Below, one piece after another: positions 1 through 64,000 of a stretch of 64,000 bases of DNA; positions within the stretch are counted from its first letter, which is position 1; the number at the start of each line of letters is the position of its first letter. Location: positions 186,001 to 250,000 of the forward strand of contig NZ_JAMGSI010000002.1 in NCBI RefSeq assembly GCF_023516715.1, read 5' to 3'. Under the pieces are notes generated by a model. The model worked only from the letters and a program-made list of their open reading frames with translations, made no database searches and had not been told where the DNA came from. The position numbers and the translations under genes are program-made. This stretch comes from Akkermansia massiliensis. GTDB lineage: Bacteria > Verrucomicrobiota > Verrucomicrobiia > Verrucomicrobiales > Akkermansiaceae.

Positions 1-121
1 GGCGGGAAAACGGACGGAATATATTCAGACGCACAGGATTAACAATCCTGTACATAGAAATTCAGCAGGGAAAAGGCACCCATTTCCACTTTTCTTTAAA
101 TTAATCTGAATATAACAAATC

Positions 122-3100
122 ATGAATCTTCGTTTACCCCTCCCGCTGCGCCGGGCTCTGCTGGCAGCCATGTGCGTCCTTGGAAGCCAGGCCTTCGCCG
201 CCGAATATACAGCTTCCACCCTGGAAGAATTCCAGGCCGCCTGGAACCAGATGGCCAATGGAGACACGCTGAACATTACCGGCTCCATCGATTTTGAAGG
301 AATAGAATTGAGCGCATTGCCCGCAGACGCTGCCATCGTCCTCAAATCAGACGGGCATGGAAAAATCTCCAACTTCAACTACAAGGACATGTCCGCCGTG
401 GAGATGCAGGATCTAAATGTGGACGGTGAAGGAACCGTCCGCGTGGGCAGCATGACGGAAGGAATGCTCAGCGGGCGGAGCGACGCCGGAAACACCCTTT
501 CCATAGAAGACGGCTCCACCCTGGACGGCACATGGCTTGTCCTGGAAAACAACAAGCTGGTGGCGGGAGACGGAGCCATTCTCAACCGGAACGACGTCGT
601 CACCAGCCACGCCACCTCCATAGAAACCAGACTGGACCCAGAAACAGGGGCCTTTATCTCCACGGTGGTCACTATCACACCGGGAGAAATTGCCATGGAG
701 CTGGGAAAAGACGTCCAAATCAATGAAATGGATTTATCCATGAATGACGGAGTCCGCGGCCAAATTGTCTCCCATGGAGATATTGCCCTGGCTGATTCCA
801 CCCTCGTCTCCACAGGCGCCGTCAACACCACGTCCGTTTACGAAAACGAAGAGTCCGGCACTCTGATCGGCCAGTCGGAATCCGTGGGCGCCCGCGGAGG
901 AATTGACTTCAGCGCGGGAGCCGTGACGATGACGGATACCGATCTGAGCACCGCAGGCGATGGAGACCGGTTCACGGGCGGCGAAATACTGCTGGGAAAC
1001 AACAGCATCCTGAAAGCCACGGACCGGGCGGAAATTACGACGGGAGCCCTCGTCCTTTCCCATGGCATTACCAGAAAAGATGAAGACGGGGCCTACCTGC
1101 CGGGAACCAGCACGGAAGAATCCATGGGGCTGTATGGCGACATCGCCATCGGCAGCGGCAGCTCCATTGAAAATTATGACATGGACGCGAAAGGCTCCAT
1201 CTTCATCGGAGAAGGGGCAAAGCTGGCATCCGTCACGCTGGATGCCGTATCCGTGGAACTGAATTCCTTCTCCATGGCTGAAGGGGAAGACGGAACCCGT
1301 ACCGTCCGCATAACCACCGCAGTAGGAGACCAGGCCACCGTTTCCATCGGGGCCAATTCCACGCTGGACGACGTGGATATCTATGCGGAAGGCGGAGACA
1401 TCTACATCGGCAGCAATACTGAAATCACCGGGGACAACGACCTTTCCGGCAGCCAGATGGCCGATATCTGGGCCGGGGATACGGTGGGAGCCATTGACGA
1501 CGAAGGCGCCTCCTCCCGCGGAACCATCTCCTTTGAAGGAACGCTCAAGCAGAACGCGGACGGCGACTATGTGCTGGCCTCCGGCGAATACACGGAAGGA
1601 ACTTATGGCGGGAACGTAGTCATTGGCGACAACGCTACGCTGACCATGACCACCGTAGCCGCGGAAAACACCATCATACTAGGGGACAACGTGACCTATC
1701 AGGGAACGGAAGAAGCGTCCGTCTACCACATGAGCGCCTTCAGCGATGCGGATAACAGCCTCGTCCACGCCAGCATCATTGACACGGATGAAAACGGAGA
1801 CATCCTCAACGGAACCGTTACCGTTACGGAACGTGAAAACAAAATCACCACGGGCCGCAGCAACACGTTCATGAACAGCAAGGCCCCGGGCAGGTCCGCC
1901 GCCATGGATATTTCCAGAGGGGGCGCCCTCTACGCGCACGGAGACATTCTCATTGGAGAAAACAACCGCTTCATCGGCAATACGGCCGCCGGGTCCGGCG
2001 GAGCCGTCTTCGCCCAGAACAACATTGCCGAGGCCATCACCTATGAAAACGGGGAACGCACCTCCAAACTGACCACGGAAGTGCTGGATATCACGGTAGG
2101 GAACGGTTCCGTCTTCTCCGGCAACACGGCCGGGGCCAACGGCGGAGCCATCGCCTCCGAGCTGACGACCAATCTTGCAATGCAGGAGGGCGATAATGTG
2201 GACGACTTATTTGAAAATGAAGGCGCCAATATCTGGATAGGCAAAAATGTCACCTTCACGGACAACACCGCCGCCGGACTGGGAGGGGCCATCCATCTGA
2301 TGGAAGACCGTCTTCTTCTGATTGGCTCCGGAGCCTTCTTTGACGGCAATATGGCCGGGGAAGAAGCCAACGACATTTTCGCCGAAGACGGCTCCGTCAT
2401 CCTGGTGGACTCCGCCGCGGACGATGTCACCATCATCAACAGCGGGATTTCCGACGCGGACTACTACTCCCTTGACGGCGGTCCGTGGACGCGCGGTTCC
2501 GCCACGCTGGTGCAGACGGGCAGCGGCGACCTGCTCTACGGCGGCCGGGACACGGAAGACAACGGATTCGGAGGAACATTCATCCAGGATTCCGGAGCCG
2601 GTTCCCTGATCGTGGGCCATCTGGATGACACCATGGTCTTGGAAAGCGCGCAACTGGGCGTTAAAGACCTGACGGACTATGAAATCAACGGAGGAGGAGT
2701 TATTCTGACGGAGGATTCCACCCTGGCCGGCGACACGCTGGAACTCAACGGAAACGCCGTGATTGAAATGGGCGAGGGCTCTTCCCTCCTCCTCAATGGC
2801 ATCACGTTCAACGGCCATTCCTCCATCAAGCTCTGGAATGCCGGTGAAACGGGCGACGGAAGGGACCTCACCCACACCGCAGCCGGAACTTCTTCCGTGG
2901 GCAACATCACCATCACCGGAGCCGATGTCAGCGAACTGCCCCTGTTCAACTCCGCCTTTGTCTCCACTAACGCCGCACTTCATGAAGACGGAACCATCCG
3001 GTTGACGCAGAACATGCACGGAGTAGCCGCCCCCATGCAGGGATATTCCGGAAACGTCTCCGGCGCGGCAGCCGGCATGGAACAGGCCCGGACGGGAGTC

Positions 3101-4189
3101 CGGGACGGTTCAGCCGCACACAGGTTCTTTGAAACCCTCCTGGGAACCTCCAGCGCGGACGCGGCGGCAGCCATGATTCAATCCGTCAGCGGTGAAACCG
3201 TGGTCAACGCGGCGTGGGCCTCCAATGACGCCCTCAAGGGCTTTGCCGCCCTGGGCAGGACGCAGGGAGCCATTTCCGCCGCACAGGGGCTGAACGCTCC
3301 GGCGGCGAAGCCGATCCAGTCCGCAGACGCGAAGGGCTCCCCCATCGCCATGGCGCCGGTGGCCTCAGGCCGCGGCTCCGTATGGGTGGGCGGACTGGGT
3401 TCCTGGACGAACCAGAGCGCACGGAGCGGCATCGACGGCTACAAATACGACGCAGGCGGCTATGCCGTGGGCGCGGACTGCAAGCTCTCCTCCTCCGCCC
3501 TGGCTGGGGTAGCCATCGGCCAGTCCTACGGAACCTTCCAGGACAAGGGAGGGTTGTCCAGCTATGACGCGGACTCCTTCATGGCCATGCTTTACGGCCG
3601 CTACACGCCCGCAGGGGCTTCCAAGCTGGCCCTGGACGGTTATGCCGCCTTCGGCACCACGTCCTTTGACGGAAAGGCCCGCATGGCGGACACCTCCGCC
3701 AGCGGGAAATTTGATTCCGACTCCTTCGGAGCCGCCGTCTATGCCACTTGGACGGAACAGCTCCGCAGCAAACTGGTCATCGCGCCGTTTGCCGGGCTGG
3801 AATTCATGACCGGGAAGACGGACAGCTTCTCCGAACACGGAGACCTGGCCCGGACCTTCAGCGGAGCACGCGCCCAGAACTGGACGCTGCCCGTAGGCGT
3901 CACTCTCTCCCGCACCTATGCGGCAGGCGCCAAAACCACGCTGACGCCCAGCGTGACGGTTGCCGTGGCGCAGGACCTCAGCCGCCTCAACCCCAAGGGA
4001 ACCGTCAGCAGTGAGCTGGGAACCTGGACGGCGCGCGGCGTTAACGTAGGCCGCACCGCCCTGCGCGTCAACGCAGGGGTAAGCGCCGCCTTCGGCAGCA
4101 GATGGGGAGCCCGCATCGGGTACTCCCTGGAAAGCAGGGCCGGGCTGACGGCCCAGGGAATCAACGGCTCCGTCAGTTACTCATTCTAA
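122..4189 (+). CDS. Autotransporter (type V secretion) with Pmp-like passenger repeats
   Basis: A 1355-residue surface protein. Residues 1-26 form a Sec signal peptide (basic MNLRLPLPLRR start, then a hydrophobic run ending AFA). The passenger is rich in Gly, Thr, Ser, Asp and Asn in short irregular repeats, as expected of a beta-helix. Around residues 600-750 it carries repeated FxxN and GGA(V/I/L) motifs (FIGN/GGAV, FSGN/GGAI, FTDN/GGAI), the hallmark pair of chlamydial polymorphic membrane proteins. From about residue 1085 to the C-terminus lies a typical 12-strand autotransporter beta-domain, starting GSVWVGGLGSW and ending with aromatic SYSF. The domain anchors the protein in the outer membrane and exports the passenger. 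Few Cys residues are present, as usual for exported passengers. The start at 122 gives the signal peptide directly. Its ligand and any cleavage of the passenger are unknown. Confidence 0.93.
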   Translation: MNLRLPLPLRRALLAAMCVLGSQAFAAEYTASTLEEFQAAWNQMANGDTLNITGSIDFEGIELSALPADAAIVLKSDGHGKISNFNYKDMSAVEMQDLNVDGEGTVRVGSMTEGMLSGRSDAGNTLSIEDGSTLDGTWLVLENNKLVAGDGAILNRNDVVTSHATSIETRLDPETGAFISTVVTITPGEIAMELGKDVQINEMDLSMNDGVRGQIVSHGDIALADSTLVSTGAVNTTSVYENEESGTLIGQSESVGARGGIDFSAGAVTMTDTDLSTAGDGDRFTGGEILLGNNSILKATDRAEITTGALVLSHGITRKDEDGAYLPGTSTEESMGLYGDIAIGSGSSIENYDMDAKGSIFIGEGAKLASVTLDAVSVELNSFSMAEGEDGTRTVRITTAVGDQATVSIGANSTLDDVDIYAEGGDIYIGSNTEITGDNDLSGSQMADIWAGDTVGAIDDEGASSRGTISFEGTLKQNADGDYVLASGEYTEGTYGGNVVIGDNATLTMTTVAAENTIILGDNVTYQGTEEASVYHMSAFSDADNSLVHASIIDTDENGDILNGTVTVTERENKITTGRSNTFMNSKAPGRSAAMDISRGGALYAHGDILIGENNRFIGNTAAGSGGAVFAQNNIAEAITYENGERTSKLTTEVLDITVGNGSVFSGNTAGANGGAIASELTTNLAMQEGDNVDDLFENEGANIWIGKNVTFTDNTAAGLGGAIHLMEDRLLLIGSGAFFDGNMAGEEANDIFAEDGSVILVDSAADDVTIINSGISDADYYSLDGGPWTRGSATLVQTGSGDLLYGGRDTEDNGFGGTFIQDSGAGSLIVGHLDDTMVLESAQLGVKDLTDYEINGGGVILTEDSTLAGDTLELNGNAVIEMGEGSSLLLNGITFNGHSSIKLWNAGETGDGRDLTHTAAGTSSVGNITITGADVSELPLFNSAFVSTNAALHEDGTIRLTQNMHGVAAPMQGYSGNVSGAAAGMEQARTGVRDGSAAHRFFETLLGTSSADAAAAMIQSVSGETVVNAAWASNDALKGFAALGRTQGAISAAQGLNAPAAKPIQSADAKGSPIAMAPVASGRGSVWVGGLGSWTNQSARSGIDGYKYDAGGYAVGADCKLSSSALAGVAIGQSYGTFQDKGGLSSYDADSFMAMLYGRYTPAGASKLALDGYAAFGTTSFDGKARMADTSASGKFDSDSFGAAVYATWTEQLRSKLVIAPFAGLEFMTGKTDSFSEHGDLARTFSGARAQNWTLPVGVTLSRTYAAGAKTTLTPSVTVAVAQDLSRLNPKGTVSSELGTWTARGVNVGRTALRVNAGVSAAFGSRWGARIGYSLESRAGLTAQGINGSVSYSF

Positions 4190-4258
4190 CGGGCGTTCCT
4201 ATTCCAGTCTCCCCGGTTCCCCACGGGACCGGGGAGGCAATCCTCAACCCTTCTCTTC

Positions 4259-4678
4259 ATGCCTTCTTCAACAATAATCCGCCCCATCCTGACGCTGGGC
4301 TGTGCGGTCCTGCTGGCCTCCTGCGGCGGCAGCTCCGGCAAATCGGACTCCTCCGGAGTCCAGCCCCCGCAAACACTGGAAACAGGCTCCGTCATCAGCA
4401 TGACGGACGGCCATGGAGTCTCCTACAAAATCATCTCCCCCACTACGCTGGAAACGGGGAACGGCCGCTTTTCCGGAACGTACTCCTATGCGCCGGGTCC
4501 GGCTTCCGCCCGGTTCTCCATGACGCTGACTGACGGAGGGGAACATCCCTCCACCATCACCAGCTCCGGAGAAATGACCTTTACTTCCGCAACGGAGGGC
4601 TACTACTCGGCAACCAAATATGAATCCACCGTTCTCTCCCCGGAAGGAATGGGCGGCCCCTTCAAAATCTCCAAATAG
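4259..4678 (+). CDS. Small putative lipoprotein of unknown function
   Basis: A 139-residue exported protein. The N-terminus has a short hydrophobic stretch ending in the lipobox LLAS-Cys (Cys near residue 21), followed by a Gly/Ser-rich linker, so it is predicted to be lipid-anchored. The mature part is Ser/Thr/Gly-rich and probably beta-stranded, with repeated phrases such as LETGS and LETGNG. It follows the autotransporter by 69 bases in the same direction, so co-transcription and an outer-membrane role are possible but unproven. I recognise no family. A hairpin follows at 4713-4743. Confidence 0.75.
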   Translation: MPSSTIIRPILTLGCAVLLASCGGSSGKSDSSGVQPPQTLETGSVISMTDGHGVSYKIISPTTLETGNGRFSGTYSYAPGPASARFSMTLTDGGEHPSTITSSGEMTFTSATEGYYSATKYESTVLSPEGMGGPFKISK

Positions 4679-4712
4679 AAAAATTTCCCGGGAAAGTATG
4701 AATTGTTGATTA

Positions 4713-4743
4713 GGAACCGCTTCCTGTTGAGGGAAGCGGTTCC
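4713..4743 (+). terminator. Hairpin after the small lipoprotein gene
   Basis: A perfect 12-bp stem GGAACCGCTTCC / GGAAGCGGTTCC with a 7-base loop lies 34 bases after the lipoprotein stop codon. Only a short T-run follows, so termination efficiency is uncertain. Confidence 0.6.
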
Positions 4744-4871
4744 GCTTTAACCGGACAGACCTTTTATGGCGGTCGCCTCCGGCATGAATGTACCGGCGTC
4801 CGCTCATTCCTGCCGGGCAGGCTAATCCGGCCATACCGCTTGCCAGCCGCCTGTGAACCGGAGGCAGGCAT

Positions 4872-4902
4872 AAAAAAACCGCTTTCCCACCAGGGAAAGC
4901 GG
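4872..4902 (-). terminator. Rho-independent terminator of ilvD
   Basis: On the minus strand a 10-bp stem (CCGCTTTCCC / GGGAAAGCGG, 4-base loop) is followed by seven T residues, 22 bases beyond the ilvD stop codon. This is a classical intrinsic terminator. Confidence 0.9.
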
Positions 4903-4923
4903 CTGCCATTTAAAAGGGAGCCA

Positions 4924-6600
4924 TTATTCCCCGCGCCGGAGAACGGCGCCATTGCTGGCATTCGTGGCGAGGTGGCGGTAACGGCTCAGCCAGGAGGAGG
5001 AAACCTTGTTGTACGTGGGCTGCCACTCCGCACGGCGGCGTGCAATCTCATCCTCGCTCAAATGGGCGTTCAGCGTACGGTCCGGAATGGAATACTCAAT
5101 AATATCCCCGTTCCGCAACAGGCCGATCAGGCCGCCTTCCGCCGCTTCCGGGGAAATATGGCCGATGCAGGCTCCGTGGGTGGCTCCGGAAAAACGGCCG
5201 TCCGTGATAAGCGCCACTTCCGCGCCAAGGCCCTGCCCCATGATATAGGACGTGGGGGCCAGCATCTCCTGCATGCCGGGGCCGCCCTTGGGTCCCTCAT
5301 TGCGGATGACGACCACATCGCCGGACTTCACCTTCCCGGCAAGGATGCCTTCGCAGGCTTCCTCCTGGGACTCGAAAATCACGGCGGGTCCGCGGAAGCT
5401 CATCATGTCCGGATGCACGCCGGCCTTCTTCACTACGGCGCCTTCCTGGGCCAGGTTGCCGAACAGGATCGCCAGGCCGCCGTCACGGGAATAAGCCTTT
5501 TCCAGCGGATGGATTACCGTTTCATCCGTAATGCCGCATCCTTCAACCGTTTCACCCAGCGTCTTTCCGCTCACGGTCATGGAATCCAGGTGGAGAGCCC
5601 CGGGAATCCTGGCGATCTCATGAATGATGGCGCTCACGCCGCCGGCGCGCAGGACATCCTGCATGTGGAAGCGGGAAGAGGGGGCCACCTTGCAGATATT
5701 CGGGGTGCGTTTGGAAATGTCATTGATGCGCTGGAGGTCATACTCCACGCCGGCTTCCCGGGCGATAGCCAGCGTATGAAGCACGGTATTGGAGCTGCCG
5801 CCCATCGCCATATCGATCGCAAAGGCATTGTCGATGGCGTCACGGTTCACGATGTCGCGCGGCAGGGGACCGTCCGCCTTCGCCATCTCCACGGCGCGGC
5901 GCGCGGTCTGCTTCCAGAACTCCTTGCGTTCCTCGGAAGTAGCCAGCAGGGAACCGTTGCCGGGAAGGGCCAGGCCGATTACCTCGCTCAGGCAATTCAT
6001 GGAATTGGCCGTAAACATGCCGGAACAGGAACCGGCGCCGGGGCAGGCGCGGCATTCCAGGGAATGGAGTTCCTCCGCATTGATTTTGCCTGCCTTGAAG
6101 CGGGCGACGGCCTCAAACACGCTGTTCAGGTCCAGTACGGTGCCGTCCTCCGCCATGCCGGCGGCCATCGGGCCGCCGCTGCAGAAAATAGTGGGAATAT
6201 TGCAGCGCAGGGCGCCCATGATCATGCCGGGAACAATCTTGTCGCAATTCGGAATGCAGATCATGGCGTCAAACGCGTGGGCGCTCAGCATCGTCTCCAC
6301 GCTGTCCGCGATCAACTCACGGCTGGCCAGGGAAAACTTCATGCCGCCGTGGCCCATGGCAATGCCGTCACAAACGCCGGGCAGGTTGAACTCCACGGGA
6401 GTTCCTCCGGCCTTGCGCACTTCCTCCTTGATGAGGGCGGCTACCTTGTTCAGGTGGACATGGCCCGGAATCACCTCATTAAAGGAATTGCAAATGGCAA
6501 TGAAAGGACGGCTTAAATCCTCATCCGTCATCCCCGTGGCACGCATCAGACTGCGGTGCGGCGCACGCTCGAACCCTGCTTTAACTCTATCGCTTCGCAT
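4924..6600 (-). CDS. ilvD: Dihydroxy-acid dehydratase
   Basis: A 558-residue enzyme that dehydrates 2,3-dihydroxy-3-methylbutanoate/pentanoate to the 2-keto acids in valine, leucine and isoleucine synthesis. IlvD/Edd family landmarks are clear: [23 protein letters not shown] (Cys119), GSCSGM (Cys192) and the C-terminal DGRFSG and [11 protein letters not shown] segments. The 73-residue spacing of Cys119 and Cys192, together with PGH where [2Fe-2S] enzymes carry PCN, suggests the oxygen-labile [4Fe-4S] type known from Escherichia coli (inference). The frame is open a further 36 codons upstream, but [20 protein letters not shown] matches the family N-terminus, so the start at 6600 is chosen. It stands alone on the minus strand and diverges from the two-component genes. 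Confidence 0.97.
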
Positions 6601-6816
6601 AACAATATAACTGTTGCGGCACAAGTGTATCACATGACGCAGGGAAGAGAAGTTGAATCTAGGCCAGTCTTGCAAAACGGAAACGCCTCCGTTACAGTCT
6701 GTTTGCATAAGGAAAGACTTTAGCTGTCCGGAACACCCTTCCGGACGGGGAAATGTGAACGAATCGTCACATCTAATATCGGGACACCGCCCCTTCCTTC
6801 ATCGTAAAAAACAGCC

Positions 6817-7521
6817 ATGGCAACCATTCTTATCGCTGAAGACGATCACGCCATCTCAGACCTCGTGGCCTACAACCTGGAACGCGCAGGCCACACGCCC
6901 CTGGCGGCCTATGACGGCCTGACCGCGCTGGAAGTGGCGCGCAGGGACAGGCCGGAACTGATTCTGCTGGACCAGATGATGCCGGGCATGGACGGCCACG
7001 GCGTACTGAGAGAGCTGCGCCGGGACAGCCGCACGCAGAACATTCCCGTCATCTTCCTGACCGCCAAGGCCCAGGCGGAAGACCGCATCCAGGGACTGGA
7101 GCTGGGAGCGGACGACTATGTGACCAAGCCATTCAGCCCCAAGGAACTCGTGCTGCGCGTAGGCAGCGTGCTGAAACGGTGCGAACACACGCCGGGCAGC
7201 GTCATCGCGGAATACGGGCCCTTCACGTTTGACAAAAACGCCCTCAAATTCTACATCGACAAGGAGGAAGTGGACCTGACGGCCACGGAATTCAAGCTCA
7301 TGATCTACATGATTGAACGGGAAGGCCAGACCCTGAACCGCAACGACCTGCTCAGCTGCGTGTGGGGATACAGCCACCAGGCCCAGAGCCGCACGCTGGA
7401 CACGCACATGAAACGGCTGCGCCAGAAACTGGCACCCTATGCGGACTGCATTGAAACCGTCCGCAGCATCGGCTACCGCTTTACCCTGCCGGGGCGGCGT
7501 CCCCCGGAGGAAGAGGTCTAA
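6817..7521 (+). CDS. phoB: PhoB-like OmpR-family response regulator
   Basis: A 234-residue DNA-binding regulator. The receiver domain (residues 1-120) has the acidic pair Glu8-Asp9-Asp10, the phospho-acceptor Asp52 (LLDQMMPGMDG), Thr at LTAKA and Lys104 (TKPFSPKE). The winged-helix domain (about 130-228) ends with RTLDTHMKRLRQKL and SIGYRF, typical of OmpR/PhoB effectors. It sits 12 bases upstream of a membrane histidine kinase with the PAS-HisKA-HATPase plan of PhoR. The pair probably senses phosphate limitation, but no pst or phoU gene is in the window to confirm this, so another stimulus remains possible. Confidence 0.9.
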   Translation: MATILIAEDDHAISDLVAYNLERAGHTPLAAYDGLTALEVARRDRPELILLDQMMPGMDGHGVLRELRRDSRTQNIPVIFLTAKAQAEDRIQGLELGADDYVTKPFSPKELVLRVGSVLKRCEHTPGSVIAEYGPFTFDKNALKFYIDKEEVDLTATEFKLMIYMIEREGQTLNRNDLLSCVWGYSHQAQSRTLDTHMKRLRQKLAPYADCIETVRSIGYRFTLPGRRPPEEEV

Positions 7522-7533
7522 CGCTCCGGTTCC

Positions 7534-8763
7534 ATGTCGGCCATCGACTACATCCTCATCATCCTTGTTCTGGCCTCCCTGTACCTGAACTGGCACCTGG
7601 TCCAGGTATGCCGGTCCGCCATGAAAGCCCGGAAAAAGGCCTTGCGGGACGCCCAACGCCTGCTGAAACGCGGAGAGGAAGCCCAGGAACAGGCCATCGT
7701 GGACAAACGGCGCTTTCTGGAAGCTCTGGGTGAGGCCTTCCTGCTCATCGGTCCCGCCGGGCACATCGTGCTGGCCAATACGCTGGCCAAAGAACTCTTT
7801 CAGGAAGAAAGGCTGGAAGGACGCAAAGTGGGAGCCCTGGTGTGCAACCAGGAACTGCTGGGGCATGTTCAGGAAGCCTTTGACACGGATGGCCCCGTCA
7901 CCAAGGAATTTACGCTGAGCGCCGCCAACTCCCCCGGCGGAGTGCAAAACGGCATCACGGCGTGGCACCTGGACAGCGCCATCACGGACACCCCGATCAA
8001 GGAAAAACGCATCCTGCTGCGCAACGTCACGCAAAACTACCTCACCAACCAGATGCGCCGGGACTTCGTGGCGAACGCCTCCCACGAGCTGCGCACCCCG
8101 CTCACCATCATCGTGGGATATCTGGAAAACCTGATGGAAGACAATCTGATGGAGGAAAGCCCCGGACTGGCGCGCAAATTCATCGGCGTCATGCACCAGA
8201 ACAGCCAGCGGCTCATGAACATCATTGAAGACATGCTCATGATCTCCAAGCTGGAATCAGGCCACAAGGCCATCCTGAAGGAACAATGGTTCCACCTCAC
8301 CTCCTGCGTAGATGATGTCTTCTCCCGCCTGGACTCCATCCGGGAGAAAAAACAGGCCGCCCTGCACATGAACATTCCGCCGGACTGGGAACTCTACGGG
8401 GACCCCTTCTACTGGACGCAGGTTCTGTTCAACCTGGTGGAAAACGCTCTCAAGCAAAACACGGAACCGGGCCTTTCCGTCACTGTGGCCGCGGCCAGAA
8501 CACCGGAAGCCTGCGTGATCACCGTCACGGACACGGGCGTAGGCATCCCCGCGGAAAGCCTTCCCTTCCTCTTTAACCGCTTCTACCGGGTGGAAACCCA
8601 CCACTCCTCGGAAATCAAGGGAACGGGCCTGGGCCTTTCCATCGTCAAACGCGCCGTGGAGGCTCACGACGGCGCCATCACCGTCTCCAGCACTCCCCAC
8701 CGGGAAACCGTCTTCACCATCACCATTCCTCTGAAACGGTTCCGGGAAGAAAAGGAGGCATAA
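7534..8763 (+). CDS. phoR: PhoR-like sensor histidine kinase
   Basis: A 409-residue kinase. One transmembrane helix lies at about residues 4-22, followed by a short charged helix and a PAS-like domain (about 58-165). The HisKA domain holds the phospho-acceptor His184 in FVANASHELRTPL. The ATPase domain shows the N box (NLVENALKQ), the G1 box (DTGVGIP) and the G2 box (GTGLGLSIV). A single N-terminal helix without a large periplasmic loop is the PhoR layout, in which the signal arrives through partner membrane proteins. It is 12 bases after the response regulator gene and surely co-transcribed with it. Assignment to phosphate control is by architecture only. Confidence 0.9.
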   Translation: MSAIDYILIILVLASLYLNWHLVQVCRSAMKARKKALRDAQRLLKRGEEAQEQAIVDKRRFLEALGEAFLLIGPAGHIVLANTLAKELFQEERLEGRKVGALVCNQELLGHVQEAFDTDGPVTKEFTLSAANSPGGVQNGITAWHLDSAITDTPIKEKRILLRNVTQNYLTNQMRRDFVANASHELRTPLTIIVGYLENLMEDNLMEESPGLARKFIGVMHQNSQRLMNIIEDMLMISKLESGHKAILKEQWFHLTSCVDDVFSRLDSIREKKQAALHMNIPPDWELYGDPFYWTQVLFNLVENALKQNTEPGLSVTVAAARTPEACVITVTDTGVGIPAESLPFLFNRFYRVETHHSSEIKGTGLGLSIVKRAVEAHDGAITVSSTPHRETVFTITIPLKRFREEKEA

Positions 8764-8850
8764 GATTCCGATGCGGCACAGCCTGATATGATTGCTGTTG
8801 AATCCGGGAGAAAAAACAGACTCTCCAACCCGGCGGAATTGCTTCACGGT

Positions 8851-9546
8851 TCACGGAATGGGCGCGTGTTGCAGTTCCACTCTTTCTACACCAGGAGACA
8901 ATTGAATTTTCTTTAACTGATGCTTCTTTTCATACTCTTTCATATAATCGGAAACATCAAAATTGACGATTAATTCCTCGTCATCTTTTTTCAAACTCAC
9001 CCTCTCCAAAAACTTCTTATGGAAAATCCAGGTTTCCTTTCGGGTGATTTTATAACCCGGATACTTTTTTTCCAAATATTGCTCTTGCTGTTTCTGTACT
9101 TCTTCACGGGTGACAGCCTTTTTTAATACAATAGGCTTGCGTAAGGAAATCCCTTCCGGGAAATCCATCGGTTTCACGGATTTTAAGAATTTAGAGTTAG
9201 ACTTCTTATTTTGTTTCTTAACTTTATCCATATACTCCGAGATGTTAAAATACAATGAAACTTTTGCGCTTCCTTCCTTCTCCCGGCATTCCAATTCAAG
9301 TACAGTATCTTGTCCTAAAATATAAATCATCGTATCTCCTATCTCATAAGAAGGAAGATGTTGTGATACATAATTCCGGCAATATTCATCAAGTTCTTTT
9401 CTTGATTTAACTCCTTTTACAGAAATGGGATTGGTCATTTCATAACCAATTCCCTCCAGTACAGAAATATTGCTTTCGACGGCATTTGAATCTGCAATGC
9501 CTGCAAAACAAAAAATCCAAGCATTAAATAGCATTAAATATTTCAT
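8851..9546 (-). CDS. Secreted protein with an internal duplication, unknown function
   Basis: A 231-residue protein from a low-GC segment. A signal peptide (MKYLMLFNAWIFCFAGIADSNA) is followed by two copies of a domain of about 85 residues. Each copy has a short P(I/V)xxK strand, a charged helix (SRKELDEYCRNY / TREEVQKQQEQY), a YxI strand (YEIG / YKIT), and ends in SEYMDKVKKQ / SDYMKEYEKKH. The copies are clearly diverged. Lys and Glu are abundant and tryptophan is nearly absent. The gene begins 6 bases after the neighbouring gene on the minus strand, so the two probably form an operon. I recognise no family; the duplication suggests a binding or structural role. Confidence 0.7.
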   Translation of the reverse strand: MKYLMLFNAWIFCFAGIADSNAVESNISVLEGIGYEMTNPISVKGVKSRKELDEYCRNYVSQHLPSYEIGDTMIYILGQDTVLELECREKEGSAKVSLYFNISEYMDKVKKQNKKSNSKFLKSVKPMDFPEGISLRKPIVLKKAVTREEVQKQQEQYLEKKYPGYKITRKETWIFHKKFLERVSLKKDDEELIVNFDVSDYMKEYEKKHQLKKIQLSPGVERVELQHAPIP

Positions 9547-9552
9547 AATTAT

Positions 9553-10047
9553 TTACTGATGTTCTTTACATTGTTCCTTCAATTCTTTTTCCAAGCCACT
9601 AAGAATTTTTCTTTTAGCATTTAAAACGGCCGCTTTAGCACTTCTTACTCCAGCCGTCCCAACTTGATAATAGTCTATACCGTTATCCATCAAGTTATTC
9701 TGTTGTTTCAATTTCCATGCAGTAACAGGTTTATGATGGTGAAGAAATCTGTAAGCGTACACTAAATGGACATTTGCAAAAAATTTCCCATTTGAATTAA
9801 TAAATGCCAACAATGAAATTGTATCCACTCTCACCGAAACGACAGATCCTAATTTTTCTTCCAGTAAATCTTTTGCAGCACTCTCCCAATCAATCTCCAA
9901 TTCATCCTGGGAACCTGCTATGTTGGGAACCTCCGAACCAATAGGAGTGGTAAAAAACATGATACCTACTAATTCCACTCTACAAGGGTTGGTTGCATTC
10001 TTGGCAGGACCTACAGATAACATACTCAATACGAGTAAACTTGCCAC
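9553..10047 (-). CDS. Exported protein of unknown function, signal peptide apparently broken
   Basis: A 164-residue open frame with a GTG start at 10047. The N-terminus VASLLVLSMLSVGPAKNA is the hydrophobic half of a signal peptide without its basic head. In the same frame, 15 bases upstream, is ATG AAA followed by TGA (10062-10054). The ancestral start was therefore probably MK-x-HLVASLL, with codon 3 now a stop codon. Translation from GTG would give a poorly exported or cytoplasmic product. The mature part has an alpha/beta pattern, including SVVSVRVDTISLLAFINSNG and a C-terminal Lys/Glu-rich helix. Its neighbour at 8851-9546 follows after 6 bases. No family is recognised. It may be a recent pseudogene or simply use GTG. 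Confidence 0.6.
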   Translation of the reverse strand: MASLLVLSMLSVGPAKNATNPCRVELVGIMFFTTPIGSEVPNIAGSQDELEIDWESAAKDLLEEKLGSVVSVRVDTISLLAFINSNGKFFANVHLVYAYRFLHHHKPVTAWKLKQQNNLMDNGIDYYQVGTAGVRSAKAAVLNAKRKILSGLEKELKEQCKEHQ

Positions 10048-10266
10048 CAGGTGTCATTTCATCAAAGCATATGATAGAGCAAAAAATAGATAATCCAAGA
10101 AAAAACCACTATACCTGGCAACATAAAATTAACAATAATTACATAGATACTTCTCTTCATCTACCAGACTATTGACCGTATAAGTTTGAATAATCTCAAA
10201 CCATGTTGATCACCAACCAGTCCAGAAAAGACGATTATTCTATGTAGATAGAAAGAATCACGCTAT

Positions 10267-12015
10267 TCAATATCCAGCCTGAGTCTCCGCATAACGAACC
10301 AGCGCTTTTTTGTCTCCCAGATGCTCGGCTACTTTCAGACCTATTTCCGCCATCTTCTTCCGTACGGAAGCTTTGTCTACTTCCTTCAACCATACCGTCA
10401 GGAAGGTATCGGCCCGGGCCGACAATTGCTTGTCTTTCCATAAATCAAGCACCTGCCCATAAAACCCTAGAAACTGCAATGCCGTTTTTTCATGACTCAA
10501 GAGCGAAGGAAGCGCCTTTTCCAGCACAGCGCAGGTTTGTACCCTCACCTTCCGGTCGATTTTGTTCTCTTGGTAAAATTTCAGCCAGTTTTTGAAAAAG
10601 ATTCTCTTGGTTTTCACCCCATAAGGCAACTTTCCAGCCATATCCGGAATATCTTTCCGGGCTAAAGCACAGAAATTGCGCATATACGCGTCTACAGAAT
10701 CCCATGATTCATTTTGCGCCAGCAATCTTGGATAAACGGCATAGCCATTCGCCTTTTTCCAATCAAGCCCCAGTTCATTCTTCATGAAATACTCCCACAG
10801 AGTGGGATTTCCGGGAAAAGCCTCCTTGAATTGTTCCAGCAAAGCCAATTTATCTTTCTCCGCCAGGCGGACATTCCTTCTCATCAAGGCCTGCCATGCG
10901 GGATAATTGGAGGCATTCCGTCTTAATGCCTCTTTCAGCAGTGCTTCCGCCTTCTGTGGATCGGCAGCCAGCAGGGATAAATAATAACAGAGATTGGATG
11001 CAGCGGCATCCTTCCCCTTCCAAAAACGGGGGAGCTCTGTAATCGTGGAAACGGAACCTTTCCACGGTCCTCCGGACCCGCCTTCCGACCATATCCAGCC
11101 ATAAATGTTATTTCCTATCTTCCATTCTCCGTCTGCCCCCTTCCACACAAAGGCGCAATGCCCTGGCTGGCCGATCGTGTAGGAAGGAATCCCCTTCGCC
11201 TTCACAAACCCGGCCGCCCCTTTGGAAACGGCGCCGCACACACCCCCATACTCCACGTAAATTTGCAAAGAAATAGGTTTATGATCGTAGAACGCTCCAC
11301 CGGCATGCACGCTGATTCCCTGCTTATTCTTCATCCGGTAGGGGATCAGACCGCAACAGGCATACCCTGCGTTCCCCGCCTTGATCTTCTTTTTGCCAGC
11401 CAGGTAATCCTGTGCCCAGGCAAGCTCCTCAATACTTTCCCTGCCCCGGAAAAGAATGCCGAATTCCCACGGTTCCAGCGTAATGAACTGCGGAAAAAGT
11501 TTTTTCTCCGCAAAAGACTTTTTGTAAAAATCATACCGGGCTTCGCATGCCTCCGGCTCCCGGGACGTAGAAATCAACGCCGCACCCAATGCCATGTTGA
11601 GGCCAACTCCGGAAAGCTCTTTCCCTTCCTTCACCCAGATATTCCGCAATACAGCCAGCGTATTCTTTCCCGAGGCCTTGGCAAACGCCAGTTTTTCAAA
11701 CACCTCCGGGTGATTCAGCAACCATTGCACAAATTCCTTGTCCTTCAATTCATGAAGGATGTAAGTCCTTTCCTTCCCCACCAACGCAAAAAAATGGGCC
11801 ATGTAGCAAGCCTGCGCCACCTCCCGGTCCTTCAACAGAGATTCCACGGAAAACGTTTTTTCCGCCTCCAATTTCTTTTGAACATATTGCCGGCACAGCC
11901 CGGCAATATTCCGCACATCCCCTCCTTCCACCTGCCATGCCAGGCGCTGATGGGACAAATCTCCAGCAACAACCGCTGGCAAGAAGAACAAATAGAGGAA
12001 TAAGAGTTTAAACAT
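10267..12015 (-). CDS. Secreted transglutaminase-like protein
   Basis: A 582-residue exported protein. Residues 1-18 form a signal peptide (MFKLLFLYLFFLPAVVAG). The central part carries a papain-like/transglutaminase-like core: EYGGVCGAVSKGAAGF (candidate nucleophile Cys260), then GIPSYTIGQPGHCAFVW (candidate His286), then GNNIYGW (Asn302/Asn303 in place of the usual Asp). The N-terminal 200 residues are helical. The C-terminal 250 residues are also helical with TPR-like phrasing (DPQKAEALLKEALRRNASNYPAWQAL). The fold suggests a peptidase or protein cross-linking role outside the cytoplasm, but the substrate is unknown. It has a higher GC content than its island neighbours. Assignment rests on motif reading only. 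Confidence 0.75.
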   Translation of the reverse strand: MFKLLFLYLFFLPAVVAGDLSHQRLAWQVEGGDVRNIAGLCRQYVQKKLEAEKTFSVESLLKDREVAQACYMAHFFALVGKERTYILHELKDKEFVQWLLNHPEVFEKLAFAKASGKNTLAVLRNIWVKEGKELSGVGLNMALGAALISTSREPEACEARYDFYKKSFAEKKLFPQFITLEPWEFGILFRGRESIEELAWAQDYLAGKKKIKAGNAGYACCGLIPYRMKNKQGISVHAGGAFYDHKPISLQIYVEYGGVCGAVSKGAAGFVKAKGIPSYTIGQPGHCAFVWKGADGEWKIGNNIYGWIWSEGGSGGPWKGSVSTITELPRFWKGKDAAASNLCYYLSLLAADPQKAEALLKEALRRNASNYPAWQALMRRNVRLAEKDKLALLEQFKEAFPGNPTLWEYFMKNELGLDWKKANGYAVYPRLLAQNESWDSVDAYMRNFCALARKDIPDMAGKLPYGVKTKRIFFKNWLKFYQENKIDRKVRVQTCAVLEKALPSLLSHEKTALQFLGFYGQVLDLWKDKQLSARADTFLTVWLKEVDKASVRKKMAEIGLKVAEHLGDKKALVRYAETQAGY

Positions 12016-12061
12016 AAATAGGCTAAATAAGAAAACTATCTATGAGGATATTTTTTACCAA

Positions 12062-12868
12062 TTATTTTCTGCGCTTGGGAAAACCCTTGTACAAGTAGGA
12101 AGCTTGAGGAACTCGTCCAATTGTCCTATCCAATAAATCAGGAATTTCATCATCACCATATCCCGCCAATTTAAGATATCTTTTCACCTGTACAGCTTTA
12201 GTCGGATAAAATTGGACTAACATTCCTACAAAATCCTCTTCCATATTATTGATGATTGAATTCAATTTTCTTTGTCTCCCAATTCTAACATTCATGTAAT
12301 TACAATATTTTGTAAATCTATCTCTATCCTGCCTAAGATCCATGTTATATAAATATAAAAATCTATTATATTTATATGTATAAAGAAAAAGAGGATTCAA
12401 TTCTTGTCGAAATTGATTCAATATTATGGATGAATATAACAGAAACAATTCTCTCATCACAAGTGCCTCGTCATGAAGTTTTGTTCCGTTAGATTTTCTA
12501 ATTTCTTTCGGAAAAAATGATAAAATCATTTTTTCCTTCACTTCATAATCAAGATCAGAATTTTCGCATAGCCATTCTCCGTTACCTTCTACAGTGTCAT
12601 CAATAAAGGGAACTGCGGCAACCAAATAAAAAAGCCACATCCCTTTTTGCAAATCATTTTTTATATCAGGCAGTATTTTATTAGCTTGTTCATAAAATTT
12701 AAAAATATCCCCCTGCAGGGCTGATTTTTCAGCGTTTGATAGTAGGAGATATAATTTTTCATTAGTTTCATGAAGGAGAGGTTTTTTTAAAGAACTATCA
12801 AATATTTTGGCCTCGCTTACAGTCGAAAAAACTAAAATAAAACATGATAATATATATATTACTTTCAT
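12062..12868 (-). CDS. Low-GC secreted protein of unknown function
   Basis: A 268-residue protein with a signal peptide (MKVIYILSCFILVFSTVSEA), followed by a mainly helical body rich in Leu, Lys, Asn and Tyr. Codon use is strongly AT-ended (many TTA, AAA, ATA), unlike the GC-rich core genes on either side, which suggests transfer. The C-terminus is basic (YKGFPKRRK). It lies between the transglutaminase-like gene and another secreted protein, all on the minus strand. I recognise no domain. Export to the periplasm or surface is the only supported statement. Confidence 0.65.
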   Translation of the reverse strand: MKVIYILSCFILVFSTVSEAKIFDSSLKKPLLHETNEKLYLLLSNAEKSALQGDIFKFYEQANKILPDIKNDLQKGMWLFYLVAAVPFIDDTVEGNGEWLCENSDLDYEVKEKMILSFFPKEIRKSNGTKLHDEALVMRELFLLYSSIILNQFRQELNPLFLYTYKYNRFLYLYNMDLRQDRDRFTKYCNYMNVRIGRQRKLNSIINNMEEDFVGMLVQFYPTKAVQVKRYLKLAGYGDDEIPDLLDRTIGRVPQASYLYKGFPKRRK

Positions 12869-12907
12869 AACAGATTGTTTGACTAACTGAATTATTATAC
12901 TTACAGA

Positions 12908-13900
12908 TCAATCATCTCTCGTTCCTGTATCTATATGAATGGCGTCCCCTCCTGTACTTCTTTCAACAGAACATCCAAATTTACAAATTTTAACTTTGAA
13001 ATTTTTCAACCCATCTATACGATTCCCATCATAACTTTCATCAAATGTTTGAATATACACTACATCATCGATTAAACAACAATCTTTCCCATTGACAACA
13101 GTGTAAAACCCGCAACGCCAAAAATAAAATAATGGCAATGGAAGATTTTGGAATAATAATATTGAATTTTCCCGATGTTCCTTCGGTGGATATACTCCAA
13201 TTAAATCACTCATATGTCCATTATACTCATCAATTCGTTGTGGATTTGGATTAGGCATATGAGGAGCCAATCCTTCAGGAAGATCCTCAGGTTTATCCAA
13301 TGATCTTTCTATAAAGTTTATATTTGAAAAGCTCACCGTCCGCGGCTGAAAGACTAAAGCTAAATGAGTGGAAGCCCCAACTTCATTCACTTTCCCATCA
13401 CGGGGACCATCAGGACTCCGTTCAGAAAGATTTATCCCTTCTATTTTGTTTGGTACCAGAACATTAAATTTTTTTGGCTTGGGCTTATCGTCCAAATTAG
13501 TTTTAACTTCCACACTTACCTCTCCTTTGATAACAGGATCCTTTTTAGCCGTTAAAACAGCTTTAAATTTATCCTTTTCATTAATTGTTAGTATTGCCCA
13601 TTTTTCACTTTGTTCGGAAAGTTTCCATTCTATCTCATCCTTATTAACAAGAGAAAGTAATTTTCCCTCCAACTCTAAATCCGCTTCTTCTCCAATTCCA
13701 ATATCTTCTCGTTTTTGATCTTCCTCTCTATCCAGATCAAAGATCATACATTCAGCAGAATACTTGCGTGTCTTCGAACTGATATATAAATCCCTCCCTT
13801 CGTCCTCTAAATCTCCATCTTCTGCAAACCCTAAAGAAAATGCTCCAATTGCCATGAAGAAAAAATTTCCCCACATGAATAACTGTCCTGACCGTTTCAT
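12908..13900 (-). CDS. Low-GC secreted protein with a possible Ig-like domain
   Basis: A 330-residue protein starting with a signal peptide (basic MKR, a hydrophobic run, then GFAED). The first third of the mature chain is very acidic. Residues of about 85-150 have alternating beta phrasing (WKLSEQSEKWAILTINE, KGEVSVEVKTN) that resembles a bacterial Ig-like domain. The C-terminal half contains several Cys residues (RCGFYTV, DCCLIDD, KICKFGCSVERS), unusual for an exported Akkermansia protein and possibly disulphide-bonded. AT-rich codon use groups it with the neighbouring island genes. I assign no function. Confidence 0.62.
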   Translation of the reverse strand: MKRSGQLFMWGNFFFMAIGAFSLGFAEDGDLEDEGRDLYISSKTRKYSAECMIFDLDREEDQKREDIGIGEEADLELEGKLLSLVNKDEIEWKLSEQSEKWAILTINEKDKFKAVLTAKKDPVIKGEVSVEVKTNLDDKPKPKKFNVLVPNKIEGINLSERSPDGPRDGKVNEVGASTHLALVFQPRTVSFSNINFIERSLDKPEDLPEGLAPHMPNPNPQRIDEYNGHMSDLIGVYPPKEHRENSILLFQNLPLPLFYFWRCGFYTVVNGKDCCLIDDVVYIQTFDESYDGNRIDGLKNFKVKICKFGCSVERSTGGDAIHIDTGTRDD

Positions 13901-14665
13901 AGAAGTATAGGTTGTAATACGTATACAAAAAAATCAGAATTCAGGCAAAAAGTCAATGATTTTAGAATAAAATTGAGACAATATTGGATTCGCCAGGAAT
14001 ATGGGGACGAGAAAAAGGAGATTACCTTAGGCTGAAGAATATGATGCCCACATTAAGCAATCCGCAAAACCCCATCTCAATCCGCTTGATTACGATATTG
14101 ATAAGCTCAATTCTAAATAAATTGACAGCATGACAGAGAGCGTTTGGCAGTTCATTGAATCTCTCCTATATTTCTCCAACAAAGCATTACAATTTCTTTT
14201 CCTAAAATGATTTGCTACGTTTAAACTCCTAAATTAGACCAGATAACTCTATTTTCATTTGTTTAAAGAAAAAGAAAAGATTTGTTCTTTACTGAACTCT
14301 ATTACTTTCTTTAGATGTTTGCGTTTATGTTAGGAGTTGCTCAAAGTGAACTAGACTTTCTCCGAATTTCCCATGCTCAGTTCCACATCTAATCTTTCAC
14401 TTCGGAACGATATAATCTGACAGCAATCGTGCGAAGGGGAATGGAGTGCGGGGGATGAGCGGAAAACCTTCTTTTACGGATTGGGAGGGAGACGACACCA
14501 GCATCGCTTCATCATCTTGACCTGTCCTTTTATTCCCTTATGCAGAGCACCATCAACCCGCATCACAAAACAATGGAATAAAGACACATGCTGTCTTTTT
14601 CTCTTCACTAAAGATATTGTTTTTGTGTTGGAAAGTTTCCTTTTAGCCAACGCTGATTCCATTGA
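13901..14665. other. Gene-free AT-rich stretch
   Basis: I see no convincing coding sequence, RNA gene or complete mobile element here. The base composition matches the low-GC island to its left, and the region returns to normal composition at about 14.66 kb, where a terminator and the small ribosomal-type protein gene begin. It may be the decayed edge of the island, but no terminal inverted repeats or transposase motif were identifiable. Confidence 0.5.
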
Positions 14666-14670
14666 AAAGA

Positions 14671-14704
14671 AAAACGGCGTCCTTCCGCTGGACGGAGGAC
14701 GCCG
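14671..14704 (-). terminator. Rho-independent terminator of the COX24-type small gene
   Basis: On the minus strand an imperfect GC-rich stem (CGGCGTCCT / AGGACGCCG outer arm) is followed by TTTT-C-TTTT. It lies about 55 bases after the small gene's stop codon. Confidence 0.8.
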
Positions 14705-14758
14705 GGATTTTCCGGAAATCGGATAGACTGCCAGTTTGAGCAGCGAAGCGCACAAACC

Positions 14759-14863
14759 TTAGGACTTGTAACGCAAACGCTTCTTGTGACGGTTCTGACG
14801 CATGCGCTTGCTGCGCTTATGCTTGTTGATTTTTGCTTTACGGCGTTTTTTGAGCGATCCCAT
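14759..14863 (-). CDS. AURKAIP1/COX24-domain small basic protein (bS22-like)
   Basis: A 34-residue protein, easily missed because of its size. It begins MGSLKKRRKAKINKHKRSKR and ends KKRLRYKS. More than half the residues are Lys or Arg, and the pattern KxxKHKRxKRxRxxRHKKR is that of the AURKAIP1/COX24 (DUF1713) family. That family includes mitochondrial ribosome-associated proteins and the mycobacterial small-subunit protein bS22. The role is therefore probably binding rRNA in the 30S subunit. It lies 41 bases downstream of hisG on the same strand and has its own terminator. The start codon ATG at 14863 is the only sensible one. Similar minigenes are widespread in Bacteroidota and Verrucomicrobiota. 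Confidence 0.85.
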   Translation of the reverse strand: MGSLKKRRKAKINKHKRSKRMRQNRHKKRLRYKS

Positions 14864-14904
14864 GATTGTGGTTCGTTTGTTGTTTTACTGTGGTGAGAAA
14901 AAAG

Positions 14905-15780
14905 TTAATAGACCAGCTTGTTGAGCGGGTATTCAATGATGCCTTCCGCGCCGAGGGCCTTGAGCTGCGGAATGATATCCCGGACGACGGATTCGTCAAT
15001 GACCGTTTCCACGGCCAGCCAGCCTTCTTCCGCCAGGTGGGAGATGGTGGGGCGGCGCAGGGACGGCAGGGCTTCCACGAGACCATTGAGGGAAGCGGCG
15101 GGGAGGTTCATTTTCAGACCCACTTTCCGGCGGGCTTCCAGAGCGCCCCTGAGCATCATGACCAGGCTTTCCAGCTTCTGCTTTTTCCATTCGTCCTGCA
15201 TCGTTTCCCGGTTCGCGATGAACTGGGGATAGGAGGTCATCAAGGTGTCCACGATGCGGAGCTTGTTGGCCTTGATGGAGCTGCCCGTTTCCGTGATGTC
15301 CACAATGGCGTCCACCAGCTCCGGCACTTTCACTTCCGTAGCGCCCCAGGAGAATTCCACATGGGCCTTGATGCCCTTTTCCTGAAGCCAGCGTTCCGTG
15401 ATGCCCACGCCTTCCGTGGCGATGCGCTTGCCCTGCAGGTCTTCCGCACAGGTGATAGGGGAGTTTTCCGGAACCACCAGCACCCAGCGGGTGGGCTTGG
15501 AAGTGGCCTTGGAGTATTGAAGGTCCGTCAGCACTTCCACGTCCGCGCGGTTTTCATAAATCCAGTCGCGTCCGGTGATGCCGCAGTCGATGAAACCGTC
15601 ATTGACGTAACGGCCGATTTCCTGGGCGCGGATCAGGAAGAGTTCCAGATCGTCGTCGTCACAGGTCGGGCGGTACCCGCGGCTGGACACGTATACATTG
15701 TAGCCGGCCTTGCGGAACAATTCCACGGTGGAGTCCTGCAAACTGCCTTTGGGAAGTGCTATTTTGAGTTTCTTCGACAT
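14905..15780 (-). CDS. hisG: ATP phosphoribosyltransferase (long form)
   Basis: A 291-residue enzyme for the first step of histidine synthesis: ATP plus PRPP to phosphoribosyl-ATP. The N-terminus [19 protein letters not shown] is the HisG signature. [20 protein letters not shown] and the loop [13 protein letters not shown] (PRPP-binding region) follow. The C-terminal 75 residues (MKLNLP-type region to NKLVY) correspond to the regulatory HisG_C domain that binds histidine in the long form, so no HisZ partner is needed. The frame is open eight codons further upstream, but [13 protein letters not shown] fits the family, giving a start at 15780. It is followed by the COX24-type minigene. No other his gene is in the window. 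Confidence 0.96.
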
Positions 15781-15845
15781 GATGGGACGGGAATGAAAAC
15801 CCACGCGGGCCTCATTGTCAAGTTTAGAACCGAATCCGGCCCATT

Positions 15846-17129
15846 TTACCGGGCCATGAGCCGTTCAATGTCATCAGGCAGCAGCGGCACGTCCCCCAAC
15901 AGGTCAATGTTTTCCTTTTCCCCGATCAGGATGTCGTTTTCCAGGCGGATGCCGATGCCTTCCTCCGCTATGTAGATGCCCGGCTCAATGGTGAAGACCA
16001 TGCCCGGCAGCACGACGGGGTTGGTTTCCCCCACGTCGTGCACGTCCAGCCCCAGGAAGTGGGAGCAGCCGTGCATGTAGTATTTCCGCACGATGGGAGG
16101 ATCGGACGGTTTTTCCGCCACCTGCGCGGGCGTGACAAGCCCCAGCTTGACGAGTTCTCCGGCAGCGAAGACGCGCACCAGGCGCTCATATTCCGATTTC
16201 AAGATGCCGGGCCTCAGGATGCTTTTGGCATAGGTCATCATGTTCAGCACGCTTTCATACACGGCGCGCTGGCGTGGGGTGAATTTTCCGTTCACGGGAA
16301 CGGTGCGGGTCATGTCGGAGTTGTAGTTTCCGTATTCCGTGCCTATGTCCATGAGCACCAGGCCGCCGTCCTCGCACCTCTTGTCGTTCTGGATGTAGTG
16401 CAGCACGCAGGTGTCCTTTCCGGAGGCAATGATAGGAAGGAAGGAGAATTTGCGCGGCCCCCGGCTGATGAATTCGTTAGCCAGAAAGCCCTCGATCTGC
16501 CATTCCCCCACCCCCGGCCTGATGAACCGGAGCAGCGCCCGGAAGCCTTCATTGGTAATGTCACAAGCCTTCCTGAGCGCCTTGATTTCCTCCGGCTTTT
16601 TGATCTGGCGCATCTCCGCCATGATTTCATAAACGTTTTTCAGAACCGCATCCGGGAATTTTTCCTTCAGTTCCTTGGTCATGCGGGCATTGCGCGTTTC
16701 CACCGGGCAGGTGCAGCGCGGATGCTGGTTGGCTTCCACAAAGACCATGGTGGCGACCGGAACCAGGGTATCCAGCAGCGTATCATATTCATTGGTCCAA
16801 CGCACGTCCCGGATGCCGCTCAATTCCCTCGCCTGATCCTGCGTGAGACGGGCTCCTTCCCAGATGGCGATCTGTTCATTCGTTTCACGCAACAGCAGGA
16901 TTTCATCCCAGCCGTCCTCCCGGATGGTCATGATGAGGACGGTTTCCTCCTGGTCAATCCCGGTGAGGTAAAAGAGGTTGGCATTCTGGTGCAGGGCGAA
17001 GGTGCCGTCCGCATTCGTGGGGAACACGTCGTTGGCATGCAGGATCAGCATACTGCCGGCGGGCAGGCGGGAAGCCAGTTCCGCACGATTGCCGGCAAAA
17101 AAGGAGGAAGGTAGCGGCTCGTATCTCAT
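15846..17129 (-). CDS. pepP: Xaa-Pro aminopeptidase (M24B, PepP-like)
   Basis: A 427-residue metallopeptidase that removes an N-terminal residue preceding proline. Residues of about 1-140 are the AMP_N domain ([17 protein letters not shown]). The pita-bread domain follows with the dimetal ligands in order: Asp in [18 protein letters not shown] (two Asp, about 260 and 271), His in [11 protein letters not shown] (about 355), Glu in TIEPGIYI (about 383) and Glu in IRLENDILI (about 395). Length is normal for PepP. It lies 65 bases upstream of hisG on the same strand. No signal peptide is seen, so it is cytoplasmic and works in peptide turnover. Confidence 0.95.
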
Positions 17130-17247
17130 ACCGACAGCATGCCCCGCTTTTCCAGCTTGTCAATCATGCATCCGGACACAAAACGGCCTTCCTGCGGTTC
17201 ATATTAAGTTCTTGCGGCCCGGCATTCTTTTGTTCATTCTGGGCTTT

Positions 17248-17949
17248 ATGCTTTTCCGTGCTGTTTTTTCCGCCGCAGCTATTCTTTTCACGGGCGTTTC
17301 CTGCTCCGCCGGTCCTTACCGGCCCGTTTCCCCGCTCATTACTCATGCTGCGGAGCTGAAGGAGGCGCGCGGCAGCCTCGGCGGCGTCTGGTGCCATCCC
17401 TCCGCCGGGCAATTCCTCTGGAAACAGCAAAGGCGGCAGTACGTTTACATCGCCCCCGTGGAAATCAGCTCCATCCGGCAGCAGTTCCCGGAGGCTTCCC
17501 CCTACCTGGCGCGCGAATTCCGGGATTCCCTGCAAAAGGAGGTTCGCCTCTTGATTGACCGCAATAATGAGAAGCCCGGCAATCATGTCCGCTGGGTGCT
17601 GAGCGACCGCCCGCGCACGCCCGGCGTGAAGGTTTCCCTGGCGATCGTCCAATTAAAGCCCACGGACGTTGGGGGAAAAGTCGTGGCCCTGGGCGTGGGA
17701 ATCGTCTCGCCGATTCCGGGCGTTTCCTTCATTATCAATCATTTCGCCTCTGGAGCGGTAGGGATTGAAGGCAACATCGTTTCCCTGGACAACGGGACGA
17801 TCTTGAAGGAATTTTACGGGCGCAACAGGGATCCCATCAATATTTTTTCCTGCAACAGTTTTGAGGAGTTCGCCTGCGACAAGTACAACCTGGACCGTTT
17901 TGCCCGGCAGATTGCGGAAATTCTGGAGGAGGACCCTTCCCATTCCTGA
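17248..17949 (+). CDS. Putative lipoprotein, first of a tandem paralogous pair
   Basis: A 233-residue protein. The chosen start at 17248 gives a compact hydrophobic signal ending in a lipobox-like FTGVS-Cys, so lipidation is predicted. The frame stays open upstream into the divergent pepP gene, but those codons lack signal-peptide character. The body shares a clear pattern with the next gene: PVSPLITHA, GVWxxP, VYIAPVEI, LQKEVRLL, VQLKPTDVGG, SPIPGVSFI and VGIEGNI. This general plan resembles DUF3313-type lipoproteins (tentative). Function unknown. Confidence 0.75.
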   Translation: MLFRAVFSAAAILFTGVSCSAGPYRPVSPLITHAAELKEARGSLGGVWCHPSAGQFLWKQQRRQYVYIAPVEISSIRQQFPEASPYLAREFRDSLQKEVRLLIDRNNEKPGNHVRWVLSDRPRTPGVKVSLAIVQLKPTDVGGKVVALGVGIVSPIPGVSFIINHFASGAVGIEGNIVSLDNGTILKEFYGRNRDPINIFSCNSFEEFACDKYNLDRFARQIAEILEEDPSHS

Positions 17950-18030
17950 TTTCCCCCCGGCGGGGAAAACTCTTGATGACAATCGGGTCATGACTCGAAC
18001 ACCGGACATGCGGGCGCCGTCTTATCCTGC

Positions 18031-18765
18031 ATGTACGGTGCTATTTCACGGCTCCTGCTGGCGCTGGGAACGGGATTGGTTTTTTCCTGTTCCAGTTCCC
18101 AGCACATGCCCGTTTCCCCCTTGATTACCCATCCTCTTCATGCGGATTCCAAACAGAGCTGCTTCCAGGGCGTCTGGTACAACCCCACAGAGCAGGCCAT
18201 CTGGAATTCCCCGCGCCTGAAGGTGTATGTGGCCCCCATCAATATTGATTATATCAAGGCCAGATTCCCGAAGGAGGCCCCGGCCCTGGCGGAACAGTTC
18301 AGGACGGAGCTTCAGAAAGATATCCGCAGGGTGCTGGAGAATAAATCCAAACAGACCGGAGGAAGGATCAAGTGGCAGCTGGTTGACCGCCCCGCACCGG
18401 GCGGCGTGACTCTTTACATCGCCATGGTCAAGCTGAAGCCTACGGACGTAGGCGGCAATATCATGTCCGACCTGGTTTCCCTGGCGTCCCCCCTTCCGGG
18501 CACTTCCCTGATCCTCGGCAATTTCATGAGCGGGGACGTAGGCATTGAAGGGCGCCTGTCAGACATGCGCACGGGCACCAGCATCATGGAGTTCAAGGCC
18601 TACAATACGGACCCCATCACGCTGTTTTCCGTGAAGGAGTTCGAGCGCTTCGCCTTTGACCAGCAGAATTTGCAGCTTTTCGCCAGCGGAATTTCCGCCA
18701 TTTTCAAGGGCGGACCTTCCAGTTATATTCCCAAGACGGGGGAAGTTGACCTGGACCCGTTTTAA
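18031..18765 (+). CDS. Putative lipoprotein, second of a tandem paralogous pair
   Basis: A 244-residue paralogue of the gene 81 bases upstream. It starts MYGAISRLLLALGTGLVFSC, a type II signal peptide with Cys at about residue 20. Shared blocks include PVSPLITHP, GVWYNP, VYVAPINI, LQKDIRR, VKLKPTDVGG, SPLPGTSLI and VGIEGRL, so the two arose by tandem duplication. A C-terminal extension (GGPSSYIPKTGEVDLDPF) is unique to this copy. It converges on lgt, and the two stop codons overlap within the 4 bases TTAA. The overlap with lgt, the enzyme that lipidates such proteins, is probably coincidental. DUF3313-type relation is tentative. Confidence 0.8.
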   Translation: MYGAISRLLLALGTGLVFSCSSSQHMPVSPLITHPLHADSKQSCFQGVWYNPTEQAIWNSPRLKVYVAPINIDYIKARFPKEAPALAEQFRTELQKDIRRVLENKSKQTGGRIKWQLVDRPAPGGVTLYIAMVKLKPTDVGGNIMSDLVSLASPLPGTSLILGNFMSGDVGIEGRLSDMRTGTSIMEFKAYNTDPITLFSVKEFERFAFDQQNLQLFASGISAIFKGGPSSYIPKTGEVDLDPF

Positions 18766-19820
18766 GCGGCTTTTCCGGCTGATTCCTCCTTGTTCTTTTT
18801 TTCAGGATCATAGAAGGTGCATTCCTGCACCGTCTGCCTGGTTTTAAAGGCATAGACGAAGAAGGCGACGCCCACCAGCACGAGGAAGACGGAGAGGAAC
18901 TGCCCGCGGGTCAATCCCATGGAGAAGGGGGAGTCCGGTTCCCGGTATTCCTCGCAAACGATTCTCCCGACAGCATAGAGAATGGCAAAGATGCCGCAGA
19001 ACACGCCATTCCAGGCACGCGGGAATTTCACCCGGATGAACCACAGAACGGCAAAGAGAAGCACTCCTTCCGCAAATGCTTCATACAACTGGGAAGGATA
19101 GCGCGCATGGTCCTGCATCATCTGCCCCACGATTTCCTTGATGGCGGGCGTATCCCTCACCCGGTCGGTCACCCAGGCGGCAGTCATGCGGTCCGGCACG
19201 GTTATTCCGGAGAGGGAAAGCTTGTCCAGCAATCCGGGCGTTTCATAGATGCGGGAGGCCACGCGGACGAACAAGTCCGGGTCCTGGGACAGTTCCGCCG
19301 GAAAGATCATTCCCTGGGCGGATCCGGGCGATACAATGCGCCCGTACAGTTCCCCATTGATGAAGTTGGCCATGCGCCCGAAGAAGAGCCCTACGGGGGC
19401 CACAATGGCCAGCCCGTCCAGCAGGGCCACCCACTTGACGCGGTGCTTCCACGCGTAGTAGAACGTGTACAGCCCCACGCCGATCATTCCTCCGTGGCTG
19501 GCCATGCCCCCTTCCCATACCCGCAGGGCCATGAGCGGGTCCGCCAGGAACTGGGACCAGCCGTGGTTGGGTATCTGGTAAAAGAGCACGTATCCCAGCC
19601 GTCCGCCGATCAGGACGCCGAAGATCGCCACATAGGTGACAAAGTCCGCCAGCCTGTCCTGCGGAATGGGATACAGCTTCCGGCGGGACAGCCAGGAGAG
19701 CAGAAAGTATCCGCCGATGAAACCCATCAGGTAGGCCACGCCATACCAGCGCAGGGCAATGGAGTCCGTCACCTGCCAGATGACGGGGTCCAGGTCGTGT
19801 ACGTAAGCGGTCAAATTCAT
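18762..19820 (-). CDS. lgt: Prolipoprotein diacylglyceryl transferase
   Basis: A 352-residue inner-membrane enzyme that transfers diacylglycerol from phosphatidylglycerol to the lipobox Cys of prolipoproteins. Family motifs are in order: LRWYGVAYLMGF, GGRLGYVLFY, GGMASHGGMIG, GRMANFINGELYGR (signature Arg-Asn region) and PSQLYEAFAEG. About seven hydrophobic helices are visible. It is longer than the usual 260-290 residues because of about 70 extra residues between NGELYGR and PSQLYE, in the periplasmic head region. The M42 peptidase gene ends 11 bases upstream on the same strand, so they are likely co-transcribed. The window encodes several lipoproteins that would be its substrates. Confidence 0.96.
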   Translation of the reverse strand: MNLTAYVHDLDPVIWQVTDSIALRWYGVAYLMGFIGGYFLLSWLSRRKLYPIPQDRLADFVTYVAIFGVLIGGRLGYVLFYQIPNHGWSQFLADPLMALRVWEGGMASHGGMIGVGLYTFYYAWKHRVKWVALLDGLAIVAPVGLFFGRMANFINGELYGRIVSPGSAQGMIFPAELSQDPDLFVRVASRIYETPGLLDKLSLSGITVPDRMTAAWVTDRVRDTPAIKEIVGQMMQDHARYPSQLYEAFAEGVLLFAVLWFIRVKFPRAWNGVFCGIFAILYAVGRIVCEEYREPDSPFSMGLTRGQFLSVFLVLVGVAFFVYAFKTRQTVQECTFYDPEKKNKEESAGKAA

Positions 19821-19831
19821 GGGCGTTCCTT

Positions 19832-20911
19832 TCAGGGCAGATAATGGGTAAGGGCTTCCACGGCTTCACGGTCCAGGGCGCGCACCAGCGCCACCGTCAG
19901 TTCCACCGCCGCGCGGTAGTCCCGCAGGTCCAGCACGCCGTTATGGGCATGAATGTACCGGGTGGGTATTCCCAGCACGATCGTGGGAACTCCCCTGCCG
20001 GAGAGATGAAGGGCCGCCGCATCCGTTCCACCGGAACGGCGCACCGTCAGCTGGAAGGGGATGCCTGCATCCGCCGCCGTTTTCTCGGCCAGGGCGGCCA
20101 GACGGGGATTGGTGATGGCCGTAGGGTCAAACAACCTGATCTGCACGCCGCCGCCCAGGGCACCCTGGGAATCCGCCACGGTAAAACCGGGGGTATCGTC
20201 CGCGGGGGGGCCTTCCAGCACGATCACGCAATCCGGGCGCATGGCGACTCCGGCCGTCTTCGCGCCACGCGTCCCCACTTCCTCCTGCACCGTGGCGGCG
20301 GCAATCAGTGTATTGGGGTGTCCTTCCCGGCACAATGTCTTGAAGGCCTCTATCATCACGGAAAGGCCGGCACGGTTGTCAAAGGCCTTGCCCATGACCC
20401 GGAACGGATTTTCCAGAGGCGAGAATGCCGCGTCCGGCACCACGGGATCACCCAGATGAATGCCGAATTCATTTTTCACCTGTTCCGCGCTTTCAGCGCC
20501 CACGTCCACAAACAGGGCTTCCATGCTCATGACGCTGTTGCGCTGGCCTTCCGGCAGAAAATGGGGAGGCTTGGAACCGATCACCCCCTGAACGCTGCGG
20601 CCTGAACGCGTTTTCACCAGAACACGCTGGCTCAACAGGGTATGCGGCCACCAGCCGCCTATCCCCACCAGTTGAAGAAAGCCGTTTGCCGTGATGTTCT
20701 GTACCAGGAACCCGATTTCATCCATGTGGGCGGCCAGCATCACGCGGGGGCCTGAATCGCCATTGGTGCAGAACAGGCTTCCCGAACCGTCGGAGGAAAA
20801 TTCCCCGCATCCTTCAAGTTCCTGCGCCACAAGGTTCCGTACTTCATCCTCATGCCCTGAAATACCGTGGGCTTCTGAAAACTTTTTCAGCAGATCCGAA
20901 TCAATCGCCAT
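19832..20911 (-). CDS. M42-family metal-dependent aminopeptidase
   Basis: A 359-residue cytoplasmic aminopeptidase of the FrvX/glutamyl-aminopeptidase (M42) family, which forms large tetrahedral assemblies. Dizinc and catalytic motifs are visible: AAHMDEIGF (His and Asp), DNRAGLSVM (bridging Asp), VQEEVGTRGA (catalytic Glu and ligand Glu), VLEGPPADDTPG, and YIHAHNGV (final His). The start at MAIDSDLLKKFSEAHG (20911) aligns with the family N-terminus (Leu-x-x-Phe-x-x-x-x-Gly-x-Ser/Gly-Gly). An 18-codon upstream extension is rejected. It lies 11 bases from lgt on the same strand. Its likely role is final degradation of peptides, fitting a protein- and mucin-consuming lifestyle. Confidence 0.93.
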   Translation of the reverse strand: MAIDSDLLKKFSEAHGISGHEDEVRNLVAQELEGCGEFSSDGSGSLFCTNGDSGPRVMLAAHMDEIGFLVQNITANGFLQLVGIGGWWPHTLLSQRVLVKTRSGRSVQGVIGSKPPHFLPEGQRNSVMSMEALFVDVGAESAEQVKNEFGIHLGDPVVPDAAFSPLENPFRVMGKAFDNRAGLSVMIEAFKTLCREGHPNTLIAAATVQEEVGTRGAKTAGVAMRPDCVIVLEGPPADDTPGFTVADSQGALGGGVQIRLFDPTAITNPRLAALAEKTAADAGIPFQLTVRRSGGTDAAALHLSGRGVPTIVLGIPTRYIHAHNGVLDLRDYRAAVELTVALVRALDREAVEALTHYLP

Positions 20912-21105
20912 GGGCCGAGCATGTGAAAACACCCCTTCCAGGTCAAGCCCGCAGCCATGCCGCATGATTTTTTCTTGACCGCACGGGGGGAACCTCCGGA
21001 TTGAGCCTCATCCTGCGCAACACCCGTTACATGGAAAGAAACAAGAGATTTTTGCTAGCCACAGTTCGGTTTTTGGTGTAACTAATCAGGGAATCGAATT
21101 GTGCT

Positions 21106-21819
21106 ATGAAATCCATCCTTAACACTATCACGGCCATGCTGGCTGCGGTGCTTTTCATTCCTGCGGCATCGGCGCAAACCACCAGCAATCCCAGAATGCA
21201 GGTGAAGGTCACGTTGGAAAAGCTGTCCCTGTACATGCGCCAGTCCCCCAATGTCATGACCCAGGACGACCCCCGGCCGCTCCCGAAGCCGAAGAGATGG
21301 GCGGATTTTGAAATGCCCTTCAAGGTGGAAGCCGCTCCCGTGCCCAAGTCCGGCTACATTGATTCCCTGACGTTCAAATTCTATATTGCCGTAGTCAACC
21401 CGGACCGTGCCCGCCAGTACCTGAAACTGTACAAGGAAGTAAAATACGTCAATGTTCCGGTAGGGGAAGCCACGTATGCCTCCGTCTATCTCTCCCCTTC
21501 TTCCGTCAAGCGCATCACCGGTTCGGAAGGCGGCAGGGGCAAGTGGGTGAAGTACCAGGGCGTGGTGGTGGAATACAATGGCAAAATCGTCGCCACTTAT
21601 TCCTCCGAACGCGGCAAGATGGAAAAATGGTGGACCATCCAGTCCCCCAGCATCGTGGAAACCTCCTATTATCCCCTCCTGAACAAGGATGAAACGCCCT
21701 TCTCCGTGTACTGGTATGACCGTTATCCGGAAATCATGAGGCCCAACAGCCAGCAGGCGGCTCCCAGCCCGGCCCCGTTCGGCACGCCCACGGAAGCTCC
21801 GGCTGCGGACGGCGAATAA
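21106..21819 (+). CDS. Amuc_1102 homologue, secreted protein of the pilus locus
   Basis: A 237-residue exported protein. The signal peptide (MKSILNTITAMLAAVLFIPAASA) ends at about residue 23. The mature domain contains many alternating strands (MQVKVTLEKLSLYM, YIDSLTFKFYIAVV, KWVKYQGVVVEYNGK) and a Pro/Ala-rich tail (QQAAPSPAPFGTPTEAPA). I recognise it as the first gene of the Akkermansia Amuc_1102-1098 cluster. The family is reported to have a compact alpha/beta fold, but its function is unknown. It is 51 bases upstream of the PilM-like gene and is the likely first gene of the operon. Confidence 0.92.
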   Translation: MKSILNTITAMLAAVLFIPAASAQTTSNPRMQVKVTLEKLSLYMRQSPNVMTQDDPRPLPKPKRWADFEMPFKVEAAPVPKSGYIDSLTFKFYIAVVNPDRARQYLKLYKEVKYVNVPVGEATYASVYLSPSSVKRITGSEGGRGKWVKYQGVVVEYNGKIVATYSSERGKMEKWWTIQSPSIVETSYYPLLNKDETPFSVYWYDRYPEIMRPNSQQAAPSPAPFGTPTEAPAADGE

Positions 21820-21870
21820 AGCCCCATCAACATTTTTCTCATCTCATTTTTTATTTAACAGAAATCACCC

Positions 21871-23709
21871 ATGGCTAATTCACGACAAATCGTCGCATTA
21901 AACGTAGGTTCCCAGAGAGTTTCAATGGGCGTCTTTTCCAAGACCTCCAAAGACGCCCTTATCCTGGACCGCTATGCTACGCGCCTCGTAGTGCTGGACC
22001 CGTCGGCGGAAGGCTTGCGCCTGACGAAAATAGGGGAGGCAATCGCCGACCTCGTCCAGGAACTCAATGTCAAAGGCAGCGTTGCCAACTATTCCGTTTC
22101 CGGGCAATCCGTTTTCATCCGCTTCGTCAAGCTTCCGGCCCTGGACGATACCGATGTGGAACAGCTCATCCGCTTTGAAGCCCAGCAGCACGTCCCCTTC
22201 CCGCTGGATGAAGTGGTGTGGGACTACCACCTCCTCCCCGCCAAGGGCCTGGAACGGGAAGCCGTCCTTGTAGCCATCAAGGCGGAAGATCTGGATTCCC
22301 TTAATGACGAAATCGTCTCCCACAACCTTTCCACCGGCAAGGTGGACTGCGCGCTGACCTCCCTGTACAACGCGTATGTGGACAGCTACCCGGATGAAAA
22401 AGAGCCGGTGATGCTCATCGACATCGGCGCCAAGTCCACGGACCTGATTTACAGCGAACAGGGCCGCTTCTTCACCCGCAGCATTTCCGCGGGCGGCATC
22501 TTCGTCACTTCCGCCATCGCCCGGGAATTCAACGTTCCCTTCATGGAGGCGGAACGCCTGAAGACCACCAGCGGCCTCGTTTCCATGAGCAACGGACAGA
22601 CGGAGGGGCTGGATCCCGCCACGGCCAACCTGGCTACCGTCATCCGCACGGCCATGACCAGGCTGGCTTCCGAAATCCAGCGCACCACCAACCATTACCG
22701 CGCCCAGATGAACGGAAGCGCTCCCGTGAAGGCCTACCTGTGCGGCGGCGGCGCGTCCCTGCCCTACACCAAGGAATTCCTGGAAGACAAGCTGGGCATT
22801 CCGATTTCCTTCTTCAACCCCATGCACAACGTGGGCGTGGGTTCCGGCGTGGACGTGAACACCATCTCCCGTGAAGCCTTTATCCTGGGCGGCCTGATCG
22901 GCACCGCCGTCAACGCCATCGGCAGGGCTTCCCTCAACATTGACCTGGAACCCACGGCAATTGCCAAAAAGCGCGCCAACCAGAAGAAGATGCCCGCCAT
23001 CATCGCCGGAGCCGCCATCGCCGTTCTCGGCGCCGCAGCCTATGCCGTCACCGGATATATGGGCGTGCAGAAGGCGGAGGAAACCCTCGCCGGCGTGCAC
23101 CCCACCGTCACCTCCATCAAGTCGGAGCAATCCGCCCTGCGCCAGAAGGAACAGGAGCTGAAAAAACTGGACGCCACCCTGGCCTCCTACCAACAGCTCA
23201 CACTACAGCGCTACGGATATGCGGACATCATCAAGCACCTGCTGGAACAGTCGGAACACAAGGATTATCCCTACTGGTTCACGGACTTCGAACCGCTGGC
23301 CCACTTCAATCCGGAGGATACCACCCAGATCACAGGCTACTCCGTTATCAAGGATTCCTTCACGTCGGATAAAAACACGTCCCTGGTGGACGACATCAGG
23401 ATGGAATCCTCCGCGAACACCTCCAGTGAAGATGAACCGTCCGTTTACAGCGTTAACGCCGTGCGCCTGACCGGGTTTGTCCGGCGCAGTCTGGGCGGCC
23501 AGAGAATCATCCAGGACCTTCAGGCAAAAATAGACGGGAACAAGGAATCCCTGTTCACCTTCAAGCCCGGAGACGTAAAGCTGGAAGCCCGCCAGATCAT
23601 GGAGCTGGGAGCCAAGGACGCCAAGGTAGACGCAGCGGCAGGGGCCTTTGTCCCCTTCAAGCTGGTGCTTCCGTTAAAAACTCCCATTCCCGTGAACTTT
23701 AACAAATAA
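21871..23709 (+). CDS. PilM-PilN-like fusion protein (Amuc_1101 homologue)
   Basis: A 612-residue protein. Residues of about 1-355 form an actin-like PilM domain: phosphate-loop region NVGSQRVSMGVF, DIGAKSTDLIYS (second phosphate loop) and LCGGGASLPY (adenosine region). After a basic linker (AIAKKRANQKK), one transmembrane helix spans about 373-393. A coiled coil follows (EQSALRQKEQELKKLDATLASY) and then a periplasmic domain of about 190 residues, which is the PilN layout. Separate PilM is normally about 350 residues and PilN about 180-200, so this is best read as a fused PilM-PilN. It would link cytoplasmic ATP state to the periplasmic alignment complex. It lies 29 bases upstream of the Amuc_1100 homologue. 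Confidence 0.93.
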   Translation: MANSRQIVALNVGSQRVSMGVFSKTSKDALILDRYATRLVVLDPSAEGLRLTKIGEAIADLVQELNVKGSVANYSVSGQSVFIRFVKLPALDDTDVEQLIRFEAQQHVPFPLDEVVWDYHLLPAKGLEREAVLVAIKAEDLDSLNDEIVSHNLSTGKVDCALTSLYNAYVDSYPDEKEPVMLIDIGAKSTDLIYSEQGRFFTRSISAGGIFVTSAIAREFNVPFMEAERLKTTSGLVSMSNGQTEGLDPATANLATVIRTAMTRLASEIQRTTNHYRAQMNGSAPVKAYLCGGGASLPYTKEFLEDKLGIPISFFNPMHNVGVGSGVDVNTISREAFILGGLIGTAVNAIGRASLNIDLEPTAIAKKRANQKKMPAIIAGAAIAVLGAAAYAVTGYMGVQKAEETLAGVHPTVTSIKSEQSALRQKEQELKKLDATLASYQQLTLQRYGYADIIKHLLEQSEHKDYPYWFTDFEPLAHFNPEDTTQITGYSVIKDSFTSDKNTSLVDDIRMESSANTSSEDEPSVYSVNAVRLTGFVRRSLGGQRIIQDLQAKIDGNKESLFTFKPGDVKLEARQIMELGAKDAKVDAAAGAFVPFKLVLPLKTPIPVNFNK

Positions 23710-23738
23710 GATTACCCAACCCGAACAAGACATATTTT

Positions 23739-24695
23739 ATGAGCAATTGGATTACAGACAACAAGCCCGCCGCCATGGTGGCGGGCGTGGGGCTTCTCTT
23801 ATTCCTGGGGTTATCCGTAACTGGGTACATCGTCAATTCCAAACGCAGCGAGCTGGACAAGAAAATCAGCGTCGCCTCCAAGGAGATCAAATCCGCCAAC
23901 GCCGCTGAAATCACGCCGAGCCGCGCATCCAATGAGGAGCTGGAAAAGGAACTGAACCGCTATGCTAAGGCGGTCACCAGCCTGGAAACGGCATACAAGC
24001 CCTTCCTTGCTTCCTCCGCGCTGGTTCCCACCACGCCCACGGCATTCCAGAATGAACTGAAAACGTTCAGGGACGCCCTGATCGCCTCCTGCAAGAAAAA
24101 GAACATCCTGATCACGGACACTTCCTCCTGGCTTGGCTTCCAGGTTTACAGCACCCAGGCTCCGTCCGTGCAGGCGGCCTCCACGCTGGGCTTTGAATTG
24201 AAAGCCGTCAACAGCCTCGTCAACAAGCTGACGGACTGCGGACTGTCCAAATTCATCAAGGTGTACCGTCCCCAGCTCCCCATTGAAAATCCGGCGAACA
24301 ATCCGGAAGAGGACGCTGACGAGCCCAACCAGGCACCCTGGACTCCCATGCCCCTGGAAATCGCCTTCCAGGGCAACCGGGAAAGCGTGCTGAAAGCCAT
24401 GAACGCTATTACGGACTCCCAGGATTACCTGTTCACGGTTAATTCCATCCGGATCCGCAACGAGCGTATGATGCCTCCCCCCATCGCCAATCCGGCAGCG
24501 GCCAAACCTGCCGCCGCCCAGCCCGCTGCGGGAGCGGCATCCCTGACGCCGGCTGATGAAGCGGCTGCGCCCGCAGCACCGGCCATCCAGCAACTCATCA
24601 AACCTTACATGGGCAAGGAGCAAATCTTTGTCCAGGTCTCCCTCAACCTGGTCCACTTCAACCAGCCCAAGGCACAGGAACCGTCTGAAGATTAA
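23739..24695 (+). CDS. Amuc_1100 homologue, PilO-like membrane-anchored protein
   Basis: A 318-residue protein that I recognise as the homologue of Amuc_1100, the heat-stable membrane protein reported to act on TLR2 and improve barrier and metabolic phenotypes in mice. It has a single N-terminal transmembrane helix (about 13-31, AAMVAGVGLLLFLGLSVTGY), a coiled-coil helix (SKRSELDKKISVASKEIKSA), then an alpha/beta periplasmic domain. A Pro/Ala-rich linker (about 245-285) precedes the C-terminal strand segment (QIFVQVSLNLVHFN). The TM-coiled-coil-domain plan and gene position match PilO of the type IV pilus alignment complex. Several residues seem to differ from the type strain as I remember it. 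Confidence 0.96.
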   Translation: MSNWITDNKPAAMVAGVGLLLFLGLSVTGYIVNSKRSELDKKISVASKEIKSANAAEITPSRASNEELEKELNRYAKAVTSLETAYKPFLASSALVPTTPTAFQNELKTFRDALIASCKKKNILITDTSSWLGFQVYSTQAPSVQAASTLGFELKAVNSLVNKLTDCGLSKFIKVYRPQLPIENPANNPEEDADEPNQAPWTPMPLEIAFQGNRESVLKAMNAITDSQDYLFTVNSIRIRNERMMPPPIANPAAAKPAAAQPAAGAASLTPADEAAAPAAPAIQQLIKPYMGKEQIFVQVSLNLVHFNQPKAQEPSED

Positions 24696-24728
24696 TTACG
24701 GCAACCAACCGCAGCAAATACTTTCAAC

Positions 24729-25742
24729 ATGTCTGAAAAACAAAACTACGACAAAATCCTGCTGGCCTCCGGCATCGTCCTGGGCCTGGGGGTAGCCGTC
24801 TATGGTACGGTGACCCTTCTGGGACTGAATGACAAGTACAAGTTCACCACGCAGGTTTCGGAAAAGGCGATTGAACCTCCTCCCGGCATCAAGAAAGCCG
24901 CGGAAGTCAATCAGGAGCTTTCCGCCTCCCATGAGCTCAAGCCCATTGCGCAGGAAACGCAGCAGTACGTGGGCTTCGTAGCTCCCAATCTCTGGATCAA
25001 GGAAGGGGGAATGGAACCCTTTGACATTATTTCAGGACCTCCCATCCACGGCAACATCCCGAACAAATGGTTCCTGGACAACGGTCTGGAAAATGAGTTC
25101 GTTTACTCGGACGTCCTCACCCGGGACCCTGACAACGACGGATTCACCGTACAGGAGGAATATGAGGCTAAAACGCATCCCAATGATCCGAACAGCCACC
25201 CACCCCTCGTCAACAAGCTCTTTGTGGACGAAATCAAGCAGTTCGGCTTTTACCTGGCCTTCACGCAGTCGGACGGCAATGACTTCACCTTCAAGGGCAT
25301 GAACCGCGCCAGGCAGGAGCTTTGGAGAAACATTGTCCAGCCCAACGGCAAGTTCGGCACCCGCAAGAACACGAAAGACGAACCCAGGTTCGAGCTTGTC
25401 AGCGTCGCCAGCAAGGAATTCAAGAACCCCAGCCTGGACATGGTGGAAACGGACGAGGAAGCCGTCGTCAAGGATTTAAAGCCGACCAAAAACGGCCAAA
25501 CCTACACCATCAGGCGCGGCACAAAATACGTCATTCCAATCATTGATAAGAAAGTAAACCTTACTATCGCCGCCGGCCCCGAACGGGATACCAGCTTTGA
25601 AGTGGAGGAAGGCGCCGACTTCCAGATCCCGGGAGACACCAAACAGACCTATACGCTGAAAACCGTTGATAATGCTACGCAGACCGTAACCATTGCCAAC
25701 AAAACCACTGGAGAACAAACAACACTGAGCAAGAAAAAATAG
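24729..25742 (+). CDS. Amuc_1099 homologue, PilP-position protein
   Basis: A 337-residue protein with one N-terminal transmembrane helix (about 13-33). A proline-rich segment follows ([11 protein letters not shown]), then a periplasmic region with an acidic, calcium-loop-like phrase [19 protein letters not shown], which resembles a type-3 thrombospondin/EF-like D-x-D-x-D-G loop. The C-terminal part has beta repeats ([40 protein letters not shown]). It sits between the PilO-like and secretin genes, the position of PilP, which connects the inner-membrane alignment complex to the secretin. Sequence similarity to PilP is not obvious to me, so that role is inferred from position. Confidence 0.9.
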
Positions 25743-25813
25743 ACCCGGATTTAAACTTTTCTGAAAAAAAAGCTTCACAAATCCGAAAAACATGTAAAAA
25801 GAAGAACCTAACT

Positions 25814-28543
25814 ATGGACCACGCACCACTTTATCAACCGAAGCGTTCCCTGATCGCGCTGATGGCCATTGCTGCCTCCTGCCCGTTTGCGCAGGCTGGT
25901 GATGGCGGCGCCGTCGGAACCTCCAGTGCCTTGGGATCGTCCTACGCCGGACCGGGCAGTTACTACCAGTCCGATGCAGCGCGCATAGCCATGGCCCGCC
26001 GCGAAGCGCAGACCCAGGAAGCCATGCAGCTCCTTGCAGAAGGCCGCAACCTGTACCGCGAAGGCAAGTACAAGGAAGCCCTGGACAAATACAATGCCGC
26101 TTACAACATGCTGCCCTCCGCGCCGATCAACGACCAGCGCAAGGAAGCCATCGCCAACCACATTGGCGACGCCAGCATCGCCGTTGCTCAGGAATACATC
26201 AAAGTGGGCCGCTATGACGAAGCCGACAAGCTTCTCCAGGACGCCATCAAGCTCAATCCCCGGAGCGCCAAGCTTGCCAAGCAGACGCTCGAATACATGA
26301 AGGACCCGATTCGCACGAATCCGGCGCTTACACCCGAACACGTCAAGAACGTGGAAAAGGTGAACACCCTCCTTCACATGGCCTATGGTTACTATGACCT
26401 CGGCGACTACGACAAAGCCATCGCCGAATTCAACAAGGTTCTTTCCATTGACCCGTACAACGTGGCAGCCCGCCGCGGACAGGAAACGGTCAACCGCCGC
26501 AGAATGGCCTATTATGCGGCCGCCTACGACGAGACCCGCAGCACCATGCTTGCGGAAGTAGACAAAATGTGGGAACGCCCCATTCCGATGGAAGTCCCGA
26601 CGGGAGCCGACGGAGCGGACAACGCCCCGATCACGGATGTCAACGGCGCCACGGCCAACCTGATGAAGCTCAAGAGCATCATCATCCCCTCCGTCTCCTT
26701 TGAAGACACCACCGTGGAAGACGCCATCGACTACCTGCGCAAGAAGTCCATCGAACTGGACCGTACGGTAGGCCCGAACGGCGAACGCGGCATCAACTTT
26801 GTTATCAACGACTCCCAGCCCGCAGCCGTTACTCCGACAGCTCCCGCAGCTGACGACGGCGGCTTCGGCGAGGAATCAACGGACGTCACGGAAGTCGCTC
26901 CGGTTGCCGCTCCGCAGGAAAGCATCCGCACCCGCAAGATCGGCCAGCTCAAGCTGACCAACGTTCCCATGCTGGAAGTGCTCCGCTTCATCTGCAGCAA
27001 CGCCGGCCTGCGCCAGAAGGTGGAAGACTATGCCGTCACCATCCTTCCTGCCGGCGGCAATGACGTGGATCTCTACCAGCGCACCTTCTCCGTGCCTCCG
27101 GGCTTCCAGTCCGCTCTCCGCACCACCGTCGGCGACGGCGGCGGCGACGTCAGCGAAGACCCCTTCGGCGGCGGCGGTGAAAGCTCCTCCGGCCTCAAGC
27201 CCATGCCCTCCATCCGCAGCCTGCTGCAAAAGAGCGGCATCAGCTTCCCGGAAGGCGCCACGGCATTCCTTGTCAACGGCAACTCCTCCCTGGTCGTCCG
27301 CAATACCTCCGGCAACCTGGACCTGATCGAACAGCTCATTGAAAACACCCGCGGCGAATCCCAGCAGGTGCGCATCATGACCAAGTTCGTGGAAGTGACC
27401 CAGGAAAACACGGAAGAACTCGGCTTTGACTGGATCGTTACGCCGTTCTCCGTCAGCAACGACCGCAGCACCTTCCTGGGCGGCGGCACGAACTACGGCA
27501 CCGGCCTCGTTCCTGATGACTTCACCCAGTCCCCTGGCGGCGTAAGCGGCTGGCCCGTGAACAACAACAGCACCAATACGGACGGCAACGGCCTGATCAA
27601 CGGCCTCGCCACCGGCGGCAACCGCACGGGCGACTACGCCATTGCCAAGAACTCCGTGGACAACCTGCTGAACAGCACCAACCGCACTGAAGCCACCAAG
27701 AAGAATCCGGCTCCCGGCATCATGTCCCTGACGGGCATCTATGACGAAGGCGCCTTCCAGATGCTGATGCGCGGCCTGTCCCAGAAGAAGGGTTCCGACG
27801 TTCTCACCGCTCCCAGCGTGACCGCCAAGTCCGGTGAAACCGCCAAGATTGAAATCATCCGCGAATTCTGGTACCCCACCGAATACGAACCCCCGGAACT
27901 TCCCAACAACGTGAGCAGCTGGGGCGGCGGCAACTACAATAACCGGAACAACGTTCTGGATGACCTTGTAGGCACCGAAAACCAGGCCCAGGTCACCAGC
28001 TTCCCCGTCACTCCCGCCACTCCCGGCGTGTTTGAAATGAAGCCCGTCGGCGTGACCCTGGAAGTTGTGCCCACCATTGGTGACAACAAGTACATCATTG
28101 ACCTCAACTTCAAGCCCAGCATCGTGGAATTTGAAGGCTTCGTGAACTACGGCAGCCCGATCCAGTCCACCGGCGTTGGTTCCGACGGCAAGCCGATGTC
28201 CCTGACTCTGACGGAAAACCGCATTGAGCAGCCCATCTTCTCCAAGCGTTCCGTTGAAACGTCCCTGTTCATCTACGACGGCCACACCGTGGCAATCGGT
28301 GGTTTGATCACGGAAAACGTGCAGACGGTGGAAGACAAGGTGCCGATCTTCGGTGACCTGCCTCTCATCGGACGCTTCTTCCGCAGCAACTCCGACAACC
28401 ACATCAAGAAGAATCTGATGATCTTCGTGACGGGACAGATCATTGACGCCACGGGCCAGCCCGTACGCGGCAACGCCCTTCCCACCGCGGCCGCTCCGGA
28501 AAGCGCACTGCCTGCTTCCGAAGGCCTGCTGCCTCCCATGTAG
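25814..28543 (+). CDS. Outer-membrane secretin (Amuc_1098 homologue, PilQ/GspD-like)
   Basis: A 909-residue secretin that forms the outer-membrane channel of the pilus/secretion system. A signal peptide ends near QAG (residue 29). Two or three TPR units follow (about 70-235: [42 protein letters not shown]). The middle contains STN/N-type domains ([21 protein letters not shown]) and variable Gly-rich loops. The C-terminal secretin domain has [14 protein letters not shown], the [17 protein letters not shown] strand region, [14 protein letters not shown], and [17 protein letters not shown]...PLIGRFFR, which are signature elements. The N-terminal TPR region is unusual for PilQ and may replace a separate pilotin or scaffold. 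It is the last gene of the operon and is followed by a terminator. Confidence 0.95.
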
Positions 28544-28567
28544 GCGGCGTGCATAACGTCCATATTG

Positions 28568-28603
28568 GAGCGGGTGAAAGGGTGAACCTTTCACCCGCTC
28601 TTT
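28568..28603 (+). terminator. Terminator after the secretin gene
   Basis: A perfect 14-bp stem GAGCGGGTGAAAGG / CCTTTCACCCGCTC with a 5-base loop, followed by TTT, lies 25 bases after the secretin stop codon and ends the pilus operon. Confidence 0.85.
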
Positions 28604-28637
28604 ATGTCCCATACATACCCGGTTTTTCCCTTCCCTC

Positions 28638-29243
28638 ATGAAGACGCTGATCGTGACCGGCGGAATCGCCACCGGAAAGTCCACCGCCATCCGCCTGCTG
28701 ATGGAGAAGGGGGGGCCGCGCCTGCGCCTTTTTGACTGTGATGCGGAGGCAGGCAGGCTGCTGGACGGCGGCAGGCTTAGGGAGAGGCTCTCCAGCGCCT
28801 TCGGACCCGCCAGCGTGGATGAAGACGGCCGCGCGGACAGGAACTTCCTGCGGGAGCTTGTCTTCCGGAATCCGGAAAGCCGCAGGACGCTGGAAGGAAT
28901 CATTCACCCCCTGCTGCACCAAGAATGTCTTGCGCAAATGCGGGCGGCACGTCAGAATGCGGCGGTAGCCGGGTTTGTCATTGACGTGCCCCTGTTTTTT
29001 GAAACATCGGCGCGCTACCACCAGGATGCCGTGTGCGTGGTGGCCGTTTCCCGGGAAACGCAGAAGACCCGCCTGGCTCTCAGGAACGGATTCCGTGAGG
29101 ACATGATTGAAGCCATTCTGGCGGCCCAGCGTCCTATCATGGAAAAAGTGGCCGCGGCCGATTTCGTCCTCTGGAACGAAGGACCGCCGGACCTGCTCCG
29201 CCAGCAAATCCAAAGACTCTACCAACATTTTTTTCATGACTGA
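28638..29243 (+). CDS. coaE: Dephospho-CoA kinase
   Basis: A 201-residue cytoplasmic kinase that phosphorylates the 3'-hydroxyl of dephospho-CoA, the last step of coenzyme A synthesis. The N-terminus holds the P-loop (VTGGIATGKST). Family positions follow: FDCDAEAGRLL, the EGIIHPLLHQE segment, and VIDVPLFFETS. The remainder has the adenylate-kinase-like fold with QKTRLALRNGF and a C-terminal helix. Length is normal. Its end overlaps the start of rho by 8 bases (ATGACTGA), so the two are translationally coupled. Confidence 0.95.
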   Translation: MKTLIVTGGIATGKSTAIRLLMEKGGPRLRLFDCDAEAGRLLDGGRLRERLSSAFGPASVDEDGRADRNFLRELVFRNPESRRTLEGIIHPLLHQECLAQMRAARQNAAVAGFVIDVPLFFETSARYHQDAVCVVAVSRETQKTRLALRNGFREDMIEAILAAQRPIMEKVAAADFVLWNEGPPDLLRQQIQRLYQHFFHD

Positions 29244-30681
29244 AGAACTCGACAACAAGCCCCTCCCCTCCGGAGAGGATCCGCAGGCGGCTCCCCCCAA
29301 GCCCCTTCCCGCACCGGAAGGGATTTCTGAGGAACATCCGGCTGCCGCTCCGGAGGAAAACGCAGGGGATACGGCCTGCGCTCCGGCAGTCCCGGCCCGG
29401 TCGGAGGAAGCCTCCGCTCCCGTTCCGGAACAGATTGACATCAATGAACTGCGGGAACGCCCCCTGAACGATCTTCAGGAGATGGCGGAAAGCCTCCCTA
29501 TCCGGAACGCGGCCTCCCTCACCAAGTCCCAACTGATTTTTGAGCTGGGAAAGCAGCTTCTGGCAAAGGGCCATGAAGTAGTCGTCTCCGGAGTCATGGA
29601 ACAGGCCAAGGACAATTACGCCATGCTGAGGGATCCGGTCAAAAGCTTCCGCACCTCTCCGGATGATATTTACCTGGGCGGCAACCTCATTAAGCCCCTG
29701 CACCTCCGCGTAGGCCAGCAGATCAAGGTCAGGCTGCGCAAGCTGCGTCCCCATGACAAGTACCTTTCCGCCTCTTCCGTCATCAGCGTGGAAGGCATCC
29801 CCGCAGAAGAGTACCGGGCGCGCAGTGACTTTGAACGCCTCACCCCCCTCTTCCCGAAGGAACGCCTCCTTCTGGAAAACAAGGAGGTCAATTCCGCCGC
29901 CATGCGCGTGCTGGACCTCATGACCCCCTTCGGCAAAGGCCAGCGCGGCCTGATCGTGGCGCCCCCGCGCGGCGGCAAAACCGTTCTTCTGAAAACAATC
30001 GCCCGTTCCATCAGGGCCAATTATCCGGAAGTGGAATTGATCGTGCTGCTGCTGGACGAACGCCCGGAGGAAGTAACGGATTTTGAAGAAACCGTGGATG
30101 CTCCGGTGTACGCCTCCACCTTTGACGAGCCTTCCCGCCGCCACGCCCAGGTTTCCGACCTGGTCATTGAGAGAGCCAAGCGGCTGGTGGAAATGGGCAA
30201 GGACGTCGTCATCCTGCTGGACTCCCTTACCCGGCTGGCCCGCGGCTACAACGCCAACCAGACGGGGGGACGCATCATGTCCGGCGGCCTGGGTTCCAAT
30301 GCGCTGGAAAAACCGCGCAAGTTCTTTTCCGCCGCGCGCAACGTGGAGGAAGGCGGCAGCCTGACCATCATCGCCACGTGCTTGGTGGATACGGAGTCCA
30401 GAATGGATGAAGTGATTTTTGAAGAATTCAAGGGAACGGGCAATTTGGAAATCCGGCTGGACCGGGAGCTTTCCGAACGGCGCATTTATCCGGCCATCTC
30501 CCTTTCCCAGAGCGGCACCCGCAATGACGACAGGCTGTACAACGAACAGGAGTTCGTCAAGATCATGCAGCTTCGCCGCCAGCTCGCCATGAAGCCGGGC
30601 TGGGAAGGCCTCCAGGCCCTCCTGCAAAATATCTCCAAGACACAGAACAATGCGGAACTCCTGCTGACAGGGCTGCGTTAA
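29236..30681 (+). CDS. rho: Transcription termination factor Rho
   Basis: A 481-residue RNA-dependent helicase that ends transcription. Residues of about 1-65 are an acidic, Pro/Ala-rich extension of low complexity. The Rho N-terminal helical domain ([13 protein letters not shown]) and cold-shock-like RNA-binding domain ([19 protein letters not shown]) follow. The ATPase core has Walker A near residue 245 (APPRGGKT), the [10 protein letters not shown] Walker B region, [11 protein letters not shown] (Q-loop region) and the C-terminal [15 protein letters not shown]. The start at 29236 overlaps coaE by 8 bases; an upstream extension in the same frame is rejected because it lacks similarity to Rho. 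A strong intrinsic terminator follows. Confidence 0.97.
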
Positions 30682-30710
30682 GGTTCACCTCCCTTTTTCC
30701 GTCTTTACCG

Positions 30711-30742
30711 CCTCCGTTCCCTCGCCGGGACGGAGGTTTTTT
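30711..30742 (+). terminator. Rho-independent terminator of rho
   Basis: A 10-bp stem CCTCCGTTCC / GGGACGGAGG (one G-T pair) with a 6-base loop, followed by six T residues, lies 29 bases after the rho stop codon. Confidence 0.92.
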
Positions 30743-30781
30743 ATGGAGATGTTCCCCGTCATTTCCGGATTCCGCGGCAAT

Positions 30782-30889
30782 ATCATGGACATCATGGACA
30801 TCATGGACATCATGGACATCATGGACATCATGGACATCATGGACATCATGGACATCATGGACATCATGGACATCATGGATAGCATGGAT
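30782..30889. repeat. Perfect 9-bp tandem repeat (minisatellite)
   Basis: Ten uninterrupted copies of ATCATGGAC (30782-30871) are followed by ATCATGGAT and AGCATGGAT, twelve units in all. The array lies in the convergent gap between rho and the P-type ATPase. Because the unit is a multiple of three without stop codons, both strands stay open: (MDI)n on the plus strand and (MSM)n on the minus strand. A plus-strand frame of 64 codons spans it from 30743, directly after the rho terminator, but nothing else supports coding. Perfect identity of units suggests recent slippage and copy-number variation among strains. Confidence 0.95.
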
Positions 30890-30952
30890 AGCATGTTTGC
30901 CGGGAGCCGCTCCGCCCGGAACAAGGGGGTGGAGTGAACGGATTCTCCTCCG

Positions 30953-32878
30953 TCACGCGTCCAGTTGTACCCGGAAAATACGCATGGAGTTGCCCACCGC
31001 AAGCAGGCAGACGCCTACATCCGCCATGACGGCGGCCCACATACCGGCCAGCCCCAGAATACCCAGCACCATCACCAGCAGTTTGACGCCCAGGATGAGA
31101 ACAATGTTCTGCACGATAATGCGCTCCGTCGCCCGTGACAGAACCATTCCCTGCGGAACGGCAACGGGGTCTCCTTTCATCACCACCACGTCCGCAGCCT
31201 GGAGAGCCGTATCAGACCCTACGCCGCCCATGGCTATGCCGATGTCCGCGGCAGCCAGGGAAGGAGCGTCATTCATGCCGTCCCCCACAAAGGCGAGCAG
31301 GCCTTCTTCCGGCTTCAGCCGGCGCACGTGCTCCAGCTTGCCGGCCGGCATCAGCCCGCTGAACACCTCGTCCAGCCCCAGCTTGCGCCCCACCTCCGCA
31401 CCGGCGGAGGAGGAATCCCCCGTCAGCATCACCAGGTTGGAAACGCCCAGCCCCCTCAATTCCCGCACCGCCTGTTCCGCCCCCGGCTTGATCCGGTCAG
31501 ACAGACGCAAACGTCCCAGCGGAACGCCGTCCAGAGCCACGTAAATGGTTACGCCGCGATCCTCTTCCTCCCCTGCCTCTACTCCCGCCTCCTGGAGAAA
31601 AGCCTTTTTCCCCACCAGCACAGCCTTCCCTTCCACACGGGCGGAAACGCCGCCCCCCGTTACTTCCACCAGCTCCGCCACACGGTCCGGGAACAGGCTG
31701 CCTTCATACGCCTTTACGATGGAACGCCCCAGCGGGTGGGAGGCGGAGCTTTCCGCGTGCGCCGCCCAGTACAGCAATTCCTCCGGCGTTACTCCGTCAC
31801 GTGGAAGCACTTCATCCACGGAAAAGACGCCCTCCGTCAAGGTTCCGGTCTTGTCAAACACCACCGTCTTCACTTTCCGCAGGGCATCCAGGTAGTTGCT
31901 CCCTTTCAGCAGAATTCCCTGCCGCGCCGCCCGCCCTATCCCGGCAAAGAAGCCCAGCGGGATGGACAGCACCAGCGCACAGGGGCAGGAGATCACCAGC
32001 AGCACCAGCGCGCGGAACAGGCCGTCCGTCCAGCTTCCGCCCGTGACGAAGGGATAAAGCAGGAACACCAGAACGGCAATGGAGATCACCAGCGGCGTAT
32101 AGATGCGTGAAAACGTGGACAGCCTTCCTTCCAGGGGGGATTTATGGCCGGAAGCGGCTTCCACCAGTTCCTGGACCCTCGCCAGGGCGGAATGCCGCCA
32201 GTCCCGGTCCGTGCGCACCTCCAGCACGCCCTGTCCGTTGATGTACCCGGCCAGCACGGTGCTTCCGGCCCCGGCCTCCACCGGAAGGGATTCACCGGTC
32301 ATGGCGGAGGTATCCAGGACGGAATTCCCTTCCGTCACCGTGCCGTCCAGCGGGACACGCTCTCCGGGGCGCACTTCAATCACGGAACCGGGCCGGACCT
32401 CCGCGGGAGGAACGTCACGGACAGTGCCGCCCTCTCTCACATGGACGGATTCAGGCCTCAGGTTCATCAGTTCGCTCACGGACCGGCGGGAACTGCCCAC
32501 CGCGCGCTCCTGGAGATATTCTCCCACGCGGTAGAAAAGCATCACCCCGACGGCTTCGGAATAATCCCCCAGGAACATCGCTCCCAGGGAGGCAATGCTC
32601 ATCAGGAAATTTTCATCCATGGCACGCCCGTGCCTCAACCCCAGAAAAGCCGCCTTCAATACATCCCAGCCTATCAGCAGGTAGGCCGCCGCATATGCAG
32701 CCATGCCGCTCCAGGAATCGCTTCCCATCACCAGGGCGGCGACAAACAGAGCGATGCCCAGCACGGCGGGAACGGGCCTGATGGCGTCTCCGGAGCCGCA
32801 GCAGCTTCCTGAACAGCACCCTCCGGCGCAGCAGGAAGCTCCTTGTGAAAAATGTTCGTGGGGATGTTCCGTACTCAT
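30953..32878 (-). CDS. Heavy-metal P1B-type ATPase, Zn/Cd-like
   Basis: A 641-residue metal exporter. Instead of an HMA domain the N-terminus has a short His/Cys-rich segment (HPHEHF and SCCAGGCCSGSCCGSGD), probably a metal-sensing or docking tail. Core motifs: actuator TAMTGESLPVE, the membrane CPC motif in SCPCALVLSIP, phosphorylation Asp in DKTGTLT (about 343), nucleotide-site SSASHPLG, and hinge GDGMNDAP. The last membrane segment has MADVGVCLLAVGNSMR, whose Asp matches the Zn/Cd/Pb (ZntA/CadA) group, not Cu pumps. A perfect GTTAG-N6-CTAAC operator lies 48 bases upstream of the start. Regulation with the Fe/Mn-type repressor suggests that Fe(II), Mn, Zn or Co should be considered as substrates. 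Confidence 0.95.
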   Translation of the reverse strand: MSTEHPHEHFSQGASCCAGGCCSGSCCGSGDAIRPVPAVLGIALFVAALVMGSDSWSGMAAYAAAYLLIGWDVLKAAFLGLRHGRAMDENFLMSIASLGAMFLGDYSEAVGVMLFYRVGEYLQERAVGSSRRSVSELMNLRPESVHVREGGTVRDVPPAEVRPGSVIEVRPGERVPLDGTVTEGNSVLDTSAMTGESLPVEAGAGSTVLAGYINGQGVLEVRTDRDWRHSALARVQELVEAASGHKSPLEGRLSTFSRIYTPLVISIAVLVFLLYPFVTGGSWTDGLFRALVLLVISCPCALVLSIPLGFFAGIGRAARQGILLKGSNYLDALRKVKTVVFDKTGTLTEGVFSVDEVLPRDGVTPEELLYWAAHAESSASHPLGRSIVKAYEGSLFPDRVAELVEVTGGGVSARVEGKAVLVGKKAFLQEAGVEAGEEEDRGVTIYVALDGVPLGRLRLSDRIKPGAEQAVRELRGLGVSNLVMLTGDSSSAGAEVGRKLGLDEVFSGLMPAGKLEHVRRLKPEEGLLAFVGDGMNDAPSLAAADIGIAMGGVGSDTALQAADVVVMKGDPVAVPQGMVLSRATERIIVQNIVLILGVKLLVMVLGILGLAGMWAAVMADVGVCLLAVGNSMRIFRVQLDA

Positions 32879-32925
32879 GACCTGTTCCGCTTGTACGCCT
32901 GCGTCTACGCTATGGCAAGCCCTAT

Positions 32926-32941
32926 GTTAGTTCAATCTAAC
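32926..32941. promoter_or_regulatory. DtxR-type operator, perfect (site A)
   Basis: GTTAG-TTCAAT-CTAAC, a perfect 5-bp inverted repeat spaced by 6. It overlaps the ROK-kinase stop codon and lies 48 bases upstream of the P-type ATPase start on the minus strand. It matches the consensus repeated at the feo, porin, second ATPase and repressor promoters. Confidence 0.75.
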
Positions 32942-33935
32942 AAAGAGCTTTTGCTACTTCTTCTTTCTTAAAACGTTCCAGAACTCCCTGCCCCAGGAAT
33001 TCGTCCATCGCCATGGCGCCGGCGCCCAGCAGCCCCGCTTCCGCGCCAAATCTGGCGGGCAGGATTTTCAGCTCCTCCATGTGCATGGGGAACAATTGCT
33101 CCCTGAGGTTCTTCAGCAGGGGCTTCATGAGCAGGTCTCCGGCCTTGGCTACCCCCCCGCCAATGATGAAGGCGTCCGGCACCAGCGTGTACATCAGGTT
33201 CATGATGAGACAGGCCAGCATTTCCGCCGTGTCCTCCCATAGCTGGAGGGCGATGGGACAGCCCGCGCGGGCGGCTTCGTCCAGGTCCCTGGGCGTGCAT
33301 TCGTTCACGGTTTTGACGATTCCCGCCCCGGCATACCGTTTGACCGCCTCCGCCGCCAGTTCGTTGTTGCCGATGTATTCTTCAATGGCTCCCCGGTTGC
33401 CGAACGGGCCGGGCTTGCCCTGGTAATGGATGCTCGTCTGGCCCAGCTCCCCGGTGGAAAGCCGTTTCCCCCGGAGGATGCGGTCATTCACCACAATGCC
33501 GCCGCCAATGCCCGTCCCCATGGTCAGGCACACCAGGCTGGACATGCCGCGCCCGGCGCCCAGCTTCCATTCCGCATACGCCATGCAGTTGGCGTCATTG
33601 TCCAGCACGACGGGGAGGCCCAGCGCCTGCTCCATCAGCTCCTTCACCGGAACTTCATGGTCCCATACCCGGACATTGGTAAGCTGGTAAAGAGTCCCCC
33701 TGTAGTAATCGCACCATCCCGGCATCCCCATGCCCATCACGCAGGCGGACGGGAATTGCCCGCGCAGGTTCAGGGCCGCCGCAATCATGGCCTCAATAAT
33801 CGCCTGGGGACTTTCAAACATGGCGGTGGGAATGCGGTCCGCTGTCGCCAGAATACGGTCCCCCGCCGTCACGCCCATTTTGATGCTCGTACCGCCGAAG
33901 TCCACGGCCAATGTGCAGGGTTCTGAAAAGCTCAT
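32937..33935 (-). CDS. ROK-family sugar kinase (glucokinase-like)
   Basis: A 332-residue kinase of the ROK family, likely phosphorylating glucose or an N-acetylated hexosamine released from mucin. The phosphate-1 loop DFGGTSIKMG is at residues 12-21, the catalytic Asp is in LDNDANCMAYAEWK (about 113-118), and GTGIGGGIVV is the phosphate-2 region. The ROK zinc motif is altered: where the family usually has GH-x-CxCGxxGC, this protein reads ELGQTSIHYQGKPGPFGNRG followed by AIEEYIG, so the Cys ligands are lost. Zinc-free ROK kinases exist, so activity is still expected. The gene is alone on the minus strand, upstream of the ATPase, whose operator overlaps its stop codon. Confidence 0.9.
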   Translation of the reverse strand: MSFSEPCTLAVDFGGTSIKMGVTAGDRILATADRIPTAMFESPQAIIEAMIAAALNLRGQFPSACVMGMGMPGWCDYYRGTLYQLTNVRVWDHEVPVKELMEQALGLPVVLDNDANCMAYAEWKLGAGRGMSSLVCLTMGTGIGGGIVVNDRILRGKRLSTGELGQTSIHYQGKPGPFGNRGAIEEYIGNNELAAEAVKRYAGAGIVKTVNECTPRDLDEAARAGCPIALQLWEDTAEMLACLIMNLMYTLVPDAFIIGGGVAKAGDLLMKPLLKNLREQLFPMHMEELKILPARFGAEAGLLGAGAMAMDEFLGQGVLERFKKEEVAKALC

Positions 33936-34079
33936 GGTTCATACTTATGCCACGCACCCCCTGGAATCAACGCAAAAACGCATTCACACCCATCCCTTTC
34001 CGCGGCATGCCGAACTTCTTGTATAAAATACAATAAATATCCTCCAGAAAGGGCTTGCCAGGGATGCGCCGTCCAGTCC

Positions 34080-34637
34080 ATGATAGGCGCCGTGATGATG
34101 GAAATGCCCGGTTCGGACGAATGGTTCATGCGCCAAGCCATGAAAGAATCCAGAAAAGCCCTGGTGAAGGGGGAGGTGCCCATCGGGGCCATCGTGGTGA
34201 AAGACGGCCGCGTGATCGGCCGGGGCTGGAACCAGGTGGAGGCCCTCAAGGACGCCACGGCCCATGCGGAGATGATCGCCCTGACGGCAGCCCAGGAGGC
34301 GCTGGGCGACTGGCGGCTGGAAGGCTGCACCCTGTACGTCACCAAGGAACCGTGCCCCATGTGCGCGGGGGCCATCGTCCACTGCCGCCCGGACCGGGTG
34401 GTCTTCGGCTGTCCGGACGCCAGGACCGGAGCCGCGGGAGGCTGGATCAACCTGCTGGATTCCAACCCTCCCCTCAACCACAAGTGCGAGGTGCGTCCCG
34501 GCGTTCTGGGGGACGAATGCCTGCACCACCTCCAGGAATTTTTCCGTGCGGCGCGGCTGGCGGCCAAAGAACGGAAGAAGCTGGCTGCGGACTCCCCCGC
34601 AATCCCGGATGAAAACGGGGAAGACGGCCCCGAATAA
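34080..34637 (+). CDS. tadA: tRNA adenosine(34) deaminase TadA
   Basis: A 185-residue deaminase that converts A34 of tRNA-Arg(ACG) to inosine; essential in most bacteria. The zinc site is visible: His62-Ala-Glu64 (TAHAEM) and PCPMCAGA with Cys92 and Cys95. QALGDWRLEGCTLYVT-type and FGCPDARTGAAGG segments match TadA. The C-terminus runs about 25 residues past the usual end (KKLAADSPAIPDENGEDGPE), charged and probably disordered. Start choice is uncertain: 34080 is used, but Met codons at 34098 and 34104 are equally plausible. lipA follows 50 bases later. Confidence 0.94.
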   Translation: MIGAVMMEMPGSDEWFMRQAMKESRKALVKGEVPIGAIVVKDGRVIGRGWNQVEALKDATAHAEMIALTAAQEALGDWRLEGCTLYVTKEPCPMCAGAIVHCRPDRVVFGCPDARTGAAGGWINLLDSNPPLNHKCEVRPGVLGDECLHHLQEFFRAARLAAKERKKLAADSPAIPDENGEDGPE

Positions 34638-34687
34638 AGCACTTTGCATTTGCCAAAGCAGCGGACTCACGGCAAGCTAGCGGGGCT

Positions 34688-35626
34688 ATGGAACACCGGA
34701 ACGACAACGAGACTGCGGAAGGGACGGAACGCAAGCCGTCCTGGATCAAGGTGCGCCTGCCCAACGGCCGGGAATTCTGGGACGTCAAGCAGCTTGTGGA
34801 AGGCAAGCACCTGTTCACCGTCTGTGAAGAAGCCCACTGCCCCAACCGCTACGAATGCTGGAACCAGGGCACGGCCACTTTCATGATCGCCGGGGAGCGG
34901 TGCACGCGCGCCTGCGCCTATTGCGCCGTAAAAACCGCCAAGCCCTTTCCGCTGGACCCGGAGGAGCCGCAGCACGTGGCGGACGCCGTCGTGCACATGA
35001 AGCTGCGCCACGCCGTCATTACCATGGTCACCCGGGACGACCTTCCGGACGGAGCCGCCGCCCACTTCGCCCAAGTAATCCGGGCCGTCAGAAAAGCCAG
35101 TCCCTCCACCATCATTGAGGTGCTGGCCTCGGACCTGAATGAGAAGCCCTCCTCCATCCGGACGCTGATGGCGGCACGCCCCCACATCTTCGGCCACAAT
35201 CTGGAAACGGTGGAACGCCTGACGCCCATCGTGCGCTTCCGCGCCCAGTACCAGCGCTCCCTGCGCGTCCTCCGGATGGCGCTGGACTGCGTAGACGGCA
35301 AGGTTTCCACCAAAAGCGGCATCATGCTGGGCCTGGGAGAGACGGAAGACGAGCTTTTCCGGTCCATGGACGACCTGCTGGAGCACGGCGTCACGGTGCT
35401 GACGCTGGGGCAGTACCTGCGCCCCTCCCGCAACCACCTGCCGGTGGTCAAATACATCCATCCGGACGACTTCGTCCGTTATGAGGAGGTCGCGCGAGCC
35501 AAGGGCTTCAGGCACGTGGCGTCCGGGCCGCTGGTCCGCAGCTCCTACCATGCCGCCAATTTCACCCCGGAAGCGGACGTGCTGGAGGCCATTAACGAAG
35601 ATTTGAGAAAGGCCGGCGAACTTTAG
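34688..35626 (+). CDS. lipA: Lipoyl synthase
   Basis: A 312-residue radical-SAM enzyme that inserts two sulphur atoms into protein-bound octanoyl groups. The auxiliary-cluster motif C-x4-C-x5-C is present (CEEAHCPNRYEC), as is the radical-SAM motif CxxxCxxC (CTRACAYC), and the C-terminal RSSYHA carries the conserved Ser that ligates the auxiliary cluster. Other family blocks include MVTRDDLPDGAAAHFA, KSGIMLGLGE and LTLGQYLRPSRNHLPV. Length is typical. It follows tadA and precedes a cytochrome c peroxidase gene by 66 bases. No lipB is in the window. Confidence 0.97.
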   Translation: MEHRNDNETAEGTERKPSWIKVRLPNGREFWDVKQLVEGKHLFTVCEEAHCPNRYECWNQGTATFMIAGERCTRACAYCAVKTAKPFPLDPEEPQHVADAVVHMKLRHAVITMVTRDDLPDGAAAHFAQVIRAVRKASPSTIIEVLASDLNEKPSSIRTLMAARPHIFGHNLETVERLTPIVRFRAQYQRSLRVLRMALDCVDGKVSTKSGIMLGLGETEDELFRSMDDLLEHGVTVLTLGQYLRPSRNHLPVVKYIHPDDFVRYEEVARAKGFRHVASGPLVRSSYHAANFTPEADVLEAINEDLRKAGEL

Positions 35627-35692
35627 AATAAATCTTGATATATTAACCCTTCCCTTTTACCATACAGGCAATTCCACGTCATTGAGAATCTC

Positions 35693-37072
35693 ATGAGCAA
35701 AACACGTTCCTTCATCACGGCCGGGGCCATTCTGGGCGGCACGGTCATCGTGACGGCGGCAGTCGCGCCCCTGTTCCTGCCGAACCAGAATATCAAGCCC
35801 CTGACATCCGCCCAGGCGGCGGAAATCACCGCACATACCATGAACTCCAAGTGTGCGGACTGCCATAAGCCCGGCACCCACATTTCCGAATTGGTGAACA
35901 CCCTTTCCGGCGGCCTGCTGGCGCGCCACATCCGGGACGGACAGCGTAGCTACAACATGGATGAACCGCCCACTGCCGTGACCCTTTCCAAACTGGAACA
36001 CGTGCTCCAGATCAATTCCATGCCACCCACCTCCTACACCATGGTGCACTGGGGCAGCACGCTCACCCTTCCGGAAAAAGCAGCCATGCTCCAGTGGGTC
36101 AAGGATGAACGCCTGAAAATCTTCGGCGACATGGTGGGCAAGGAGTACGCCATCACCGCCATCTCCCCCATTCCAGACGCCCTTCCCACGGATCCGGCCA
36201 AGGTGGCCCTGGGCTACAAGCTGTTCCATGACGTGCGCCTCTCCACAGACAATACCGTTTCCTGCGCTTCCTGCCACTCCCTGGAGAAGGCCGGCACGGA
36301 CAACCTGGCCACCTCCACCGGAGTCCGCGGCCAGAAGGGCGGCATCAACGCCCCCACCGTCTTCAACGCCGCCTTCCACACCAAGCAGTTCTGGGACGGA
36401 CGCGCCGCCAACCTCCAGGAACAGGCGGGCGGACCTCCCCTGAACCCGGTGGAAATGGGTTACGAACATCCGGACGACTGGAACCAGATCGCCGCCAAGC
36501 TGAACCAGGACACCGTGTTTGCCGCGGAATTCAGGAAGGTTTATCCCCAGGGCTTCAACGGAGAAACCATCACAAACGCCATCGCGGAATATGAAAAGAC
36601 CCTCATCACGCCGAACAGCCCGTTCGACCGTTATTTGAAGGGTGATGAAAACGCCATCAGCGAGAATGCCAAGAAGGGCTACAGGCTCTTCCTCAAGCTC
36701 GGTTGCCAGACCTGCCACACCGGCCCCGCCATGGGCGGCCAGTCCTTTGAATACGCCGACCTCAAGGGAGACTTCTTTGCCGGACGCGCCAAGACCAATG
36801 ACGACAACGGCCTGATGAACTTTTCCAAGAAGGAATCAGACAGGCACAGGTTCCGCGTTCCCACCCTCCGCAACGTGGAGCTTACCTGGCCGTACATGCA
36901 TGACGCCTCCGCCCAGACGCTGGAGGAAGCCATCACCAAGATGTACCACTACCAGCTCGGCTACGACAAATTGGACAAGAAGGAGGTGAGCCTGCTGGTG
37001 GCCTTCCTGAAAACCCTGACCGGGGAATACAACGGCAAGCCCGTCCAGGGCGAAGTCTGCCCCGCCTCCTGA
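35693..37072 (+). CDS. Three-haem cytochrome c peroxidase (CCP/MauG family)
   Basis: A 459-residue envelope protein. One N-terminal membrane anchor or signal helix (about 8-27) precedes three CxxCH haem-c motifs: CADCH (about 54), CASCH (about 190) and CQTCH (about 338). The last two belong to the standard two-domain peroxidase (HDVRLSTDNTVSCASCH, NAAFHTKQFWDGR, VPTLRNVELTWPYMHD). The extra N-terminal haem domain of about 150 residues is the mark of the trihaem subgroup, in which it may take electrons from the quinol pool or a c-type donor. The role is removal of hydrogen peroxide in the periplasm, useful at the oxygenated mucus layer. A perfect terminator follows. Confidence 0.93.
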   Translation: MSKTRSFITAGAILGGTVIVTAAVAPLFLPNQNIKPLTSAQAAEITAHTMNSKCADCHKPGTHISELVNTLSGGLLARHIRDGQRSYNMDEPPTAVTLSKLEHVLQINSMPPTSYTMVHWGSTLTLPEKAAMLQWVKDERLKIFGDMVGKEYAITAISPIPDALPTDPAKVALGYKLFHDVRLSTDNTVSCASCHSLEKAGTDNLATSTGVRGQKGGINAPTVFNAAFHTKQFWDGRAANLQEQAGGPPLNPVEMGYEHPDDWNQIAAKLNQDTVFAAEFRKVYPQGFNGETITNAIAEYEKTLITPNSPFDRYLKGDENAISENAKKGYRLFLKLGCQTCHTGPAMGGQSFEYADLKGDFFAGRAKTNDDNGLMNFSKKESDRHRFRVPTLRNVELTWPYMHDASAQTLEEAITKMYHYQLGYDKLDKKEVSLLVAFLKTLTGEYNGKPVQGEVCPAS

Positions 37073-37094
37073 GCCAGAGGAAAGCATTTTTTCC

Positions 37095-37129
37095 AGCCGC
37101 GCCATGAACCTTCATGGCGCGGCTTTTTT
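37095..37129 (+). terminator. Rho-independent terminator of the peroxidase gene
   Basis: A perfect 14-bp stem AGCCGCGCCATGAA / TTCATGGCGCGGCT with a 2-base apex, followed by further T residues, lies 22 bases after the stop codon. It insulates the feo operon. Confidence 0.92.
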
Positions 37130-37191
37130 GTATTCCCCCTTCCGGCTTATTTCCGGAAAACCCCCGTTTCCGGCTTTTCCTCCGCGTCATA

Positions 37192-37207
37192 CTTAGATTA
37201 GACTAAT
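37192..37207. promoter_or_regulatory. DtxR-type operator upstream of feoA (site B)
   Basis: CTTAG-ATTAGA-CTAAT matches NTTAG-N6-CTAAN; only the outermost pair is mismatched. A smaller perfect palindrome ATTAG-A-CTAAT is nested inside. It lies 118 bases upstream of the chosen feoA start. Confidence 0.65.
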
Positions 37208-37279
37208 GGGTAAATGATTCATGATGAATAATTTTTATCCAAATTGAAAACACAGGCGCATAATATCATTGACTTACTA

Positions 37280-37295
37280 GTTTGATGAAACTAAC
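37280..37295. promoter_or_regulatory. DtxR-type operator, degenerate, next to feoA (site I)
   Basis: GTTTG-ATGAAA-CTAAC has one perfect half-site and one variant half-site. The GTTTG variant is the reverse complement of the CAAAC half-site seen at 46315-46319, so the degeneracy recurs. It is 30 bases upstream of the feoA start, where a bound repressor would block RNA polymerase. Confidence 0.55.
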
Positions 37296-37325
37296 TTTCT
37301 CCCGGATTTGATTCATACACACACC

Positions 37326-37538
37326 ATGCCACTCTCCATGCTCAACATCGGCGATATTCGCCAGGTTAACAAAATTCATGGCAGGGATGAAACCCGGCGT
37401 TTTCTGGAAAGCCTGGGCTTCGTTGCCGGCAGCACGGTTTCCATCGTTTCTGAAAACGGCGGAAACTTCATCGTCAATGTCAAGGGGTCCCGGATAGCTC
37501 TCAGCAAGGCTCTTGCGTGCAAGATATTCGTGGCCTGA
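37326..37538 (+). CDS. feoA: FeoA-domain protein, first copy
   Basis: A 70-residue SH3-like FeoA protein, which binds or modulates FeoB during ferrous iron uptake. The pattern is MLNIGDIRQVNKIHG, then RRFLESLGFVAGSTVSIVSE, NFIVNVKGSRIALSKALACKIFV, matching FeoA. The ORF extends six codons upstream (37308), but the Met at 37326 better fits the family start (PLSMLNIGD). Two operator-like palindromes precede it. A second FeoA gene starts 31 bases later; such pairs are known in Bacteroidota, Clostridia and Verrucomicrobia. Confidence 0.9.
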   Translation: MPLSMLNIGDIRQVNKIHGRDETRRFLESLGFVAGSTVSIVSENGGNFIVNVKGSRIALSKALACKIFVA

Positions 37539-37569
37539 ACCTTCTCATCCAACAATCAGCCATCATTCT

Positions 37570-37800
37570 ATGACCAAACACCGTACATTAAGAGACGCCC
37601 TGATCGGGGAAACCGTGACCGTCGGGAAACTGGCGGGGGAAGGCCCGGTCAGAAGGCGCATCATGGACATGGGAGTCACCAAGGGAACGCAGATTTTCAT
37701 CCGCAAAGTCGCCCCCTTGGGAGATCCCATTGAAGTTACTGTCCGCGGCTACGAACTCTCCATCCGCAAATCGGAAGCCGAGAACATCCATATCCATTGA
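37570..37800 (+). CDS. feoA: FeoA-domain protein, second copy
   Basis: A 76-residue SH3-like protein: LRDALIGETVTVGKLAGEG, VRRRIMDMGVTKGTQIFIRK, LGDPIEVTVRGYELSIRKSEAENI. The MGVTKGT and GDPIEVxxRGYxLSIRxxEA phrasing is the classical FeoA type, closer to the canonical family than the first copy. The frame is open 19 codons upstream into the first copy's end, but the Met at 37570 is the natural start. It probably works together with the first FeoA and with FeoB 76 bases downstream. Confidence 0.92.
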   Translation: MTKHRTLRDALIGETVTVGKLAGEGPVRRRIMDMGVTKGTQIFIRKVAPLGDPIEVTVRGYELSIRKSEAENIHIH

Positions 37801-37876
37801 TTCCGCCCTTATTACCGCACGTTTCCTGACCTGACAGCAAGACGGCGCACCCATACATCAAGACAAGGAAACATCC

Positions 37877-40138
37877 ATGAGCAACATTACCATCGCCCTG
37901 GCGGGCAATCCCAACTGCGGAAAAACCACTCTCTTCAACGCCCTGACAGGCGCCAGCCAGTACGTCGGGAACTGGCCCGGCGTTACTGTGGAAAAAAAGG
38001 AAGGCCGCCTGAAAGGCCACAAGAACATCATCATTGAAGACCTTCCGGGCATTTATTCTCTTTCCCCCTACACCCTGGAGGAAGTCGTCAGCCGGAATTA
38101 CCTGGTCACGGACCATCCCTCCCTCATCCTGAACCTGGTTGACGGCAGCAACCTGGAACGCAATCTTTACCTCACCACCCAGCTTTGCGAGCTGGGCGTT
38201 CCCGTCATCATCGCCCTGAACATGATGGACATTGTCCGGAAGCGCGGCGACCGCATTGACACGGAAAAGCTTTCCCGGGATCTCGGCTGCCAGGTGCTGG
38301 AAATCAGCGCCCTGAAAGGGACCGGAATCCGTGAACTGGTGGACGCCGTCGTAAAAACGGCCACCTCGGAGGATGCCCGGGCCCCGCGCGCCGTGCACTT
38401 CCCGGACCGTCTGGAAAAAGCCATCGGGGAAATAGGGGAAATAATCACCGGCAAATGCCTGGACCAGCAGAAAAAATGGTTTGCCGTCAAGGTTTTTGAA
38501 AGGGACCAGAAAGTCGCGGACCAGCTCGCGCTCACCTCTGAGGAGCAGTCCCGCATCAACGGGATCATTGAAGCCATGGAACAGGAGATGGATGACGACA
38601 GCGAATCCATCATCACCAACGAGCGCTACAATTCCATTTCACGCATTACCGCGGATTCCGTCGTCAAGGCCGGCATCGGCAGCCTGACGGGCAGCGACAG
38701 GATCGACCGCATCATCACCAACCGCTGGCTGGGCCTCCCCATCTTTGCCGTCGTCATGTGGGCGGTGTATTACATTTCCATCCAGACGGTGGGCGCATGG
38801 GGAACGGACTGGGCCAATGACACCTTCTTCGGGGAATGGGTTCCGGAATGGGTGGGCGGCCTGCTGGAAAGCGCCAACTGCGCCCCGTGGCTGGAAAGCC
38901 TGATTCAGGACGGCGTGATTGCCGGCGTGGGGGCCGTCCTAGGCTTCCTGCCGCAGATGGCGGTGCTGTTCCTGTGCCTGGGTATTCTGGAAGATTGCGG
39001 CTACATGGCCCGCGTGGCCTTCATCATGGACCGCATTTTCCGCAAATTCGGCCTTTCCGGGAAGTCCTTCATCCCCATGCTCGTTTCCATGGGCTGCGGC
39101 GTTCCGGGCATCATGGCCACCCGCACCATTGAGAATGAAAAGGACAGGCGCATGACCATCATGACCACCACGTTCATTCCATGCGGAGCTAAAACGCCCA
39201 TCATCGCCCTGATTGCAGGCGCCTTCTTCCCGGAAAATTCCTGGGTGGCCCCGGGAGCCTACTTCATCGGGGTGGGCGCCATCATCCTTTCCGGCCTCAT
39301 TCTGAAAAAGACCGCCATGTTCTCCGGGGATCCCACCCCCTTCGTCATGGAACTTCCCATTTACCACGTTCCCGCCTGGAAGAACGTCATCATCCACGCG
39401 TGGGAACGCTGCAAGGCCTTCGTGCAAAAAGCCGGGACGGTTATCTTCGTTTCCAGCGCCCTGATCTGGTTCCTTTCCAGCTACAACTGGAAGGTTGATT
39501 CCGTGGAGCAGAATGACAGCATGCTGGCTTCCATCGGCAACGTGGCCGCACCCGTCTTCCAGCCGCTGGGCTGGGGCGAATGGAAACCTACCATGGCCAC
39601 CATCACCGGACTGATTGCCAAGGAAAACGTGGTCGGCACCTTCGGCGTCCTGTATGCGGACGGCAGTTCCGGGGAAGAGGCGGAGGAAGAACCCGCCGAA
39701 ACGCAGGAAATGTCCCCCGCCGGCCAGGAGCTCCAGGCATCCCTGGAGGGCGCCTCTGAAGAAGCTGCCGCCGAGGAAGCCGCCGCTGAAGAGGAGGAAG
39801 ATGAAGACGCTGAAATCAGGGAAACCGGGGACCGCCTGGTCCAGGCGGGAGCCTTCACGTTCCTGAGCGCCTTCTCCTTCATGATTTTCAACCTTCTCTG
39901 CGCCCCCTGCTTTGCCGCCATGGGAGCCATCAGAAGGGAAATGAACAGCGCCAAATGGACTTTCTTCGCCATCGGCTACATGTGCGCCCTGGCGTACTGC
40001 CTGGCCTTCCTGATTTACCAGATGGGAGCATGGCTTTATGCGGAAGCTTCCTTCGGCATCGGGCAGGGGCTCGCCGTATTGCTCCTGCTGGGCCTCATTT
40101 ACCTGGTGGTGAAGAAACCCTCCGCATCCTCCAAATAA
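37877..40138 (+). CDS. feoB: Ferrous iron transporter FeoB
   Basis: A 753-residue inner-membrane Fe(II) importer. The N-terminal G domain has G1 GNPNCGKTTLFN, the switch-I region VGNWPGVTVEKKEG, G3 DLPGIYSL and G4 NMMD. A helical GDI domain follows (about 165-270). The membrane part contains two Gate repeats (GVGAVLGFLPQMAVLFLCLG, GYMARVAFIMDR, SFIPMLVSMGCGVPGIMATR). Between the second half's ENVVGTFGVLY and the following GAFTFLSAFSFM lies an insertion at about residues 595-648 made almost only of Glu, Ala, Asp and Ser, which is absent from E. coli FeoB. The GTPase is cytoplasmic and energises or gates uptake. It is part of the feoA-feoA-feoB-Cys-rich operon. Confidence 0.97.
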   Translation: MSNITIALAGNPNCGKTTLFNALTGASQYVGNWPGVTVEKKEGRLKGHKNIIIEDLPGIYSLSPYTLEEVVSRNYLVTDHPSLILNLVDGSNLERNLYLTTQLCELGVPVIIALNMMDIVRKRGDRIDTEKLSRDLGCQVLEISALKGTGIRELVDAVVKTATSEDARAPRAVHFPDRLEKAIGEIGEIITGKCLDQQKKWFAVKVFERDQKVADQLALTSEEQSRINGIIEAMEQEMDDDSESIITNERYNSISRITADSVVKAGIGSLTGSDRIDRIITNRWLGLPIFAVVMWAVYYISIQTVGAWGTDWANDTFFGEWVPEWVGGLLESANCAPWLESLIQDGVIAGVGAVLGFLPQMAVLFLCLGILEDCGYMARVAFIMDRIFRKFGLSGKSFIPMLVSMGCGVPGIMATRTIENEKDRRMTIMTTTFIPCGAKTPIIALIAGAFFPENSWVAPGAYFIGVGAIILSGLILKKTAMFSGDPTPFVMELPIYHVPAWKNVIIHAWERCKAFVQKAGTVIFVSSALIWFLSSYNWKVDSVEQNDSMLASIGNVAAPVFQPLGWGEWKPTMATITGLIAKENVVGTFGVLYADGSSGEEAEEEPAETQEMSPAGQELQASLEGASEEAAAEEAAAEEEEDEDAEIRETGDRLVQAGAFTFLSAFSFMIFNLLCAPCFAAMGAIRREMNSAKWTFFAIGYMCALAYCLAFLIYQMGAWLYAEASFGIGQGLAVLLLLGLIYLVVKKPSASSK

Positions 40139-40170
40139 CCCTCATACCCACTCCTAACCCCCTCACCAAC

Positions 40171-40338
40171 ATGGGAACATATATCATTGCCACCCTCCTT
40201 TTCCTGGCCCTGGCCTACGCGCTGTATAAAACGTTCAGCAAGCGCGGCAAGTGCTGCGGCAACTGTGACGGGTGCGGCAGCGGCGGCGGTTGCTGCGGAG
40301 GCCACCATCACGACGACGATCAAGAAAAACAGGACTGA
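40171..40338 (+). CDS. FeoB-associated Cys-rich small membrane protein
   Basis: A 55-residue protein, 32 bases after feoB. It has one membrane helix (TYIIATLLFLALAYALYKTF), a short basic joint, and a cytoplasmic tail CCGNCDGCGSGGGCCGG followed by HHHDDD. This is the layout of FeoB-associated Cys-rich proteins, which replace FeoC in many anaerobes. Six Cys and three His could bind Fe(II) or an iron-sulphur cluster and sense or pass metal to FeoB. The reading frame is open farther upstream inside feoB, but the Met at 40171 starts the membrane helix. Confidence 0.9.
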   Translation: MGTYIIATLLFLALAYALYKTFSKRGKCCGNCDGCGSGGGCCGGHHHDDDQEKQD

Positions 40339-40361
40339 GCCCAGTCTCAGCCCTTTCTTTC

Positions 40362-40400
40362 AGAACCTGCAGACCGCCCGCGGTTTGCAGGTTCTTTCCT
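40362..40400 (+). terminator. Terminator of the feo operon
   Basis: A stem AGAACCTGCAGACCG / CGGTTTGCAGGTTCT (15 bp with one G-T pair, 4-base loop) followed by TTCCTT lies 23 bases after the Cys-rich gene. It sits in the convergent gap with the next minus-strand gene. Confidence 0.8.
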
Positions 40401-40427
40401 TCTGCGCATGCCGCATGCGCTCCCTCC

Positions 40428-40835
40428 TTAACCGATCCAGCCGTGCTGGTACGCCGCCATGGCCGCAATCACCAGCGCGATAAACAGGAAGATGAACCAC
40501 ATCACATTGTGGCGGTGGCGGTACTCCACGGCCATCAGGGGCTCCCATTCCTTTTCCACAAAGGAGAAGTCGTCACCGCTGGCAAAACGGTCGTACAGCG
40601 TTTCCAGCTCCTGCCCCGTCACCCCTTCCGGAGCGGCGAATACCGGCGGGCAGCATGAGCCCGTCTTGAACACGATTTCACAGTGGTAGATGCCGTCCGC
40701 TTCCTTGTAGGACTGGAGGCACGCGCCGTCACGGGCGCATACCACATGGCCAGTCGTTCCCTCCTGCAAGCGGCGCAGAGCAGTATCACGGTCGGTCACT
40801 TCATCATTTGAAATTTCCCATTGAACCTTACTCAT
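40428..40835 (-). CDS. Tail-anchored membrane protein of unknown function
   Basis: A 135-residue protein. No signal peptide is present; residues of about 112-130 form one C-terminal membrane helix (NVMWFIFLFIALVIAAMAAY). The cytoplasmic part has five Cys residues (VVCARDGAC, YHCEI, GSCCPPVF) and an acidic C-terminal region (DRFASGDDFSFVEKEWEPL). The Cys content and position between two metal-regulated loci suggest a metal-related role, but I know no family. Its upstream region (40836-41066) is shared with a divergent small lipoprotein gene and holds two back-to-back degenerate operator sites. Confidence 0.7.
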   Translation of the reverse strand: MSKVQWEISNDEVTDRDTALRRLQEGTTGHVVCARDGACLQSYKEADGIYHCEIVFKTGSCCPPVFAAPEGVTGQELETLYDRFASGDDFSFVEKEWEPLMAVEYRHRHNVMWFIFLFIALVIAAMAAYQHGWIG

Positions 40836-40961
40836 TCTGTCAGTTTAAGACAGTTCCCATCCAAGTCAACATGGTTTTAAATGTTTCCTGACGCCGGAAA
40901 TGTCATCAATTGTCATAAATCCGGCAGCGTGCAAGGCGCTGACCTTAACGTTCTTCTTCGT

Positions 40962-40998
40962 GTTTAATTCACCTAACTTGTTGTTAGTCAAACCAAAG
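40962..40998. promoter_or_regulatory. Two adjacent degenerate DtxR-type sites (site H)
   Basis: GTTTA-ATTCAC-CTAAC (40962-40977) and GTTAG-TCAAAC-CAAAG (40983-40998) lie back to back, separated by 5 bases. Together their inner half-sites form CTAAC-TTGTT-GTTAG, an everted repeat. Each has one perfect half-site. The element sits between the divergent genes at 40835 and 41067 and could regulate either. A further half-site pair, CTAAT-CTAAC, lies at 41024-41033. Confidence 0.5.
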
Positions 40999-41066
40999 AA
41001 CTTTCAACAGATGGGAAGAAGTGCTAATCTAACCATCAGCGGCTACAACCAGCCGCACAACATAAG

Positions 41067-41276
41067 ATGATGAACAAGTACACATGTATCATGATAGGAG
41101 CCGCCTGCCTGCTGGCAGCCTCCTGTCAGGCGGATACGGCCCGCAGGGAACCGGTGCGGAATACGGCGCCGGCCTCCTCCGTACAGGCCTCTTCCGCAGC
41201 GCCCCAGTCCGGACAACGGAATGACGGGGTTCAGGAACACAGGCGTTTCAAGCGCCTCTCGCTTCCTTTGAGATAA
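41067..41276 (+). CDS. Small putative lipoprotein in the metal regulon region
   Basis: A 69-residue protein: type II signal peptide ending LLAAS-Cys (Cys about residue 20), then a Ser/Ala/Gln-rich, probably disordered segment and a basic C-terminus (RRFKRLSLPLR). Degenerate operator sites lie 70-100 bases upstream. Function unknown. Such tiny lipoproteins are common in outer membranes. The coding call rests on the good lipobox and on its promoter context. Confidence 0.6.
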   Translation: MMNKYTCIMIGAACLLAASCQADTARREPVRNTAPASSVQASSAAPQSGQRNDGVQEHRRFKRLSLPLR

Positions 41277-41283
41277 AGAATAA

Positions 41284-41324
41284 GCAACGCCGCACCCCCT
41301 ACCTGATCGAGAATGCGACGTTGC
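41284..41324 (-). terminator. Possible terminator of the porin gene
   Basis: GCAACGCCGCA and TGCGACGTTGC form an 11-bp stem with one mismatch. On the minus strand it is followed by a T-rich stretch (TTATTCTTTA). It lies about 120 bases after the porin stop codon, so the assignment is tentative. Confidence 0.4.
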
Positions 41325-41442
41325 CGCCAGGTCATGCAGACCCCTTCAATGCCCTTGCACGCAGGATTCCGCTCTCTGCATGCAGACGGACAAGGAAGAC
41401 TTGATTATTATTGCGCTTCCACAGATTCGGGACATTTCCCGC

Positions 41443-42762
41443 CTAGAACGTGACGACGCATTGTACGGAGAAGATATTGGCGGAGTTGACGTCATCCCGC
41501 CCGGAAGGATTCTTCACATACTGGTAGGAAGGCTGGATGAGGCAGTACGGCGTAATGGAGAAGCTGTACGTGCATTCCAGAATCATTTCCCGGTCATGCC
41601 CGGGCCGCGTTTCCGCCAGCGTGTCGGCATCCGGCTTGCTCACGGAGAAGCCTACGCCAAAGAAGTTGCCGTCCGCTTCTTTCAAGCCGGTCATGACTTC
41701 CAGAGGTTTCTTGAAAATGACCCCGGCGGACGCCTGGGCTTCCGCTCCGCAGATGTTGCCTGATTCGGCGCTGCTCCAGCCGGCGCGGGCGAACAGGGCG
41801 AACGGGCTGCTGCCCAGGTCCTGTTCCAGGTTGAACGCCACGCCTCCATGGTTCTTGCCGTCCGCATGGAACATGAACGGCTGCAGGCGGTACGTGCCCG
41901 TGCCGATGCCGAAGGCCTTTTCATGCGTCCAGCCGATTTCACCAAGCAGGTTGAAGGATTTTCCGGTCGTGTGGTGGAACGGGTTGCGGCGGGGTTCATT
42001 GTCCATCATGTTGCCGCCCACCTGGATGAACCAGTTTTCATTGAACTGGTACTGCCCCACGACCCCGAAGTTGGAGTCCCCCAGCGGAAGCACCTGGTTG
42101 TTGACGAAGGGAGCGCCGCCGAACTGTCCGAAGGTGGTGTTGGCATACGTATTGGCGTCAAAATAGTTCGTCTGGTTGATCATGCCGCCCATGATGACGA
42201 GCTGGCCGTCCATGAAACCCTGGGAAAGGAGGAGTTCCGGCAGGTAGAAGTAGCCGTCTTCAAAAACGTCGCAGTTGGCGGGGCCGCTCGCGCCCCAGGA
42301 GTCGTCCAGCGTGGTGCGGTGCGTATGCTTGTTCAGGGCCACGGAGCCGGAGAGCTCGCTCTTGATCCAGGTTCCCTGGTTGCGGCTGGATTTGAACAGC
42401 TGCAGCCCGGCCTGGGCGTGGAATTTGTACCAGCTCTGGCTGGAACCGGCAGTCTCTTCGTTCGCGGCCGCATGGTGGCCCTTGGTATAGAGGAACGCCT
42501 GCTCCACCAGGAACTGGAAGCCGGCTTTCTCGTAAGCGCCTTTATGCAGATCCGTCAGGGCCCTGGTCAGAAGATCGTTCGGAATGGGCGTGCTTTCATC
42601 GCCGTATTCGTCCCCGAACAGGTCGATGTCGTCCAGAATGGAACCTTTGCCTTCAGCCTCTTCCGCAGCCAGAGCGGCGACGGTAGTGGCTACGGATGCC
42701 GTACCGGCCATGCAGAAGCCGGAGCAGGCCAGCAGGGCGGGTATCATGTAGCGTTTCTTCAT
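41443..42762 (-). CDS. OprB-type outer-membrane porin
   Basis: A 439-residue porin. Signal peptide: MKKRYMIPALLACSGFCMAG then a second Ala-rich part ending ALAAEE. The rest alternates aromatic and glycine in amphipathic strands, with loops such as YFDANTYANTTFGQF, FVNNQVLPLGDSNFGVVGQY and FNENWFIQVGGNM. The C-terminal block CLIQPSYQYVKNPSGRDDVN and final aromatic VTF fit the carbohydrate-selective porin family (OprB, PF04966). The relatives pass sugars, but this copy is placed in a metal regulon: a perfect operator at 43022-43037 precedes its small upstream partner. It could thus admit chelated metal or siderophore-like sugars. The start is the Met at 42762. Confidence 0.88.
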   Translation of the reverse strand: MKKRYMIPALLACSGFCMAGTASVATTVAALAAEEAEGKGSILDDIDLFGDEYGDESTPIPNDLLTRALTDLHKGAYEKAGFQFLVEQAFLYTKGHHAAANEETAGSSQSWYKFHAQAGLQLFKSSRNQGTWIKSELSGSVALNKHTHRTTLDDSWGASGPANCDVFEDGYFYLPELLLSQGFMDGQLVIMGGMINQTNYFDANTYANTTFGQFGGAPFVNNQVLPLGDSNFGVVGQYQFNENWFIQVGGNMMDNEPRRNPFHHTTGKSFNLLGEIGWTHEKAFGIGTGTYRLQPFMFHADGKNHGGVAFNLEQDLGSSPFALFARAGWSSAESGNICGAEAQASAGVIFKKPLEVMTGLKEADGNFFGVGFSVSKPDADTLAETRPGHDREMILECTYSFSITPYCLIQPSYQYVKNPSGRDDVNSANIFSVQCVVTF

Positions 42763-42804
42763 AGTAATGCTGTATCTTGAGTCTTCCTCGTCAATCGCGG
42801 ATGT

Positions 42805-43008
42805 TCAGCCTTCCATGGCGAAGGAGCATTCCTGCTCCCGGCCTGCGGCGGACTGCGCATCCACGGCTTTGCCGCATGCGCCCATACAGAACTCACAGTC
42901 CCCGCAGAGCAGGCGGTATCTGGGACGCCGGACGAGAAGCCCGGCCAGTTTCCGGTACCGGCAAATCCGGCGGAAGAAACGGTGAAGTCCTGTATGGGTC
43001 AAGTTCAT
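42805..43008 (-). CDS. Cys-rich small protein upstream of the porin
   Basis: A 67-residue protein. It starts MNLTHTGLHRFFRRICRYRK (strongly basic), then LLVRRPRYRLLCGDCEFCMGAC, with a C-x2-C-x2-C-x3-C cluster, and an acidic tail with one more Cys. The cluster could bind Fe, Zn or a small iron-sulphur cluster. It lies 42 bases upstream of the porin on the same strand and 13 bases downstream of a perfect DtxR-type operator, so it is probably the first gene of that operon. An upstream TTG start at 43020 is possible but the ATG is preferred. No family is recognised. Confidence 0.6.
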   Translation of the reverse strand: MNLTHTGLHRFFRRICRYRKLAGLLVRRPRYRLLCGDCEFCMGACGKAVDAQSAAGREQECSFAMEG

Positions 43009-43021
43009 GCAACGCGGCAAA

Positions 43022-43037
43022 GTTAGATAGAACTAAC
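43022..43037. promoter_or_regulatory. DtxR-type operator, perfect (site C)
   Basis: GTTAG-ATAGAA-CTAAC, a perfect 5-bp inverted repeat spaced by 6, ending 13 bases upstream of the Cys-rich small gene that leads to the porin. On the other side it is 130 bases from site D, so a looped divergent control region is possible. Confidence 0.75.
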
Positions 43038-43148
43038 TATTGAGTCAACACTTTTTCTCCCTTAGCCCTTTTCCAATTTGGAACTCCTTCCATGAAGCAC
43101 GTTTCATACCTCTTTTATGATCAATGTATTGAAAAATCTTTAAAATAA

Positions 43149-43165
43149 TTTTACGTACCGTAAAA
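43149..43165. promoter_or_regulatory. Second palindrome, TTTTACG-TAC-CGTAAAA
   Basis: A perfect 7-bp inverted repeat with a 3-base spacer lies 2 bases before site D, upstream of the DUF6110-like gene. Its sequence is unrelated to the RTTAG-N6-CTAAY motif, so it may bind a different regulator or overlap the promoter. Confidence 0.45.
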
Positions 43166-43167
43166 AA

Positions 43168-43183
43168 ATTAGTTGGAACTAAT
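43168..43183. promoter_or_regulatory. DtxR-type operator, perfect (site D)
   Basis: ATTAG-TTGGAA-CTAAT, a perfect inverted repeat spaced by 6, 125 bases upstream of the DUF6110-like gene and its ATPase. Confidence 0.72.
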
Positions 43184-43308
43184 TCAACTTGACCTGAAAC
43201 CTGCGGAACGTTACAAAAAAGCAGGCCTATTGGAGATCATCCAACCCTTCCGGGAAAGAAACGGCTGCATGCCGCCAAGGCCGGCTGAACCCAACAAAAA
43301 ACATTACC

Positions 43309-43539
43309 ATGAGTTACATCAACAACAAGGGCCTCTGGGGCTTCGTCGGCGGAGTCATCGCCGCCGCCATCGGCACGAAAGTGGTTAAAAGCCCCGCTAC
43401 CAGGAAATTGGCCGTCCAGGGGCTTTCCAAAGCCATGCTCATCCAGCAGAAGGCCATGGAGCAACTGGCCAATATCCGTGAAGAAGCGCAGGACTTGTGC
43501 CACGAGGCCGCCGCTGAAAACCGCAAGCCGGAACAGTAA
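43309..43539 (+). CDS. DUF6110-like small membrane protein
   Basis: A 76-residue protein. Residues of about 8-27 (LWGFVGGVIAAAIGTKVVKS) form a glycine-rich, GxxxG-type membrane-inserting helix, followed by SPATRKLAVQGLSKAML and a long helix with alternating charges (AMEQLANIREEAQDLCHEA). This matches the general form of DUF6110 proteins found beside P-type ATPases. The ATPase gene follows 124 bases later, with a DtxR-type operator upstream. By analogy with gene pairs reported for ferrosome formation (a small membrane protein plus a P1B-6-type ATPase) it may assist a metal-loading pump at a membrane compartment. That is an inference. Confidence 0.78.
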   Translation: MSYINNKGLWGFVGGVIAAAIGTKVVKSPATRKLAVQGLSKAMLIQQKAMEQLANIREEAQDLCHEAAAENRKPEQ

Positions 43540-43663
43540 CAATCTCATTGTTCATCATCATACTGGGGCAGTCCGTTTCCTTCTCCGCCGGCGGAACGGG
43601 CAGCCTCCAACGGGGGAAACGCACGGAGAAGGGCGTTTCCCCCTTTTTCATTTTTCCAAACCG

Positions 43664-45760
43664 ATGCACTATCAGGTTATCCACCATACGCCCGGCAGGC
43701 TCCGGGTGCGCTGCGGCCGCGGCATGTTCAACCATGACCAGGCCTGCGGCATTGAATGCAGGCTCCTGAAGCTGAAAGGGGTCAGCTCCGTCAAGGCCAC
43801 TCCCTGCAACGGGGGGGTGTTCATCCTGTACGAAGGGGCGAATCCCCAGACCATTTTCCGCGTGCTGGACAGGCTCAGGCCGGAAACGCTCCGCAGCCAT
43901 GAACCGGAAGAACGAGCGGAAGCCAGGAAACTGGGCCAATCCTTTTCCCTTAAGATAGCCGGGAAAGTTTCTTCCTTCCTGCTCTGCAAATTATTCCTGC
44001 CGCCCCCTCTCAGAATGGCCAAGGCTTTCTGGAACTACGGCTCCTATTTCCGGCGCGGAATGGCAGGCCTGGGCAGCGGCAGGCTCAATGTGGCGGTTCT
44101 GGACGCCGTATCCATCGGTGTCTCCATCGGCACCAGGGCCTACGGAACGGCCAATTCCATCATGTTCCTTCTTTCCATTTCAGACCTGCTGGAAAATTAC
44201 ACGCGGAAGAAGACCCGGGCGGCGCTTGCGGCCAGCCTGAGCATCAACGTGGACCAGGTCTGGAGGGTGGAAAAGGACGGCATGCGCCAGGTTCCCATGG
44301 AACAAATCCGGCCCGGGGACAAGATCCGAGTGGACGCCGGCAACGTCATCCCCGTGGACGGCGCCGTCCTGTCCGGGGAGGCGGAAGTGAACCAGGCCGC
44401 CATGACGGGAGAATCGGAAGCGGCAGCCAAGCAGGAAGGCTCCGTCGTCTTCGCCGGGACCACGCTGGAAACAGGCTCCCTCGTCATCCGGGTGGACGCC
44501 ATGGGCGACCAGTCCCGCATCAACAACATCATCGCCCTGATTGACCATTCGGAGGAATTGAAGGCCCGCATCCAGAGCCGGGCGGAAAAACTCGCGGATT
44601 CCATCGTTCCCCTCACCCTGCTCACGGCGGGTGCGCTGTTCCTGTTCACCCGGAACATCTCCAAGGCGCTCTCCGTGCTGATGGTGGATTATTCCTGCGC
44701 CATCAAGCTCGCCACGCCCATTTCCGTCATCTCCGCCATGAAGGAAGCTTCCGCGCGCAAGATCATGATCAAGGGCGGAAAATTCATGGAGCTGTTCGCC
44801 AGGGCGGACACCATCGTTTTTGACAAGACGGGCACGCTGACCTCCGCCTGCCCCCAGGTGACGCAGATTGTCCCCCTGAGCGACTGCAGCCGGGAATACA
44901 TCCTGAAAACGGCCGCCTGCCTGGAAGAGCACTTCCCCCACAGCGTGGCGCGGGCCGTCGTGCGCAAGGCGCTGGAGGAAGGCCTGCACCATGAGGAAGA
45001 GCACGCGGAGGTGGAATACATCGTGGCCCACGGCATCTCCTCCCGCCTGCATGGGAAGAAGGTCCTCGTGGGCAGCTACCACTTCCTTTTTGAAGATGAA
45101 GGCATCCCCCTCACGGAAGAACAGCGGCAGACTATCCGCAGCCACGCCAGGGGCAAATCCAACATCTTCCTGGCCATAGGCCGCAGGGCGATCGGCATGA
45201 TCGGCGTCAGCGATCCTCCCAGGCCGGAAGCCAGGGAAACGATCGCCCGGCTGAAGCGGCAGGGCATTTCCTCCATCATCATGCTCACCGGAGACAGCGA
45301 GTCCGCCGCCCGCGCCATCAGCCGCCAGCTGGGCATCACGGAATACCGCTCCCAGGTTCTGCCGGAGGACAAGGCGCGCTTCATCCAGCAGTTGAAGCAG
45401 TCCGGAAGAACGGTGTGCATGGTGGGTGACGGCATCAACGATTCCCCCGCCCTTTCCTGCGCGGACGTCTCCGTCTCCATGAAGGATTCCTCCGACATCG
45501 CCCGTGAAGTAGCGGACATTTCCCTGCTGTCCAGCTCCCTGAGTGAACTGGCGGTTTTAAGGGAACTAAGCTGCGCCGTCCTTGAAAAAATAGAGCGCAA
45601 CTACCGCTTCATCGTCGGGTTCAACACCTCCCTGATTCTGCTGGGCATGTTCGGGCTGATTACCCCGGCCCTTTCCGCATTCCTCCACAATGCCTCCACG
45701 GTGTACGTCAGCGCGCGCAGCACGCGCCGCTGCCTGCCCCCGGTCGGCACTCCGCAGTAA
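43664..45760 (+). CDS. P1B-type ATPase with SCAIK motif (P1B-6-like)
   Basis: A 698-residue metal pump. Residues of about 1-75 form an HMA-like domain without the usual CxxC, carrying the phrase HHTPGRLRVRCG. The core has the actuator TGE in AAMTGESEAAAKQ, a changed channel motif Ser344-Cys-Ala-Ile-Lys (DYSCAIKLATP, where most heavy-metal pumps have CPC), phosphorylation Asp387 in DKTGTLT, HSVARAVV in the nucleotide domain, and GDGINDSP at about 588. Replacement of CPC by SCxxK marks a separate branch whose members, as I recall, include the ferrosome ATPase FezB. The start at 43664 gives the HMA-like domain; an upstream 62-codon extension that overlaps the previous gene is rejected. The gene is convergent with the repressor gene. 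Confidence 0.93.
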   Translation: MHYQVIHHTPGRLRVRCGRGMFNHDQACGIECRLLKLKGVSSVKATPCNGGVFILYEGANPQTIFRVLDRLRPETLRSHEPEERAEARKLGQSFSLKIAGKVSSFLLCKLFLPPPLRMAKAFWNYGSYFRRGMAGLGSGRLNVAVLDAVSIGVSIGTRAYGTANSIMFLLSISDLLENYTRKKTRAALAASLSINVDQVWRVEKDGMRQVPMEQIRPGDKIRVDAGNVIPVDGAVLSGEAEVNQAAMTGESEAAAKQEGSVVFAGTTLETGSLVIRVDAMGDQSRINNIIALIDHSEELKARIQSRAEKLADSIVPLTLLTAGALFLFTRNISKALSVLMVDYSCAIKLATPISVISAMKEASARKIMIKGGKFMELFARADTIVFDKTGTLTSACPQVTQIVPLSDCSREYILKTAACLEEHFPHSVARAVVRKALEEGLHHEEEHAEVEYIVAHGISSRLHGKKVLVGSYHFLFEDEGIPLTEEQRQTIRSHARGKSNIFLAIGRRAIGMIGVSDPPRPEARETIARLKRQGISSIIMLTGDSESAARAISRQLGITEYRSQVLPEDKARFIQQLKQSGRTVCMVGDGINDSPALSCADVSVSMKDSSDIAREVADISLLSSSLSELAVLRELSCAVLEKIERNYRFIVGFNTSLILLGMFGLITPALSAFLHNASTVYVSARSTRRCLPPVGTPQ

Positions 45761-45764
45761 AAGG

Positions 45765-45800
45765 AAAGGGATGGTTCATGTGGAAATGAACCATCCCTTT
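45765..45800. terminator. Hairpin between the ATPase and the repressor
   Basis: A perfect 15-bp stem AAAGGGATGGTTCAT / ATGAACCATCCCTTT with a 6-base loop in the 60-base convergent gap. The minus-strand side is followed by CCTTTT, so it probably ends the repressor transcript; it may serve both directions. Confidence 0.82.
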
Positions 45801-45820
45801 GAAAAACGTCCTGGGCCTTC

Positions 45821-46228
45821 CTATTCTCCGCTCTTCCGGCAATGCTCCGTCAGGAGCTGGAACCGGGAAATTTCCTCCAGCGTCATGATGTGTTCAATGC
45901 CGCAGGCCACTTCGTCCGCGCGCTTCTCCTCCATCTTCAGCACCGTGATCAGGAATTCTTTCACCATGGTATGGCAGGAAATAACCCGGTCCGCGTAATA
46001 ACGGCCCTCCCGGGTCAGCACAATGGGGGAATACTGCGTATATTCAACCAGGCCGCGTTCCTTCAACTGCTTCATGGCCAGGGAGACGGAAGGCTTTTTC
46101 ACGTTCAGCGCCTCCGCGATCTCTCCTACGGCGGCGCACCCTTTTTCCAGCTCGATGTTGCGGACGGCCTCAATGTAATCCTCCAGGCTGTTGCTCAGCT
46201 CCAGGGAGGGAAAGTTTTTGCGTATCAT
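45821..46228 (-). CDS. DtxR/MntR-family metal-dependent repressor
   Basis: A 135-residue winged-helix repressor. Residues of about 8-70 are the DNA-binding domain, with recognition helix KKPSVSLAMKQLKERGL. The dimerisation domain holds candidate metal ligands: Asp17 and Glu20 (LEDYIEAV), His86, Cys109, Glu112 and His113 (CGIEHIM). Asp17 matches the MntR Asp8 position, while Cys109 matches the DtxR Cys102 position, so the site is a blend and the cognate metal, Fe(II) or Mn(II), cannot be called. It lacks the C-terminal SH3/FeoA-like domain of DtxR/IdeR and resembles MntR in length. An operator 12 bases upstream of its start suggests autoregulation; the same motif marks the feo, ATPase and porin promoters. 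Confidence 0.93.
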   Translation of the reverse strand: MIRKNFPSLELSNSLEDYIEAVRNIELEKGCAAVGEIAEALNVKKPSVSLAMKQLKERGLVEYTQYSPIVLTREGRYYADRVISCHTMVKEFLITVLKMEEKRADEVACGIEHIMTLEEISRFQLLTEHCRKSGE

Positions 46229-46239
46229 GACTGATGCTT

Positions 46240-46255
46240 ATTAGGTTTAACTAAC
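46240..46255. promoter_or_regulatory. DtxR-type operator at the repressor promoter (site E)
   Basis: ATTAG-GTTTAA-CTAAC, inverted repeat with 4 perfect inner pairs, spaced by 6; 11 bases lie between it and the repressor start codon on the minus strand, so binding would block initiation or the promoter. Confidence 0.72.
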
Positions 46256-46303
46256 AAAAACAATAACCCAAGCTCCGGTCAAGTCAACCTCTTCTTGAAA
46301 AAT

Positions 46304-46319
46304 ATTAGGTGAGACAAAC
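46304..46319. promoter_or_regulatory. DtxR-type operator, degenerate (site F)
   Basis: ATTAG-GTGAGA-CAAAC. One perfect half-site and the recurring CAAAC variant, between sites E and G in the repressor upstream region. Confidence 0.5.
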
Positions 46320-46337
46320 TTTTTTCTTGCAAGGCAA

Positions 46338-46353
46338 GTTAGATCTCACTAAC
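46338..46353. promoter_or_regulatory. DtxR-type operator, perfect (site G)
   Basis: GTTAG-ATCTCA-CTAAC, a perfect inverted repeat spaced by 6. It is 8 bases upstream of an ATG on the plus strand (candidate Cys-rich ORF, 46362) and 110 bases upstream of the repressor on the other strand. Confidence 0.72.
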
Positions 46354-46361
46354 TTTCATTC

Positions 46362-46583
46362 ATGGTCAGCCCAAACCCGGAAAGAAACAACGGAAGAAAA
46401 TGCTCCGGCGGCGTTCCCGCCAGAACGGAGTCCTTCTTCTCCAGGTTCTTTTCCGCCTCGCGCCCCTGCTGCTGCCGGGGCTGCGCCCTGAAATGCTCCG
46501 GGAAAAATTGTCCCTCCGACAACAAGGGAAAACAGGCGCGGCCAAACTCCTTGGGGAACGCGTCCACAAACTGTATGGACTAG
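46362..46583 (+). CDS. Candidate Cys-rich small protein (uncertain)
   Basis: A 73-codon open frame that starts 8 bases after operator site G. It has Cys-rich phrasing near the middle (RPCCCRGCALKCSGKNC) and no signal peptide or helix. Two other small genes in this metal region are also Cys-rich and near operators, which is why it is listed. Against it: no ribosome-binding site, and other frames of equal length overlap. It could instead be random GC-rich DNA or a remnant. Confidence 0.28.
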   Translation: MVSPNPERNNGRKCSGGVPARTESFFSRFFSASRPCCCRGCALKCSGKNCPSDNKGKQARPNSLGNASTNCMD

Positions 46584-46662
46584 TCATCCGGTGCTCTAAC
46601 ACATTATCGCCTAAACACGGGCGCGTTCCCCTTCCCTTTTTTCCTTCCTCTGCGGGACGCGG

Positions 46663-47484
46663 TCAGCGGAGAACCACCGCCGGACCGTCATACCCTTCAG
46701 GCGTATAGCTGCGGATGGAGACGCCCCCCTCCGCCGTCACGTCCGCCGCCCAGCACTCGGCATGGTGGAAGCAGGCGCCCAGATTGACGTACAGCCGCCC
46801 TCCCCTTTTCCCGGTCACCGCACGGCGGTGCAGATGGCCGAAGATGACGACTTCCGCTTCCGGGAAAAAGCGTTCCGTGAATTTCCGCATGCGCCGCATC
46901 ATCGTCAGCCATGCCAGAAGAATCTGCGCGGGCCGCTCCGGCGGCCAGGCGGAATGCGCCAGAAAACGCACCAGCTTGTTCCGGCACGCCCCGGAACGCG
47001 TGTAAATGGGGGGAACCAGCACGCTCATGGCGCGCGCCAGTTCCAGCCGCCGCCGCAAATCCGTATCCGCCTCCGGGAACGCGGCAATCAGCTCACGGGA
47101 GGCCTGCTTGTTTTTCAAATATTCCCATCCCCACGGGGCCACCTCCTTGAACAGGGCATGACCGTGCAGGGCGCAGACGCGTCCCCCCTGCAATTTCAGC
47201 AGTCCGGCCTTCTCATCCGGGTCATGGTTGCCGGCCAGCAGCACGGGCTGCACTCCGGCATCCCGGCACATTTGCAGGAAACGGGCGCGTTTTTCCAGCC
47301 CTTCCGCCTGGCAGGGGCTTTCACGGGTTTCACTGAGGTCCCCGCACACCACCAGATGAGTGCACCCCTCCAGCAGGAAAGCCAGCTCCTCCGGCTCCCG
47401 GGCCAGCGCCTTGGCATGGCCGAAGTGGACGTCTGAAATGAACCGGGCACGTTCTCCCGGAGCAAGGTCAAGTTCCTGAATCAT
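46663..47484 (-). CDS. Calcineurin-like metallophosphoesterase
   Basis: A 273-residue phosphoesterase. The dimetal motifs appear in order: FISDVHFGH (Asp and His), CGDLSET (Asp), LAGNHDPDE (Asn-His-Asp), ALHGHAL (His), and FGHLHRRAV (two His). A helical insertion lies between the last two blocks (about 115-200). The substrate is not predictable; relatives act on phosphoproteins, nucleotides, UDP-diacylglucosamine or DNA. No signal peptide is present, so it is cytoplasmic. The neighbouring SpoU methyltransferase gene ends 33 bases upstream on the same strand. Confidence 0.88.
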   Translation of the reverse strand: MIQELDLAPGERARFISDVHFGHAKALAREPEELAFLLEGCTHLVVCGDLSETRESPCQAEGLEKRARFLQMCRDAGVQPVLLAGNHDPDEKAGLLKLQGGRVCALHGHALFKEVAPWGWEYLKNKQASRELIAAFPEADTDLRRRLELARAMSVLVPPIYTRSGACRNKLVRFLAHSAWPPERPAQILLAWLTMMRRMRKFTERFFPEAEVVIFGHLHRRAVTGKRGGRLYVNLGACFHHAECWAADVTAEGGVSIRSYTPEGYDGPAVVLR

Positions 47485-47517
47485 AAGGACGGAGGGAGGA
47501 GGAAAACAACCATGGAA

Positions 47518-48105
47518 TCAGGAGCGCAGCCGCTGCCGCACCATCTCATACAGGCACACGCCCGTAGCTACGGACACGTTCAGGCACGGAACGCTCCCCT
47601 TCATGGGAATCCTGATCAGGAAGTCGCAATTCTCTTCCGTCAGCCGCCTCATTCCTTCCCCTTCCGCGCCCATCACCAGCGCGGCCGGCCCCGTGAAATC
47701 CGTTTCATACAGGTCGCGGTCCCCCTTGTCCGAGGTGCCGAATATCCAGATGCCGCGGCCCTGGAGCTGCTTCATGGTGCGCGCCAGGTTGGTCACCTGG
47801 ATGAAAGGCACCTTTTCCGCCGCCCCCACGGAGACGCGCAGCACGGTCTCCGTAATGCCCACGGACTTGTCACGCGGAGCGATTACGGCATCCACGCCCG
47901 CGCCGTCCGCCGTCCGCAGAATGGCTCCCAGGTTGTGGGGGTCCTGCACGCAGTCCAGAATCAGCAGCAGGGGGTTGGGGGACTTGTCCAGAATCCCGTC
48001 CAGCACATCCTCTCCCAGCGCCTTCACGGCAATTTTGGCCGGAGCGCTGCGCACATGCTTGTTCCGGCGCGCCTCCTGTTCGTTCCCTTGGGGTCTCATG
48101 CCCAT
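47518..48105 (-). CDS. SpoU/TrmH-family RNA 2'-O-methyltransferase (RlmB-like)
   Basis: A 195-residue SPOUT methyltransferase that transfers methyl from SAM to ribose 2'-OH of RNA. Motif 1 is [17 protein letters not shown], motif 2 [12 protein letters not shown], motif 3 [22 protein letters not shown], which form the trefoil knot. It lacks most of the L30e-like N-terminal substrate domain: only about 45 residues precede the catalytic domain ([13 protein letters not shown]), whereas E. coli RlmB has about 105 more. The target may be 23S rRNA G2251 or another RNA. The start at 48105 is followed by a second Met at 48099. Confidence 0.9.
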
Positions 48106-48211
48106 GAATTAGCGTGTTTCACGCTTCTTTTCCAGACAAATATGCCCCGCCGCCCCATCATTGGGCGTGACTTGAGGGTCTCCGTTATGCTACAGTTCCG
48201 TACCATTCAAG

Positions 48212-49816
48212 ATGAAGACGAGCGACTTTTTAGTCATTGGGGCAGGTGTTGCCGGATTGAGTTTCGCCTTGAGAGCGGCGGAACACGGCAAGGTTGCCGT
48301 CATTACAAAAGGCAAATTTCTGGATTGCAGTTCCGCCAAGGCGCAGGGCGGCATAGCCGCCGTTTGGGACCGCAACGACTCCTTTGAAGACCACATTGCG
48401 GACACGCTGGACGCCGGCGCGGGCCTCTGCAACGAACAGGCCGTACGCACCATTGTGGAGGAAGGCCCCGGCGCCATCCGGGAACTGCTGGAATGGGGCG
48501 TCAATTTTGACCCCGGCAACCAGGGGGAGGATTACGAACTGGCCCGGGAGGGAGGCCATACCAAGCGGCGCATCCTCCACGCCAAGGACGCCACCGGCCT
48601 GGAAATCACCTCCAAGCTGCTGGAGGCGGCCAAGCTCCACCCCAACATCCAACTGCTGGAAGACCACTTCGCCATCGACCTGATTACGACGACCAAACTA
48701 GGTCTGGTCACGGAAGACCGCGTGCTTGGGGCCTACGTGCTGGACCGCGCCTCCGGGGAAGTGGAAATTTTCCGGTCAGACCGCGTGCTGCTCGCCACCG
48801 GCGGCTGCGGACGCGTGTACCTGTACACCACCAACAATGATTCCGCCACGGGGGACGGCGTAGCCATGGCCTGGCGCGCGGGAGCCACCATCGCCAACAT
48901 GGAATTCGTGCAGTTCCACCCCACCTGCTTCTTCAACACCCGCGCGGAAGGAGCGGAAGCGCGCTCCTTCCTCATCTCCGAGGCCGTGCGGGGCGAAGGC
49001 GGCGTACTGATCGGAGCGGACGGGAAGGAATTCATGCACAAGTACGATCCCCGCAAATCCCTGGCCCCGCGCGACATTACCGCCCGCGCCGTGGACTCGG
49101 AAATGAAGAGGACGGGCAGCATGTGCGTCTATCTGGATATCTCCCATAAGCCGGAGGGCTTCGTCCAGGAGCGCTTCCCCCTGATTTACGAGACCTGCAG
49201 CCGCTACGGCATCAACCCCGCCAGGGAGCCCATTCCGGTCGTTCCCGCAGCGCACTTCCAGTGCGGCGGCGTCCTGACGGACGTCAACGGCCAGACCAGC
49301 CTGGACGGCCTTTACGCCGCCGGGGAAACCGGGTGCACGGGCCTCCACGGCGCCAACCGCCTGGCCTCCAACTCCCTGCTGGAATGCGTGGTGGTCGCCA
49401 AGCGCGCGCTGGACTCCATGCTCTCCCTCCAGCCGCTGAGAAAGGATGCCCCCACTTCTTACGACATCCCCGCGTGGCACCACGGGGATACCGCCCTGCC
49501 GGACGAACTTTCCGTCATCTATCACAATTGGGATGAAATCCGCCGCCTGATGTGGGATTATGTCTCCATCGTGCGGACCAACAAAAGGCTGGACCGCGCG
49601 GCCACGCGCCTCCGGATGCTTCACCGGGAGGTGAAGGACTTCTACTGGGGGTACCGCATCACGCCGGACATCCTGGAACTGCGCAACCTGGTGGCGGTGG
49701 CCTCCCTGATCGTGGACTGCGCCATGCGGCGCAATGAAAGCCGCGGGCTCCACTTCAACACGGATTATCCCGGCAAGCTGGATCACCGCTTCGTCACTCA
49801 ACTGCACCGATGGTAA
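48212..49816 (+). CDS. nadB: L-aspartate oxidase
   Basis: A 534-residue FAD enzyme that oxidises L-aspartate to iminoaspartate, the first step of de novo NAD synthesis; with fumarate as acceptor it works without oxygen. FAD-binding GAGVAGLSFALRAAE (about 9-23), SSAKAQGGIAAV (substrate loop), the HTKRRILHAKDATG region, RDITARAVDSEM, PAAHFQCGGVLTDVNG and GLHGANRLASNSLLE follow the NadB order. A C-terminal helical domain of about 110 residues is present. A secreted-protein gene overlaps its stop codon by 7 bases. No nadA or nadC is in the window. Confidence 0.95.
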   Translation: MKTSDFLVIGAGVAGLSFALRAAEHGKVAVITKGKFLDCSSAKAQGGIAAVWDRNDSFEDHIADTLDAGAGLCNEQAVRTIVEEGPGAIRELLEWGVNFDPGNQGEDYELAREGGHTKRRILHAKDATGLEITSKLLEAAKLHPNIQLLEDHFAIDLITTTKLGLVTEDRVLGAYVLDRASGEVEIFRSDRVLLATGGCGRVYLYTTNNDSATGDGVAMAWRAGATIANMEFVQFHPTCFFNTRAEGAEARSFLISEAVRGEGGVLIGADGKEFMHKYDPRKSLAPRDITARAVDSEMKRTGSMCVYLDISHKPEGFVQERFPLIYETCSRYGINPAREPIPVVPAAHFQCGGVLTDVNGQTSLDGLYAAGETGCTGLHGANRLASNSLLECVVVAKRALDSMLSLQPLRKDAPTSYDIPAWHHGDTALPDELSVIYHNWDEIRRLMWDYVSIVRTNKRLDRAATRLRMLHREVKDFYWGYRITPDILELRNLVAVASLIVDCAMRRNESRGLHFNTDYPGKLDHRFVTQLHRW

Positions 49817-50841
49817 AACACTGGCAACGTCAACAGGCATTCCGGAAGGGTTCCGCTGGGAACTCCTTCCTTTCCGCATGCCTGCTTGCGTTGCTGGCCC
49901 TGGCTCCGGCAGGGGCCGCCAGGGCGGACATCCAGACGGGCCGGAGCGCAACCCGCGCCCTGGCGGACAGCTCCGGACGGCCCAAAGGCCCCGTCATCAT
50001 CACCCCCACGCAGCGGGACCCGCTGCCCAGGGTCATCGTCAAATCACCCGCCGCGGCCGCGGGCGGCAAACGCCCGACGCCCCAGCCCCGCATCCTTCCC
50101 AGGACGGCCAGGCAGAGCCCCGGCACCTATCCCTGGCGGCTCAATATCACCGCCACGGTCTTCTGGGTGGGGGAGGATTCCACGGAGCGCAACCCGGTAG
50201 CCAACCACAAGAGCTCGTGGGACTCCGCCTGGCGGGAAAACTTCGGCGGTTTCGACAATCCGGACCCCGTGTGCCGCACCGTGGACTTCCGCCCGAAAAC
50301 GTTCGTCCCCCGGCAAAATCCCTTTTACGTGGCGCTGCCCTACAATGACGTTTGCAAGGGAGAGCACAAGACGGAGGCGTCACGCGTCATCCCGTGGTTC
50401 CGCCGGGAATACACGGGGAAAGGGCAATCCGTCTGCAAAGGCAGGTGGGTGCAGATCGTCTACAACAAGCGCTCCTGCTTTGCCCAGTGGGAGGACTGCG
50501 GCCCCTTCACCACGGAAGACTGGCCCTATGTCTTCGGCGACAAGCCCCCCGTCAACACCCAAAACAAGGGAGCGGGCATCGACATCTCCCCCGCCGTGCG
50601 CGACTACCTGGGCATCACCGGCGGAACGGCCGTCGTCCACTGGCGCTTTGTGGAATTCTACCGCATCCCCCGCGGCCCCTGGTCCAAATGGGGGGATAAC
50701 AACCCCTTCGTCAATTCCGAAGTAGGCCCCGGGAGAAAAGCCCTCCAATCCCGGGAAGACCGCCTGCGCCAGCAGCAGGAAGCCATCCAGAGGGAGCTGT
50801 TGAAGGATCCCCAGAAGCTCAGGAGGGAACTCCAGGGATAG
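49810..50841 (+). CDS. Secreted protein, possible double-psi beta-barrel fold
   Basis: A 343-residue exported protein. It begins with a basic segment and signal peptide ending ARAD (about residue 40), then a Pro/Arg-rich low-complexity stretch (about 60-105). The central domain (about 106-300) has YPWRLNITATVFWVGEDSTE, several Cys (VCRT, DVCKG, SVCKG, RSCFAQWEDCGP) and GAGIDISPAVRDYLGI, which resembles the IDLS phrase of RlpA/expansin-type double-psi barrels. That would suggest a cell-wall-binding or lytic role, but this is a tentative reading. The C-terminal helix is charged (REDRLRQQQEAIQREL). It overlaps nadB by 7 bases and precedes a glycosyltransferase gene by 17. Confidence 0.75.
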   Translation: MVKHWQRQQAFRKGSAGNSFLSACLLALLALAPAGAARADIQTGRSATRALADSSGRPKGPVIITPTQRDPLPRVIVKSPAAAAGGKRPTPQPRILPRTARQSPGTYPWRLNITATVFWVGEDSTERNPVANHKSSWDSAWRENFGGFDNPDPVCRTVDFRPKTFVPRQNPFYVALPYNDVCKGEHKTEASRVIPWFRREYTGKGQSVCKGRWVQIVYNKRSCFAQWEDCGPFTTEDWPYVFGDKPPVNTQNKGAGIDISPAVRDYLGITGGTAVVHWRFVEFYRIPRGPWSKWGDNNPFVNSEVGPGRKALQSREDRLRQQQEAIQRELLKDPQKLRRELQG

Positions 50842-50858
50842 TCCGTTCCGCCGCGGCC

Positions 50859-52079
50859 ATGCAACGTCCACGCATTCTACATATTTTCAGCCGCTACGGC
50901 GACGTGGGGGGGGAGGAAGTCTGCTTCCGCGCCATCACGGAAGAGCTGCGTGCCGTGGCGGACGTCACCCCCTTTGTCTATTCCACCGCGGAGCTGTTCC
51001 AGAGCCCCCACGGCGCGCTGACGAAAATGCGCTACATGCTCCGCAACAGGGACGTGGAGGAAAAGCTGCGCGAATGCCTGCGCAGAGACCGCTATGACGC
51101 GTGGATCATCCACAACACGTTCCCGGCCATGTCCCCCTGCGTCTACGGGCTGGCCCTGAAGCAATCCGTTCCCGTCATCCACTACCTGCACAACTACCGC
51201 GCCGGATGCCTCAACGGGGTATTCTACCGGGACGGCTCCCCCTGCTTCTCCTGTAAAAACGGCAACTACCTTCCCGGCGTCCTGCACGCCTGCTGGCGCG
51301 GCAGCGCGGCCTATTCCGCCCTGGCGGCCGCTACGCTGTATAAAACGCGCCGCATGGGCACCTGGAACCGCCTTTCCTCCTACATCGCCGTCAGCCGCCG
51401 CCAGCGGGAGCTCCTCATCCAAACCGGAATACCGGAGGACAAAATCAGGGTCATTCCCCACTTCATCCGGCAAAAAACCACCCCCGCCGGACCACCCCCG
51501 CCGGACCACCCCCGCCGGGACGTTCTTTACGCCGGACGCCTTACGCAGGAAAAAGGCGTCCTCCCACTGGTTCAGGCGTGGGAACGCCTTGCCCCTCCCG
51601 GCCGCACCCTCTACCTGATGGGGGACGGCCCCCTGCGCGGGGAACTGGAGCGCTACGTCGCTTTCCGCCGCCTTGAATCCATCCGCCTGACCGGGTTCAT
51701 TCCCCATGAGGAACAGGGCGCCGTGCGCGCCGCCTGCGGACTGGCCGTGGCGCCCTCCCTGTGGGAGGAAACCTTTGGCATGGTCGTCCTGGAATCATGG
51801 CTCCACGGCACGCCCGTCATCGTCACCCCCCGCGGCGGCCTGCCGGAGCTCATCAGCCACGGCCGGAACGGCTGGATTGCCCGGGAACCTTCCGCGGACG
51901 CGCTGGCGGAAACGCTGCGCACCGCCCTGGAGGAAGAGGAACGCTGGCCGTCCATGGGCGCGCACGGGCAGCAGCTCCTGTCCTCCACGTATTCTCCCGC
52001 CGCATGGCTTCAGTCCATGGGCAGCCTTCTTGAGGAACTCCGCCTCTTCCGTCAATCCCCCAACATCACGGCATCATGA
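50859..52079 (+). CDS. Glycosyltransferase family 4 protein
   Basis: A 406-residue GT-B transferase. The N-terminal Rossmann half starts RILHIFSRYGDVGGEEVCFR (acceptor-binding glycine loop). A Cys-rich middle part has YRAGCLNGVFYR and CFSCKNGNYLPGVLHACW. The C-terminal donor half contains VLYAGRLTQEKGVLPLVQAWE, LYLMGDGPLRGELE, and EETFGMVVLESWLHGTPVI, the E-x7-E nucleotide-sugar motif. It overlaps the next transferase gene by 4 bases (ATGA), so they are coupled. The pair probably builds a surface polysaccharide or lipid-linked glycan. The sugar is not known. Confidence 0.92.
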   Translation: MQRPRILHIFSRYGDVGGEEVCFRAITEELRAVADVTPFVYSTAELFQSPHGALTKMRYMLRNRDVEEKLRECLRRDRYDAWIIHNTFPAMSPCVYGLALKQSVPVIHYLHNYRAGCLNGVFYRDGSPCFSCKNGNYLPGVLHACWRGSAAYSALAAATLYKTRRMGTWNRLSSYIAVSRRQRELLIQTGIPEDKIRVIPHFIRQKTTPAGPPPPDHPRRDVLYAGRLTQEKGVLPLVQAWERLAPPGRTLYLMGDGPLRGELERYVAFRRLESIRLTGFIPHEEQGAVRAACGLAVAPSLWEETFGMVVLESWLHGTPVIVTPRGGLPELISHGRNGWIAREPSADALAETLRTALEEEERWPSMGAHGQQLLSSTYSPAAWLQSMGSLLEELRLFRQSPNITAS

Positions 52080-53263
52080 AATGGTACACCTGCACTCCCG
52101 TTCCCTTCAAAGGGGACCACACCTTCTTTTCCCGTGATTCCGGGGCTTTCTGCAAAGCCTTCCAGCGGATCGGCTTGGAAAGCAGGGCCATCATGCCCAC
52201 GCCCGTCCAGGAGGGGGACGACCCCGACCTCATCCGCACGGAGTACGCCAACCTGGAAGACGCCGCCTGGTGGAAATCCCTGGGCATTGACGGACTGGTC
52301 CTGTACGCCTGGGGCACGGGCAAATATCTTCCCATCGCCAGGGCCATCCATGACGCGGGCATCTTCCTGGTGGTGTACATGGATTCCTCCGGACTGTTTT
52401 TTCCGTGGCAATACTGGCTCCCCATCGCGGAAAACATGTGGACCAGGGACGTCTTCGCCCGCGGAAAAATCAGGGGCACCGCCTTTTTCCTGCTGCGCCT
52501 GCTGAAACAGCACACCTGGAACCTGGCCAGCCGGGGAAGAAGAAAACACCTGGACCAGGGGGACATGGTAGCCTTCCCCATGCCGGCAGCCGTCAAATCC
52601 ATTCAGGACCGGGAATGGCTCTACGGAAAATCCATCGTCCGGAAACTGGCCCTCATTCCCAACCCCATTTCCTCCACCTGCCGCTATGCCGGGGAGAAAC
52701 GCAACATCATCATGGCCGTGGGCCGCTGGGACGACCTTCTCTACAAACGCCCCTTCCTGCTGATGGCCACGCTGGAACAGGCCCTGCCCCGCGCACCGCA
52801 CTGGGAAGCGGAAATCTACGGGAACATCCCTCCCCTCCTCCGGGAATGGCACGGCAATCTTCCGGAAGACCTCCGCGCCCGCATCCGCCTGGCCGGCTAC
52901 CTGCCCAACGCGGAGCTGCAAAAGAAATACTCCCAAGCCAGAATCAGCCTCTGCACCTCCCGGTCCGAGGGAACGCACGTCGCCTCCGCGGAAGCGCTCT
53001 GCGCCGGGGCTTCCGTCGTTGGTCCGCGCCTTACGCCCCTGCTGAACTGCCTGCAATGGTACGTTTCCCATGATTCCGGCACGCTCAGCCCAAAAGACAC
53101 CCCGGAAAGCGTCTCCGGGGCGCTGCTGGAGGAAATCCGCGCCTGGGATGAAGGAAAACGCAGCCCGGAGGAAATTTCCCGCTACTGGTGCTCCCTGCTG
53201 CATGCGGAAAACTCCTGCAAGCGCATCATTGCCGCTTATGAGGCCGCCAAAGGCGGCAGCTGA
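52076..53263 (+). CDS. Glycosyltransferase (GT4-like), second gene
   Basis: A 395-residue GT-B-type protein. The N-terminal half (KWYTCTPVPFKGDHTFFSRD) is unlike standard GT4, but the C-terminal half has the donor motif: NIIMAVGRWDDLLYKRPFLL, AEIYGNIP, AGYLPNAELQKKYSQARISL and SRSEGTHVASAEALCAGASVV. The E-x7-E pair is seen here. Start overlaps the previous stop by 4 bases. The recQ gene converges 3 bases after its stop codon. Together with the upstream gene it seems to serve surface-glycan synthesis. Confidence 0.85.
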   Translation: MKWYTCTPVPFKGDHTFFSRDSGAFCKAFQRIGLESRAIMPTPVQEGDDPDLIRTEYANLEDAAWWKSLGIDGLVLYAWGTGKYLPIARAIHDAGIFLVVYMDSSGLFFPWQYWLPIAENMWTRDVFARGKIRGTAFFLLRLLKQHTWNLASRGRRKHLDQGDMVAFPMPAAVKSIQDREWLYGKSIVRKLALIPNPISSTCRYAGEKRNIIMAVGRWDDLLYKRPFLLMATLEQALPRAPHWEAEIYGNIPPLLREWHGNLPEDLRARIRLAGYLPNAELQKKYSQARISLCTSRSEGTHVASAEALCAGASVVGPRLTPLLNCLQWYVSHDSGTLSPKDTPESVSGALLEEIRAWDEGKRSPEEISRYWCSLLHAENSCKRIIAAYEAAKGGS

Positions 53264-53266
53264 CCG

Positions 53267-55165
53267 CTAATTCCCCAACAGGGCGCGGGCCTCTATCCAC
53301 ACGTCCTCCCAGCTTCTGTCCGCCAGCGTCCCGTAAAGGGGGTGCCCCCACAGCCGCGCGCGCATGGCCGCCGGAGAAGCCAGCCCCAGCAGAAAACGCG
53401 TCAACTGGGAAGGGCGGGCCAGCGCGGGCTTCCTCTGCGCCGCCAGCTCCATGACGGCGGAACGCAGTTCTTCCGGAAGCGGTCCGGGTTCCTCCAATTC
53501 CATCTCCGCAGGTACTGCGCCGCAGCACCCCGGACAATGCCCGCAGGGTCCGGACGGCTCCCGGAAGCCGAAGTAGGCGTCCAGGCTCCTGTTGAGGCAG
53601 GCGGAAGACGTCAGCGTGGAAACGCACGTTTTCCAGCGTTCCAGCCCGTTCAGCCGGGACCGGGAAAAATACTGCGCGAATTCCTCCGCGGCTTCTTCCG
53701 CATCAAACCCTTCCGAATGCAGGTGAAGGGCTGTCTGGCGCAGGTCCACCTTCCATTCCCCGGAAAGGACCAGCTCGTCAAGCCATGCGCCGGCTTCTTC
53801 CCAGGAAATCCCCCATTCCGCGGCCAGAGCCTCCACTTCCCCCTCCCGGTGGCCGTCCATCCATTGCAGCCGGGAACGTTCCTCCCCATCGCGGCCGCAC
53901 AGGATTTCCTCCATCCGGAACAGGGGGCGCACCTTGTAATACTTGTACCCCATGCCCTGTTCCCGGACGGAACCGGAACGCTTCAGGTCAAAGAGCATCC
54001 GGTCCACCGCCACATCCGGCAAGTCATGGACCGCGGAGGCCTCATACAGGGACACAATATGCTCTCCCCTCCGGGACAGCAGGGACGCCAGCCCTTTTAC
54101 GCCATGGCGTTCCGGCTCCGCCGCATGCAGGCGGTTGACCACGGCCACGCCGTCGCGCCCGGACAGCATCACCAGACTGAAGGAAGGCAGCCCGTCGCGC
54201 CCGGCACGGCCGGATTCCTGCACATACGCTTCCAGGCTGGCGGGGGGATGGTAATGCACCACGGAGCGCACGTCCGGCTTGTCAATTCCCATGCCGAAGG
54301 CGATCGTCGCCACCAGCACGTCCGCCGCCCCCGCCAGGAACTCATCCTGAACCAGCCCCCGCGTTTCCGGCGGCATGCCCGCATGGTAGGACTTGACGGA
54401 AAAACCGGCCTTCCCCAGTTCATAGGAAAGATTCTCCGCATCCTTCCGGGTGCGGATGTACACCACGGCGGGACGGTGGCCGTCCTCTTTCAAAAACTGC
54501 ACCAGCCGCGCGGTTTTATCCTGCTCCTTCAGCACTTCCGCCTGGCGGAAAATATTCGCCCGGTAAGGCGCGGCGCGGAAGATGCAGTCCTCCTGCACGT
54601 CAAACAGGGCGGCCAGGTCGCGGCACACCCGTTCCGTAGCCGTGGCCGTCAGGGCCATAACGCTCCGGAACCCATGCTTTTTAAAAAAAACGGGAAGCCC
54701 CAGGTAATCCGGGCGGAAACTGTGCCCCCACTCCGAGAGGCAGTGCGCCTCATCCACCACGAACAAGCCGGGAGAAACAAACTCCATGGCCTGCCGCATC
54801 CACGGGGATTCCAGAGACTCCGGCGCGGCGAACAGCAGGCGGACGGCCCCGGACTTCAGGCTGTCCAGCAGGGCGCCCTTCTCTTCCTCCGCCAGGGAGG
54901 AATCATACCTGGCCGCGGCCACGCCCAGCTTTTCCAGCCCGGCCACCTGGTCTCGCATCAGGGCGATCAGCGGGGAAACCACCACCGTCACCCCGTCTCC
55001 CAGCACTGCCGGAATCTGGTAACAAAGGCTCTTGCCGGAACCCGTAGGCAAAATGCCGATGCAGGACCGGCCCGCCAGCGCGCACTCCATCAGCTCCCGC
55101 TGCATGGGGCGGAACCGCTCCTTGCCGAACAAACGCAGCGTGTCTTCCAACGGGGAGGAATGCAT
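53267..55165 (-). CDS. recQ: RecQ-family ATP-dependent DNA helicase
   Basis: A 632-residue 3'-5' DNA helicase for recombination and repair. Walker A is GILPTGSGKSLCYQIP (about 37-52), then SPLIALMRDQV, the DEAH-type box VVDEAHCLSEWGHSFRPDY, the TATATERV motif III, the VYIRTRKDAENL motif IV, and VATIAFGMGIDKPDVRSVVHYHPP plus QESGRAGRDG (motifs V-VI). A RecQ zinc domain lies near residue 530-560 (CVSTLTSSACLNRSLDAYFG, then CGHCPGC). No HRDC domain is seen at the C-terminus. It converges on the glycosyltransferase pair and diverges from the sulfatase. Confidence 0.95.
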   Translation of the reverse strand: MHSSPLEDTLRLFGKERFRPMQRELMECALAGRSCIGILPTGSGKSLCYQIPAVLGDGVTVVVSPLIALMRDQVAGLEKLGVAAARYDSSLAEEEKGALLDSLKSGAVRLLFAAPESLESPWMRQAMEFVSPGLFVVDEAHCLSEWGHSFRPDYLGLPVFFKKHGFRSVMALTATATERVCRDLAALFDVQEDCIFRAAPYRANIFRQAEVLKEQDKTARLVQFLKEDGHRPAVVYIRTRKDAENLSYELGKAGFSVKSYHAGMPPETRGLVQDEFLAGAADVLVATIAFGMGIDKPDVRSVVHYHPPASLEAYVQESGRAGRDGLPSFSLVMLSGRDGVAVVNRLHAAEPERHGVKGLASLLSRRGEHIVSLYEASAVHDLPDVAVDRMLFDLKRSGSVREQGMGYKYYKVRPLFRMEEILCGRDGEERSRLQWMDGHREGEVEALAAEWGISWEEAGAWLDELVLSGEWKVDLRQTALHLHSEGFDAEEAAEEFAQYFSRSRLNGLERWKTCVSTLTSSACLNRSLDAYFGFREPSGPCGHCPGCCGAVPAEMELEEPGPLPEELRSAVMELAAQRKPALARPSQLTRFLLGLASPAAMRARLWGHPLYGTLADRSWEDVWIEARALLGN

Positions 55166-55252
55166 GGGAAAATGATATCATAACGGAAAATCCCGGCAAA
55201 AGGAATCCTATGACATTGACACGGTGGCTTCATCCTATATCCTCCATGCAAT

Positions 55253-56911
55253 ATGAGACCTTTGAAAACCATCATTGCCGGAACTCTGGTCCTGCTGGCG
55301 GCAGCTCCCCTCACAGCCCAGACCAAGGCTGCGGGGAATAAAAAGCCGAACATCCTTTTCATCATCACGGACGACCACGCCTACCAGACGCTGGGCACCT
55401 CCAAGAACGATTCCCCCGTCTCGCTGCCCAACTTCAACAAGCTGGGCAGACAAGGCATGGTCTTTGACCGCAGCTACTGCGCCAACTCCCTGTGCGGACC
55501 CTCCCGCGCCTGCATCCTGACCGGAAGACACTCCCACATGAACGGCTTCGTCTTCAACGGCCAGAGGCCGCTGGACGGCTCCCAGCCCACCTACCCGAAG
55601 ATGCTGCAAAAAGCCGGCTACCAGACGGGCCTGTTCGGCAAATGGCATCTGGAATCAGACCCCACCGGCTTTGACACGTGGGAAATCTTCCCCGGCCAGG
55701 GCAGTTACTACAATCCGGATTTCATCAGCCTCAAGCCGAACGGGAAGCGCCAGACGAAGCGCTTCCCCGGCTACGCCACGGACGTGGTCACGGACAAATC
55801 CATCCAATGGCTGGAAAACCGGGACAAGGACAAGCCTTTCCTTCTCGTCGTAGGCCACAAGGCTCCTCACCGCGCCTGGTGCCCCGCCCTGCGCCATCTG
55901 GGCAAGGTAAACACGTCCAAGCTGACGCCGCCCGCCAACTTCCATGACGACTACGCCAACCGCCCGGAATTCCTGAAGAAAAACCAGCAGACCGTAGCCA
56001 GGCACATGGCGATTTATTCTGACCTCAAGGTGCTCAAGGACCAGGTGCCGGAAGACATGCGCAAGAGCATCGTCTCCCCCGGCTACGGCTGGGACCTGGG
56101 CGAACTGAACCGCATGACCCCGGAAGAAAAGAAAACCTGGACGAACTACTACGCCAAGCGCACCAAGTCCCTGGTGGACGGCATGAAATCCGGGAAGCTG
56201 AAAGACCCGAAAGCCTTCGCGGAATGGAAATGGCACGCCTACATGGAAGACTACCTGGGCTGCCTGCTTTCCGTGGACGACAGCATCGGACGCCTCATGA
56301 AATACCTGGACAAGGAAGGCCTTTCCAAAGACACGCTGGTCATCTACTGCGGCGACCAGGGCTTCTACATGGGCGAACACGGCATGTACGACAAGCGCTG
56401 GATTTTTGAGGAATCCCTCCGCATGCCCCTCATCATGAGATGGCCCGGAAAAATCCCCGCGGGCATCCGCAATACCACCATGGTGCAGAACATCGACTAC
56501 GCTCCCACCATCGTTTCCGCAGCAGGAGCGGACACCCCGGAAAACATGGATACCTTCCAGGGCGTTTCCCTGCTTCCCACGGCCTTCACGGGCAAGAAGC
56601 CGGACAACTGGAGGGACGCCATCTACTACTGCTTCTACGAGAATCCTGGCGAACACAACGCCCCGCGCCACGACGGCATCCGGACGGACCGCTACACGCT
56701 CTCCTACATCTGGACCAGTGACGAATGGATGCTCTTTGACATGAAGAAGGATCCCATGCAGATGAAGAACGTCATTGACGATCCCGCCTACAAGTCCACC
56801 GTGGAACAGCTCAAGAAGCGCTACAACGAACTCCGCAAGGCGTACAAGGTCCCGGAAAACTGCCCCGGAGGAAAGGGAACGCCCATTCCCAAATTTGACG
56901 CTTCCTGGTAG
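55253..56911 (+). CDS. Secreted sulfatase (S1 family)
   Basis: A 552-residue type I sulfatase. Signal peptide MRPLKTIIAGTLVLLAAAP ends near residue 22. Active-site signature Cys81-Gly-Pro-Ser84-Arg85 (LCGPSRACILTGR) carries the Cys that an anaerobic sulfatase-maturing enzyme turns into formylglycine. Metal ligands are ILFIITDDHAYQT (two Asp) near the N-terminus and CGDQGFYMGEHGMYDKRW (Asp and the His-containing loop) near 365-382. The order and the HGMYDKRW phrase resemble N-acetylglucosamine-6-sulfatase types, so removing sulfate from mucin or glycosaminoglycan is the likely role. A terminator follows the gene. Confidence 0.93.
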   Translation: MRPLKTIIAGTLVLLAAAPLTAQTKAAGNKKPNILFIITDDHAYQTLGTSKNDSPVSLPNFNKLGRQGMVFDRSYCANSLCGPSRACILTGRHSHMNGFVFNGQRPLDGSQPTYPKMLQKAGYQTGLFGKWHLESDPTGFDTWEIFPGQGSYYNPDFISLKPNGKRQTKRFPGYATDVVTDKSIQWLENRDKDKPFLLVVGHKAPHRAWCPALRHLGKVNTSKLTPPANFHDDYANRPEFLKKNQQTVARHMAIYSDLKVLKDQVPEDMRKSIVSPGYGWDLGELNRMTPEEKKTWTNYYAKRTKSLVDGMKSGKLKDPKAFAEWKWHAYMEDYLGCLLSVDDSIGRLMKYLDKEGLSKDTLVIYCGDQGFYMGEHGMYDKRWIFEESLRMPLIMRWPGKIPAGIRNTTMVQNIDYAPTIVSAAGADTPENMDTFQGVSLLPTAFTGKKPDNWRDAIYYCFYENPGEHNAPRHDGIRTDRYTLSYIWTSDEWMLFDMKKDPMQMKNVIDDPAYKSTVEQLKKRYNELRKAYKVPENCPGGKGTPIPKFDASW

Positions 56912-56937
56912 GAAGCCGTTCCAGCGGAACTTTTCCC

Positions 56938-56965
56938 AGGCGCCGGAAGATTCCGGCGCCTTTTT
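56938..56965 (+). terminator. Rho-independent terminator of the sulfatase gene
   Basis: A perfect 10-bp stem GGCGCCGGAA / TTCCGGCGCC with a 2-base apex, followed by TTTTT, lies 27 bases after the stop codon. Confidence 0.92.
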
Positions 56966-56999
56966 ATTCCCTGGGTATCCCGGCTATTCCACCCCGTCT

Positions 57000-57890
57000 T
57001 TACCCGTAAAAACCTTTGCGGGGGCCCAATCCGGCGATCTTGGACAATTTATTCACGGCCTTCTCGCAAAAAGCAATTGCATGGTGAACGCCGGAGAGAA
57101 AGGTAAGCAAAGGCCTTTCCACCCTCTCCGCTCCAAGCTCTCCCAAAAAGAAGTCCGGATCCTTGTCATCAAATCCGGGGTGCCGTAAAAAGGGATGCCT
57201 CCCGTCAAGATGGATGACTCCCTTCCCGGAATAAAGGCAATCCAGATGGTTCATGGCCGCAACAAGCGACCACAGCGTCTGGTCATGCGTATGGTCCGCA
57301 AAATTGTCACGGCAGCGGCTTTTTTCCTCCGGAGTCGGGGAAGACACCAGGCTGAACTGCCGGCATAGTTCCATCCATTCACGAAGAATCCGGACGCTTT
57401 CTTCCGATTTTTTCAGGAAACACGGAGTCGGCTGAATCAGGGGGCTATGCTCGAAATCCCTGATATCCAGATTCAATGCGTCAAAAACGCTCTGCTTGCA
57501 CCATCTTGACAAATCTCCCGTGTAATAGGAGATATTCACTCCCGGCAGGATATCCTGCCCCTTCTCCTCCAGCCATTGGACAAGAGGCTGTACTGAATGG
57601 CGGAAAAGCGTTCCCGGCGGACGCCCCGCATCCGTGTAAAGCAAATAGTCCCCTTCCTGCAGGCTTTCCAGTTCCCTGAGCATGATGAAGGGTTTCCAGC
57701 ACCAGTAACCGGCCCCATGCAAATGAGGGTCAAACCAGGGCACTTCGCGCCTGATGCCTGCGGACAGAAGGCGGCCAAGATTCCAGAAAGACAATTCCAC
57801 GGAAGGCTCCGCCAGCTTTAAACTTGTCATCCGCATCCACTGCCGCCAGCGGTAGCCGCGTGTCGCGAAAGAACAATAACGAATAGCCAT
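57000..57890 (-). CDS. Putative glycosyltransferase-like protein (WKP...DAG type)
   Basis: A 296-residue protein without a signal peptide. The core is GAGYWCWKPFIMLRELESL followed by GDYLLYTDAGR, the WxWKP-(x)n-DxxxYxDAG pattern seen in capsule/LPS-associated proteins with a GT-A-like fold. The YTDAG acidic group takes the place of a DxD metal site. A C-terminal block has DQTLWSLVAAMNHLD (another typical element). It is probably a sugar transferase for surface glycan. It is downstream of the mutase-like and GT-like genes on the same strand, but separated by 313 bases without a gene. Confidence 0.65.
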   Translation of the reverse strand: MAIRYCSFATRGYRWRQWMRMTSLKLAEPSVELSFWNLGRLLSAGIRREVPWFDPHLHGAGYWCWKPFIMLRELESLQEGDYLLYTDAGRPPGTLFRHSVQPLVQWLEEKGQDILPGVNISYYTGDLSRWCKQSVFDALNLDIRDFEHSPLIQPTPCFLKKSEESVRILREWMELCRQFSLVSSPTPEEKSRCRDNFADHTHDQTLWSLVAAMNHLDCLYSGKGVIHLDGRHPFLRHPGFDDKDPDFFLGELGAERVERPLLTFLSGVHHAIAFCEKAVNKLSKIAGLGPRKGFYG

Positions 57891-57918
57891 GCGCGTTGAT
57901 TCCGGGTAAACGCATGGC
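57886..57918. repeat. Inverted repeat across a start codon
   Basis: GCCATGCG (57886-57893) and CGCATGGC (57911-57918) are perfect inverted repeats with a 17-base spacer. The left arm covers the start codon of the 57000-57890 gene, so the transcript could hide its own translation start. Confidence 0.45.
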
Positions 57919-58203
57919 CGGGTAGAACATGGGCCATGCTTTCTGCACGCCCTTTCTAGCGAGTTGGTAATCCGCTTGTTTGGAGAAAATAAAAGAGAAC
58001 CTGTAAAAATATAACCCTGAAAAAGTTGTCTGTTCAGGCCATCCTACGGGGATGATGGAAAATCTTTTTTATTACACGTCAAATATCTGGAATTCGTTCT
58101 CCGTTAAAATTTTCCATTGACAGCGGATTACCAATCCACAGCGTTGGCCGGATACTTGCCGATAAACGCCTTTTTTATATTCCCGCGTCCGCGGGGGGCG
58201 CCC
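57891..58203. other. Gene-free interval
   Basis: Apart from the inverted repeat at its left end, I see no coding or RNA gene. It presumably holds the promoter of the 57000-57890 gene and the 3' end of the mutase-like transcript. The central part (about 57980-58110) is AT-rich. Confidence 0.45.
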
Positions 58204-59463
58204 TTATGGTTGAAGCTCCGCGTCCAGCCGCTTATCCAGGTCCATGGCGGCGCCGATAGCCGCATCCATGTTATAATACTCCCACTCCGCAAAACGCCCC
58301 AGCAGGTAAATGCCCCTGGGTTCCAGGCACTCCTTCAGCTCCCGGATCAGGGCCCGGCTGGACGCATCCTGCACGGGATAGGTATATTCCTCCCAGTGAT
58401 GGGCCAGGTAGGAGGGGGAAAAGGGAATAAGCTCCAACTGCCGCCTGATTTCCTCTTCCGTCATTTGCTCGGAAAACTCAATGGTGGCGGTGGTAATGTC
58501 TCCGTTATTGTTGTTCCTGGAAAAATTCCCCGTGCAGATGATGCGGTGGGAACGGTGGTCCGGGGAGGGCATGTAAATCCAGCTATAGCCGTTGGGGTCA
58601 ATCCGGCACAGCACGGAGGTGGTGCCGTGGGAGCGCAATGCCGAAATCCGGGGAAGGAACGGACGGAGTTCATCCACGCCGGGAAAGCAGTCCGCAAGCT
58701 GCCTGGCATTCCCTGTAAAAACAACCCGGTCAAACAATTCTCCCTGCACGAGCCATTTTCCATCCTGCGCACGGATGTCCGCAGCCTCCGCCCGGTACCT
58801 GACCTTCAGGCCGCGCGCCAGCGTATCCGCCAGGAACTGGGAGCCGCCGCGCTTTGCATAAAAGAAGGAGCTGTGCACCATGGCGCTTTCGTTGACGCGA
58901 CCAATGTTATTCAACAGGATTTCCGCCACGGTCGGCATGGGCAGCTTGTCTTCCAGCCAGTCCATGGCGATTCCGTTGATGTCCTGCCGCCACACCTTGT
59001 TGTTGTAGGGCGTGAAATAAAGGTCGTTCAGGGTCTTCCCGAAACGGTTCCGGAAAAATTCTCCCAGGGAACTGGGTTCCGCAGGGGGATTCCTGTAAAG
59101 CTCCAGCAGTTCATGGACGATGGAGGAACGGACGGCCTCCGGAAACTGGTCGAGATGGTTCTCAATGGGATAATCCACCACAGCCCCGCCCTCCAGGGAA
59201 ATGACGGCACGGCGGCGGGCGGAAACAAAATCACGCTCCCTGTCAAACCGGGACCAGAACCAGTCCAATACCTCCTGCCGCCGGGAATTGAACACATGAC
59301 CGCCTACCAGGTGGTACAAATTGCCCTGCACCTCCGCGCACTTGACTAGGCCGCCGGGGCGGCTGTCCTTCTCGTAAACCACTACCTCATGCCCCTTTTT
59401 CAAGAGCATTCCGGCCATGGACAATCCGGAAACTCCGGCTCCGATCACAGCATATTTCATCAT
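58204..59463 (-). CDS. FAD-dependent UDP-galactopyranose mutase-like oxidoreductase
   Basis: A 419-residue flavoprotein. FAD-binding loop KYAVIGAGVSGLSMAGMLLK (about 3-22) and EKDSRPGGLVKC follow the amine-oxidase/UGM pattern. HLVGGHVFNSRRQEVLDWFW, FTPYNNKVWRQD (a UGM-like FxPYNxKxW motif) and the C-terminal GRFAEWEYYNMDAAIGAAMD match the mutase-related protein group found in surface-polysaccharide clusters. True mutase activity (UDP-galactopyranose to furanose) is possible, but the group also contains desaturase-like proteins. It is 21 bases downstream of the GT-like gene on the same strand, so they share an operon. Met2 at 59460 is an equally likely start. Confidence 0.85.
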   Translation of the reverse strand: MMKYAVIGAGVSGLSMAGMLLKKGHEVVVYEKDSRPGGLVKCAEVQGNLYHLVGGHVFNSRRQEVLDWFWSRFDRERDFVSARRRAVISLEGGAVVDYPIENHLDQFPEAVRSSIVHELLELYRNPPAEPSSLGEFFRNRFGKTLNDLYFTPYNNKVWRQDINGIAMDWLEDKLPMPTVAEILLNNIGRVNESAMVHSSFFYAKRGGSQFLADTLARGLKVRYRAEAADIRAQDGKWLVQGELFDRVVFTGNARQLADCFPGVDELRPFLPRISALRSHGTTSVLCRIDPNGYSWIYMPSPDHRSHRIICTGNFSRNNNNGDITTATIEFSEQMTEEEIRRQLELIPFSPSYLAHHWEEYTYPVQDASSRALIRELKECLEPRGIYLLGRFAEWEYYNMDAAIGAAMDLDKRLDAELQP

Positions 59464-59484
59464 GGAATAAAGAAAATCAATGGA

Positions 59485-60480
59485 TTAAAGACCACGCGCA
59501 CCGAATTTGGACAATTTCACGGGATGGAGGTACAGGTATTCCTGCGGAAAGGAGGCAAGCAATTTGCCCAGGTCTCCGCCGGAAGAGGACACCAGCCCGT
59601 CAATGACGGCGTTCATGGCCTCAAAATGTTCCGGATCCTGCGGGAACCAGACGTTTCCGGACTTGTACTGCGTGTCTTCCAGCGTAGCCAGCCGCGTTCC
59701 GGGAAGGAGCTGCAAGGCTGTGGGAATAGCAAGCTCCACAAACATGTTCCATGCGGAAAATACCTCAAGGATGCGGCAAAAATCGTCAAACTTCCCTTTC
59801 GGAATGCACACGATGTCCGAATAACCGAAGACGACGGGATAGGAATACCGGTACTTTTTGATCCGGTGCTTCCAGTGGTTCAGCAGATGCCAGATTCTGC
59901 CCTTCAGCACCTTCCAGTTGGCATGAATGCCGCCGCCGGGACTCCACTTGGGCAGGAACATGCGCACGCGGGACAGCTCGTCATGCTGCATGAGGTTCCT
60001 GGATTTCAAAATCTGACGGGCTTCCCCGTACGGCGGAACATTCTTGTTGACGCTGTCCGCATCAATGCCGGCGGGAGCCGTGGAAAAACGGTGGGCCTCC
60101 ACCGTTCCACGGTAGCACACCGGCAGGGAGACATCCACAAAACCGTCCAGGTAGCACGTATCCTCCCCATGGATTCCCAGCAGAGACGGCGTGGAAAACT
60201 CGTCAAACCGGGGATTCAGGAGCAGGTCGTCTCCGATGATGAGAATATAATCGCCATCCAGATTCCTGATTCTTTCCCGGGCCTGTAAAATATAATTATA
60301 AAACTGGAATGAATTGCCGAATACAGAACATACGTCCGGAGCGTCCCCCCTGTAATAGGGCATTAATTGAAGCAGCCCGGAAAAACGCCTTGAATAAATC
60401 TCCCTGATTACCGGAATGTTGCGGTCATACTGGTGGTTGAACAACACAACGAGAGCCGTTTTCCGGGAAGAAGTATCCAT
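59485..60480 (-). CDS. Putative glycosyltransferase-like protein of surface glycan
   Basis: A 331-residue protein without signal peptide. It begins with a beta strand typical of nucleotide-sugar folds (TALVVLFNHQYDRNIPVIRE), then DGDYILIIGDDLLLNP, whose GDD acid pair could bind metal and donor sugar, as in GT-A enzymes. Later segments (SPGGGIHANWKVLKGRIWHLL, RYSYPVVFGYSDIVCIPKGK) are without a known family. The start at 60480 is preferred (MDTSSRKTALVVLFNH) over an upstream Met at 60528 that adds 16 atypical codons. It is probably co-transcribed with the mutase-like gene. The function is inferred from fold hints and neighbours. Confidence 0.7.
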   Translation of the reverse strand: MDTSSRKTALVVLFNHQYDRNIPVIREIYSRRFSGLLQLMPYYRGDAPDVCSVFGNSFQFYNYILQARERIRNLDGDYILIIGDDLLLNPRFDEFSTPSLLGIHGEDTCYLDGFVDVSLPVCYRGTVEAHRFSTAPAGIDADSVNKNVPPYGEARQILKSRNLMQHDELSRVRMFLPKWSPGGGIHANWKVLKGRIWHLLNHWKHRIKKYRYSYPVVFGYSDIVCIPKGKFDDFCRILEVFSAWNMFVELAIPTALQLLPGTRLATLEDTQYKSGNVWFPQDPEHFEAMNAVIDGLVSSSGGDLGKLLASFPQEYLYLHPVKLSKFGARGL

Positions 60481-61510
60481 GGTACGTTTGATGTAGGGGA
60501 GCAACCCGCGCCCTTCAACGGAAGGCATTGGAAAAACATGGATTGCACCCTGGGAGCATGCGCCATTAAAACGGCTTCATGAATACATTACGGATTTGAA
60601 ATCCGGGGTCAAGCCTGCACATTTGAAAGAAAAACATTTTCGGAAAATTCCGTTTGCCAATACTCCGGCATCGACAGAGGCCGTTCTTGACGTAAATAAG
60701 CTTTCTTTTCATTTCAAAAAAGCCGGGAGGGTATAACACAAAAAAATGGAGCAGGCAGGAACGGGAACGGCGCGACGGTGATGAACGGCGAAGCTGCGGC
60801 TCCGGCTCCCGGGAACGGAAGATTCCGGCCTCTCGTGGCTGAAACCCCTTCTGGAGCATGGCGTAAGCTCTTGCTTGCATAACCGTCTCTGCGCTCCGGA
60901 GGGAATATCCATCAGGCCCGGGAGGCCCTGGCTCCCAGGCGACACGCACCCGTGAAAAAGAACTGATGGAGCGTTGATTCAGGATTTGCGCCCACCATCC
61001 CGGAGCATAACTGTTCCGGACTGCAGAGTCTCACCGGATTTCAAACCCGCCCGTGAAACAGGGCTGTTTTAAGCCTGCAAGCAAGCCGCATGATACCAGC
61101 AGGAAACAAGCCGGTGCTACTTTAATTTTCCCGAATTCCTCCCTGCGTTCCGGAACCGGCTTCTTCTTTTCTCCGGCAGTGGTGTGTTCAAGGGGAAACG
61201 TTGAGTTGGAATACTGGCTGATATAACAGGAAAGCAAAACATGAAGCTCACTCCGGAAGAATATTTCTTTCATTCCCTCCATCCAGGGCGCGGAGCCAAA
61301 ACCCCATTCTGCGCCGGAAACGGACTTCATTTTCCCGCTCCTTCAACAATGGCCAATGCCGGAAAGCATTTTCTCCCCTCTTATCTTTTCACGGAAAAAA
61401 CAGTGGGCACACCTGAATTCCCTCCCCTGCTCCGCCGCGAAAATGGAAAAAGCCGTTCCACCGGGAAAGCTTCCCGATGAAACAGCCGGAAAACGGAGCC
61501 CCCCGCCGGA
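60481..61510. other. About 1 kb without a convincing gene
   Basis: Short open frames exist on both strands but none has a coherent domain, signal peptide or start context. One perfect palindrome, CGGATTT-G-AAATCCG (60591-60605), is followed by a related CGGATTTCAAACCCG (61035-61049). The interval holds the 3' end of ahcY and the promoter of the glycan operon. Small RNA or remnant sequence is possible but unproven. Confidence 0.5.
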
Positions 61511-62926
61511 TCAATACCTGTAAAAGTCCGGCTTGTACGGGCCTTCCACCGGAACGCCGATGTAGTCCGCCTGTTCCGGACGCAGGACGGTAAGCTTGCA
61601 GCCGATCTTGCCGAGGTGCAGGCGCGCCACCTCTTCATCCAGCACCTTGGGAAGCACTTCCACGCCCACGGGGCGGTTTTCACGGGTATTCCACAGTTCC
61701 AGCTGCGCCAGAACCTGGTTGGCGAAGCTGTTGGACATCACGAAGCTGGGGTGCCCCGTGGCGCAGCCCAGGTTGACCAGGCGGCCTTCCGCCAGCAGGT
61801 ACAGGCTGTTGCCGGACGGGAACGTGTAACGGTCCACTTGCGGCTTGATGTTCAGGTGTTTAATGCCGGGATAGGTCTGGAGCTTGTGCACCTGGATTTC
61901 ATTGTCGAAGTGGCCGATGTTGCACACAATGGCCTGGTCCTTCATCTTTTCCATGTGCTCAATGCGGATGATGCCGCAGTTCCCCGTGGTGGTTACGTAA
62001 ATGTCCGCCCAGCCCAGCGTGTCCTCCACCGTCAGCACGCGGTAGCCTTCCATGGCGGCCTGGAGCGCGCAGATGGGGTCTATTTCCGTCACGACCACCT
62101 GGGCGCCCATGCCGCGCAGGGACTGGGCGCAGCCCTTGCCCACGTCCCCGTAGCCGCAGACCACGGCCACCTTGCCGGCGATCATGACGTCCGTGGCGCG
62201 CTTGATGCCGTCCACCAGGGACTCGCGGCAGCCGTACAGGTTGTCAAACTTGGACTTGGTCACGGAATCGTTCACGTTGATGGCCGGAATCAGCAGGCGG
62301 CCCGCGGCCTGCATCTGGTACAGGCGGTGCACGCCCGTGGTCGTTTCCTCGGAAACGCCCTTCAGCTCAGGCAGCCAGCGGTGGAAAATGCCGGGCGTTT
62401 CCGCGGCGATCTTTTTCAGGAGGTCCTTGATGACTTCCTCTTCTTCCGACTCCGACGGGGTGTTCACCCAGCCGGAACCTTCCTCCATCTCATACCCGCG
62501 GTGGATGAGCAGGGTGGCGTCTCCGCCGTCGTCCACAATCAATTGCGGCCCCAGACCGTCCGGAAAGTTCATGGCCTTCCAGGTGCAGTCCCAGTATTCC
62601 CGGAGCGTTTCCCCCTTCCAGGCGAACACGGGCGTGCCGGATTTGGCAATCGCGGCGGCGGCGTGGTCCTGGGTGGAGAAAATATTGCAGCTGGCCCAGC
62701 GCACGGAGGCGCCCAGGGCCGTCAGCGTTTCAATCAGCACGGCCGTCTGCACCGTCATATGCAGGGAGCCCATGATGCGCACGCCCTCCAGGGGCCTGGC
62801 GTCCGCGTACTTTTCACGCACGGCCATCAGGCCGGGCATTTCATGTTCCGCAATGTCCAGTTCCTTGCGTCCGAAATCCGCCAGGCTGATATCGCGCACC
62901 TTGTATTGTTCCGTTTCTGAAAACAT
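61511..62926 (-). CDS. ahcY: Adenosylhomocysteinase
   Basis: A 471-residue NAD-dependent hydrolase that splits S-adenosylhomocysteine to adenosine and homocysteine, removing a strong inhibitor of methyltransferases. Family blocks: [88 protein letters not shown] (NAD fold), [21 protein letters not shown], and the C-terminal KPDFYRY with the usual Lys and Tyr. Length is typical of the bacterial form with the helical insert. The metK gene ends 22 bases upstream on the same strand, giving a compact methyl-cycle operon. Confidence 0.97.
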
Positions 62927-62948
62927 GTCTGTAAACGTTGTCGTTGGA

Positions 62949-64000
62949 TTAATGAAGAAGTTGTTTCAGGGAGGCCAGGCGCGTTTCGTCCAGTTGTTCC
63001 CAGGGAAGCTCCGGATTGGTGAAATGCCCGTAGTGCGTCGTCTTCCGGTAAATGGGTCGCAGCAGGTCGAGCTGGTCCACCATGTCCGCAGGCTTGAAGG
63101 AGAAAATGCCTTCCAGCGCGCTTTCAATGGCTTTTTCCTCCACCTTTCCGGTGCCGAAGGTATCCACCCGGATGGAAACGGGGGTGGGGTAGCCGATGGC
63201 GTAGGCCACCTGCAATTCACACTTGTCCGCCAGCCCGGCGGCTACGATGTGTTTGGCGACCCAGCGGCACATGTACGCCGCGGAACGGTCCACCTTGGAC
63301 GGGTCCTTCCCGGAGAAGGCGCCGCCGCCGTGGCGGCCCATGCCGCCGTACGTATCCACAATGATCTTGCGGCCCGTCAGGCCGGAATCCCCGTGGGGGC
63401 CGCCCACCACGAATTTCCCCGTGGGATTGATGAAGTACTCCGTCCTGTCATCCAGCAGTTCCGCAGGAAGCACGGTCTTAATGAGTCTGACGCAGTAATT
63501 GTAAATCGTATCATGGTCCACTTCCTCCGTGTGCTGGGTGGAGATAACCACGTTCTCAATATGCACGGGGCGTCCGGCCTCATCATAGGCCACGGCCACC
63601 TGGGACTTGCAATCCGGTCGCAGCCAGTCCACATGCCCGCGCTTGCGGCGCTTGGCCAGTTCCATGAGCAGCTTGTGGGCGAACACGATGGGGGCCGGCA
63701 GCAGCTCCGGCGTCTCGTTCGTCGCGAAGCCGAACATGATGCCCTGGTCCCCGGCGCCCTGCTCCGCGTGGCCCTTGCCCTCCGCTTCCCGCGCGTCCAC
63801 GCCCTGGGCGATGTCCGGAGACTGTTCCGTGAGCAGGTTCGTGAAAAAGACGGTATCCGCATGGAACACGTCGTCGTCCTGCCGGTTGCAGTACCCGATC
63901 TCCCGGATGGCCTGGCGGGCGATCTTTTCCGGATTGATTACCGCCTTGGTCGTCAGCTCTCCGGCGATGATGACCATGTTGCTCTTCACCAAAGTTTCGC
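62949..64000 (-). CDS. metK: S-adenosylmethionine synthetase (5' end outside window)
   Basis: Partial: the minus-strand gene continues past the right edge of the window, and about 30-50 N-terminal residues are missing. The visible 350 residues start [19 protein letters not shown] and include [19 protein letters not shown], the second-domain [10 protein letters not shown], and the C-terminal [19 protein letters not shown], all strict MetK signatures. It makes SAM from methionine and ATP. An in-frame GTG at 63992 looks like a start but is inside the conserved TLVK-x-xMVIIAGE block. It is 22 bases upstream of ahcY. Any SAM- or SAH-type riboswitch would lie outside the window. Confidence 0.96.

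Follow-up and report, generated by a model that had tools for sequence, protein, structure and literature searches.

The window, a stretch of 64,000 nucleotides from contig NZ_JAMGSI010000002.1 of Akkermansia massiliensis, contained two adjacent genes resembling fezA and fezB in a genome of 3.28 Mb. The pair and its neighbors were arranged as follows.

37308-37538, + strand: feoA, first copy
37513-37800, + strand: feoA, second copy (open reading frame as listed; the true start is probably inside)
37877-40138, + strand: feoB, ferrous iron uptake
41443-42762, - strand: OprB-type porin gene, of the same predicted regulon
43309-43539, + strand: fezA-like gene, 76 amino acids, with one GxxxG membrane helix and a C-terminal EEAQDLCHEA
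43664-45760, + strand: fezB-like gene, P1B-6 ATPase, 698 amino acids from the ATG
43673-43855, + strand: HMA_2-like N-terminal domain of the ATPase, residues 4-64 (score below the cut-off)
44693-44707, + strand: SCAIK, metal-site motif of TM4, residues 344-348
44822-44842, + strand: DKTGTLT phosphorylation motif, residues 387-393
45686-45691, + strand: HN motif of the last membrane helix, residues 675-676
45821-46228, - strand: DtxR/MntR-type regulator gene, 135 amino acids

The reading frame of the ATPase was open back to position 43478. Translation from the ATG at 43664 gave the protein of 698 residues and placed SCAIK exactly at residue 344, as in the original prediction, which had also described a divergent HMA-like N-terminus with the sequence HTPGRLRVR. 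This sequence was found at residues 8-16, and the N-terminus matched the Pfam family HMA_2 (PF19991) with 23.2 bits against a cut-off of 30; Clostridioides FezB scored 26.9 bits, likewise under the cut-off. The window ATPase also matched the P-type ATPase domains of Pfam, and among the best 25 of 32 NCBIfam models only the general ATPase models TIGR01525, TIGR01512, and TIGR01494 cleared their cut-offs. In TM4 it carried the SC[AGV][ILM][KR] form in place of CPC, and in the last helix HN, which is given as a mark of P1B6 in the part of PMC9374683 available to us. The HN motif was not exclusive to P1B-6, being present also in a paralogue (L004) of the same genome. The glycine-rich membrane helix predicted for the 76-residue protein was borne out by GFVGGVIAAAIG inside a hydrophobic stretch. 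This protein matched DUF6110 (PF19605) with 20.7 bits (E = 4.5e-4), short of the curated Pfam cut-off of 26 bits; a DUF6110 match was obtained in 12 of 16 genomes with a related pair, above the cut-off in six. DUF1490 was absent from its Pfam matches, and no solved structure matched it, both at E values up to 1.

In C. difficile, fezX is reported alongside fezAB. Six genomes with 76-110 CW_binding_2 matches each were taken to be Clostridioides on the strength of this trait and of gene order. An ATPase of the window's kind was detected at 1e-130 in 62 of 393 genomes of one order, these six included, and a homologous small gene was present in all six. FezB had 699 residues in the two of the six whose locus was listed, and at locus L131 a DUF6110 protein of 131 residues (79.8 bits) was encoded upstream of the ATPase. 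Over 696 aligned columns, which take in the N-terminus and contain one gap, the window ATPase was 42% identical and 65% similar to Clostridioides FezB; the small protein was 24% identical to FezA over 75 residues with no gap. A profile of window-type small genes, for which 84 entries were offered (some of them duplicates, with Clostridioides-type rows excluded), recovered FezA with 1.8e-14 when scaled to 100,000 sequences, and a direct single-sequence search found it at 5.1e-5. The expectation that the small protein would match FezA-like or DUF6110 profiles was therefore borne out by the profile search that recovered FezA, but not at the DUF6110 cut-off.

The text of PMC11651100 available to us names fezAB as CD630_05910-05920, and a table in the accessible part of PMC6311696 gives these loci as an ATPase and a hypothetical protein, with positive values (column heads outside that part), among genes changed with iron or fur. 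The gene order of the Clostridioides-type pair agreed with that of CD630_05910-05920. Common to C. difficile and the window were an adjacent gene for a DUF6110-type small membrane protein followed by an HMA_2-P1B-6 ATPase gene, the SCA[IL]K and HN motifs, and a metal-responsive regulator, which in C. difficile is Fur, given as the repressor of FezA and FezB in the part of PMC12574912 at hand. The window differed in that its ATPase belonged to a neighboring clade, in that its small protein had 76 residues against 131 in FezA, and in having a DtxR-type operator, nearby Feo genes, and a hairpin-bearing gap between the two genes.

Relatives were collected by a contig scan with the TM4 stretch, residues 312-379, as a pattern of eight rows. 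At least 597 pattern matches were obtained, of which 589 were confirmed and the best 80 kept, and the ranking was by likeness to the window, so that the set is no survey. These best 80 of at least 597 comprised 43 Bacillota, 22 Fibrobacterota, 9 Methanobacteriota, 2 Verrucomicrobiota, 2 Pseudomonadota, 1 Synergistota, and 1 unplaced. A homologue of the small gene lay upstream in 75 of the 80 loci, which indicates that the two genes form a stable module; three of the other five had fewer than 900 bases upstream of the matched stretch. The Cys of the C-terminal DLC motif was present in 53 of the 75 upstream small genes from these best 80 matches, and Clostridioides FezA was without it. The TM4 site read [YF][SC]C[AGV][LIM][KRN] in 107 of 116 collected ATPases, with SCAIK itself in 72 and a near form in the rest of the 107, counts that arose partly by construction because the scan pattern was taken from there; rows retrieved by similarity of the whole protein do not depend on that pattern. 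The view of SCAIK as an oddity was rejected, as 72 of the 107 P1B-6 rows in the collection had it (again partly by construction), which makes it a common form in this branch. In the chosen alignment, D342, S344, C345, K348, H675, and N676 were invariant among 32 P1B-6 rows.

For the phylogenetic analysis, 14 duplicates, fragments, and odd rows were removed from the 116, and a full-length Arcobacter row was put back and two rows were added to give 105. These were thinned at 80% identity to a quick tree of 75 rows, and 44 chosen rows were used for a careful tree; long branches were flagged. Azospirillum, Vibrio, and Arcobacter plasmid loci served as stand-ins for the FezBs of Rhodopseudomonas and Desulfovibrio, themselves absent from the trees. 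In both trees, the CPC-type ATPases from the window's own genome fell outside the P1B-6 clade, as did the ATPase paired with DUF1490 in Rhodococcus. Support in the 44-row tree was 100/99 for the P1B-6 clade, 96/97 for the window clade, and 100/99 for the FezB clade; in the 75-row quick tree, the window clade had a support of 92 and was not starred. The Azospirillum, Vibrio, and Arcobacter ATPases, which come from clusters with multiple small genes, branched first within P1B-6, and the window clade and the Clostridioides-type FezB clade were neighbors; a long Deinococcus row attached to the FezB clade with weak support (80/35). The nearest rows from outside Akkermansia in the careful tree were Bacillota. 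Forcing FezB and the proteobacterial rows together without the window group was rejected (p = 0.001), whereas forcing the Akkermansia rows into the FezB clade was only marginally disfavored (AU p = 0.06) and not rejected at 0.05. The placement of the ATPase in the P1B-6 branch was thus upheld, but it stood beside the FezB clade and not within it. One genome carried both ATPase types, window-clade and FezB-clade (loci L100 and L143), which may mean that they have different jobs.

The proteobacterial stand-in clusters shared with the window a P1B-6 ATPase with the HN motif (with SCALK in the clusters), small glycine-rich membrane proteins, and HMA2-type proteins. They differed in having several more small genes by the ATPase, whereas the window locus consisted of two genes, with one small gene upstream and dtxR on the opposite strand downstream of the ATPase, and the identity between the ATPases was 32-40%. 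For Rhodopseudomonas palustris, the accessible part of PMC12016538 gives six fez genes, RPA2333-2338; judged from this count, the proteobacterial rows are likely to be true FezB, and if they are, the window ATPase would be bracketed by ferrosome ATPases. No tested member of the window's clade was reported in the literature searched, as far as its accessible text goes.

The pattern TTAGN6CTAA has the spacing of DtxR sites. Six such sites were found in the window against 0.22 expected from shuffles, and all lay within 13.4 kb. Sites, promoter, and hairpins near the pair were as follows.

37191-37208, unstranded: predicted operator upstream of feoA
43021-43038, unstranded: predicted operator inside the likely porin promoter (TTGACT-17-TAACTT, - strand)
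43167-43184, unstranded: DtxR-type operator AATTAGTTGGAACTAATT, upstream of the fezA-like gene and ending 4 nt short of its likely -35 box
43189-43217, + strand: likely fezA-like promoter TTGACC-17-TACAAA, found by eye and not listed by a scan of the region
43612-43648, + strand: hairpin and T-run between the fezA-like and fezB-like genes; an overlapping terminator-like site was listed
45765-45800, - strand: terminator-like hairpin between the ATPase gene and dtxR, with its T-run on the - strand (dtxR end)
46239-46256, unstranded: predicted operator just downstream of the likely -10 box of dtxR
46337-46354, unstranded: second predicted operator upstream of dtxR

A gene for a Zn/Cd-type ATPase within the window also had a TTAGN6CTAA operator. 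The DtxR-type operator of the original prediction was recovered at the fezA-like gene as one of the six, in a predicted regulon of iron type. The whole genome contained 16 sites and 34 matches to the reversed pattern, with no genome-wide excess, so that the operator signal lies in clustering and positions. One of the ten sites outside the window fronted a flavodoxin-like gene (below the NCBIfam cut-offs), one a CopA-like ATPase gene, and one adjoined the gene for another DtxR-like protein, with 50% identity over 120 residues; the other seven had no clear gene link.

Promoters were assigned by eye and by conservation. The promoters of feoA, the porin gene, and the flavodoxin-like gene were of TTGACT or TTGCCT type, and in each the -10 region was covered by a site or near-site; the operator positions at these genes and at dtxR appear suited to repression. 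The fezA-like gene differed from feoA, the porin gene, and the flavodoxin-like gene in that its operator lay upstream of the likely -35 box, and control by metal at this promoter could therefore be repression or activation. The promoter was kept in all three intact near relatives compared (-10 TACAAA or TAAAAA) and not in the deletion remnant of genome G052, and both operators upstream of the small gene were kept in all four near relatives compared, the remnant included, with constant arms and a varying center. In the diverged carrier G027, no operator was found within 420 nt of the small gene. In G040, a single operator lay 29 nt before the small gene and after the -10 box of a TTGACA-17-TATCTT promoter, a position that suits repression of the pair by metal.

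The gap between the two genes was 124 nt in the window, compared with a median of 14.5 nt in 76 small-gene/ATPase pairs, and two hairpins formed in it, with a T-run accompanying the second. The folding z-score was -3.4 in the window, -2.4 and -4.8 in near relatives, -6.4 in G027, and -4.0 in G040; the gap sequences were unlike among the three Akkermansia lineages, and strong folding was common to all. By inference, partial termination in the gap would yield more small protein than ATPase. Terminator-like sites were not in excess (7 found against 5.0 expected), and no Rfam family reached its gathering score at positions 36000-48000. Strong folding was also seen in some other genera with long gaps.

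When the window FeoA, FeoB, and DtxR proteins were used as queries, a Feo or DtxR gene was found beside the pair in 19 of 78 non-Akkermansia loci (the best 80 of at least 597, minus two from Akkermansia), and reversed queries gave no matches. Feo genes were found in 16 of the 19, DtxR genes in 15, and both in 12. Ten of the 19 loci were from Fibrobacterota and nine from Bacillota, so that the independent events are fewer than these counts. Neither gene was found in the other 59 of the 78 within the stretch covered, some of these loci being on short contigs.

In the genus Akkermansia, the ATPase was found at 1e-120 in 9 of 76 genomes, the window's own included (7 of 55 of good quality), and was not found at that threshold in the other 67. 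In the window's genome and three near relatives, whose ATPases were 93-98% identical, feoB, a porin gene, and dtxR lay alongside; the porin of one relative was a different one, with 27% identity. In genome G046, of the same genus, the ATPase was 98% identical to that of the window. In three of the five diverged carriers the ATPase started after the HMA_2 part, and for the other two of the five neither FeoB nor DtxR turned up within the 20 kb covered. In genome G052, feoB and dtxR occupied the corresponding positions and flanked a deletion remnant, a stump in which the small gene and the ATPase gene were fused; G050 and G033 had a lone small gene. The pair as a genus-wide trait was rejected on these figures, 9 of 76 with three lacking the HMA_2 part; its presence in the genus is patchy, by gain, loss, or both. 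The window's genome had three ferritin-family matches, and each of the 19 genomes searched had such matches, whether or not it carried the pair. Iron storage accordingly does not need the fezAB-like pair, and FezAB as a replacement for ferritin was rejected.

Homology of both proteins, gene order, operators, the predicted regulon, and the recurrent neighborhood suggest that the pair is probably a ferrosome-type fezAB locus that loads iron, and the pair seems likely to work as a ferrosome. P1B-6 placement, FezA homology, and the iron-type regulon lent the original ferrosome-type reading support at the level of sequence. In this reading, the P1B-6 ATPase would pump ferrous iron from the cytosol into a membrane-bounded space, with metal ligands provided by the cysteine of SCAIK and by HN in the last helix, and the formation or coating of this space would depend on the small GxxxG protein. 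This space would hold the iron that the neighboring FeoAB takes up and would give it back in times of shortage, with timing by the DtxR-type regulator, which also has predicted sites at feoA and the porin and flavodoxin-like genes. Substrate, metal ligands, direction of transport, organelle, and iron release are all what we infer for this scheme. We counted against it the position of the ATPase in a clade beside FezB, the score of the small protein under the Pfam cut-off, the ferritin matches, the position of the fezA operator, the lack of a site in G027, the lack of a genome-wide operator excess, and the 67 of 76 genomes without the ATPase. In the features that sequence can test, the pair is fezAB-like except for clade position, the Pfam cut-off, and the sign of control.

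The main rival, which we regard as unlikely but of real weight, is a metal efflux platform of the plasma membrane, in which a PacL-like small scaffold would gather a P1B-6 ATPase exporting ferrous iron or another divalent metal when uptake through FeoAB is excessive. The accessible part of PMC9374683 connects DUF6110 proteins with P1B6 ATPases and with PacL, that of PMC13043812 calls them PacL-like, and the small-gene profile weakly found the DUF1490 partner from Rhodococcus (17.8 bits, E = 0.012). In the mycobacterial PacL-Ctp platforms, as in the window, a small membrane protein gene lies immediately upstream of a P1B ATPase gene, and DUF1490 is reported as related to DUF6110 (both papers, in part). 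Unlike the window pair, these platforms belong to Actinobacteria and have a role in metal resistance, and the DUF1490-paired ATPases compared carried CPC (Rhodococcus) or SPC (Mycobacterium) where the window has SCAIK, and fell outside the P1B-6 clade. A metal-loaded regulator that activates the fezA-like gene, as efflux would have it, would fit an operator upstream of the likely -35 box, whereas the G040 operator suits repression by metal and not induction. C. difficile FezAB, of the same two-gene type, is required for ferrosomes in the available text of PMC12574912, which also argues against efflux.

That the pair handles manganese, zinc, or cobalt instead of iron, with an MntR as the regulator, seems improbable. 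The best solved relatives and NCBIfam matches of the regulator were MntR (with NCBIfam scores under the cut-offs), its EDYIE stretch is that of MntR, and the operator at the Zn/Cd-type ATPase gene points the same way; however, it has ACGIEH where MntR has VEGIEH, the Cys in place of Glu being what we take to be the DtxR-like state. Operators fronting feoA and the flavodoxin-like gene, together with Feo genes recurring by the pair in other phyla, likewise favor iron, although P1B6 is described as poorly characterized in the part of PMC9374683 at hand. A decaying acquired module of Bacillota type, with little present function and being lost in Akkermansia, would accord with the Bacillota as nearest outside rows, the 9 of 76 genomes, and the fused remnant that is all G052 has; we consider it very improbable, since the three near relatives with 93-98% ATPase identity keep both frames, the operators, and the intergenic hairpin.

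Under the iron-loading fezAB interpretation, this Akkermansia, a commensal of gut mucus, is a good candidate for iron-storing compartments. Ferrosomes have been reported in few species in the literature searched, and PMC12574912, a review on metals in the gut, as far as seen, leaves their occurrence in other pathogens or commensals as a question for further research. No link between ferrosomes and Akkermansia was found in the accessible text of that literature; the original Nature ferrosome papers, outside it, may list homologues. The locus consists of two genes, the predicted regulon is small, and some relatives have lost or lack the pair, which makes the question testable by comparing close strains; a positive outcome would turn the hoarding of iron by commensals, in mucus or in inflamed niches, into a measurable trait. 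More speculatively, and at odds that we would put somewhat below even, the window pair may represent a second branch of ferrosome builders among anaerobes of gut and rumen, including methanogenic archaea, Ruminococcus, Fibrobacter, and Akkermansia. FeoAB and a DtxR-type regulator would often be neighbors of such pairs, and in Akkermansia the hairpin would lead to more of the small protein than of the ATPase. If so, iron organelles would be a common trait of commensals and not a speciality of pathogens.

The fezA-like/fezB-like pair was found as a deletion remnant in the near Akkermansia relative G052, which consisted of a stump of the small gene fused with an N-terminal ATPase fragment; feoB, dtxR and operators were still present around it. 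This remnant is a natural knock-out of the pair. Three Akkermansia P1B-6 ATPases (loci L178–L180) had no HMA_2 N-terminal part, with the small gene retained. In three Akkermansia lineages, the gap between the fezA-like and fezB-like genes contained strong hairpins, with sequences that differed between the lineages. The DUF6110-like small genes of L031 and L032 had no adjoining P1B-6 ATPase.

Forms of the pair
L028 10500–11000 (G052), deletion remnant
Window 43540–43663, intergenic hairpins
L026 9590–9659, intergenic hairpins
L027 11841–11916, intergenic hairpins
L031 4095–4301, lone small gene
L032 11495–11662, lone small gene

The genome of Flavonifractor sp. An10 carried a window-type and a Clostridioides-type pair together (L100 and L143).

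Genes and operators of the regulon or possibly related to it
Window 30953–32878, minus strand, Zn/Cd-type P1B ATPase gene (TIGR01512 match)
Window 32925–32942, its TTAGN6CTAA operator
Window 41443–42762, minus strand, OprB-type porin gene
Window 43021–43038, operator of the porin gene, within its likely promoter
L175 2675–3034 (contig C3, window's genome), second DtxR-like gene

Because the TTAGN6CTAA operator precedes the start codon of the Zn/Cd-type ATPase gene by approximately 49 bp, this enzyme may be a second metal pump in the regulon of the fezA-like gene. The second DtxR-like gene (50% identity over 120 residues) adjoined an operator of the same kind. Within this regulon, the OprB-type porin is possibly the entry route of ferrous iron through the outer membrane.
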